Shown piece by piece: positions 1-36,109 of a stretch of DNA of 36,109 nt. The notes beneath the pieces are model-generated. The model was not told the DNA's origin. It did not search any database and worked only from the letters and a program-made list of their open reading frames with translations. Source of the DNA: Burkholderiales bacterium (lineage in GTDB: Bacteria > Pseudomonadota > Gammaproteobacteria > Burkholderiales > Burkholderiaceae_C). Position 1 is the stretch's first letter; each line of letters starts with the position of its first letter. The stretch covers positions 1 through 36,109 of the forward strand of contig JAGWUS010000040.1 of assembly GCA_028868305.1 (NCBI GenBank), given 5' to 3'. A program made the position numbers and the translations under genes.

Positions 1-447
1 TGCCTGTACGGCAACGACATCGACACCACGACCACCCCGGTGGAAGCCAGCCTGCTGTGGGCCATGCAGAAGGTCCGCCGCACCGGAGGCGCACGCGCAG
101 GTGGCTTCCCGGGCGCTACAAAAATACTAGCTGCTCTTGCACAATCCACGGGGGCTAATGGCCAAAATACCTCGCCAAAAGGCACCAGAAAGCGCGTGGG
201 ACTCATTGCCCTGGAGCGCATCCCCGTGCGGGACCACACCGAACTGCAGGATGGCGCCGGCAACCGCATTGGTGAAGTTACCAGCGGCCTGCTCGGCCCC
301 ACCATCGACAAGCCCGTGGCCATGGGCTATGTGGACGCAGCCTTCAGCGCACTGGGCACCCAAGTGGTGGCCATCGTGCGTAGCAAACCGGTGCCCATGG
401 AAGTCAGTGCCATGCCCTTTGTACCCACCCGCTATTACCGCGGTTAA
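1..447 (+). CDS. gcvT: Aminomethyltransferase (glycine cleavage T protein), 3' part
   Basis: T protein transfers the methylene group of glycine from the lipoyl arm of H protein to tetrahydrofolate and releases ammonia. Only the C-terminal 148 codons are present; the gene is open at the left edge in frame 1. The reading starts CLYGNDIDTTTTPVEAS, a hallmark GcvT stretch, continues through RRTGGARAGGFPGA and VGLIALERIPVRDHTELQD, and ends PTRYYRG before TAA. Between GGFPGA and RKRVGL lies a low-complexity segment (bases 115-163 and a few codons beyond) that matches a dispersed 49-bp repeat; family members from memory have a shorter linker there. It is in frame, so the protein is probably functional. 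gcvH and gcvP follow on the same strand, so this is a gcvTHP operon. Confidence 0.95.
   Translation, partial: CLYGNDIDTTTTPVEASLLWAMQKVRRTGGARAGGFPGATKILAALAQSTGANGQNTSPKGTRKRVGLIALERIPVRDHTELQDGAGNRIGEVTSGLLGPTIDKPVAMGYVDAAFSALGTQVVAIVRSKPVPMEVSAMPFVPTRYYRG
115..163 (+). repeat. 49-bp dispersed repeat, copy A, inside gcvT
   Basis: This copy begins GCTACAAAAATACTAGCTGC and ends GGGGGCTAATGGCC. It aligns without gaps to copies at 3994-4042, 23553-23601 and 33703-33751. Elements starting GCTAY and ending GGGCTAGNGGCC are common between genes in Comamonadaceae (recalled, not searched). Here it is translated in frame as ATKILAALAQSTGANG within the T protein. Confidence 0.75.
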
Positions 448-449
448 CC

Positions 450-489
450 CCGTTCGCCCTGAGCCTGTCGACGGGATCAGCCCGAACGG
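450..489. repeat. Small palindromic intergenic repeat between gcvT and gcvH
   Basis: CCGTTCG at 450-456 pairs with CGAACGG at 483-489, with further CTGA/TCAG pairing inside. The core CGCCCTGAGCCTGTCGA is the very widespread proteobacterial repeat often translated as VRPEPVEG. It starts three bases after the gcvT stop and may form a hairpin in the mRNA. Confidence 0.7.
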
Positions 490-533
490 ATTAGAGTTTC
501 ACGTTTTTCAACAATATTTTTCAGGAGTTTTCC

Positions 534-905
534 ATGCCCATCAAGTACACCCCCGATCACGAATGGCTCAGCGTTGACGGCGACACCGCCACTGTTGGCA
601 TCACCCACCACGCGCAGGACGCGCTGGGTGATGTGGTGTTTGTGGACCTGCCCGAAGTGGGTGCGTCCATTGATGCCAAGGCGGTTGCCGGCGTGGTGGA
701 ATCCGTCAAGGCTGCTGCCGATGTGTACATGCCTGTGACCGGCACCATCACCGAAGTCAACGAAGCCCTGCGCGCCGACCCGTCGCTCGCCAACAGCGAC
801 CCGCTGGGTGCCGGCTGGTTCTTCAAGGTCAAGCTGTCTGCTCCAGCCGAGCTGGACGCGCTGATGGACGAGACCAGCTACACCGCGTTTTCTGCTGCAG
901 CTTAA
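534..905 (+). CDS. gcvH: Glycine cleavage system H protein
   Basis: H protein is the lipoyl carrier that shuttles the aminomethyl group from P protein to T protein. At 123 residues it is family length. The lipoyl domain is complete: HEWLSVDGDTATVGIT near the N-terminus, DVVFVDLPEVG, then the lipoylation motif ESVKAAADVY with Lys59 as the attachment site, and GWFFKVKLS near the end. A clear AGGAG lies seven bases before ATG 534 (CAGGAGTTTTCCATG). The gene sits 86 bp after gcvT and 139 bp before gcvP, with a repeat in each gap. Nothing is missing. Confidence 0.98.
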   Translation: MPIKYTPDHEWLSVDGDTATVGITHHAQDALGDVVFVDLPEVGASIDAKAVAGVVESVKAAADVYMPVTGTITEVNEALRADPSLANSDPLGAGWFFKVKLSAPAELDALMDETSYTAFSAAA

Positions 906-977
906 GCCCCCACGCTCCGCCGCTGCGCGGGTCGCTGCCCCCCCGGGGGGGCTAATTTCCCTCGGGGCGGCCCGTCG
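906..977. repeat. GC-rich palindromic repeat between gcvH and gcvP
   Basis: The stretch begins right after the gcvH stop. It contains CGCTCCGCCGCTGCGCGG, a run of C followed by a run of G (CCCCCCCGGGGGGG) and a tail GGGGCGGCCCGTCGG. It can fold strongly. Sequences of this layout (CCCCCACGCT, C-run/G-run, GGGGCGGCCC) recur after genes across Comamonadaceae, from memory. Only one copy is visible here. Confidence 0.6.
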
Positions 978-1044
978 GTAAATTGTCCTCTCTGCCTCGA
1001 AGCATCCCTGTTTCCTCAGCCTCAAACCAAAAAGCCAGAACGCC

Positions 1045-3948
1045 ATGCCAACGACCTCTGCCCCCACGCTCAGTCAACTCGAAAACGCCAGCGAATTCAT
1101 TGCACGCCACATCGGAATCTCTGCCGCCGATGAAGCACTGATGCTGCAAGCCATTGGCGAAAAATCCCGTGAAGCACTCATCACCAGCATCGTGCCGCGC
1201 TCGATTGCGCGCAGCAGCAAGATGGCAATTCCTGCAGCCATTACCGAAGCGGCCGCACTGGCGGAACTCAAGGCACTGGCCGGCAAGAACCAGCAGTTCA
1301 AGAGCTTCATCGGCCAGGGCTACTACGGCACGCACACGCCCGGCGTGATCCTGCGCAACATTCTGGAAAACCCCGCCTGGTACACCGCCTACACACCCTA
1401 CCAAGCCGAAATTTCGCAGGGCCGCATGGAAGCACTGGTGAACTTCCAGACCATGGTCTGCGACCTGACCGGCATGCCCATGGCCAATGCCTCCATGCTG
1501 GACGAAGCCACTGCGGCAGCCGAGGCCATGACGTTGGCCAAGCGCAGCGTCAAAAGCAAGAGCAATGTGTTTGTAGTGGCCGGCGACTGCCACCCGCAAA
1601 CCATTGAGGTGGTGCAGACCCGGGCCAAGCCCTTGGGCATTGAGGTCAAGGTTGTCCAATCCGCCGCCGAATGGGAGGCAGCACTGGCCGGCGATTTCTT
1701 TGCGGTGCTGGAACAGTACCCCGCCACCAGTGGACGCCTTCCTGACGCTGTGAGCGATTTGCGCGGAGAAGTCGCCAAGGTGCACGCCAAACAGGCCGCC
1801 TTCATTGTGGCCGCCGACCTGCTGGCGCTGACCCTGCTGACGCCCCCCGGCGAGTGGAATGCCGACATCGTCATCGGCACCACCCAGCGCTTTGGCATGC
1901 CGCTGTGCAACGGCGGCCCGCACGCGGCCTACATGGCTTGCCGCGATGAGTACAAACGGTCCATGCCCGGCCGTCTGGTCGGCGTGAGTGTGGACACGCA
2001 TGGCAACCCGGCTTACCGTCTCGCCTTGCAAACCCGCGAGCAGCACATCCGCCGCGAGAAAGCCACCTCCAACATCTGCACCGCGCAGGTCCTGCCAGCC
2101 GTGGTGGCCAGCATGTACGCCGTGTACCACGGGCCTGCAGGTCTCACACGCATTGCACAACGCGTGGCCACTTACACCGCGATTCTGGTGAAGGGCTTGC
2201 AGGCCCTGGGCCACACACCCACCCATGCGGGAGCATTTGACACCATCACCCTCCACACCGGCGATGCTACCAATTCGATAGCTGCCCGTGCACTGGCGGC
2301 GGGGGCTAACCTGCGGATTTACTTCAAAGAGTACATTGCCATCTCACTGGACGAGACCACCACGCGGGACGACATTGCGCTGCTCTGGTCCTTCTTTGCC
2401 AAGCCCGGCCAGACCCTGCCCAGGGTGGAAGACTTTGCAGCCGATGCCGCACCGCTGATTCCCACAGCACTACGCCGCACGTCCACCTTCCTGACCCATC
2501 CGGTCTTCAACACCTACCACTCAGAGACCGGCATGCTGCGCTACATCCGCATGCTGAGCGACAAAGATCTGGCGCTGGACCGCAGCATGATTCCGCTGGG
2601 TTCCTGCACCATGAAGCTCAACGCCACCAGCGAGATGATCCCCATCACCTGGCCCGAGTTCGCCAACATTCACCCGTTCGCCCCGGCCGACCAGCGCGAA
2701 GGCTACACCGTGCTGGACGCCCAGTTGCGCGCCTGGCTGTGCGCCGCCACCGGTTACGCCGGCATCAGCCTGCAGCCCAATGCCGGCAGCCAGGGTGAAT
2801 ACGCCGGTTTGCTGGTGATCAAGGCCTACCACGCAAGCAAAGGACAGGGGCACCGCAATATCTGCCTGATCCCCAGCAGCGCACACGGTACCAACCCGGC
2901 CAGCGCCATGATGGTGGGAATGACCGTGGTCGTGACCCAATGCGACGCCAACGGCAATGTGGACATGACCGATTTGAGAGCCAAGTGCGAGCAGCACAGC
3001 GCCAACCTGGCCGCCGTGATGATCACCTACCCCAGCACGCACGGTGTGTTCGAGACCTCGGTCAAAGAGCTGTGCGCCCTGGTGCACCAGCACGGCGGTC
3101 GCGTCTATGTGGACGGTGCCAACATGAACGCCCTGGTCGGCACGGCCGCCCCCGGCGAGTTTGGCGGCGATGTCAGCCACCTGAACTTGCACAAGACCTT
3201 CTGCATTCCCCACGGCGGTGGCGGCCCCGGTGTCGGCCCCGTGTGCGTGGTCGAAGACCTCGTGCCCTTCCTGCCTGGACACGCCACCGGTGGTGTGCCT
3301 GGCACGGGTGCGGTGTCCGCCGCACCTTTGGGCAATGCTGCCGTGCTGCCCATCAGCTGGATGTACTGCCGCATGATGGGCCCGGACGGCCTACAGCACG
3401 CGACCGAGGCGGCCATCCTGGCGGCCAACTACATCAGCGCGCGCCTGGCCGACCACTACCCCACGCTCTACGCTTCTGAAAACGGCCACGTCGCCCACGA
3501 GTGCATCCTGGACCTGCGCCACTTCAAGGACACCTGCGGCGTGATGGCCGAGGACGTGGCCAAGCGGCTGATGGACTATGGCTTCCACGCACCCACGCTG
3601 AGCTTCCCGGTGCCCAACACGCTCATGGTGGAGCCGACCGAAAGCGAGACCCTGGCCGAGCTAGACCGCTTCATCGACGCGATGATCGCCATCCGTGGCG
3701 AGATTGCCCGCGTGGAAAAAGGTGAATGGCCGCAGGACAACAACCCGCTCAAAGCTGCCCCGCATACGGCCGCCAGCCTGCTGGGCGCACAGTGGGACCG
3801 CCCTTACAGCCGCGAGGTGGGTGCCTTCCCGGTAGCCACACTCAAGGCCGTGAAATACTGGCCCAGCGTGGGCCGTGTGGACAACGTGTATGGCGACCGC
3901 AACCTGTTCTGCAGCTGCGTACCGGTAGCAAACTACGAACACGCCTGA
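1045..3948 (+). CDS. gcvP: Glycine dehydrogenase (decarboxylating), P protein
   Basis: P protein is the PLP enzyme that decarboxylates glycine and loads the aminomethyl group onto lipoyl-H protein. The product is a single-chain form of 967 residues, close to the usual 950-970. The N-terminal half carries [18 protein letters not shown] and [20 protein letters not shown]. The C-terminal half carries [10 protein letters not shown], the glycine-rich loop [10 protein letters not shown], and the PLP lysine in NLHKTFCIP (Lys717). ATG 1045 gives an N-terminus typical of the family ([13 protein letters not shown]), though no strong ribosome binding site is visible. It is last in gcvTHP. Residues 408-423 are encoded by bases resembling the 49-bp repeat, without any length change against the family. 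Confidence 0.98.
2266..2314 (+). repeat. Possible 49-bp repeat copy B, inside gcvP
   Basis: Bases 2266-2312 (GCTACCAATTCGATAGCTGC, then GGGGGCTAACC) align without gaps to the repeat copies at 115 and 33703. The reading frame is the same as in gcvT, giving [15 protein letters not shown] against ATKILAALAQSTGAN. The protein length here fits ordinary GcvP, so this may be native coding sequence with chance similarity rather than an insertion. Confidence 0.35.
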
Positions 3949-3993
3949 GCACTGTGTCGGCACACCAGCCGGGCAGATCTCAGGATCTGATTT

Positions 3994-4042
3994 GCTATAG
4001 TTTCAATAGCTGCTAGCGAATATTCCACGTGGGCTAGGGGCC
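3994..4042 (+). repeat. 49-bp dispersed repeat, copy C, intergenic
   Basis: The copy begins GCTATAGTTTCAATAGCTGC and ends TTCCACGTGGGCTAGGGGCC. It lies 45 bp after the gcvP stop and 4 bp from the end of the convergent dioxygenase gene. It contains the palindrome CCACGTGG. It is best compared with the copy at 23553, which shares GTGAATATTCCACG-type sequence. Confidence 0.8.
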
Positions 4043-4046
4043 ATTT

Positions 4047-4832
4047 TCACTGTAAAGTGAAGGTGTCCATGGCCAGCATGCTGTACATCACCTCGCGGCT
4101 CAGGTACTCGGGCCGGGCGTCCGCACCTGCTGCACCCAAGGCAAAAAACAGCGGCAGAAAATGGTCTTCCGTTGGGTGCGCACGGTGGGCATGCGGTGCC
4201 TGGCTGCGGTAGTTCAGCAGGGCTTCCATATCGCCCGCGGCCAGTTTCGACTCAATCCAGCGGCTGAATTCGGTCACATACGGCGCCACCGCGCGCCCAC
4301 CGCCAAAGAACTCGGCCAGGTTGTGCGTCATGCTGCCGGAGCCCATGACCAGCACGCCCTGGCTGCGCAGGCTTTGCAGAGTCTGGCCCATGGCATAAAC
4401 CCTGCGCGCATCCCAGCCTGTGGGCAGCGCAACCTGTACGATAGGCACGTTGGCCTTGGGCAGCAAATGCATCAGGGGCACCCAGGTGCCGTGGTCGAAG
4501 GGGCGGTTGGCATCGGCCTGCGCGGGAATGCCCCCAGCGCCCAACAGTGCAATCACCTCCTGCGCCAGCGCTGGATTTCCAGGCGCCGGATACTGCAACT
4601 CGTAGAGCACCGGTGGAAAGCCGCCAAAGTCGTGCCAGGTGGCGGGCTGGGCCGTGGTCATGACCGCAGGCGAACGCGCCATCCAGTGGGGCGACATGAT
4701 GACAATGCCGCGCAGGTCCTTGGGTAACGCACTGCCCCATTCGGTCAAAGCCGGCCCCGTGGTGCCGGGTTCGACCGCAAACAGCGGAGCACCGTGGGAA
4801 ACAAACATCGTGGGTAACTGGAAAATGGTCAT
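4047..4832 (-). CDS. ygiD: Class III extradiol dioxygenase family protein (YgiD/DODA-like)
   Basis: This 261-residue protein belongs to the LigB-type extradiol ring-cleavage family, whose plant and E. coli members open 4,5-DOPA-type catechols using a non-haem metal. The pattern fits: FVSHGAP (His13), IVIMSPHW (His49) and RPFDHGTWVPL (His114) provide the usual metal and catalytic histidines, with a further conserved HPTEDHFLPLFFALGAAG near residue 225. Family length is 255-265, so it is complete. It is divergent from a LysR regulator across 183 bp, a layout that usually means the regulator controls the enzyme gene. The true substrate cannot be read from the sequence. The stop abuts the repeat at 3994-4042. 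Confidence 0.88.
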   Translation of the reverse strand: MTIFQLPTMFVSHGAPLFAVEPGTTGPALTEWGSALPKDLRGIVIMSPHWMARSPAVMTTAQPATWHDFGGFPPVLYELQYPAPGNPALAQEVIALLGAGGIPAQADANRPFDHGTWVPLMHLLPKANVPIVQVALPTGWDARRVYAMGQTLQSLRSQGVLVMGSGSMTHNLAEFFGGGRAVAPYVTEFSRWIESKLAAGDMEALLNYRSQAPHAHRAHPTEDHFLPLFFALGAAGADARPEYLSREVMYSMLAMDTFTLQ

Positions 4833-4879
4833 GGCGGCACCTCGGTGAAATCGGTGTCTGAACTTTATGCGTCACAAGA

Positions 4880-4919
4880 TTAAAGATAAACAATCAATAA
4901 ATTGATTTACTGTCTTTAA
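4880..4919. promoter_or_regulatory. 40-bp interrupted palindrome, candidate LysR operator
   Basis: TTAAAGA (4880-4886) pairs with TCTTTAA (4913-4919), and AATCAAT (4892-4898) with ATTGATT (4901-4907), with matched 5-bp gaps on each side. The inner core ATCAATAAATTGAT fits the T-N11-A pattern bound by LysR regulators. It lies in an AT-rich stretch between the divergent dioxygenase and LysR genes. The pairing is seen; the function is inferred. Confidence 0.6.
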
Positions 4920-5015
4920 AATATTGACAATTACTATCCCTACTCCGCTCACCGTCGACTCGTGATTGCAAGCCACCTCTTCACCGCCATCGTTCCCTGA
5001 TTCCAGCCAGACACC

Positions 5016-5927
5016 ATGGACCCGTTTCGCCAGATGCAGGCCTTCACTGCCGTCGTACAGGCCGGCAGTTTTGTCAAAGCCGCCGCGCGCCTGGACACGT
5101 CCAAGGCGGTCGTGTCGCGCCTGGTGCAGGAGCTCGAAGCTGCACTCGGCACCCGCCTGCTCAACCGCACCACGCGCAAACTCTCGCTCACCGATACCGG
5201 CAGCGACTATTACGAACGCAGCCGGCAGATTCTGGAGGATCTGGCGGATGCCAATGCCGCGGCCAGCCAGGGCGCCAGCGACGTGAGTGGGCGACTCAAG
5301 ATCAATGCACCCTTGACCTTTGGCAACCTGCATCTGGCACCGCTGTGGGGCGAGTTTCTGAAGTTGTACCCCCGTGTGGACCTGGATATTTCGCTGACCG
5401 ACCGTGTGGTGGATCTGGTGGAAGAAGGTTTTGACATGGCGGTGCGCATTGCCCGCCAGGACAATTCCTCCCTGGTTTCGCGCACTCTGGCGCGCGACCG
5501 CATGGTGATGTGCGCAGCACCCGGCTACCTGCGCCATGCGCCGCCGATTCGCACCCTGGACGATATCGCCCAACACAGCGTCATGGCGTACGCGTGGTGG
5601 AGCGGCGGCGACGAATGGCAGTTCGAGGATACCGACGGTAAAGTGCAGCGTGTGACCACCCACCCGCGGCTGCGTGCCAACAGCGGCGATACCTGCCGTG
5701 CTGCGGCCCTGGCCGACCAGGGTGTCATTTACCAGCCCGGATTCCTGGTGGCCGACGACCTGCGCACTGGCCGCCTGGTTACGGTGCTACCCGAACTGCG
5801 CGGACCGGAAATCACCGTGAATGTGGTTTACCCGAGCCGCAGGCACCTGCCGGGCAAGGTGCGCGCCATGGTGGACTTTCTGGTGTCCGCCTTCCAGACC
5901 CCGGCTTGGAAACCATCCGCCCGGTAA
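5016..5927 (+). CDS. LysR-family transcriptional regulator
   Basis: A 303-residue LysR regulator. The winged HTH occupies about residues 1-60 (FRQMQAFTAVVQAGSFVKAAARLDTSKAVVSRLVQELE, then GTRLLNRTTRKLSLTDTG). The effector domain from about residue 90 (GRLKINAPLTFGNLHLAPLWGEF) is of the CrgA-like type. The start gives a standard N-terminus. It is divergent from the extradiol dioxygenase gene and probably regulates it, and perhaps itself, through the palindrome at 4880-4919. Its effector is unknown. The IS element begins 12 bp after its stop, but the gene is whole. Confidence 0.93.
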   Translation: MDPFRQMQAFTAVVQAGSFVKAAARLDTSKAVVSRLVQELEAALGTRLLNRTTRKLSLTDTGSDYYERSRQILEDLADANAAASQGASDVSGRLKINAPLTFGNLHLAPLWGEFLKLYPRVDLDISLTDRVVDLVEEGFDMAVRIARQDNSSLVSRTLARDRMVMCAAPGYLRHAPPIRTLDDIAQHSVMAYAWWSGGDEWQFEDTDGKVQRVTTHPRLRANSGDTCRAAALADQGVIYQPGFLVADDLRTGRLVTVLPELRGPEITVNVVYPSRRHLPGKVRAMVDFLVSAFQTPAWKPSAR

Positions 5928-5995
5928 GAAAACGCTCTACTAGGGCGTGTTAACACTAATAGACCGAAATGGATTGTTGGGTAAGAATTTTCACC

Positions 5996-6403
5996 ATGGA
6001 ATTAACCCAACAGCAATACGAACGAATTCAAAACGCCTTGCCAGTGCAGCGTGGCAACGTCAGTCTGGGCAATAGGGAAGTGCTCAACGCCATTCTGTAT
6101 GTCACCGAGCACGGCTGCAAGTGGCGTGGATTGCCCAAACGCTTTGGCAACTGGCACACCATCTACACCCGTATGAGCCGCTGGAGCAAGAGTGGCGTGC
6201 TCGACAAGGTCTTTGAGCGACTGCAGCGTGAGCAGATCGTGCGCATCCGCATCGAGGCAGTGTCACTGGATTCGACCAGCATCAAAGTTCATCCCGATGG
6301 CATGGGGGCGTTAAAAAAAACGGCCCCCAATCCATTGGCAAATCCAGAGGCGGATGGACAACCAAGATTCATATGGTTGCCGCAGATGCAAGAACGGCTG
6401 TAA
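5996..6403 (+). CDS. IS5-family transposase, first frame (OrfA)
   Basis: This frame encodes the N-terminal part of the transposase: LTQQQYERIQNALP, then NREVLNAILYVTEHGCKWRGLPKRFGNWHTIYTRMSRW, a typical IS5-family leader domain, and the first catalytic Asp in VSLDSTSIKVH. An upstream in-frame ATG at 5969 is the alternative start; neither has a good ribosome binding site. After GALKK the zero frame runs on as an unrelated tail (TAPNPLANPE...) to TGA 6403. The conserved protein continues in the -1 frame as NGPQSIGKSRGGWTTKIHMVAAD, so OrfA alone is only the short product. It may modulate transposition. Confidence 0.88.
   Translation: MELTQQQYERIQNALPVQRGNVSLGNREVLNAILYVTEHGCKWRGLPKRFGNWHTIYTRMSRWSKSGVLDKVFERLQREQIVRIRIEAVSLDSTSIKVHPDGMGALKKTAPNPLANPEADGQPRFIWLPQMQERL
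6313..6319 (+). promoter_or_regulatory. Slippery A-run for -1 frameshifting
   Basis: Eight A at 6313-6320 give the heptamer A AAA AAA in the zero frame (codons TTA AAA AAA ACG). Slipping back one base gives AAA AAC GGC and joins OrfA to OrfB. This is a standard way for IS5-type elements to make full transposase. Confidence 0.75.
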
Positions 6404-6759
6404 CGTTCGCACTCTCACCCGGGCAAGTCCATGATGCGGTTGAAGGACGCAAACTTATTGCAGCCTTGGGCGAGCCCAGTTGGCCCATTCATTTGCTCAT
6501 GGACAGGGCGTATGAGGGAAATGAAACCCGGCAGCTGGCACTCGATCTGGGATTCGAACCCGTTGTCCCGCCAAAGTCCAATCGAATCGAGCCCTGGGAA
6601 TACAACCGGGAGATGTACAAACGTCGCAACGAGATTGAACGCCTGTTTCGAAGGCTCAAGGGGTTCCGGCGCATCTTCAGTCGATTTGAGAAGCTCGATG
6701 TGATGTTCATCGGCTTTATCCACTTCGCGCTGATTGTTGAAGCACTCCGGTTGTGTTAA
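6373..6759 (+). CDS. IS5-family transposase, second frame (OrfB)
   Basis: This frame supplies the rest of the DDE domain: MVAADARTAVTFALSPGQVHDA, the second catalytic Asp in HLLMDRAYEGNETRQLA, and the third acidic residue within YKRRNEIERLFRRLKGFRRI, which matches the Y(2)R(3)E(6)K signature of this superfamily. Conserved protein extends upstream of the ATG in this frame to the A-run at 6313, so it is probably made mainly as the OrfA-OrfB frameshift fusion of about 254 residues. TAA lies just before the right inverted repeat. No inactivating change is visible. Confidence 0.9.
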   Translation: MVAADARTAVTFALSPGQVHDAVEGRKLIAALGEPSWPIHLLMDRAYEGNETRQLALDLGFEPVVPPKSNRIEPWEYNREMYKRRNEIERLFRRLKGFRRIFSRFEKLDVMFIGFIHFALIVEALRLC

Positions 6760-6765
6760 CACGCC

Positions 6766-8529
6766 CTAGAAGGTGGTCCAGTTGCTATCCCCACCCAATG
6801 CGGTTGGTGCCTGAGATTGCGTCAGCCGTTGGGTTAAAGAAGCCGACGACGCTGTAGTACGGGCCGTGGCTATTTTCGGCGGCGCGGGCTTGCGAGTCTG
6901 CAATGGCACCTTCGAAACCGTAGCTGTATTCAAAGGCGCAGCAGGAAGTTTGGGCCGAGTAGAAGACGCTGCGATCGGTTCACTGTCCACAAGTTTGAAT
7001 ACGCTGACAACTTCCACCATATGCCCCGCTTGCTGATTCAGGCTGTCTGCAGCGGCAGCAGCCTCCTCAACCAGGGCAGCGTTCTGCTGGGTGACGTTAT
7101 CGAGCTGCGTGATAGCCTGATTCACCTGCTCAATACCGCTGGTCTGCTCGTGCGCAGAAGCGCTTATTCTCCCAATGAGATCAGCTACACGCTTGACCTG
7201 CGCGACGATGTCATTCATAGATTCACCGGCCTCGCCAACCAGTCGGCTACCCACTTCAATTTTCTCGACACTGGCTCCAATGAGGGCCTTAATCTCTCTG
7301 GCCGCCTCAGCCGACCGTCCCGCCAGACTGCGCACTTCACTGGCAACCACCGCAAATCCACGGCCTTGCTCACCAGCACGTGCTGCTTCCACGGCTGCAT
7401 TGAGTGCAAGGATATTGGTTTGGAATGCAATGCCGTCAATCACACCAATGATGTCGGCAATCTTGCGTGACGACGCAGTAATGTCGTCCATGGTGGCAAC
7501 AACCTGCCCCACCACCACACCGCCTTGCGTCGCTGCCGCGCTGGCCGCGCTGGCCATCTGGTTGGCTTGGCGTGCAGTATCAGCATTGTTCTTGACGGTG
7601 GAACTGAGTTCCTGCATGGACGCAGCAGTTTCTTCCAGGTTGCTGGCCTGCGTTTCGGTCCGTTGGGACAGATCGGTGTTGCCGGCGGAAATTTCGTGGG
7701 CCCCTGTAGAGATATTGTCCGCGCCTTCGCGCACCTCCCCCACCAATCGGGCTAGCCCATTACGCATTTCAAGCAATGCTCCCAGCAACTGCGCTGCCTC
7801 ATCGTTCCCCAGTATGCCAATTTCACCTGTCAGATCTCCGTGCGCCACTCGGTTGGCAGTCACCACGGCTGCCTGCAGCGGCAGCGTAATGCTCAGTGTC
7901 AACCGCCAAGCCATCAGACCGACAAGGGTCAGGACCAGTACGCCTGCCATCGCAATGACTCGAACCGCAACAGTGTTGCTGGCATTTGCTTTGGAAGTGG
8001 CTTCTTCACCCAACTGCTTCTGCACGGCAACAAATCTCTCCAGTTCCATCATGGCTTTGGAAAGCAAAGGATCTATCTTTCCTGTGATAACAACCGCGGC
8101 CTGCTCTGAATTGAACTGTGCTGCCAGATCTACTGCCTCCTTGAAGTGAACTTCCATCAGTCGATCAATTTCCGCCAGGCGATCAAGGATCGCTTTTTCT
8201 TTGCCTCCCAAACCCGAGGAAATCAGCTTTGCCTTGGCTGCAACATACAGGGCAAATTGCTTCTTCGCTTCGGCTTCGTCCCTCTGGACATCTTCCACTT
8301 TGGTCTGCAAGGCCATGTTTCTCACAGATACCGCACTACTCAACAATGCTGCTCGCATGGACTCGGCAATTTCCTGTTGCATACTGGCATGACCCAACGT
8401 ATCCAGCAACGCTGTCCTGCTTGCCGCACTATTCGTCAGCGTTCCAATCAGGATCAGGCATGCCGCCAACAGGATCAGGCCAAAGCCCAGGCCAAGCCGG
8501 CTGCCAATTTTGAGGTCGCGTAAATTCAT
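6766..8529 (-). CDS. Methyl-accepting chemotaxis protein
   Basis: A 587-residue chemoreceptor. A transmembrane helix at about residues 11-31 is followed by a periplasmic four-helix-bundle-type sensor (about 32-190). A second helix (about 190-212) and a HAMP region follow. The cytoplasmic signalling hairpin has the classic tip [37 protein letters not shown]. The C-terminus is NWTTF, a match to the xWxxF pentapeptide that tethers the methyltransferase CheR. GGAG lies seven bases before the ATG. The stop codon TAG is part of the CTAG next to the IS element, so the insertion left the protein unchanged. The Cache-protein gene lies 203 bp upstream on the same strand, which suggests a shared role in ligand sensing. 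The ligand is unknown. Confidence 0.95.
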
Positions 8530-8732
8530 TCAAAATCTCCAGGGCTGACCAGGGTGCCAGCCAAAGCAGCAGCCATTGCGGCAACACCACTCGAAACCAA
8601 CGTGTCGTGGACCCGATGCAAATATAGGCTTACCACCGGTCCAGGGCTCTTGGACTTGACTACGTTTGCGGGGACAAAACTTGCACAAGCCTCCCTGCGC
8701 ATGGACTGTCTTGTGCAACTTACCAGCCTGAA

Positions 8733-9203
8733 TCAGCCTTTGTAAATTCCGCAACCCACCAGGGTATCGCCCAACCGCTCCAGGTACATGGCTTTGCCTT
8801 CTATTTTCTGCGTTACGGGGTTCAGGAACTTGTAGCCTTCCACCCAGCCCTTGCCCTTGGTTTTGGCCAGATCAACGAACATCTGGATCAGGGGTTTCCC
8901 ATCAGGGTCCTTCAAGCCAATCAGGTCTTTACCAACCAGTTTGGGATTGGCTCCCTGCGCCAGATTCTTTCCGTTGAGGTCGTACACGATGATGTACAGA
9001 TCACGGTCTTTAAACGACTTGCCATTGGTAAATTCGTCATATGCTTTTTCGGGACCATTGACCTTGATGTAGGCCACCGCCTTTTTTACCATGGCCTCAG
9101 CCTCAGCAGCCGACCCCTTGTCAGCAGCAAAAACAGCCCCCGACATCAAAAAACATGCCGCAATTGCACCGACGGCAACGCGCAGAAGAGACCTAAATTT
9201 CAT
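8733..9203 (-). CDS. Secreted single-Cache-domain protein
   Basis: The 156-residue product starts with a signal peptide (MKFRSLLRVAVGAIAACFLMSGAVFAAD) and is otherwise one small Cache-like domain, with AMVKKAVAYIKVNG, DLYIIVYDLNGKNLAQGANPKLVGKDL and KGWVEGYKFLNPVTQKIEGKAMYLERLGD. ATG 9203 is chosen because GGAG lies six bases upstream; an in-frame ATG at 9215 would add MESV and has no better site. Free periplasmic Cache proteins next to chemoreceptors are frequent in this bacterial group (recalled). I infer that it binds a small ligand and acts with the chemoreceptor downstream. That link rests on position only. Confidence 0.85.
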   Translation of the reverse strand: MKFRSLLRVAVGAIAACFLMSGAVFAADKGSAAEAEAMVKKAVAYIKVNGPEKAYDEFTNGKSFKDRDLYIIVYDLNGKNLAQGANPKLVGKDLIGLKDPDGKPLIQMFVDLAKTKGKGWVEGYKFLNPVTQKIEGKAMYLERLGDTLVGCGIYKG

Positions 9204-9327
9204 AACCGACTCCATTCTCGAAAGTAGTTTGACCCAAACCCTGCATTGACAGTCTACGCCCGTTTTTCTCCAAACCCCAAGCGATACCCGTATGCAGGAC
9301 TAGTGCAAACACCTATTAAGTATTGGG

Positions 9328-10224
9328 CTATGACGAAGCCAGCGCCGCGCTCGACAGCAGCAACGCAAACCCGAGTTCGAAGCGGAACACGCGGAACAAA
9401 ATGGCGTTGTACGGCAGCCCCGGAGAGCATTCCAAAAAATCGCGGTACAGGCGAAATGCCAAGGGCGCCAGCACACAGGGCAGCCACAGCCAGGGCCCAC
9501 CCATCACAGCCATAAGGCACTGCAATACAAAGGGCAGCGCCAGTAGCGCCCCCAATAACCGGTGCGAAGCGGTCTCGCCATACCGCGCTGCAAACGTAGA
9601 GCGGCCCACCTCCCGGTCGTGTGCCATGTCACGGTGGTTGTTGACTGCCAGTGCAGCCGCGGCAAGGCAGCCCATAGAGATCGCGGCCATCCAGGTCAGC
9701 ACGCCGGTACTGCCGGTGACCAGCCAGTCGGTCCCCAGCACCGCCACCAGACCGAAGTAGACAAAAACGGTGAGCTCTCCCAGTGGCGTATAGGCAATCG
9801 GTTTAGGCCCACCCATGTAAGCCAGCGCCGCCAGCAGCGATGCCGATCCCATCGCCAACACCGGCCAGCCGCGGTTGACGACCAAAGCGAATCCAAGACA
9901 TATCGCAACACCCGACAGCATCACGATCACCCCACGTACCTGCGTAACGGACAGCCAGTGTCTGGCGGTTGCGCGCGGCAGCCCGATGCGGGTCCCGGAG
10001 TCCTCCCCTCCGCGCAGCGTGTAGCCCACGTCGTTCTGCAGATTGGTGATCAGTTGCATCAGCAAAGCCGCAGCCAGAGCCAGCACAGTCGCCAGCCTAT
10101 CCAGGGAGCCGGTGCGCATGAATCCCAATGCCCCACCCACCAACACCGGGCTGATGGCAAGCAGCAGGCTGCGCGGGCGTATCGCCACCCGCCAGGCAGC
10201 AAGAGAATTGGGTTGTATCGGCAT
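9328..10224 (-). CDS. menA: UbiA-family prenyltransferase, MenA-like
   Basis: A polytopic membrane prenyltransferase of about 298 residues. The closest family appears to be MenA, which attaches a polyprenyl chain to 1,4-dihydroxy-2-naphthoate in menaquinone synthesis. The first UbiA motif reads TNLQNDVGYTLRGGED and lacks the usual second Asp of NDxxD. It is followed by SGTRIGLPRA, like the MenA RIGPPRA stretch. The second motif, NNHRDMAHDREVGRSTFAARYG, is MenA-like. ATG 10224 has GGGG upstream; ATG 10239 or 10236 would add MMGQN. aroC lies upstream on the same strand. No other men gene is in view, so the true aromatic substrate is open. Confidence 0.78.
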   Translation of the reverse strand: MPIQPNSLAAWRVAIRPRSLLLAISPVLVGGALGFMRTGSLDRLATVLALAAALLMQLITNLQNDVGYTLRGGEDSGTRIGLPRATARHWLSVTQVRGVIVMLSGVAICLGFALVVNRGWPVLAMGSASLLAALAYMGGPKPIAYTPLGELTVFVYFGLVAVLGTDWLVTGSTGVLTWMAAISMGCLAAAALAVNNHRDMAHDREVGRSTFAARYGETASHRLLGALLALPFVLQCLMAVMGGPWLWLPCVLAPLAFRLYRDFLECSPGLPYNAILFRVFRFELGFALLLSSAALASS

Positions 10225-10359
10225 GTTTTGCCCCATCATGCAAGTTCGGTGCCATGGCGCAGTCGCCACACCTGCAGTGCGGTCAGCAGGCTGATCACCA
10301 CAATGCCCCGCCCCGTGTCCTTGAGCCACTGGGGGACGGTGCGCCGGCCAACGCAGCCT

Positions 10360-11454
10360 CTACAGACTGGCCGGAATGGACTTGAGCGCAGGGTGCACGT
10401 CACCGCACTGCGCCCGGTGGCGCAGCGCATGGTCCATCACCACCAGGGCCAGCATGGCCTCGGCAATCGGCGTGGCACGGATGCCCACACAGGGGTCATG
10501 CCGCCCCTTGGTGATGACCTGGGTGGGCTGGCCCAGCGCGTCGATGGAATCGCGCGGGGTGATGATGGAACTGGTGGGCTTGATGGCCATGCTCACCTCC
10601 AGGTCCTGACCCGTAGTGATGCCACCCAATACGCCACCGGCGTTGTTGCTGGCAAAACCCTGGGGGGTGAGCGAATCGCCATGGGTGGTGCCACGCTGGG
10701 CCACGCTGGCAAAACCGGCACCGATTTCCACGCCCTTGACGGCGTTGATGCCCATCATGGCGTAGGCAATGTCCGCATCCATCTTGTCAAACAACGGCTC
10801 GCCCAGCCCCACGGGCACATTGCTCGCGCTCACGCGGATGCGTGCGCCGCAGGAGTCGCCCGACTTGCGCAGGGCATTCATGTAGTCCTCCAGTGCCTGT
10901 ACATCGGCCACCGGGGCGAAAAACGGGTTGTTGGACACATGCGTCCAGGATTCAAACGCGATGGGCAGTTCACCAATCTGCGTCATGCAACCGCGAAACT
11001 CGGTGCCAAACTTTTCTTTCAGCCACTTCTTGGCCACTGCCCCTGCGGCGACCATGGGCGCCGTCAGTCGCGCACTGGAGCGGCCACCGCCACGCGGGTC
11101 GCGCAGGCCGTACTTCTGGGTGTAGGTGTAGTCGGCGTGGCCCGGGCGGAAGGTATCCAAAATGTTGCCGTAGTCCTTGCTGCGCTGGTCGGTGTTCTGG
11201 ATCAGCAGGGCAATCGGCGTGCCCGTGGTCTTGCCCTGGTACACGCCGCTGAGAATCTGCACCGCATCGGGTTCATTGCGCTGGGTGACAAATTTGGAAG
11301 TGCCGGGGCGGCGGCGATCCAGGTCATGCTGGATATCGGCCTCGCAAAGGTCCATGCCCGGAGGGCAGCCGTCAATCACGCAGCCAATGGCCGGGCCGTG
11401 GGATTCACCAAAGTTGGTGACTGCGAATAGGGTTCCAAAGGTATTGCCGCTCAT
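10360..11454 (-). CDS. aroC: Chorismate synthase
   Basis: This enzyme makes chorismate from 5-enolpyruvylshikimate-3-phosphate, using reduced FMN, at the end of the shikimate pathway. The product has 364 residues, typical length, with the signatures [72 protein letters not shown] and the C-terminal [23 protein letters not shown]. The N-terminus is a clean family match. It is followed, after 120-136 bp, by the menA-like gene on the same strand; both would consume or feed chorismate-derived quinone chemistry. Confidence 0.98.
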
Positions 11455-11482
11455 GACCGCAATTATCCGCGATGGTCACCAG

Positions 11483-11504
11483 AAAAAAGCGGCCCGGAGG
11501 CCGC
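11483..11504 (-). terminator. Rho-independent terminator after the CBS-domain gene
   Basis: On the minus strand a perfect GCGGCC/GGCCGC stem with a TCCG loop (plus positions 11489-11504) is followed by six T (11483-11488). It lies 6 bp after the stop of the CBS gene, so that gene is probably transcribed separately from aroC. Confidence 0.88.
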
Positions 11505-11509
11505 CCGTC

Positions 11510-11974
11510 TCATTCCGCCTTGGCCGCATCAGCCTTGTCTTCTTCCGGCCAGTCACGGATATAGGCCTTGAGCATCTTGTTCTCGAAGTTCTGGCTTTCC
11601 ACCACGGTTTTCGCCACATCATAAAAACTGATGACGCCCATCAGCATGCGGTTGTTGATCACAGGCATGTAACGTGCGTGACGGTCCAGCATCATGCGGC
11701 GCACTTCGTCAATATCGGTTTCCATGGTGCAGATCAGCGGACCATCATCCATGGCCCGGTAAACCGTGGTGGTACCAAACGCACCGCCGTTTTTCACAAC
11801 CGCCTGAATGACTTCGCGGAAAGTCAGCATCCCCACTACCAGCCCATGGGAAATCACCACCAGCGAACCAATATCACGCTCAGCCATCAAGGCGGCAGCG
11901 TCTGCCAGAGAGTCTTCGGGGGTGATGGTGTAAAGCGTGCTGCCTTTAACGCGCAGGATATCGCTGACTTTCAT
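11510..11974 (-). CDS. Two-CBS-domain protein
   Basis: A 154-residue stand-alone CBS pair. The first domain covers about residues 8-60 (TLYTITPEDSLADAAALMAERDIGSLVVISHGLVVGMLTFREVIQAV). The second covers about 75-130 (ICTMETDIDEVRRMMLDRHARYMPVINNRMLMGVISFYDVAKTVV). Such pairs usually sense adenosine nucleotides, but the partner is not apparent. ATG 11974 is preferred because AAGGAAG lies just upstream; an in-frame ATG at 12040 would add a tail unlike the family. The gene is divergent from metY and ends at its own terminator. Confidence 0.9.
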   Translation of the reverse strand: MKVSDILRVKGSTLYTITPEDSLADAAALMAERDIGSLVVISHGLVVGMLTFREVIQAVVKNGGAFGTTTVYRAMDDGPLICTMETDIDEVRRMMLDRHARYMPVINNRMLMGVISFYDVAKTVVESQNFENKMLKAYIRDWPEEDKADAAKAE

Positions 11975-12073
11975 GGTTCTTCCTTGTTCCCGGTGCCACA
12001 TGGGTTGTGACCGTAGTTGAAATATAGCCCACAATCGCACGGTTTATTGCTTGCGTGATCTGGAGATCTCCCT

Positions 12074-13387
12074 ATGCCCGGCTATTCTGACCCCGGCTTC
12101 GACACCCTGGCGTTGCACGCCGGTGCTGCGCCCGACCCCACCACCGGCGCCCGTGCCGTGCCAATTCACTTGACCACTTCGTTTGTCTTTGAGTCGAGTG
12201 AGCACGCGGCCTCGCTGTTCAACCTGGAACGTGCGGGACACGTCTACAGCCGCATCAGCAACCCCACCAATGCGGTGCTGGAGCAGCGCATCAGTGCGCT
12301 GGAAGGCGGCATTGGCGCGATTTCGGTGGCCAGTGGCCAGGCCGCGCTGCACCTGAGCGTGGCCACCCTCATGGGCGCAGGCTCGCACATTGTGGCCAGT
12401 ACCGCGCTGTATGGCGGCTCGCAGAACCTGCTGCACTACACGATGCGCCGCTTTGGCATCGACACCACCTTTGTGCAACCGGGCGACATTGACGGCTGGC
12501 GCGCCGCGGTGCGGCCCAACACCAAGCTGTTTTTTGGCGAGACTGTGGGCAACCCGGGCCTGGATGTGCTGGACATCCCGGTGGTGTCGCAAATCGCCCA
12601 CGAAGCCGGTGTGCCCCTGCTGGTGGACTCCACCCTCACATCCCCCTGGCTGATGAAGCCGCTGGAACTGGGGGCCGATCTGGTCTACCACTCGGCCACC
12701 AAGTTCCTCAGTGGCCACGGCACAGTGATCGGGGGACTGGTGGTTGACGGTGGCAGCTTTGACTGGGCAGCAGCCCATGCCGCCACCGGCAAATTCGCCG
12801 AACTGGCTGCGCCCTACGACGGCTTTCATGCCATGAATTTCAGCGAGGAAAGCACCGTGGGCGCCTTCCTGCTGCGTGCGCGCCGGGAAGGTCTGCGCGA
12901 CTTTGGTGCCTGCATGAGCCCGCACTCCGCCTGGTTGATCCTGCAGGGCATTGAAACCCTGTCGCTGCGCATGGAACGCCACATGCACAACACTGCCAAG
13001 GTGGTGGAGTTTCTGTCCAGCCAGCCGATGGTGGGCCGTGTGGGCCACCCGCTGCTGGGGAGCCATCCCAGCCACGCACTGGCGAGGAAGCTGCTGCCCA
13101 AAGGTGCGGGCTCGGTGTTCAGCTTTGACCTCAAGGGCACGCGCAAGCAGGGCCAGACGTTTGTGGAAACGCTCAAGGTGTTCAGCCACCTGGCCAATGT
13201 GGGCGACTGCCGTAGCCTGGTGATTCACCCGGCCAGTACCACCCACTTCCGCATGGACGACGAGGCACTGGCCAAGGGCGGTATCACCCAAGGCACCATC
13301 CGGCTGTCCATCGGGCTGGAAGACAGCGGCGATCTGATTGAAGACCTCAAGCGTGCGCTCAAGGCCGCTGAAAAGGCAGGTGCATGA
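12074..13387 (+). CDS. metY: O-acetylhomoserine sulfhydrylase-type PLP enzyme
   Basis: A 437-residue Cys/Met metabolism PLP enzyme. The family member of this length, with FDTLALHAGAAPDPTTGARAVPIHLTTSFVF at the N-terminus, usually makes homocysteine from O-acetylhomoserine and sulfide. Visible motifs are YSRISNPTNAVLEQRISALEGG, LVDSTLTSPWLMKPLELGADLVYHSATKFLSGHGTVIGG with the PLP lysine at Lys210, and SLVIHPASTTH near the C-terminus. GGAGAT precedes ATG 12074. Its TGA overlaps the ATG of the next gene (ATGA), so the two are translationally coupled. Cystathionine-type activities of the same fold cannot be excluded. Confidence 0.93.
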   Translation: MPGYSDPGFDTLALHAGAAPDPTTGARAVPIHLTTSFVFESSEHAASLFNLERAGHVYSRISNPTNAVLEQRISALEGGIGAISVASGQAALHLSVATLMGAGSHIVASTALYGGSQNLLHYTMRRFGIDTTFVQPGDIDGWRAAVRPNTKLFFGETVGNPGLDVLDIPVVSQIAHEAGVPLLVDSTLTSPWLMKPLELGADLVYHSATKFLSGHGTVIGGLVVDGGSFDWAAAHAATGKFAELAAPYDGFHAMNFSEESTVGAFLLRARREGLRDFGACMSPHSAWLILQGIETLSLRMERHMHNTAKVVEFLSSQPMVGRVGHPLLGSHPSHALARKLLPKGAGSVFSFDLKGTRKQGQTFVETLKVFSHLANVGDCRSLVIHPASTTHFRMDDEALAKGGITQGTIRLSIGLEDSGDLIEDLKRALKAAEKAGA

Positions 13388-14208
13388 TGGAACTCCTCGT
13401 CAACGGCGCCAAGACCTACTGCTACACCGGCGGTAAGCCCTTCGACGCCGCCAAGCCCACCGTCGTCTTTATCCACGGCGTTCTCAATGACCACAGCGTG
13501 TGGATTCTGCAGACCCGCTACCTGGCCCACCATGGCTTCAACGTGCTCGCGGTGGATCTGCCGGGACATTGCCGCAGCGGCGGTGAGGCCCCCTCCACCG
13601 TAGAAGAAGCCGCTGACTTCATCGCTGCGTTACTGGATGCAGCACGCGTCACCAAAGCCGCACTGGTCGGCCACAGCTGGGGCTCGCTGATTGCACTGGA
13701 AGCGGCTGCGCGCCTGAAAGATCGCATCAGCCACCTGGTGCTGGTGGGTACCGCATTTCCCATGCGGGTGTCGCAAATGCTGCTGGATGCGTCGCAGACC
13801 GACCCGATCAAGGCGCTGACCATGGTCAATGTGTTCTCGCGCAGCACCCTGGCACCGCCCCCCTCCGCCCTGGGCCCGGGCACCTGGGTGTTTGGCAACG
13901 GCATGGCCCTGGGCAAGCGTGTGCTGGCCAGCAATACGGCGGTGAATGTGTTTTACCGCGGCTTCAAGGCCTGCGACAGCTATGCCAATGGCAATACTGC
14001 CATCACGCAGATCACCTGCCCGGTGCTTTTTCTGCTGGGCGCGCAGGACCAGATGACGCAGGCCAAAGCCGCCCAGCCCCTGATTGCTGCGGCCCGGTCC
14101 AGCGGCAAGGCCGTCAGTGTCACGACGGTGCCGGTGGGGCACCACCAGATGAACGAAGCACCTGAGGAAACCCTGTTTGCCATCCGTAGTTTTTTGAACA
14201 AAAGCTGA
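13384..14208 (+). CDS. Alpha/beta-fold hydrolase
   Basis: A 274-residue alpha/beta hydrolase with no signal peptide. The nucleophile elbow is GHSWGS with Ser98, the acid is probably the Asp of LFLLGAQDQMT, and the histidine is in VPVGHHQMNEAPEE. VVFIHGVLNDHSVW supplies the oxyanion region and VLAVDLPGHCRS the following strand. It starts inside the metY stop codon, so it is made together with that enzyme. It might hydrolyse an ester or thioester linked to homoserine metabolism, but the sequence does not name a substrate. Either of the two adjacent ATGs could be used. Confidence 0.9.
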   Translation: MMELLVNGAKTYCYTGGKPFDAAKPTVVFIHGVLNDHSVWILQTRYLAHHGFNVLAVDLPGHCRSGGEAPSTVEEAADFIAALLDAARVTKAALVGHSWGSLIALEAAARLKDRISHLVLVGTAFPMRVSQMLLDASQTDPIKALTMVNVFSRSTLAPPPSALGPGTWVFGNGMALGKRVLASNTAVNVFYRGFKACDSYANGNTAITQITCPVLFLLGAQDQMTQAKAAQPLIAAARSSGKAVSVTTVPVGHHQMNEAPEETLFAIRSFLNKS

Positions 14209-14223
14209 TTGGGGTCAGGTGCA

Positions 14224-14316
14224 TTTCCAGGTGCTAACGATTTCGGAAAATTCCTGGCCAGCGAATTGCCACGCCGGGCCGAGGTAGTCACGCAGTCGGA
14301 CGCTAAACTGGACTAA
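14224..14316 (+). pseudogene. C-terminal remnant of a TctC/Bug-type solute receptor
   Basis: Frame 14233-14316 reads ANDFGKFLASELPRRAEVV, then TQSDAKLD and TAA. This is the characteristic last helix and KLD-type end of tripartite tricarboxylate (Bug) receptors, which from memory end like FAQFLxxEIPRWAEVVRxSGAKLD. No start and no upstream body exist: the alpha/beta hydrolase ends 15 bp earlier. I read it as a deletion remnant. It is short, so the assignment rests on pattern memory. Confidence 0.55.
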
Positions 14317-14368
14317 ACGCCCGAATTGTGCACAATCGCACGCACAAGCACACCACGAGGAGACACCC

Positions 14369-14707
14369 ATGCATACCGCCATCGAGACCCGTCAATCCGT
14401 TGACCCACGCAGTTTCTCCCGCTTCGCGGACTTCTATCCCTTTTATCTGACCGAGCACAGCAACCTCACCTGCCGGCGCCTGCACTTTCTGGGTTCCACC
14501 CTGAGCCTGGTGTGTCTGGCCATGCTGTTCGCCACTGGCAAACCGCAGTATTTCCTGTATGGCCTACTGAGCGGCTACGGATGCGCGTGGATCGGGCACT
14601 TTGGCTTTGAAAAGAACAAACCCGCCTCTTTCAAACGACCGCTTTACAGTTTCATGGGTGACTGGGTGATGTACAAGGACATCTGGACCGGTAAGGTCAA
14701 GATATAA
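14369..14707 (+). CDS. Mpo1-like / DUF962 small membrane protein
   Basis: A 112-residue protein with two hydrophobic segments (about residues 45-62 and 66-82). The DUF962 pattern is visible: SFSRFADFYPFYLTEHSNLTCRRLHFLGST, then WIGHFGFEKNKPASFKRPLYSFMGDWVMY. The yeast relative Mpo1 is an Fe(II)-dependent dioxygenase acting on 2-hydroxy fatty acids, and the conserved His residues (EHSN, LHFLG, GHFGFEKNKP) are consistent with that metal site. GAGGAG lies upstream of ATG 14369. It stands alone, convergent with the YihY gene only 3 bp away. Activity in bacteria is an extrapolation. Confidence 0.87.
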   Translation: MHTAIETRQSVDPRSFSRFADFYPFYLTEHSNLTCRRLHFLGSTLSLVCLAMLFATGKPQYFLYGLLSGYGCAWIGHFGFEKNKPASFKRPLYSFMGDWVMYKDIWTGKVKI

Positions 14708-14710
14708 ATT

Positions 14711-15928
14711 TCATAGCACGCTGTGCAGGCTGCATGCGGGCCAGCGATCGTTTTTCCATAAATTTTCAGTCACTGCTGCGCGCGGAAGCAGCAGCGCCTG
14801 CACCAACGGTTCCAGCACGGTGTGCTGTGGATCCACCAGCAGAACAAAGCGGGCTTCATTGCCCCTCCCCTGGGTTTCACTCAGTTGGCCAATCCAGTCC
14901 ATGCCGACCAGCGCTTCCAGGATGGGTTCCAGCCGCTGAGAATCGGTTTGCAGGCTCGCACACATCTCGCTGATGGTCCTGCCTTTTTCGCTGTGCCCTC
15001 GCACGGCCTCAAGTTGCTGCAGCACTTCCAGCGCCAACTGAAACTGCCACCCCGGTCCACCACGACGCCTGGGCAACCCGGCAAGCAGACTAGGCACATA
15101 GGCGGTCAGTGCAGCACCCAGCAGCACGATGATCCAGGCCAGATAAATCCACACCAGCAGGATCGGCACGGTGGCAAATGCGCCATACACTACCGAATAG
15201 GTAGGCACCTTGCTCAGGTACACGGCCAGCAATTTCTTGGCCACCTCCATGCAGCCCGATACAAACAGGCCACCCATCCAGGCATGGCCCCATCCCACGT
15301 GGGTGTTGGGAACATAGTGAAACATGGCCGCCATGCCGCCAGCCACCAGCAGGAACTGCAGCACCTCCAGAATCAGCGTGACCCCGCCAGGCATGCCTCC
15401 CACCAGTCCACTGGACGCCGACAGCGCATAGGAGGTGATGCTTATGCTGGCCCCCAACACCAAGGGCCCCAGCGTGATGGCCGCCCAGTACAGCAATACC
15501 CGCTGCCCAAATGGACGTGGGGTGCGCACGCGCCATATGTTGTTGAGGGTGCGGTCAATGGTGAAAACCAATGCCAGCGCGGTGCCAAGAAGCACCGCCA
15601 GACCAGCCGCACCCAGCTTGCTGGCCTTGCCGGCAAACTGGCTCAGGGAACCCAGCACCTGCCGGGCAATGTAGTCCGGCACCAAACTCGCAATCAGCCA
15701 CTTCTGCAACACATCCTGAAACTTGGCAAACATGGGAAACGCAGTGAACACCGCCAGTGCCACCGTGATAAACGGAACCAGGGCAATGGTGGTGGTAAAG
15801 GTCAGGCTGCTGGCTGTCAGACCCAGCCGGTCTTCACGAAAACGTTCGCGCAGTGTGACGATGGCGTCCAGCCACGGCAACCGTGCCACGTCTTGCAGCC
15901 AGGAACGGAATTTTTCTATGAATTGCAT
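14711..15928 (-). CDS. YihY family inner membrane protein
   Basis: A 405-residue YihY/BrkB-type membrane protein. The N-terminal signature DRLGLTASSLTFTTTIALVPFITVALAVF is followed by about six transmembrane segments up to residue 275, including the family motif YSVVYGAFATVPILLVWIYLAWIIVLLGA. The C-terminal 130 residues are soluble and look like a small winged-helix-type domain (EKGRTISEMCASLQTDSQRLEPILEALVGMDWIGQL). The family has no agreed biochemical role; older annotation as ribonuclease BN is considered wrong for this group. The gene is complete and lies 43 bp after the HD-GYP-like gene on the same strand. Confidence 0.92.
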   Translation of the reverse strand: MQFIEKFRSWLQDVARLPWLDAIVTLRERFREDRLGLTASSLTFTTTIALVPFITVALAVFTAFPMFAKFQDVLQKWLIASLVPDYIARQVLGSLSQFAGKASKLGAAGLAVLLGTALALVFTIDRTLNNIWRVRTPRPFGQRVLLYWAAITLGPLVLGASISITSYALSASSGLVGGMPGGVTLILEVLQFLLVAGGMAAMFHYVPNTHVGWGHAWMGGLFVSGCMEVAKKLLAVYLSKVPTYSVVYGAFATVPILLVWIYLAWIIVLLGAALTAYVPSLLAGLPRRRGGPGWQFQLALEVLQQLEAVRGHSEKGRTISEMCASLQTDSQRLEPILEALVGMDWIGQLSETQGRGNEARFVLLVDPQHTVLEPLVQALLLPRAAVTENLWKNDRWPACSLHSVL

Positions 15929-15971
15929 CCCGGGATGATGCCATCAACACGGGCCGGGATACTTGTCCCTT

Positions 15972-17120
15972 TCAAGCCGTAGCTTGCGGCACCTCGATAA
16001 ATCCAAAAAGCCGCTCGGGAGCCAGGCGCTTGAGTAGCGCCTTGTCGCTGACGGCACCCACGATACCGTGCTCCTTCTGCCCCGTGTCAAACCGCACCGT
16101 GTTGACAACCGGGTGCCCGTGGGCATCGGTGATGGCAGCCACGATGGGGGCAGTAGCCTTGCTGGTCCGCTGCACCACCAGCGCCAGGTGGCCCGACGCC
16201 AGCTTCACATAGTCGCCCGGCGGGTACAGGCCAAACTGTTTGACAACGGCCGTGGACAAGGGGCCACCCGCGTCTTCGGTGTACAGCTGGCGCACTGCGA
16301 CTTGCGGAGTCAGCGCTTCGCGGATCGCGCGGGGACTGATTTTTGCCATGAACACATCGGTCACACGCAGTGCGACGGCCATTTCACCGACGTCGTGCAT
16401 CCCTGTGGGGTAGCCCTTGCCATCGGCCCGCTCGTGGTGCTGCGAAATCGCACTAAGCCAATCTTCATCTTGTATGCCGGCTTTGCGTAGCATCGCCACC
16501 GATTCAGTCGGGTGATGGCGAATCTGTTCGTATTGCTTCTCCTTCATGGGAACGTCCTGCCCGGCCATTTTCCCCTGCAATTCCAGAATCGAAACGTTCA
16601 TAGTCAGAGCCGCCTTCACCAGACTCATGGTGCGGGACTGCGGCCACGCCAGCTGGCGGGACAACAGCACACACAGTACGGCCGTATGCACGCTGTGCGA
16701 GTAGCCATACCAGTAGTGCTGGGCGTTATCCTGCCGCACGCATCGGTACAGCGCTATGTCTGGATTGAGATCCAGAAGTTTGATGATGTTGTGCGCATAC
16801 TGCTCGATCTGGTCGGCGAAATCCGCCTCCTCCATACGCGCCAGAAGGCTTTGCAGGTCCGCCGCGGTTTTGTCCCACAAGCCAAACAAATTGGGGGGCA
16901 CCTTGACGGTACTGGCTTGCGGCGCATCTTGCGACACCGCGCTGGCGCGAACTTCTTCCACATCGACAAATGCACCACGCTGCAACAACTGATCCAGCTG
17001 GTGTTCACTGTGAATGACGTGCCCCTTCGAGAGGAGCAATTTGCCCGCCTCGTCGCGCACATTCCAGGGTAGCGGGCATCCGAGCTCCACCTTGGATTTA
17101 GGCAATCGCAGCACTTTCAA
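15972..17120 (-). CDS. Degenerate HD-GYP domain protein
   Basis: A 382-residue protein. The N-terminus (CPLPWNVRDEAGKLLLSKGHVIHSEHQLDQLLQRGAFVD) is a small domain often placed before HD-GYP modules. The HD-GYP region is recognisable at about 135-260, with HHERADGKGYP intact (His228, His229, GYP 236-238). The defining His-Asp pair is lost: the expected AALLHDIGK reads AALTMNVSI, with Met174-Asn175. Known HD-GYP proteins degrade cyclic di-GMP with metal held by that pair, so this one is probably inactive and may bind the nucleotide or a partner. The start is TTG at 17120 with AAGGGG upstream; no ATG fits the N-terminal domain. Confidence 0.88.
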   Translation of the reverse strand: MKVLRLPKSKVELGCPLPWNVRDEAGKLLLSKGHVIHSEHQLDQLLQRGAFVDVEEVRASAVSQDAPQASTVKVPPNLFGLWDKTAADLQSLLARMEEADFADQIEQYAHNIIKLLDLNPDIALYRCVRQDNAQHYWYGYSHSVHTAVLCVLLSRQLAWPQSRTMSLVKAALTMNVSILELQGKMAGQDVPMKEKQYEQIRHHPTESVAMLRKAGIQDEDWLSAISQHHERADGKGYPTGMHDVGEMAVALRVTDVFMAKISPRAIREALTPQVAVRQLYTEDAGGPLSTAVVKQFGLYPPGDYVKLASGHLALVVQRTSKATAPIVAAITDAHGHPVVNTVRFDTGQKEHGIVGAVSDKALLKRLAPERLFGFIEVPQATA

Positions 17121-17212
17121 TTTGGACCCCTTGGAACCTCAAAACGGAACAAGCCCATACATTAAACACCAGCTAGCAGCCAAGAGATAATGCCGGGCAC
17201 TACTGCGCAGCC

Positions 17213-17620
17213 ATGAACACTACATCTTCTCCTTTTGATTCCATCGCCATGACCCGCTGGCTCGCCGTAGGAAGCGTCCTCGGACTGATCGCGCTGGGAC
17301 TGGCCTGGGAACTGTTTCTGGCCCCGCTACGCCCCGGCGGCTCCTGGCTGGTGCTCAAGGTGCTGCCTCTGTGCATTCCGCTGCCCGGCCTGCTCAAGAA
17401 CCGCATGTACACCTACCGCTGGGTCAGCCTGGTGGTGTGGCTGTATTTCACCGAAGGCGTGGTGCGGGCCTGGAGCGACCGGGCACCTGGCAACATCCTG
17501 GCCATGCTGGAACTGGTGCTGTGCCTGACGCTCTTTACCGCCTGCACGCTGCATGTGCGCTTGCGCCAGCGCCATGCCAAAGCTGCTGGTCTGACTGAAC
17601 CCGAAACGAGCACTCCATGA
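17213..17620 (+). CDS. DUF2069 membrane protein
   Basis: A 135-residue protein with about three to four hydrophobic helices. The DUF2069 hallmarks are LAWELFLAPLRPGGSWLVLKVLPLCIPLPGLLKNRMYTYRWVSLVVWLYFTEGVVRAWSD. Function is not known. ATG 17213 lacks a strong ribosome site; ATG 17249 (MTRWLAVGS) is an alternative. Its stop overlaps the start of the FAD oxidoreductase (ATGA at 17617-17620), so the two are coupled. It is divergent from the HD-GYP-like gene across 92 bp. Confidence 0.9.
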   Translation: MNTTSSPFDSIAMTRWLAVGSVLGLIALGLAWELFLAPLRPGGSWLVLKVLPLCIPLPGLLKNRMYTYRWVSLVVWLYFTEGVVRAWSDRAPGNILAMLELVLCLTLFTACTLHVRLRQRHAKAAGLTEPETSTP

Positions 17621-19038
17621 CTGCCCACCATCCCCTGCTTTCCGCCTTGCGCGCCATCGTCGGCGATGCCAATGTCCTGACGACGGGCGATCTCAGTGCC
17701 TGGGAACTCGACTGGCGCAAGCGCGAGCGCGGCTACGCCCTGGCCGTGGTGCGCCCCGGCTCGACCAATGAAGTGGCGCAGGTGGTGAAAGCCTGTGCCG
17801 CGGCCGGTGTCAGCATGGTTCCGCAAGGGGGCAACACCGGCATGGTTGTGGGCTCCACACCCGATGCCAGTGGCACCCAGGTGGTGCTGAGCCTCACGCG
17901 CATGAACCGGGTCCGCAAGCTCGACGCTGCCAACCTCACTATCACCGTGGACGCAGGTTGTGTATTGCAAAGCGTGCAGGAAGCCTGCGAAGCACAGGGC
18001 TTCCTGTTTCCCCTGAGTCTCGCCGCCGAGGGCAGTTGCACCATTGGCGGCAACCTGGGCACCAATGCCGGGGGTACCCAGGTGGTGCGCTATGGCAACA
18101 CGCGTGAACTATGTCTGGGTCTGGAAGTGGTGACCGCGCAGGGCGAAGTCTGGAATGGCCTGACCGGTCTGCGCAAAGACAACACCGGCTACGACCTGCG
18201 CCACCTGTTTATTGGCTCGGAAGGCACCCTGGGTGTCATCACCGGCGCCATCATGAAGCTCTACCCGATGCCGGCTGCACAACTCACCGCATTCGCTGCC
18301 GTACCTTCACTGGATGACGCAGTGGCACTACTCGGGCTGGCGCACAAGCACCTGCATGCGGGCCTGACCGGGTTCGAGGTGATGGGTCAGTTCGCGTTGA
18401 GCCTGGTGGTCAAACACTACCCCCAGCAACGCGTCCCGTTCTGGGACCAATCGCCCTATTGCGTAGTGCTGGAAGCCTCCGACAGTGAATCCGAAGCGCA
18501 CGCGCGTGAGGTCTTCGAGCGCTTGCTCGAAGCGGCCATGGAGCAGGGTTGCGTCACCGATGCCGTGGTCGCCGAAAACATGGCGCAGGCGAAGGCCCTG
18601 TGGCATATCCGCGAGAGCATTCCGCTGGCCCAGGCGCAGGAAGGCCTGAACATCAAGCACGACATCTCGATTGCGGTATCCAGCATTCCGGATTTCGTGC
18701 GCCAGACCGATGCCGCGCTGGAAGCCGCCTTTCCCGGCGCACGGCTGGTCAATTACGGGCACCTGGGTGACGGCAACCTGCACTACAACGTGCAGGCCCC
18801 TGACGGTAACGACGCCGAGGCGTTTCTGCGCGACCAGGAGAAACCCATCAATGCCCTGGTGTACGACGCAGTCGACCGCTTTGGCGGTTCCATTTCCGCA
18901 GAGCACGGCATTGGCAGCCTCAAGCGCGACAAACTCGTGGAGCACAAATCACCGGTAGCGCTGGACCTGATGCGTTCCATCAAGCAGGCGCTGGACCCGC
19001 ACAATCTGATGAACCCGGGGCGGATGCTGCGGCGATAA
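17617..19038 (+). CDS. FAD-linked 2-hydroxyacid dehydrogenase-type oxidoreductase
   Basis: A 473-residue flavoprotein of the GlcD/D-2-hydroxyglutarate dehydrogenase family. The FAD-binding half has [31 protein letters not shown], and [44 protein letters not shown] ends the domain. The substrate half has [14 protein letters not shown] and [14 protein letters not shown], which hold the metal and active-site histidines of this family, and ends [12 protein letters not shown]. Likely substrates are D-2-hydroxyglutarate, D-lactate or glycolate; the sequence alone does not separate them. It overlaps DUF2069 by 4 bp and precedes thyA by 8 bp, so the genes may share a transcript. Confidence 0.9.
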
Positions 19039-19046
19039 TTGCGCGT

Positions 19047-19892
19047 ATGACTTCCGCCACTTCTCTGCACCCCGTGCGTTCCCAATACGAAGACTTCATG
19101 CGCCATGTGTACACCACGGGTGTGCACAAGGCTGACCGTACCGGTACCGGCACCCGCAGTGTGTTTGGCTACCAGATGCGCTTTGACCTGAATGAAGGCT
19201 TTCCGCTGGTGACTACCAAGAAGGTGCACCTGCGCTCCATCATCCAGGAACTGCTGTGGTTCCTGACCGGGTCGAGCAACAACAACTGGCTCAAGGAACG
19301 CGGCGTCTCGATCTGGGATGAATGGGCGCGTGACGATGGGGACCTGGGCCCGGTGTACGGTGTCCAGTGGCGCAGCTGGCCCACGCCCGATGGCGGCCAT
19401 ATCGACCAGATTGCCGATGTCATCAAAACCCTCAAAACCAACCCCGACAGCCGCCGCATCATCGTGAGCGCCTGGAACGTTGCCGAGCTGAACAAGATGG
19501 CGCTGATGCCCTGCCATGCCTTCTTCCAGTTTTATGTGGCGCCCAGCGAAACACCTGGCGGCAAAGGGCGCCTGAGTTGCCAGCTGTACCAGCGCAGCGC
19601 CGACATCTTCTTGGGTGTGCCCTTCAACATTGCGTCCTACGCCCTGCTCACCCACATGGTCGCGCAGCAGTGCGATCTGGACGTGGGCGATTTCATCTGG
19701 ACCGGCGGTGATTGCCACATCTACAGCAACCACCACGAACAGGTGGAACTGCAGCTGGGCCGTGCGCCCAAGGCCTACCCCACACTGCACATCAAGCGTC
19801 GCCCCGACTCGATCTTCGACTACCAGTACGAGGACTTTGAGGTGCTGGGCTACGAATGCCACCCCGCCATCAAGGCGCCAGTGGCGGTGTAG
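19047..19892 (+). CDS. thyA: Thymidylate synthase
   Basis: Thymidylate synthase methylates dUMP with methylene-tetrahydrofolate and yields dTMP and dihydrofolate. The product has 281 residues. Clear motifs are [41 protein letters not shown], the dUMP-attacking cysteine in [14 protein letters not shown] (Cys156), [26 protein letters not shown] and [16 protein letters not shown]. It is followed by folA after 8 bp, which recycles the dihydrofolate it makes. The gene starts 8 bp after the FAD oxidoreductase. Confidence 0.98.
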
Positions 19893-19900
19893 GGTGCAGC

Positions 19901-20395
19901 ATGCAGTTGCACATCATCTTCGCCAAGGCCCGCAACGGCGTCATCGGCAAGGACAATGCCCTGCCCTGGCACCTGCCGGAAGACTTGGCACACTTCAAGC
20001 GCACCACCATGGGCTGCCCGGTGATCATGGGGCGCAAGACCTGGGACTCGCTGCCACCCAAATTCCGCCCCCTGCCGGGACGCTTGAATGTGGTCGTCAC
20101 GCGCCAGGCAATATGGCATGAAGACGGTGTTCAGCCCTCACGGGATTTGCACGAGGCGCTACAAATTTGTGAGCAATTCCCGGATGTCTGGGTCATTGGC
20201 GGCGCCCAGCTCTATGCGCTGGCCGAACCCCTGGCCAGCACAGCCGTCGTCACCGAAATTGAAAAAGACTTTGAAGGTGATGCGTTTGCCCCCACGTTGG
20301 GCGCAGCGTGGCAGGAAACCGCCCGTGAGCGCCACATTGCCGCCAGTGGACTGCCCTTCAGTTTTGTAACCTATACCCGCACTTCAGGAGTTTGA
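19901..20395 (+). CDS. folA: Dihydrofolate reductase
   Basis: Reduces dihydrofolate to tetrahydrofolate with NADPH. The product has 164 residues, usual length. ATG 19901 gives the exact family N-terminus MQLHIIFAKARNGVIGKDNALPWHLPEDLAHFK, where Asp28 is the catalytic acid; an in-frame ATG at 19856 lies inside thyA and is not needed. MGRKTWDSLP, RPLPGRLNVVVTR and VWVIGGAQLYALA follow in order. It directly follows thyA, the source of its substrate, and precedes the DUF4337 gene by 3 bp. Confidence 0.97.
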   Translation: MQLHIIFAKARNGVIGKDNALPWHLPEDLAHFKRTTMGCPVIMGRKTWDSLPPKFRPLPGRLNVVVTRQAIWHEDGVQPSRDLHEALQICEQFPDVWVIGGAQLYALAEPLASTAVVTEIEKDFEGDAFAPTLGAAWQETARERHIAASGLPFSFVTYTRTSGV

Positions 20396-20398
20396 ACC

Positions 20399-20992
20399 AT
20401 GTCAGGACACGGATTTCACGTACACGGCCCGCACGACCACGAGCTGGAACACGCTGCCCAGGGCGGCCACGGTGGCCATGAAAGTGGCGGCATGATCAAC
20501 CAGATCGCCATGTTTACTGCCATCATCGCCACGGTGGGCGCCATCTTTGGCTACATGGGGGGTGCTACCCAGGCCAACGCCGGGCTCTACAAGAACAACG
20601 CCGCCATCAAGAAAACCGAGGCCTCCAACCAGTGGAACTACTTCCAGTCCAAGAGCACCAAGCAGTCGCTGGCCGAAATGTCCCGCGATCTGGCTACCAA
20701 AGTAGAGGACAAGGCCAAGTACCAGGCCAAGGTTGAGCGCTACGAAAAAGAAAAAGGCGAGATCAAGGCCGTGGCCGACAGGCTCGAAGCCGAGGCCACC
20801 GAATGGGACCATAAGAGTGATGAACAGATGCACCAGCACCACCGCTGGGCGCAGTCCACCACTGTGCTTCAGGTGTCCATTGCCTTGGCCGCCATTGCGC
20901 TACTGACCAAGAAGAAGTGGCTGGAATACGCCATGTTCGCCGCGGGCGGTGCTGGCGTGGTGGTCGGCGCACTGGCCGCGATGCACATCTAG
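20399..20992 (+). CDS. DUF4337 membrane protein with His-rich N-terminus
   Basis: A 197-residue protein. The N-terminal 30 residues are rich in His (HGFHVHGPHDHELEH, GGHGGHESGG), suggesting metal binding. One hydrophobic helix lies at about 33-55, a coiled-coil region at about 70-145 (SLAEMSRDLATKVEDKAKYQAKVERYEKEKGEIK), and two further hydrophobic helices near the C-terminus. The overall layout matches DUF4337, whose function is unknown. It starts 3 bp after folA with GGAG upstream, so it is co-transcribed. Its TAG overlaps the TAG of the convergent wax synthase gene in one CTAG (20989-20992). Confidence 0.85.
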   Translation: MSGHGFHVHGPHDHELEHAAQGGHGGHESGGMINQIAMFTAIIATVGAIFGYMGGATQANAGLYKNNAAIKKTEASNQWNYFQSKSTKQSLAEMSRDLATKVEDKAKYQAKVERYEKEKGEIKAVADRLEAEATEWDHKSDEQMHQHHRWAQSTTVLQVSIALAAIALLTKKKWLEYAMFAAGGAGVVVGALAAMHI

Positions 20993-22560
20993 GCTACCTT
21001 TGGTTTGGCGGGCGCCCGGCGCTTGCGGGCAGGCGCTACGGCGGGCGCCTTGACTGCTGACCTGGCGGGTGGCTTGGCTGCCAGCGGTTTGGCCGAAGCG
21101 CGTTTGGGCGCAGCTTTCTTCGTGATGGGCTTTTTTGCCACTTTGACTGTATTGAGGTCCAGCGCTTTCTCCAGTTCCTGCAAAGCCTCGCCGGTATACA
21201 CGGCCAGTCGCTGGATACCGGGCACCGACGAATGGCAGCCGGTGTAGCCAAAGTTCATGTAGCCCGCGTAGCTCTGGCAGGTAATGTTGACTGCCTGCCC
21301 GTGGGTGACGATGGAAGCCGGATAGGTGGCCAGCAGCTCAGCTCCACGGAAATACAGCGGGGTTTCCGGGCCAGGTACATTGGAAATGGTGATATTGAAC
21401 ATGGGTCGCGTGCGCCCGCCCACCCCGGTTAGCAGCGTGAGTATGGTGGGGGCCATCAGCAACACGGTGTACTGCATCATGGCCTGGCGCGGCAAACTCT
21501 GGACATGCTCTTTGGCCTGCTTGACCGAGGCACGAATCGCCGCCAAGCGTTGCATCGGATCAGCAATGTCAGTGCCCAGCGTGGAAATGATGAAGCTGAT
21601 GGCGTTGCCCGCGCCGTCGTCATCCTTGGGCCGGACAGAGACGGGGATACCTGCGGTCAGCGGCTTCTTCGGCAATGCATTGCGCTCCTGCAGAAAGCGC
21701 CGCAATGCGCCGCCACAAATCGCCAGTACCACGTCGTTGAGCGTGCAGTCCGTCGCATGTGCCACAGCGCGCAAACGCTCCATGGAGAAACGCTGCGTGG
21801 CGAAACGCCGCTTTTCACGCACGCGCCCGTTGAGTATGGACATGGGTGCGTCAAAGGGGACCTTCATGGCGTCGCCCGGCTCCACTGCACTCTTGAGAAG
21901 TTTTCCGAAGGCCGACAGCAACTGCGGTGCGGTTTTGGCCTGCATGCTGATTTCCTGCAGGGCACCGGCCACCGCATGCGTGACGGTGGGCACCTGTGCT
22001 TCCGCTTGCGACACCCTGGCCTGCTTCGCTGACTCTTTGCCCGCCGCCCAGAATGGGGGCAATTCCAGGCTGGCCTTGGCCGTGGAAGCCATGGCACGCT
22101 GCAGCAATTTGACGCCGGAAACACCATCAATCAAAGAGTGGTGCATCTTGATGAACAGCGCAAAGCGACCGCCCTCCAGCCCCTCGATGATGGTGCATTC
22201 CCAGGGCGGACGGCTTAGATCGATGGGCGTACTCTGAAGCCGCCCCACCAGTTCGCCCAACTCACGCTCCCCACCCGGCCAGGGTAGCGCCGCGTGACGA
22301 ACGTGGTACTCCAGGTCAATGCTGCGGTCTTCTACCCACTCGGCCAGCGGGTTCATGTTGAAGGCGTACTTGAGCTTGCGGTTCCACGGCGCAGTGAATT
22401 TGCGGTGGCTGCGAAACTCCACCATCAACTGGCGCATGAAGTCCTGGGGTGCGTCCGACGGCAGCTTGAATTGCAGCAGACCACCCACATGGTTGGGTGT
22501 GGCACGGGTTTCTGTGAACAGCCAGGCAGAATCCAGGGGGTTCAGGCGTAAAGTGGTCAT
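20989..22560 (-). CDS. Wax ester synthase / diacylglycerol acyltransferase
   Basis: A 523-residue WS/DGAT. This family esterifies fatty alcohols or diacylglycerol with acyl-CoA to make storage lipid. The active-site motif HHSLIDG fits HHxxxDG (residues 140-146). DLSRPPWECTIIEGLEGGRFALFIKMHH precedes it, and the C-terminal domain has PVSVRPKDDDGAGNAISFIISTLGT, NITISNVPGPETPLYFRGAEL and MNFGYTGC. About 50 residues are then added that consist mainly of Lys, Ala, Pro and Arg (KKPITKKAAPKRASAKPLAA...), like histone H1 or PhaF-type tails. That extension is not part of the enzyme domain. Confidence 0.93.
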   Translation of the reverse strand: MTTLRLNPLDSAWLFTETRATPNHVGGLLQFKLPSDAPQDFMRQLMVEFRSHRKFTAPWNRKLKYAFNMNPLAEWVEDRSIDLEYHVRHAALPWPGGERELGELVGRLQSTPIDLSRPPWECTIIEGLEGGRFALFIKMHHSLIDGVSGVKLLQRAMASTAKASLELPPFWAAGKESAKQARVSQAEAQVPTVTHAVAGALQEISMQAKTAPQLLSAFGKLLKSAVEPGDAMKVPFDAPMSILNGRVREKRRFATQRFSMERLRAVAHATDCTLNDVVLAICGGALRRFLQERNALPKKPLTAGIPVSVRPKDDDGAGNAISFIISTLGTDIADPMQRLAAIRASVKQAKEHVQSLPRQAMMQYTVLLMAPTILTLLTGVGGRTRPMFNITISNVPGPETPLYFRGAELLATYPASIVTHGQAVNITCQSYAGYMNFGYTGCHSSVPGIQRLAVYTGEALQELEKALDLNTVKVAKKPITKKAAPKRASAKPLAAKPPARSAVKAPAVAPARKRRAPAKPKVA

Positions 22561-22753
22561 GGTGGCTGGCAGCGTTTAGATAGACAGGCGGAATTGCCCC
22601 TGGCTCCAATGTAATGCGACTGGATACCCATGGAACACTTCGGCACACATTCAGCGCTAGGTATAAATACCAAGTTGCGAGCGCTCCGCTGCCAGTCAAA
22701 GACACTCCTGGTGCCTTGGTGGCACACTTCACCATCCGCCGAAAAAATCAAAA
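22561..22753. other. Divergent intergenic region, wax synthase / xthA
   Basis: These 193 bp separate two divergent genes and should hold both promoters. I see no convincing paired -35/-10 elements, strong hairpin or repeat. The stretch TAAATACC near 22665 is AT-rich against its surroundings. Confidence 0.4.
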
Positions 22754-23521
22754 ATGAAACTCGCCACCTGGAACGTCAATTCACTCAGCGTACGCCTGCC
22801 ACAGGTACTGGACTGGCTAGCCGCCAACCCGGTGGACGTGCTGGCATTGCAGGAACTCAAGCTGACGGACGACAAGTTTCCTGCCGACGCGTTCGCTGCA
22901 GCGGGCTACCAGGCGCAGTGGTTTGGCCAGAAAACCTACAACGGCGTCGCCCTGCTCAGCCCTACCCCGATGACGGATGTGGTCAAAAACATCCCCGGGT
23001 TTGACGACGACATGTCGCGCGTCATTGCCGCCACCGCAGGCGACATGCGGGTCATTGGCGCCTATTTTCCCAATGGCCAGGAGCCGGGCTCCGACAAGTT
23101 TGAGTACAAGATGGAGTGGCTCAGTGCCCTGCGCCGCTGGGTGAAAGAAGAGCTGGTGCGGCACCCCAGGCTGGTGCTCATGGGCGACTACAACATCACC
23201 TTTGATGACGACGATGTGTGGGACCCTGAGGGCCTGCGCGACACCATCCATTGCACCGAAGAGGAGCGCTACCACCTGCGTGCACTCATCGCATTGGGGC
23301 TGCACGACAGCCTGCGGCTTTTTCCGCAGCCCCCAAAAAGCTACTCGTGGTGGGACTACCGCGACGCAGGCTTTCGCCGCAACCGCGGGCTGCGCATAGA
23401 CCACATCCTGGTCAGCACCGCACTCAAACCGCTGGTGACCGGTTGCGCGATAGACAAACTGCCCCGCAAGAACGAACGCCCCAGCGACCATGCACCGGTG
23501 GTGGTGGAGATTGCGGTTTAG
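22754..23521 (+). CDS. xthA: Exodeoxyribonuclease III family AP endonuclease
   Basis: A 255-residue exonuclease III homologue, acting in base-excision repair at abasic sites and 3' blocks. The motifs of the fold are complete: MKLATWNVNSLSVRLPQVLDWL with Asn7, LALQELKLTDDKFP with Glu34, YNGVALLS, RVIAATAGDMRVIGAYFPNG, LVLMGDYNI, a Trp-rich stretch SYSWWDYRDAGFRRNRGLRIDHILVS, and the terminal RPSDHAPVVVEI. ATG 22754 is at the exact family start. It is monocistronic. A copy of the 49-bp repeat lies 31 bp after its stop. Confidence 0.95.
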   Translation: MKLATWNVNSLSVRLPQVLDWLAANPVDVLALQELKLTDDKFPADAFAAAGYQAQWFGQKTYNGVALLSPTPMTDVVKNIPGFDDDMSRVIAATAGDMRVIGAYFPNGQEPGSDKFEYKMEWLSALRRWVKEELVRHPRLVLMGDYNITFDDDDVWDPEGLRDTIHCTEEERYHLRALIALGLHDSLRLFPQPPKSYSWWDYRDAGFRRNRGLRIDHILVSTALKPLVTGCAIDKLPRKNERPSDHAPVVVEIAV

Positions 23522-23552
23522 CGGAGAACTGATTGGGAGCAATCGACCTTCC

Positions 23553-23601
23553 GCTATCTATTTAGTAGCTACTCGTGAATATTCCACGCGGGCTAGCGAC
23601 C
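23553..23601 (+). repeat. 49-bp dispersed repeat, copy D, intergenic
   Basis: The copy begins GCTATCTATTTAGTAGCTAC and ends TTCCACGCGGGCTAGCGACC. It is the same length as copies A, C and E and shares GTGAATATTCCACG-type sequence with C. It lies between the convergent ends of xthA and ntrC. Confidence 0.8.
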
Positions 23602-23619
23602 TGAAAGACCCTCAAACAC

Positions 23620-25131
23620 TCACTCCAGCCCCAGCTCCTGTATCTTGCGGGTGATAGTGTTGCGGCCAATACCCAATTTCTGGGCGGCCTCAATCCGCCG
23701 GCCCTTGGTGCTTGCCAGGGCCGCCTGAATCAGGCGGGATTCGAACCGCCGCGTCAGCGTGTCCCACACATCGGCTTGTCCCGATTCCAGCAGGGCGATG
23801 GCCTCCGCCTCCAGGGCGCTTTCCCAGCCCTCCAGTACCGAAGCAGCGGCAACTATCGGGTGCACGGGTGGAACACTGGCTGCCACCGCAACAGGCGCGC
23901 TGGAGGCCACTTCCGTGGACACCACGGCCGCTGCGGGAAGAGGCAGTGCAGCCCGACCACCGACCTGCGCCACACCCACTTCTGGGGGAAGGTCTTTGGG
24001 TTCAATCACCTGGGCCGGCGCCATGACGGTCAGCCAGTGGCAAATATTCTCCAGTTGCCGCACATTGCCCGGAAAGCCAAAGCCCTCCAGCCAGGTCAAC
24101 GCTGTATCAGAAATGCGCTTGGGTTCAACACCGAGCTGCTTGGCACTTTGCTGCAGAAAATGACGTGTCAGCATGGACACGTCTTCCTTGCGCTCGCGCA
24201 AGGCTGGCAGGCGCAGACGAATCACATTGAGGCGGTGAAACAGATCCTCGCGGAATGCGCCGTCCTTGACGCGTTGCTCCAGGTCCTGGTGGGTGGCAGC
24301 AATCACACGCACATTGGTCTTGACGGCGCTGTGCCCGCCCACGCGGTAGAAGTGCCCGTCGCTCAGGACGCGTAGCAGACGGGTCTGCAGCTCGAACGGC
24401 ATATCACCGATTTCATCGAGGAACAGCGTGCCGCCGTCGGCCTGCTCAAAGCGCCCGCGGCGCATGGTCTGCGCACCGGTAAAGGCGCCACGCTCGTGGC
24501 CGAACAACTCACTCTCCAGCAGGTCTTTGGGAATGGCTGCGGTATTGATGGCAACAAACGGCCCATCGGCGCGGGGCGAATGCTTATGCAGGGCGCGCGC
24601 CACGAGTTCCTTGCCGGAGCCGGACTCGCCGGTAATCAGCACCGTCACATTGCTTTGGCTGAGCCGGCCGATGGCGCGAAACACGTCCTGCATGGCGGGC
24701 GCCTGGCCCAGCATCTCGGGGGTTTCGGCCATGCGCTCTTCGGCCACTTCTTCGCGCTGGCTTTCTTCAACCGCGCGGCGAATCAGTTCCACCGCCTTGG
24801 GCAGATCGAACGGCTTGGGCAGGTATTCAAACGCCCCGCCCTGAAAGGCGCTCACTGCGCTGTCCAGGTCGGAAAACGCCGTCATGATGATGACCGGCAG
24901 CCCCGGATGCTTGGTCTTGACCTTCTCCAGAAGATCTAGGCCCGATCCGCCAGGCATGCGAATGTCGCTGACCAGAATCTGCGGACCATCTTCATCTGCG
25001 GCAGTGCTCAGTGCCGTCAGCACATCACGCGGATTGGAAAAGCTGCGCGTGGGGAGTTGTTCCCGCAGCAGCGCCTTCTCCAGTACGAAGCGGATGGACT
25101 GGTCATCATCTACGATCCAAATCGGCTTCAT
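23620..25131 (-). CDS. ntrC: Nitrogen regulation protein NtrC (NR(I))
   Basis: A 503-residue sigma-54 activator. The receiver domain (1-120) has the acidic pocket VDDD, the phosphorylated Asp56 in SDIRMP, and Lys106 in LPKPFD. The AAA+ domain has Walker A GESGSGKE (168-175), GAFTGA (215-220) for contact with sigma-54, and GTLFLDEIGDMP. The C-terminal Fis-type HTH is GRRIEAAQKLGIGRNTITRKIQELGLE. Phosphorylated by NtrB under nitrogen limitation, it would activate glnA through the site at 28536-28552. It starts 27 bp after ntrB. A long Ala/Val-rich linker separates AAA+ and HTH, which is not unusual here. Confidence 0.97.
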   Translation of the reverse strand: MKPIWIVDDDQSIRFVLEKALLREQLPTRSFSNPRDVLTALSTAADEDGPQILVSDIRMPGGSGLDLLEKVKTKHPGLPVIIMTAFSDLDSAVSAFQGGAFEYLPKPFDLPKAVELIRRAVEESQREEVAEERMAETPEMLGQAPAMQDVFRAIGRLSQSNVTVLITGESGSGKELVARALHKHSPRADGPFVAINTAAIPKDLLESELFGHERGAFTGAQTMRRGRFEQADGGTLFLDEIGDMPFELQTRLLRVLSDGHFYRVGGHSAVKTNVRVIAATHQDLEQRVKDGAFREDLFHRLNVIRLRLPALRERKEDVSMLTRHFLQQSAKQLGVEPKRISDTALTWLEGFGFPGNVRQLENICHWLTVMAPAQVIEPKDLPPEVGVAQVGGRAALPLPAAAVVSTEVASSAPVAVAASVPPVHPIVAAASVLEGWESALEAEAIALLESGQADVWDTLTRRFESRLIQAALASTKGRRIEAAQKLGIGRNTITRKIQELGLE

Positions 25132-25158
25132 GTTCTGGTAGTCCCCTGGTCTTGCACG

Positions 25159-26235
25159 TTACGGAAGCGGAATCAAAATCTTGAAATCCGTACGGCCTGG
25201 CATGCTGTCGACCTCGATCAACCCGTGGTGCTGCTGAACAAAGGTTTGCGCCAATGTCAGCCCCAGCCCGGAACCACCTTCCCTGCCCGACACCAGCGGA
25301 TAGAAAATGCGGTCCTTGATCGAATCTGGTACACCAGGTCCGTTATCAATGACATGCAATTCCAATGCCAACCGGTAGCGCTGTTTGCCAAATGTCACTT
25401 GTCGGGCTACGCGTGTGCGAAAAGTCAAAATCGCATCACCGGTCGTAATACGCTCGGTCAGCGCCTGGCAGGCGTTATGTGCGATGTTGAGCACGGTTTG
25501 AATCAACTGCTCACGGTCTCCACGAAACTCGGGGATGGAGGTGTCGTAATCGCGCACCACGCGCAGACCCTTGGGGAACTCGGCCAGGATGAGGGAGCGC
25601 ACACGCTCGCAGACTTCATGGATATTGACGTCCCCCACCATGTGCGGCCGACGGTGCGGCGCCAGCAGGCGATCCACCAGGCTTTGCAAGCGGTCCGCCT
25701 CATGGATGATGACCTGGGTGTACTCGGTGAGTTCCGGAGACTCCATCTCCATTTCAAGCAACTGCGCTGCCCCCCGAATCCCGCCCAGCGGATTCTTGAT
25801 CTCGTGGGCCAAGTTGCGAATGAGTTCCTTGTTGGTCTGCGCCTGCTCGGCCAAGCGCTCTTCACGGTCCTGGCGGGTCTGCTGTTCCAGGGGCACCATC
25901 TCCACGATGATTTCATCCGAGTGTTCGGGCCGTGTGACGATCACGTGAACGGGCATCGACTCCTGCCCGATGCGCTTGAGCCAGGCGTCGTAGCGCAAAG
26001 CGGCGAACTCGTTTTCACTGGCACCTTCCAGCGCATTCTGCAACTGCAAAGGTTCGGTGAACGCTTCTGCAAATGAAGTTCCCATGATCATGCGGCGGGA
26101 GGTACTCAGCACGTCCTCCAGCGCAGCGTTGGAAAACAGCACAGACCCGTCCGCGTGCACCACCGCCACCAGGGTGGCCAGCAAATCAAAGGACTGAAAG
26201 CGCACGGGCGCTTGGGAAGTATTGGGCTTGTTCAA
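25159..26235 (-). CDS. ntrB: Nitrogen regulation sensor kinase NtrB (NR(II))
   Basis: A cytoplasmic histidine kinase of 358 residues, without transmembrane segments. A PAS domain covers about 15-80 (FDLLATLVAVVHADGSVLFSNAALEDVL). The HisKA motif LAHEIKNPLGGIRGAAQLLE holds phospho-acceptor His144. The ATPase region has LNIAHNACQAL (N box), IDNGPGVPD and SGREGGSGLGLTLAQ (G boxes). It controls NtrC, whose gene follows, normally in response to PII protein. Upstream on the same strand, 5 bp away, is the small periplasmic-type protein gene. Confidence 0.97.
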   Translation of the reverse strand: MNKPNTSQAPVRFQSFDLLATLVAVVHADGSVLFSNAALEDVLSTSRRMIMGTSFAEAFTEPLQLQNALEGASENEFAALRYDAWLKRIGQESMPVHVIVTRPEHSDEIIVEMVPLEQQTRQDREERLAEQAQTNKELIRNLAHEIKNPLGGIRGAAQLLEMEMESPELTEYTQVIIHEADRLQSLVDRLLAPHRRPHMVGDVNIHEVCERVRSLILAEFPKGLRVVRDYDTSIPEFRGDREQLIQTVLNIAHNACQALTERITTGDAILTFRTRVARQVTFGKQRYRLALELHVIDNGPGVPDSIKDRIFYPLVSGREGGSGLGLTLAQTFVQQHHGLIEVDSMPGRTDFKILIPLP

Positions 26236-26240
26236 GCCAC

Positions 26241-26741
26241 CTATTTTGCCGCAGACGCAGCCGCTGCTGGAACGCGCCCAAGCTCACGGCGAATACCGGC
26301 AATATCACTCTCATTGCGGCTAATGCTGGCTTTGAGTTCGGCAATGCGGTCGAGGTACTTCTGGTGGTTGCGTGCCTCGGGTCCAAGCTTTTCGGGTTCG
26401 CCGTTGTTGTATTCCTTGAGCAGTTCGGCCTGGCGGGCCTCGGCCTTCCTCAGTTCGGACTCCAGGATCAGGCGTGCGTCGGAGTCTTTGGCGCGCTGAT
26501 CACCGGCATCGACACGCTGACCGGGGCTAGCGACCGCCGGACTCTTACCCGCACCACCGGAAGGCGGCTTCTGCCCTTGCACCACGGTAACGTTACCACC
26601 CGAGATCAGTTTGCAGTTCTTGGCCTGTACCTCGGACACTGTATTGGTGTACTCGTTGCCACAGCGATAGATGCGGTCTTGCGCAGACACGCCAGAAACG
26701 CAAGCTGCTGTCAAAAGTAAAGAAAGGAAAACTGTTTTCAT
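26241..26741 (-). CDS. Small secreted coiled-coil protein between glnA and ntrB
   Basis: A 166-residue protein with a signal peptide (MKTVFLSLLLTAACVSGVSAQ). The next stretch, DRIYRCGNEYTNTVSEVQAKNCKLI, resembles the start of DUF4124 proteins (a short IYRCxxxxGxxxYT domain with two Cys). A Gly/Pro/Ser linker follows and then a coiled coil at about 100-155 (ARLILESELRKAEARQAELLKEYNN and IAELKASISRNESDIAGIRREL). ATG 26741 has GGCGGA upstream and begins the signal peptide; a TTG at 26756 is less likely. It lies 5 bp before ntrB, so it is probably co-transcribed with the nitrogen sensors, but no role is known. Confidence 0.85.
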   Translation of the reverse strand: MKTVFLSLLLTAACVSGVSAQDRIYRCGNEYTNTVSEVQAKNCKLISGGNVTVVQGQKPPSGGAGKSPAVASPGQRVDAGDQRAKDSDARLILESELRKAEARQAELLKEYNNGEPEKLGPEARNHQKYLDRIAELKASISRNESDIAGIRRELGRVPAAAASAAK

Positions 26742-26851
26742 TCGATATCCGCCCAAGCAAATGCGGGACCATCTGCGAAGTATGCGCCAAAAATCGGCGA
26801 TTCCCCATGACCCTAAATGACTTAACGCCTATCACTACAAAGGGTTACATT

Positions 26852-26885
26852 CAAATAAAAAAAAGGACGGCTTGCGCCGTCCTTT
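26852..26885 (-). terminator. Rho-independent terminator after glnA
   Basis: AAAGGACGG (26862-26870) pairs with CCGTCCTTT (26877-26885) across a short loop. On the minus strand it is followed by a run of T (plus A at 26854-26861). It lies 33 bp after the glnA stop and separates glnA from the small protein-ntrB-ntrC group, with some read-through possible. Confidence 0.92.
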
Positions 26886-26917
26886 GCCTATGCCGCTGCC
26901 GCGAAGGCAGCGCCCCG

Positions 26918-28333
26918 TTACAGGGAGTAGTACATGTCGTATTCGACAGGGTGTACCGACATGCGGTAGCGAGTCACTTCTTGCATCTTCAGGTCGATGT
27001 ACGCATCAATCATGGAGTCCGTGAACACGCCACCCTTGGTCAGGAAGGCGCGATCCTTGTCCAGGTGTTCCAGTGCCTGATCCAGGCTGTGGCACACGGT
27101 GGGTACCTTTGCATCTTCCTCGGGAGGCAGATGGTACAGATCCTTGGTGGCTGCTTCGCCGGGATGGATCTTGTTTTCCACGCCGTCCAGACCCGCCATC
27201 AACAAGGCCGCAAAGCCGAGGTAAGGGTTCATCAGTGGATCGGGGAAGCGGGCTTCCACGCGACGACCCTTAGGGTTCGCTACAAACGGAATGCGGATGG
27301 AAGCGGAACGGTTCTTGGCAGAGTACGCCAGCTTGACCGGAGCTTCGAAGTGGGGAACCAGGCGCTTGTAGCTGTTGGTGCCGGGGTTGGTGATAGCGTT
27401 CAGGGCACGTGCGTGCTTGATGATGCCACCAATGTAGTACAGGGCGAAGTCAGACAGACCTGCATAGCCGTCGCCAGCGAACAGGTTCTTGCCGTCTTTC
27501 CACACGGACTGGTGCACGTGCATACCGGAACCGTTGTCACCGTGGTAGGGCTTGGGCATGAAGGTAGCGGTCTTGCCATAGGCATTGGCCACGTTGTGCA
27601 CCACGTACTTTTGCAGCATGGTCCAGTCAGCGCGCTCCACCAGGGTGCTGAACTTCGTGCCGATTTCGTTCTGGCCAGCGCCCGCCACTTCGTGGTGGAA
27701 CACTTCTACCGGGATGCCCAGAGATTCGAGGATCAGGGACATTTCAGCGCGCATGTCTTGCGTGCTGTCCACTGGGGGCACTGGGAAGTAGCCGCCCTTG
27801 ACGGTGGGACGGTGACCACGGTTGCCGCCTTCGAGCTTGGTGCCGGTGTTCCAGGGTGCTTCGTACTCTTCGATCTCGTAGAAGGTATTGTGGGAATCGG
27901 TGCTCCAGCGGATGCCGTCGAAGATGAAGAATTCTGGCTCGGGACCGAAGTACGCTGCGTCGCCAATACCGGAAGCCTTCAGGTAGGCTTCAGCGCGCTT
28001 GGCGATGGAACGGGGGTCGCGGTCGTAGGACTTGCCGTCTGCGGGTTCCACCACATCACAGTTCATGATGAGGGTGGTTTCTTCGAAGAAGGGGTCGATG
28101 TTGGCGGTGTTGGGATCGGGCATCAACAACATGTCGGATGCTTCAATGCCTTTCCAGCCAGCGATGGAAGAACCGTCGAATGCGTGGCCGGATGCGAACT
28201 TGTCTTCGTCAAAGTGCGATACAGGCACAGTGGTGTGCTGCTGCTTGCCGCGGGTATCGGTGAAGCGGAAGTCAACAAACTTGACTTCGTTCTCTTTCAC
28301 CATCTTCATCACGTCTGCGACGGTCTTTGCCAT
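26918..28333 (-). CDS. glnA: Glutamine synthetase, type I
   Basis: Condenses ammonia and glutamate to glutamine with ATP; the central entry point for nitrogen. It has 471 residues from ATG 28333 ([33 protein letters not shown]), family length. AGGAG lies six bases upstream of that ATG; a TTG one codon earlier is not needed. Signatures are [19 protein letters not shown], the glutamate-binding region [26 protein letters not shown], and [19 protein letters not shown] carries the adenylylation Tyr400, so the enzyme is of the regulated type. It is transcribed toward ntrBC, with its own sigma-54 promoter upstream and a terminator downstream. Confidence 0.98.
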
Positions 28334-28380
28334 CAAATACTCCTGTTACACGGTTATAGAAAGAACTACCCCTTCTTCAA

Positions 28381-28396
28381 TGCAGCTTTTGTGCCA
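28381..28396 (-). promoter_or_regulatory. Sigma-54 promoter of glnA
   Basis: On the minus strand this reads TGGCACAAAAGCTGCA, matching TGGCACG-N4-TTGCW. GG and GC are separated by exactly ten bases, as -24/-12 elements require. Transcription should begin near 28370, about 37 bp before the glnA ATG. It requires an activator such as NtrC. Confidence 0.85.
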
Positions 28397-28535
28397 AAAA
28401 ATGCGTCAAAGAGTTTTCAGAGAAAGCGGTGTATTTTGCCCTGAGAATGCCCGGTTTTGACCTGTCCAAGGTCAAACATCGGCAACCCACCGCAATGAAC
28501 AAATACCAAATGCACTATTTTGAAACAGGCCGGTT

Positions 28536-28552
28536 TGCACATTATTGGTGCA
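28536..28552 (-). promoter_or_regulatory. NtrC-type binding site upstream of glnA
   Basis: The 17-bp site TGCACATTATTGGTGCA is a perfect TGCAC-N7-GTGCA dyad, the NtrC consensus as in E. coli glnAp2. It lies about 140 bp upstream of the -24 element, a usual enhancer distance. A half site TGCAC at 28511 and a GGTGCGCACC palindrome at 28559-28568 may help. It falls between the glnA promoter and the end of the CinA-like gene. Confidence 0.82.
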
Positions 28553-28555
28553 TTT

Positions 28556-29362
28556 CTAGGTGCGCACCAATTCAGGGCCGAGTTGCATCTGGAGGGTCCG
28601 CAACCCTTGAAGCAGTTCCGGGTAGGCACGCCCTACCTCTGCCGGGTCCCCTTTGACCCCAAGCTCGATATGGCGACCGTACTGCGGGTGGTCCACGCTA
28701 GGCAGGCTGAAGACCTTGACCGGAAATCGCCGCTCAATGTCTTCCATTAACGGTGTGAGTGTGGCTTCCATGGCCCCAAACACGATAACCGACTGCTCGA
28801 CCCAGGCGTTTCTTGAAAACAGATGCCCATAGTGGGTGTCAAGCACCCATTCCATCATGGGCCAGGCCATGACCGGAAAGCCCGGTACAAAATGAACGCC
28901 CCCACGCCCCCCAAAGCAGCTGAAGCCCGGAATCTTGTTATAGGGGTTGGGAATGATCTTCGCCCCGACCGGAAACATGCCCATGTTCAGGCGGTGCAGG
29001 TTGTCACTGCGCTCGGGCTCGTAGGCCATGCCCTGCTCGCGCGCTACGTCCTGCATGCGCTCCCGAATCAGGGCTTTGGCCTGCGGATGCAGCACCAGTG
29101 CGCAGCCCAGGGCATAGGCGGCACATTGGCGGGTATGGTCGTCAGGGGTGGCGCCAATGCCACCGAACGAAAACACGACATCACCACTGGCAAAAGCGCG
29201 CTTCAGCGTTTCGGTAATGCGCGCCGGTTCGTCACCGACATAGTCAGCATAGGCCACCTGCAAACCGCGCATTCCCAGAACCTCGATGGCTTTAGAAAGA
29301 TGCTTGTCAGAGCGTTTGCCCGAAAGGATCTCGTCGCCAATGATGATGAGTCCAAAATTCAC
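28556..29362 (-). CDS. CinA N-terminal/molybdopterin-binding domain protein
   Basis: A 268-residue protein related to the N-terminal MoaB/MogA-like domain of CinA. The family motif appears as SFGGIGATPDDHTRQCAAYALG, preceded by LIIIGDEILSGKRSDKHLSKAIEVLGMRGL and followed by NPYNKIPGFSC and FVPGFPVMAWPMM. The C-terminal amidohydrolase domain of full CinA is absent, so it is the short form. Annotations as competence- or damage-inducible protein A are by name only; nucleotide-pyrophosphatase activity is known for some CinA proteins. The start is GTG 29362, overlapping the stop of the EI24-type gene (GTGA), so translation is coupled. Confidence 0.88.
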   Translation of the reverse strand: MNFGLIIIGDEILSGKRSDKHLSKAIEVLGMRGLQVAYADYVGDEPARITETLKRAFASGDVVFSFGGIGATPDDHTRQCAAYALGCALVLHPQAKALIRERMQDVAREQGMAYEPERSDNLHRLNMGMFPVGAKIIPNPYNKIPGFSCFGGRGGVHFVPGFPVMAWPMMEWVLDTHYGHLFSRNAWVEQSVIVFGAMEATLTPLMEDIERRFPVKVFSLPSVDHPQYGRHIELGVKGDPAEVGRAYPELLQGLRTLQMQLGPELVRT

Positions 29363-30225
29363 AGAACCTCCAGATGCTCAGGGACAGCTACAGTTGGCAA
29401 CGCTGCATCCACCACCACAGACGACCCGGCACGCCGCGCACGCAGGGCGTGCAGCGCCCCAAGGCAATAGTGGGCGAACCACAGAGATGAGAACGCGAAC
29501 ACCAGCGTGTAGATCCAGATCGCCATTGGCAACAATATGACAAACGCCGCAGCAAACACCACACCCGACGCCCATACCAGGCTCGGCGCGGCACCCAGAT
29601 AGCCGGCAAATACACCCATGCCTATCAGCCAGACGCGATGTTCACGAAATATGGTTTGCCGCTCTTCGTCAGTAGCATGGGAGGCCAGCGCGTCAAAGGC
29701 CATCACCCGGTAGGTTAACCAGCCCCATATCAAGGGCGGCAGGACAAGCACCAACGGCGGCACCAGCCACAGGGGCATGGACACTACCATAGCCACCAGC
29801 GCCAGAGCGGTAGAACCCAGAGACCACAGCACACTGCGCAGGAATGAAGCGCCATGCTGGGCCTGCATGTGCGCAAAGCGACGGCTGACCACCAGTCGGA
29901 CCATGACCGGCGACATGGCCAGCGCTACAACCAGCATGGAAACGATCACGATGACCGGCGTGACCGCAAAAATCACAATCAGCGGTGCAATCACGGATTT
30001 GAGCTTTCCGGCACCCATGCTTTCAAGCCACTGCCAGGCGCTGTGCAGGAACTCGGAGGACTCCATCAGGCGCATCACCTGGTCCATGGCGGGCTCCCAG
30101 AACAGGTACCCAAGCCCCACGGTCAGTCCCATCATGAAAAGCAGGGGCAGAATGGACAGCAGGATGATGCCCGGACGCAGGCAGTACGCCACCGCGCGCC
30201 AAAAGGAATCAAGAAACAGGTTCAT
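29359..30225 (-). CDS. EI24-like integral membrane protein
   Basis: A 288-residue polytopic protein. From ATG 30225 it begins MNLFLDSFWRAVAYCLRPGIILLSILPLLFMM, the start typical of the EI24/CysZ-like family, and has about six hydrophobic helices (for example near 18-40, 85-112, 138-170, 205-235). The motif WGWLTYRVMAFDALASHATDEERQTIFREHR is characteristic of the betaproteobacterial members. Some EI24-type proteins (CysZ) import sulfate, but most are uncharacterised. Its stop overlaps the start of the CinA-like gene. A longer start upstream would lie inside the neighbouring sterol desaturase gene, so I discard it. Confidence 0.88.
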   Translation of the reverse strand: MNLFLDSFWRAVAYCLRPGIILLSILPLLFMMGLTVGLGYLFWEPAMDQVMRLMESSEFLHSAWQWLESMGAGKLKSVIAPLIVIFAVTPVIVIVSMLVVALAMSPVMVRLVVSRRFAHMQAQHGASFLRSVLWSLGSTALALVAMVVSMPLWLVPPLVLVLPPLIWGWLTYRVMAFDALASHATDEERQTIFREHRVWLIGMGVFAGYLGAAPSLVWASGVVFAAAFVILLPMAIWIYTLVFAFSSLWFAHYCLGALHALRARRAGSSVVVDAALPTVAVPEHLEVL

Positions 30226-30262
30226 GCTGCAAGCATACCGCGCTATCTGGCGACAGGGGGGG

Positions 30263-31219
30263 TCAGTGGCGATGGAAAAGGCGCCTGAAACCCAACCGTT
30301 GCTGCGCCCAGAAACCCCTGCCGTAGTCCACACCCTGCTCCACCTGGTCGCGCACGCCAGTGGCTTCAAATTTCAGATCGAAATTGGCCGTTCCAAACAG
30401 CATGTCCCACCATGGGAACAGCACCCCAAAGTTATGCCCCCCCAGCGTTTGTTTACCGTGTGATTCATGGCCAATGCCAATGCTGTGGTGCACCCGGTGA
30501 AACCGGGGGCTGACTAGCAAGCGCTCGCCCACGGGGCCAAACCACAGGCGCACATTGGCATGCTGCAGGTTCTCGCACAACTGCATCAGAGCCACGACCG
30601 CCACAAACTGGCCCGGCGCAATGCCAATGACTTGCGCCACCACCGCGACAATGGCGTCGCGGATGACATCGTCAAGCAGGTGATTTCGATTGTCCGTCCA
30701 CATCGTCATCTGGCGCTGGGAGTGGTGCAGGGAATGCAGGCTCCACCACCATTCGAACTGGTGCTGGCCACGGTGAATGGCGTACTGCAGCAGGTCAAAC
30801 ACCACCAGGTACAGCAGGAAGCTCACCCAGGGGATATCTGTAACGCCTGGTAACAATCCGTCCAGATGGTAGGTGGCCACCCCGGCCGCACGCAACGGCG
30901 CAAACAGCGCATCGAAGATGGGATCAAGCGTAAAGAACATCGCCAGGCGAAACAACCCCATACGGTGAATCACGGTGTAGATCACATCCACCCGCACGGC
31001 TGCGCGGTCCGTAACCGCTTCCACGGGGCGCCACTTCTGCAGCGGCGCAATGACCAGTAGCATGACCAGCAATTGCAGGCAGCCCACCAGCAGCCAGCCC
31101 GTCGCAGCGAAGCCCTCTTCCAGCCGGTTGCCCAGATGGGTATGAAACATGATGGGTTGCAGAACGGCTTCAAAAAGCCAGAGTTGCACCTGCGAAAAAA
31201 AATCAGCCAACGCGTCCAA
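30263..31219 (-). CDS. Sterol desaturase / fatty acid hydroxylase family membrane protein
   Basis: About 318 residues, with a di-iron histidine box set across membrane helices: YAIHRGQHQFEWWW, SLHSLHHSQRQMTMW, and further on SPRFHRVHHSIGIGHESHGKQTLGGHNFG. The family oxygenates or hydroxylates lipid acyl or isoprenoid groups; the substrate is not apparent. The start is uncertain: TTG 31219 has GAGG upstream and keeps FFSQVQLWLFEAVLQPIMF, which looks like family N-terminus; ATG 31150 would be shorter. It starts 8 bp after the polysaccharide deacetylase stop. Confidence 0.85.
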   Translation of the reverse strand: MDALADFFSQVQLWLFEAVLQPIMFHTHLGNRLEEGFAATGWLLVGCLQLLVMLLVIAPLQKWRPVEAVTDRAAVRVDVIYTVIHRMGLFRLAMFFTLDPIFDALFAPLRAAGVATYHLDGLLPGVTDIPWVSFLLYLVVFDLLQYAIHRGQHQFEWWWSLHSLHHSQRQMTMWTDNRNHLLDDVIRDAIVAVVAQVIGIAPGQFVAVVALMQLCENLQHANVRLWFGPVGERLLVSPRFHRVHHSIGIGHESHGKQTLGGHNFGVLFPWWDMLFGTANFDLKFEATGVRDQVEQGVDYGRGFWAQQRLGFRRLFHRH

Positions 31220-31227
31220 AGCCAGCC

Positions 31228-32043
31228 TCAACCGCCGTGGGTGGCAATCCACTGCGCATAGGCCGGATGGCTGCGCAGCGTGGCAAAGCAGAAGCCCCGC
31301 TCCTTGAGACCCACGATCAGTGGCTCCAGATTGGCGGGCGCCCAAGGGTCCTTGCGCGACCAGATGCCAAGATGCGCCATCAGGATGTCGCCGCTGCGAA
31401 TATCGCGCAGGGCTTTTTTGAGCAGCATTTCGTTGCTGAACTTGTCACTGGGCAATTCGTCCCCCAGGAATCCGGCCGCCGCCCAGCCCACATGGGCGTA
31501 GCCGCAGGCACTGGCCACTTCCAGCAGCCGTGGCGACGTCTTGCCGCCTGGCGCGCGGAACAGGGGTAAGGGCTTCTTGCCGGTGTGGTCCTGAATGCGC
31601 TCTGCAGCGCGACTAATCTCTTCGCAGTATTTCGCGGCATCCCAGGTGAACTCACGCCCCTCAAACGCACCCGAGGTGGGCTGCATGCGGAAAGTCGGCT
31701 TGATGCCCTTGACGTCGCCACGCCAGTAGACATGGTCATACGTGTGCGAGGCAAACTCATGTCCCTGCGCGGCCATAGCCTTCCACCAGAAGGCCCAGTC
31801 ATTTCCCAGACTGCCGTCGCCTTTCTTCGTGCGCTCATTGGCCACAAAGAAGGTGGCTTTGACCTGCTGTTTGCGCAGCACATCGGCTATCAGTGGCGCC
31901 ACTTCCATGTGACCCGTATCAAAAGTCAGGTAGACCGGGTTTGTACAGCCGGATGGGGCCTGCGCCACCGCCGGATGTGAGCAAACCGCTACCAAACTGA
32001 TAGCAAATAGCAGCTTGCCAGCCATTTTATTGACGCGTTGCAT
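31228..32043 (-). CDS. Polysaccharide deacetylase (NodB-like), secreted
   Basis: A 271-residue carbohydrate esterase 4 protein with a signal peptide (MAGKLLFAISLVAVCSHPAVAQ). Known relatives remove N-acetyl or O-acetyl groups from cell-wall or capsule sugars with a metal ion. The order of motifs is VYLTFDTGHM, FASHTYDH (His100, His104), LFRAPGGKTSPRLL, and DILMAHLGIW. The first motif is TFDTG, not TFDDG: the base Asp42 is kept while the second Asp, normally a metal ligand, is Thr43. It begins inside the end of the beta-propeller gene (17-bp overlap) and is followed by the sterol desaturase gene. Confidence 0.9.
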   Translation of the reverse strand: MQRVNKMAGKLLFAISLVAVCSHPAVAQAPSGCTNPVYLTFDTGHMEVAPLIADVLRKQQVKATFFVANERTKKGDGSLGNDWAFWWKAMAAQGHEFASHTYDHVYWRGDVKGIKPTFRMQPTSGAFEGREFTWDAAKYCEEISRAAERIQDHTGKKPLPLFRAPGGKTSPRLLEVASACGYAHVGWAAAGFLGDELPSDKFSNEMLLKKALRDIRSGDILMAHLGIWSRKDPWAPANLEPLIVGLKERGFCFATLRSHPAYAQWIATHGG

Positions 32044-33010
32044 GGTCCAGTGTCCAGACGCCGTGCGGTGAGCGCCCCACCCTGACCCGGCGCACCAGCT
32101 TTCCGGTGGTGGTGTCGATCACAGTCAGGAATTGCGCCCAGCGGGACGCCACATAAATGTAGCGACCGTCGGCGGAGACATCCATGCAATCGGGGCCTCC
32201 CGGTGCCGCATAGCTGTCCACCACGGTCATCGTCTGGTAGTCGATCTTGCTAATGGTATCGGCAACCCGGTTGCTGACATACACATGTCGGTTGTCGCCC
32301 GCAGCACGAAAGGCATGTGCGCCCTCGCCAGTAGGAATGGTTTTGACCAGTTTGGGGGCCGCGCCCGTGCTGTCGTACACCTCCACACCAGTGCCACCAG
32401 TCAGTCCAACCAGTAAAAATTTGTCGTCCGGAGTGCCAAAAACGTCAGCGGGCAAAGAACCCGTCTTTCCGCGCCACTTGAGAGTCTGGGTTGGCAAGTC
32501 CACCATCACCAATTCGTCGCTGTCCTGCATGCTGGCGTACAGCCTAGTGCTGGTACTGTCGATCCAGACGTGGCTGGGTGTTTTGCCCGTGGCAATGCGC
32601 TTGGCAAGCGTCAGGTCGGTGCCGTTCCAGTGGTAGATGTCCAGATGGTTTAGGCGGTTGGCTGCGGTCACAAACCACTTCATGTCTGGCGAGAAGCGCA
32701 GTTGGTACGGGTCCAGAATCCCACGCACCGTACGCTGTACTACCGCCGTGCGCGGGTCCACAAACAGCAGCGAGTCGCCCAACGCGTTGGCAATGATGAG
32801 TGATTTTTCATCGGGCGTCAGGTACAGGTGATGCGGTTCCTTGCCGGTGGAAATCCGCTGCTTTTCGGTCCAGGTCTGCGGATCAATGACGCTGATGCTG
32901 GCTTCCAGAGAGTTCAGAACAAATATGGGCGCTACACCGGCGGCAGCCAAAGCCGGCCCCAGGGTCATGGTGACGGCGCAGGCCGCCAAAAATCGGGAAA
33001 TGGATTTCAC
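32027..33010 (-). CDS. Secreted YVTN-type beta-propeller protein
   Basis: A 327-residue protein made of about seven short repeats that end in lines like IFVLNSLEASISVIDPQTW, LIIANALGDSLLFVDPRTA, LYASMQDSDELVMVDLPTQ, VYVSNRVADTISKIDYQTM and IYVASRWAQFLTVIDTTTG. This is the YncE/YVTN beta-propeller pattern. GTG 33010 begins a proper signal peptide (KSISRFLAACAVTMTLGPALAAAG); a longer reading from ATG 33097 adds a Cys-rich stretch of no family type. Such propellers often bind other proteins or surfaces. It overlaps the deacetylase start and probably heads the five-gene run. Confidence 0.87.
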   Translation of the reverse strand: MKSISRFLAACAVTMTLGPALAAAGVAPIFVLNSLEASISVIDPQTWTEKQRISTGKEPHHLYLTPDEKSLIIANALGDSLLFVDPRTAVVQRTVRGILDPYQLRFSPDMKWFVTAANRLNHLDIYHWNGTDLTLAKRIATGKTPSHVWIDSTSTRLYASMQDSDELVMVDLPTQTLKWRGKTGSLPADVFGTPDDKFLLVGLTGGTGVEVYDSTGAAPKLVKTIPTGEGAHAFRAAGDNRHVYVSNRVADTISKIDYQTMTVVDSYAAPGGPDCMDVSADGRYIYVASRWAQFLTVIDTTTGKLVRRVRVGRSPHGVWTLDHATRQ

Positions 33011-33107
33011 AAATAGTCGCTTTAGAGATTCACAGGAGTGTACCGGGCCACAGGAGCACACACACTGACAGCGGCAGAAAATGCTCATTTTTGACACCGG
33101 TCAAAAG

Positions 33108-33851
33108 TTACCCGGAAATCAGCGCCAGATCCGCCGGACTCAGCCAGCGCCACTGGCCTGGCAGCAGGTCTGCCGGCAAGGCCAGTCCACCAATCTGCGA
33201 ACGGTGCAGCCTCTCCACCCGGTTACTCACCGCGGCCACCATGCGTTTGACCTGGTGGTATTTGCCCTCGGTCAGGGTCAGGCGGAGGTGGTGCGCGTCC
33301 ACGACCTCGCACGCCGCGGCTCGTACCGGTTTGGGGTCATCGTCCAGCACCACGCCTTCCAACAGCTTTTTCACCTGTTTCTCGTCCAGGGGGTGCTTGA
33401 CGTTCACCTCGTACACCTTGGGCACATGGTACCGCGGTGAGCTCATGCGGTGGATGAATTTGCCATCATCGGTAAGCAAAAGCAAACCGGTCGTGTCCTG
33501 GTCGAGCCGACCGACCGCCTGCACGCCCTGCACCGCTGCCTTTTGGGGCCGCATGCGCAAGGGCGATGGCAGCAGGGTGTAAATACTGGGATAGGTCGAG
33601 GGCTTCTGCGAGCATTCCGTCGCTGCAGGTTTGTGCAGCATGAGATAGGCCTTTTCCTGGTACGGCCAGTCCACCCCCTGCACCCGAAAGCGAAATCCGT
33701 CCGCTACAAATTCTGTAGCTGCCTGCGCACATTCGACGGGGGCCTCAGCCCCAATTGACTCATAAACCTGGACCAGCCCCTGTTGGATCAGTCCCGCACA
33801 AACCCGGCGGGTACCAAAGCCCTGGGAATAAAGAATATCTTGAAGTTGCAT
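33108..33851 (-). CDS. 16S rRNA pseudouridine synthase, RsuA family
   Basis: A 247-residue RsuA-type pseudouridine synthase. A short N-terminal S4-like region (MQLQDILYSQGFGTRRVCAGLIQQGLVQV) comes before the catalytic domain. KAYLMLHKPAATECSQ and the active-site motif VGRLDQDTTGLLLLTDDG, with the catalytic Asp, are intact, as are HVPKVYEV and LTEGKYHQVKRMV. ATG 33851 is the preferred start. Between the S4-like region and FRFRVQGVDW lies a copy of the 49-bp repeat (33703-33751), read on the opposite strand, encoding about GAEAPVECAQAATEFVAD. The protein remains open. Confidence 0.9.
   Translation of the reverse strand: MQLQDILYSQGFGTRRVCAGLIQQGLVQVYESIGAEAPVECAQAATEFVADGFRFRVQGVDWPYQEKAYLMLHKPAATECSQKPSTYPSIYTLLPSPLRMRPQKAAVQGVQAVGRLDQDTTGLLLLTDDGKFIHRMSSPRYHVPKVYEVNVKHPLDEKQVKKLLEGVVLDDDPKPVRAAACEVVDAHHLRLTLTEGKYHQVKRMVAAVSNRVERLHRSQIGGLALPADLLPGQWRWLSPADLALISG
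33703..33751 (+). repeat. 49-bp dispersed repeat, copy E, inside the pseudouridine synthase gene
   Basis: This copy begins GCTACAAATTCTGTAGCTGC and continues to GACGGGGGCC near 33745. It is antisense to the host gene. It interrupts the linker between the S4-like and catalytic domains without breaking the frame. Confidence 0.75.
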
Positions 33852-33917
33852 ACACCGAAGTATCGCAGGGCACTGCAGCATACTGAGTCCAACTCCAATC
33901 AGCGCGGGGGCAATTGC

Positions 33918-34268
33918 ATTTCAGACGAATTGGCATTCAGTGACGATCATCCCGAGTTTGCCCTGCGCCATACGCTGCCGCCTTGGCAGTTGCTGATTGT
34001 GGATGACGACCCTGCGGTGCATGAAGTTACCCGCGGGGACTGGCGGGCTAAAAGATGAGCCCACCTGGCCGCTTCTTGGCCATTGCGGACGGTAACAGGC
34101 TCCCTGGTGACAAAAAACAGCACAGCCCTGCCAAGACGCTTGAAGAGGCGCTGCAATACGTTATGAACGAGCGCGGAACCCATTTTTGCCCCATCCATCG
34201 TTGCCCAACTCACCCAATTGCGAAGCACGATTGCGGCCATTTATCACGATAACGGCCCCCAATTTTAA
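33918..34268 (+). pseudogene. Collapsed response regulator with HD-GYP-type C-terminus
   Basis: Only the two ends of a response regulator remain. Frame 33918-34032 reads ISDELAFSDDHPEFALRHTLPPWQLLIVDDDPAVHEVTR, the usual start of DUF3369/HD-GYP regulators, then breaks off after R into GDWRAKR and a stop. From about 34064 another frame reads GRFLAIADGNRLPGDKK, then TLEEALQYVMNERGTHF, the usual end of an HD-GYP domain (FGRI-ALADV...SRRxYK...LEEAL...GxHFDP). At 34186-34190 it shifts frame again and continues PSIVAQLTQLRSTIAAIYHDN to TAA 34268. Most of the gene, well over 1 kb judging by family length, is deleted. The intact ATG is also gone. Confidence 0.75.
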
Positions 34269-34338
34269 GTAACACGATGTAAACTGACCGCTTACAAGCG
34301 CCGCTACAGACGGCCACAGTGAACAAGGGGCGGACGGA

Positions 34339-35031
34339 ATGATCCTCGCATTTTTGATCGGTACAGTCATAGGGGCAGCCCTGCTGTACTGGCGCAACCT
34401 CATAGCGCAAAGGGAGAGCCGCCGCATTCCGAAAGAATGGCCGCTGAAACGCCGCCCACTGGTCAACACCGCCGAGCGACGCGTGTGGATCTGGCTTGCC
34501 AAGATCATGTTCGACCAGCAAGTCCTGGTCAAACTGCCAGTGACCCGATTCACTGCTCCGGCCAATATGGAAGAGGCCGCGCACTGGTACAAGTTGCTCA
34601 ACGGGGTTTACTGCACTTTCACCGTCTGTGGCATGGACGGCAAAGTCATCGGCTGCGTCGACGTTGCCGGACGCAAGGGCCTGTCCATGAGCAACCAGAC
34701 ACTCAAACATGGGCTGCTGGCCCAGGTTGGAGTGCACTATTGGATTGTGGATCCCGATAACCTCCCTCACCTGACCCAGATTCGCACCGCCTTCCTGGGT
34801 GAGCGGGCGCTCAGGCGTCCGGAACGCGAACATCTGGATTCCCGTTTCCGCGATGTCGCCGGCAATCTGCAGAAGGCAGTATCACGCCAGCGCAACAGCA
34901 AGAATAGCAATTTCGCGCGTATTGACACCGAAGAAGATAGTTCCGGCTTCCCCGAAAGCCGGCTGGTTTCCGGCTGGGAAGTCAACTCCTTCGTCACCCC
35001 GCTGGACAGCCGCGCTGGCGAACTTCGATAA
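34339..35031 (+). CDS. DUF2726 domain protein with N-terminal membrane anchor
   Basis: A 230-residue protein. An N-terminal hydrophobic helix (MILAFLIGTVIGAALLYW) is followed by a DUF2726-type domain at about 38-150: KRRPLVNTAERRVWIWLAKIMFDQQVLVKLPVTRFTAPAN, CTFTVCGMDGKVIGCVDVAGRKGLS, KHGLLAQVGVHYWIVDPDNLPHLTQIRTAFLG. The DUF is related to nuclease-like folds, but no activity is shown. The C-terminal 75 residues are polar and unlike the domain. It is the last ordinary chromosomal gene in the window. Its stop lies a few bases from the minus-strand terminator at 35030. Confidence 0.85.
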   Translation: MILAFLIGTVIGAALLYWRNLIAQRESRRIPKEWPLKRRPLVNTAERRVWIWLAKIMFDQQVLVKLPVTRFTAPANMEEAAHWYKLLNGVYCTFTVCGMDGKVIGCVDVAGRKGLSMSNQTLKHGLLAQVGVHYWIVDPDNLPHLTQIRTAFLGERALRRPEREHLDSRFRDVAGNLQKAVSRQRNSKNSNFARIDTEEDSSGFPESRLVSGWEVNSFVTPLDSRAGELR

Positions 35032-35066
35032 AAAAGAAAAGCCTCCCACCATTTCTGGTGAGAGGC
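35030..35066 (-). terminator. Rho-independent terminator of a minus-strand RNA gene (ssrA)
   Basis: On the minus strand GCCTCTCACCAGAAATGGTGGGAGGC forms a strong hairpin with an imperfect middle and is followed by TTTTCTTTTTT. It lies 17 bp after the CCA end at 35083 and so is the natural terminator of the RNA that once ended there. It may also stop the DUF2726 transcript in the other direction less well. Confidence 0.85.
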
Positions 35067-35082
35067 AATTTGTGAGGGAATT

Positions 35083-35108
35083 TGGTGGAGCTGGGGGGAT
35101 TTGAACCC
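35083..35108 (-). ncRNA. ssrA: 3'-terminal fragment of tmRNA (ssrA), probable att site
   Basis: On the minus strand the 26 bases read GGGTTCAAATCCCC, CCCAGCTCCACCA. That is a T loop (TTCAAAT), the 3' half of the T stem and an acceptor end AGCTCCACCA, the standard tmRNA 3' end. Immediately upstream (35109 on) the sequence becomes ...GTGATAA, which cannot pair with the T stem and is unlike tmRNA. Thus only the 3' end is left. The fragment is the usual crossover core of integrative elements that use ssrA. Confidence 0.8.
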
Positions 35109-35251
35109 TTATCACAGGATTTTTACCCTAAAAATCTCAATGTGAGTGAGTGAATAAGAGTGAATTATTAATATGCACGTTTGTGCATTATTAATTTACT
35201 CCGCCCGCGATCGACATGCACCCTCAAATACCTCATTCGCCATCAATCGAC
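35109..35251. other. AT-rich island edge without a gene
   Basis: The sequence has no convincing reading frame. It holds near repeats of GTGAGTGAGTGAAT/AAGAGTGAATT (about 35142-35168) and an imperfect hairpin at about 35164-35201 built on ATTAATATGCAC and GTGCATTATTAAT. These may be integrase arm sites or a terminator for the gene ending at 35252. No integrase is present. Confidence 0.45.
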
Positions 35252-35716
35252 TCAACTCAGGCAGTGAGAAACGCCGTTATGGCTGTACAGCACTTTCCAG
35301 TCGACTAAGTCCAACACATCGCCTGATTCATGCAGTGGTACAGGATAAAGGTCTCCCGTAGCTGTGACTATCAAATGGCTAAGTGCTGACAGGTGGTTGG
35401 GAGATCTCATCAGCATGCATGCGACCCTCCGAGATGCCTCGCTGGACCCGCAAGATCTCTCAAGCGTCAGAAAGTCAATCGCGTCCAGAAAGTACCCATT
35501 CGGAGTCGCAAGTTGCTCAAAGTGTTTTGGGTCCGCGATCAGTTGAACTTGTGCATCGCGTAAGTTGGAAGGGCTGCGGAAAGTGACCAAAAACAAGACG
35601 CCCTCTGTCACGGCTGAAGATGAAACGCCATGTGGCGAATTTGCTTGATCTGCGCCGATAACCGCTCCATCAATTTCGGAACAGCTTCCGGCTGGTGGGG
35701 TAGTGAGTTGCTGCAT
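35252..35716 (-). CDS. Unknown protein in genomic island
   Basis: A 154-residue soluble protein that I do not recognise. The first 30 residues are Ser/Pro/Gly-rich and probably disordered. The rest looks globular: EGVLFLVTFRSPSNLRDAQVQLIADPKHFEQLA, FLDAIDFLTLERSCGSSEASRRVACMLM, SALSHLIVTATGDLYPVPL and VLDLVDWKVLY. No catalytic motif, membrane helix or signal peptide stands out. ATG 35716 has GGAG six bases upstream; a TTG at 35728 would use that GGAG as codons. It is divergent from the XRE regulator, with a perfect dyad between them, so it is likely to be controlled by that regulator. Confidence 0.7.
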   Translation of the reverse strand: MQQLTTPPAGSCSEIDGAVIGADQANSPHGVSSSAVTEGVLFLVTFRSPSNLRDAQVQLIADPKHFEQLATPNGYFLDAIDFLTLERSCGSSEASRRVACMLMRSPNHLSALSHLIVTATGDLYPVPLHESGDVLDLVDWKVLYSHNGVSHCLS

Positions 35717-35741
35717 CCTTTTCTCCAATTAGAAAATAAAC

Positions 35742-35777
35742 AATGAAGACTATAGTCGGTGGACTATAGTCTTCATT
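35742..35777. promoter_or_regulatory. C-box-like tandem operator (perfect 36-bp inverted repeat)
   Basis: Bases 35742-35757 and 35762-35777 are exact reverse complements around GGTG. Each arm contains GACTATAGTC, itself a perfect 10-bp palindrome (35748-35757 and 35762-35771, 14 bp centre to centre). Operators of restriction-modification controller proteins (C.PvuII, C.Esp1396I type) have two GACT...AGTC boxes with a GTG spacer, from memory. It lies 26 bp from the unknown gene and 5 or 17 bp from the regulator start. Confidence 0.82.
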
Positions 35778-35794
35778 TTTGGATGATCGTGCTC

Positions 35795-36109
35795 ATGGTA
35801 AGAGCGCGAAATGAGGCCGTCATAGACGCCTTTGCAAAAACATTGAAAGAGGCCCGCAAGCAGCGAGGTATGACCCAGGAGGATCTGGCCGACCAAGCCT
35901 CACTGGACCGTACATTTATTGGCATGCTTGAAACAGGTAAGCGTCAACCAACACTAAGTGTGATTTGTGCGCTCGCGTATGCACTGCATGAAACACCATC
36001 GCAATTGTTGAGTAAAGCTGTGAAGGTTGCAGAGATGACAGTACCCAATCAGCAGTTGGTGCATGAACTCACTGCAGGTGACAGGCGCTCAAAAAAGTCC
36101 GCTTCTGAC
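35795..36109 (+). CDS. XRE-family HTH regulator, controller-protein-like, 3' end outside window
   Basis: The frame runs open to the right edge (at least 105 residues). The HTH is canonical: FAKTLKEARKQRGMTQEDLADQASLDRTFIGMLETGKRQPTLSVICALAYALHETPSQLL. MTQEDLA, SLDRTFI and ETGKRQP match the recognition region of controller proteins of restriction-modification systems. Those are usually about 80 residues, whereas this one continues with a polar tail (EMTVPNQQLVHELTAGDRRSKKSASD). ATG 35795 or in-frame ATG 35783 could be the start. With the operator ending at 35777, ATG 35783 would mean a nearly leaderless mRNA, as in several C-protein genes. It is divergent from the unknown gene. Confidence 0.88.
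   Translation, partial: MVRARNEAVIDAFAKTLKEARKQRGMTQEDLADQASLDRTFIGMLETGKRQPTLSVICALAYALHETPSQLLSKAVKVAEMTVPNQQLVHELTAGDRRSKKSASD

Follow-up and report, generated by a model that had tools for sequence, protein, structure and literature searches.

A C-box-type operator between a controller-like XRE gene and a divergent small-protein gene at the end of a Burkholderiales contig

We report a 36-bp dyad near the end of a 36,109-nucleotide stretch of Burkholderiales DNA (hereafter the window), situated between the start of a gene for a short XRE-type (HTH) regulator and the start of a divergent gene for a 154-residue protein. Its sequence and its geometry support the assignment of this dyad as a C-box-type operator. 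We think it rather probable that the whole is a mobile two-gene module, in which a regulator of the C-protein type is paired with a divergent small protein and the dyad acts as the double operator of the regulator. The operator, the kinship of the regulator, the order of the genes and the recurrence of their pairing can all be read directly from the DNA. It is chiefly for the timing of restriction-modification (R-M) that C proteins are known, and a canonical C-box stands here with a cargo other than R-M. Among the literature matches listed there was no paper on such a pair of regulator and small protein.

The dyad, its two genes and their setting

The dyad reads AATGAAGACTATAGTC-GGTG-GACTATAGTCTTCATT, its 16-nt arms being perfectly complementary and its central GGTG not symmetric (Table 1). 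The two C-boxes within it are identical and perfectly symmetric, with centres 14 bp apart; those of C.Esp1396I lie 15 bp apart. No longer perfect inverted repeat exists in the window at loops of up to 20; in 20 first-order Markov simulations the best repeat per simulation had arms of 8-13. The paired pattern GACTATAGTC-N4-GACTATAGTC, with up to 3 mismatches allowed, was found at one place in the window as against none in 100 shuffles, and at one place in the genome (94 contigs, 3,477,417 bases), where the reversed control pattern gave none. In the excerpt of the published account that we cite, the C-protein operator has GACT..AGTC twice, a central GT and an outer TG..CA within about 35 bp (PMC3115060), and this layout, positioned before a regulator gene, is present in the window.

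Table 1. Features of the window and of comparison loci (positions refer to the window unless a locus is named)
Feature	Position	Strand	Remarks
26-bp exact copy of tmRNA gene 3' end	35083..35108	+	probable attachment-site copy, left edge of integrated island
154-aa gene	35252..35716	-	ORF; divergent from HTH gene; ATG 35716, alternative TTG 35728 giving 158 aa
36-bp dyad	35742..35777	.	two perfect 16-nt arms around GGTG; outer TG..CA
C-box 1, GACTATAGTC	35748..35757	.	on 154-aa gene side
Candidate -10 of 154-aa gene, TATAGT	35749-35754	-	inside C-box 1; consensus match only
Candidate -35 of HTH gene, TGGACT	35760-35765	+	overlaps C-box 2; by eye
C-box 2, GACTATAGTC	35762..35771	.	on HTH gene side
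Poor candidate -35 of 154-aa gene, ATGAAG	35771-35776	-	consensus match only
Candidate weak -10 of HTH gene, GATGAT	35782..35787	+	16 nt after TGGACT, 7 nt before ATG 35795; by eye
XRE/HTH regulator gene, 105 codons	35795..36109	+	ATG 35795; open at contig end; HTH_3 6e-13 (Pfam)
L045 (G268)	8278-10407		C-controlled R-M system: two boxes with 2 mismatches, BamHI-type endonuclease, N6_N4 methylase
L017	798-3478		C-controlled R-M system: one perfect box 5' of HTH gene, second degenerate; C5 methylase, SacI-type endonuclease
L122 (G199 C1)	1501-1524 and 1549-2880		operator GACTATAGGC-CGTG-GACTATAGGC; C-like HTH gene directly before 5'-nucleotidase gene (PF06189, 1.8e-119)
L044 (G297)	8177-9900		operator GACTATTGTC-GGTG-GACTATAGTC between C-like HTH gene and divergent 277-aa ORF, then 147-aa ORF

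Among solved chains the best matches of the regulator are C.BclI (4.3e-08) and C.AhdI (2.6e-07), and R-M controller chains of the 3clc kind align with it without gaps at 1.6e-06 to 6.7e-06; an immunity repressor scores 1.7e-06 among them, so this test of kinship is not exclusive to C proteins. The comparison with solved structures thus supports C proteins as the closest relatives, with other XRE proteins nearly as good. Scores in PADLOC lie close together (HTH_VI 3.5e-12, control protein 5.2e-12, capH 8.9e-12) and hence do not single out C proteins, and the best NCBIfam model, which remained below its threshold, is that of a type II antitoxin family (44.9 bits vs a cut-off of 71.65). According to the excerpt cited, T36 and R46 of C.Esp1396I contact the C and the G in the half-site GTC, T36A abolishing binding and R46A weakening it some 30-fold (PMC4041747). 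The ungapped alignment places these residues at T40 and R50 of the regulator, if chain numbers run 3 ahead of those in the paper, an offset derived from the spacing T36-Y37...R46. All 12 aligned proteins keep T40 and R50 unchanged; two further positions differ from C.Esp1396I, Y37 corresponding to F41 and S52 to V56. A collection of 5.8 billion proteins yielded 12 matches to the regulator, itself included, and plasmids yielded 193 records, the closest of which are all less than 60% identical and 3 of which cover 80% of the query. On the readable side the divergent gene has no methylase match, and for want of that linkage the regulator is not filed as an R-M C protein.

The 154-residue protein matches nothing in Pfam, PADLOC or NCBIfam, and hence no methyltransferase model. 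Two relatives were found, 62% and 68% identical, the second covering 72% of the query, and none in plasmids, phages, genome contigs or viral contigs; among 111 genomes the protein is present in its own genome alone. Two AlphaFold models (mean pLDDT 43.5 and 37.6) were too poor for use. A preliminary description of this DNA had pointed to a dyad with two palindromes around GGTG between an HTH gene and a divergent gene, had likened it to a C-box operator next to a controller-like gene, and had held the 154-residue protein not to be a methyltransferase. The dyad is confirmed, with perfect arms and a single occurrence in the genome, its C-box type is borne out by sequence and geometry, the structural matches agree with the likeness of the HTH protein to controllers to the extent given above, and the view of the cargo is upheld by all three model collections.

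The window is a whole contig (C90), so the HTH reading frame has no stop here and the DNA 3' of it is not readable; in an attempt at extension, the last 18 bases were found nowhere except at the contig end. The 26-bp repeat near this end is identical to positions 666-691 of contig C11 (G000), the 3' end of an intact ssrA (C11:666-1042), and this ssrA adjoins a tyrosine-recombinase gene that is cut by the contig start and whose N-terminal part has Arm-DNA-bind_3 and Phage_int_M. The GC content changes from 0.599 (1-35082) to 0.483 (35109-36109). The end of C90 would fit the far end of an island targeted to ssrA, and the module probably sits at the edge of that island. Two results speak against this. 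Four relatives carrying the 230-aa neighbour gene had no tmRNA and no 26-bp repeat in flanks of up to 1.5 kb; the empty site not having been found in these four, the boundary of the island rests on the repeat, the recombinase and the GC content. Of twelve tyrosine-recombinase matches in the same genome, judged by eye, none resembled the absent remainder of the gene next to ssrA, so the interior of the island is not linked or not assembled.

Recurrence of the boxes and of the pairing

Among 15 loci of regulator relatives in named genomes, the only close full-length one is that of Rhodoferax sp. U2-2l (L015; 66%), which is also the closest relative whose flanking DNA is available on both sides. 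Its boxes, GACTATAGTC-GGTT-GACTATAGTC, lie 47 and 33 bases before the ATG, as they do in the window, and are kept without the outer TGAA/TTCA arms (7/24 mismatches to the plasmid reference given below), and the divergent place is taken by another protein of about 152 aa, beginning MF (the MF family below). Nine ORFs within 10 kb on each side, the small protein included, were tested with Pfam and none is a methylase or restriction endonuclease. Behind the Rhodoferax regulator gene come about 300 bp in which no ORF of at least 100 aa is listed, so the regulator probably does not head a cargo operon. After this module (11432-19966) we also observed a defence-like row comprising an MkoA-like helicase, a 406-aa protein without clear match, a PLD protein, a CARF-AAA RtcR-like regulator and a WYL protein.

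A scan of 299 family genomes found the paired box, with up to 2 mismatches, in 4 of them and the control pattern in one listed genome (G202). These four operator places are this window, L045, L044 and L122; one of them (L045) is an R-M system, and at the other three the genes tested are not R-M. Boxes are also found in complete R-M systems, at L045 and at L017, so genuine C genes do use this type of box. L122 is, by its operator and gene content, another C-type switch with a cargo outside R-M; judged by eye, the 277-aa ORF at L044 resembles a lipoprotein, and Pfam gives no match for it. In the box survey, which leaves out seven minus-strand loci (L007, L010, L012 and L013 among them), many of the other HTH relatives lack such a box. 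In Paenibacillus taihuensis (L016, 5879-10298) a C-like HTH gene with single GACTATAGTC boxes adjoins a HamA gene (PF08878) together with an ORF judged helicase-like by eye, a Hachiman-like locus.

The Rhodoferax MF protein has five matches in the protein collection, itself included, and no fitting Pfam or PHROGs family (single-member matches, best E 0.015 and 0.011). Its relatives appear on 15 plasmid records at E <=0.01 (11 Pseudomonas, 2 Polaromonas, 1 Comamonadaceae, 1 Comamonas), 10 of which are typed conjugative. Thirteen of these plasmid loci were opened, and an adjacent divergent HTH gene is present at 12, annotated at 11 and recognized by sequence at L071, where it is annotated as hypothetical; Polaromonas JS666 (L072) has no divergent HTH gene beside its MF gene. 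Of 399 family genomes, 27 contain a match to a profile built from 11 MF proteins. A locus was available for 30 of the 36 listed matches, 29 of them with a usable ORF, and a divergent HTH gene lies within 600 bp at 20 of these 29 and is absent at 9, by an HTH profile that was built from relatives of the window's regulator and from the plasmid modules and so leans towards such HTHs. A class-wide search for MF proteins, run without a positive control, gave 0 of 274 genomes, the window's own and at least two of the same family being included; by the tool's own warning, an empty answer of this sort shows nothing.

Several further observations were made around these modules. MF matches occur in 4, 3 and 3 copies in G337, G404 and G256, several with a divergent HTH gene of LHSRHN type. 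In a genome of the same genus (L115 in G225, 2326-3754), multiubiquitin and DUF6791-ThiF genes lie some 3 kb from an MF module. Two ORFs near modules look alike by eye, one at L113 (17722-18096, 124 aa) and one in Rhodoferax (L015, 10639-10968, 109 aa).

In a tree of 47 HTH proteins the MF partners are spread over no fewer than four groups: a 15-row group (SSRTYVS and like), L070/L097/L101, L075/L087/L091/L094, and, through Rhodoferax, the group of the window. Stars mark the group of 15 rows, that of four rows and the window group of nine, and the three-row group lies inside a starred group of five rows. Of the 44 inner branches of this tree 13 carry a star and 17 are open; according to a warning from the program, long branches meet among the MF groups. 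As the tree stands, the regulators have been exchanged among different HTH clades.

The window dyad closely resembles the operators of one of these clades. Read as TGAAGACTATAG-N8-CTATAGTCTTCA, the window dyad has 2 of 24 mismatches to TGAACACTATAG-N9-CTATAGTGTTCA of plasmid pXWY (L082), with a spacer of 8, and thus combines the C-box with the outer arms of the module operator. The reference half-sites were taken from L082, whose own zero mismatches are by construction. Thirteen of the 15 SSRTYVS-type modules lie within 0-7 of 24 mismatches of this reference, all with a spacer of 9; the remaining two, L074 and L081, have 11. The best result in 3200 mononucleotide shuffles was 6 mismatches, with the 1% level at 8, which makes the weakest two among the 13 operators (6 and 7) marginal.

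Whether the 154-residue protein itself belongs with the MF family is a matter of weaker signals. Its residues 37-143 match an MF profile of 44 rows (one short ORF, L102, having been dropped by the length filter) over 106 columns, with an hhalign score of 24.1, a P of 0.0012 and a probability of 18.8%, and the smaller profile of 11 rows gives a probability of 0.9%. When the 44 MF proteins were used as master one by one, the match always started at residue 36-39 of the window protein (P 0.0002 to 0.06). A score of 24.1 was reached by 0 of 100 and 1 of 800 column shuffles, and the reversed sequence scored 12.6. A profile of the 154-aa family did not match the Rhodoferax protein taken alone. These results are suggestive of a weak similarity to the MF family; homology is not established.

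Promoters, timing and competing explanations

The sigma-70 consensus is matched at 8 of 12 positions on both sides of the window dyad, and a consensus scan of the window reported no promoter at its threshold, the GATGAT candidate included. In Rhodoferax the small gene has TTGGCA-17-TATAGT, a 10/12 match with its -10 inside the box. At the -35 place of the HTH gene we find by eye TTGACT in L015 and TGGACT in L044, and as counterparts of the -10 GAAGAT and GATAGT, respectively; the candidate -10 in the window may give a leaderless HTH mRNA. Across 18 modules, a comparison that leaves out L074, the best sigma-70 match on the small-gene side is the higher one in 9, equal in 5 (the window included) and the lower one in 4.

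In EcoRV a high-affinity C site activates the weak c-res promoter while it overlaps and represses the strong methyltransferase promoter, and in Kpn2I the methyltransferase gene is divergent from the C gene and has a strong promoter repressed by C, as described in the excerpt cited (PMC6237814). Because the cargo here holds the early position of the methyltransferase, and because the Rhodoferax promoter matches at 10 of 12 positions, early expression followed by shut-off is a better guess than delay; the layout hints that the cargo is expressed early and later silenced. How the regulator binds, which promoters are used, in what order the genes act and what the small protein does are inferred as follows. 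In a naive cell the promoter of the small gene, with its -10 within the operator, would be free and the protein made at once. The regulator would meanwhile accumulate from its own weak leaderless promoter until it bound both boxes cooperatively as two dimers, which would silence the small gene and hold the regulator at its own level. The small protein might serve the entry or establishment of the element, a guess we would make at well short of even confidence. Since the pair is carried by plasmids, of which many are conjugative, and probably also by islands, our first guess for the cargo is establishment or counter-defence; control of the element and a toxin-antitoxin function come after it.

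The preliminary description had gone further, proposing a delayed-expression defence module whose switch would also govern whatever follows the regulator. Its C-box operator, C-like HTH protein and cargo other than a methyltransferase stand. The delayed defence module finds no support: the cargo occupies the early position of the Kpn2I and EcoRV methyltransferases, and none of the results points to a defence role for the small protein. Control of genes after the regulator is probably to be given up as well, given the stretch without a listed ORF behind the Rhodoferax gene.

Several other explanations deserve consideration. For instance, this might be the start of an ordinary type II R-M system, with the endonuclease and methyltransferase genes beyond the contig end and the 154-aa ORF a bystander. 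A C-box with a C-like HTH gene is typical of such systems, two boxed HTH relatives (L045 and L017) do belong to complete ones, and the 3' side of the HTH gene is beyond the reach of this contig. We nevertheless regard this as very unlikely, as the Rhodoferax locus has neither methylase nor endonuclease among its nine tested ORFs and again has an ORF of about 152 aa in the divergent place; with no R-M genes on the readable side, a C-box operator plus a C-like regulator is probably not an ordinary R-M system. Alternatively, the two might form a toxin-antitoxin-like or addiction pair, in which the free small protein does harm and the HTH protein counters it, either through transcription or directly. 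The genes are divergent rather than joined in one operon, no toxin family is matched and the HTH protein falls below the cut-off of the antitoxin model, all of which make this distinctly unlikely, even though that model is the best one below threshold and a small two-gene unit on mobile DNA, with its regulator exchanged among HTH clades, would suit such a pair.

Lysogeny-type control of an integrative element, with the HTH protein as master repressor and the small protein as a Cro-, excision- or transfer-control partner, would agree with the location of the module at the island end opposite the recombinase, and for several of the plasmid modules site-specific recombinase genes are found no more than a few kb away. 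We consider it unlikely, since 50,697 phage records contain no relative of either small protein, scans of viral contigs with both small-protein families and with the exact operator pattern gave none, and a scan with the HTH alignment gave 4 distant HTH genes only (36-38%). Likewise, when neighbours were compared, as the preliminary description had recommended, those of the regulator relatives were not those of a phage repressor, and an ordinary phage repressor was rejected on the lack of small-protein relatives in phage records or viral contigs. The dyad might finally be an intrinsic terminator and nothing else: on the minus strand a 16-bp stem precedes a T-rich stretch, at L015 likewise, and a scan found 1 terminator vs 0.3 expected in shuffles. 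Since the dyad lies between two divergent starts and repeats a known protein-binding box, and since L015 keeps the boxes while its outer bases differ, we rejected the terminator-only reading and find it scarcely credible.

Returning to a mobile module of C-type regulator and divergent small protein, we may speculate that the C-protein circuit is a general timer of mobile DNA, under which a protein for establishment or counter-defence would be made briefly when the DNA enters and be silenced afterwards, R-M systems and MF-type modules being two users of one exchangeable switch; this is possible but doubtful at present. If the reading of an early burst holds, a small protein family on Pseudomonas and Comamonadaceae plasmids gains a testable role soon after DNA entry.

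Comparison with known systems

The regulator resembles the GACT/AGTC class of C proteins (the type of C.Esp1396I, C.AhdI, C.BclI and C.PvuII) in its small XRE fold, as predicted from sequence, and in its box-reading Thr and Arg, and the DNA before it resembles theirs in the double box, the central GT, the outer TG..CA and the placing of the operator directly before the regulator gene. Unlike in that class, no R-M partner is seen, and the boxes of the window are identical and perfectly symmetric. With Kpn2I and EcoRV, as far as the excerpt cited describes them, the likeness is that C represses the strong promoter of a partner gene, divergence across a short shared region being a feature of Kpn2I (PMC6237814); in the window, by contrast, the partner is a small protein and no endonuclease gene is known to follow. 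Although the recognition stretch is LDRTFIG in the window and SSRTYVS in one HTH clade of the MF modules, the spacer is 8 rather than 9 and the window's small protein is weakly similar to theirs, the MF-family modules of Pseudomonas and Comamonadaceae plasmids and of family genomes share with the window a divergent short HTH gene and a gene of about 150 aa across a dyad, and in that one HTH clade the dyad is nearly the same.
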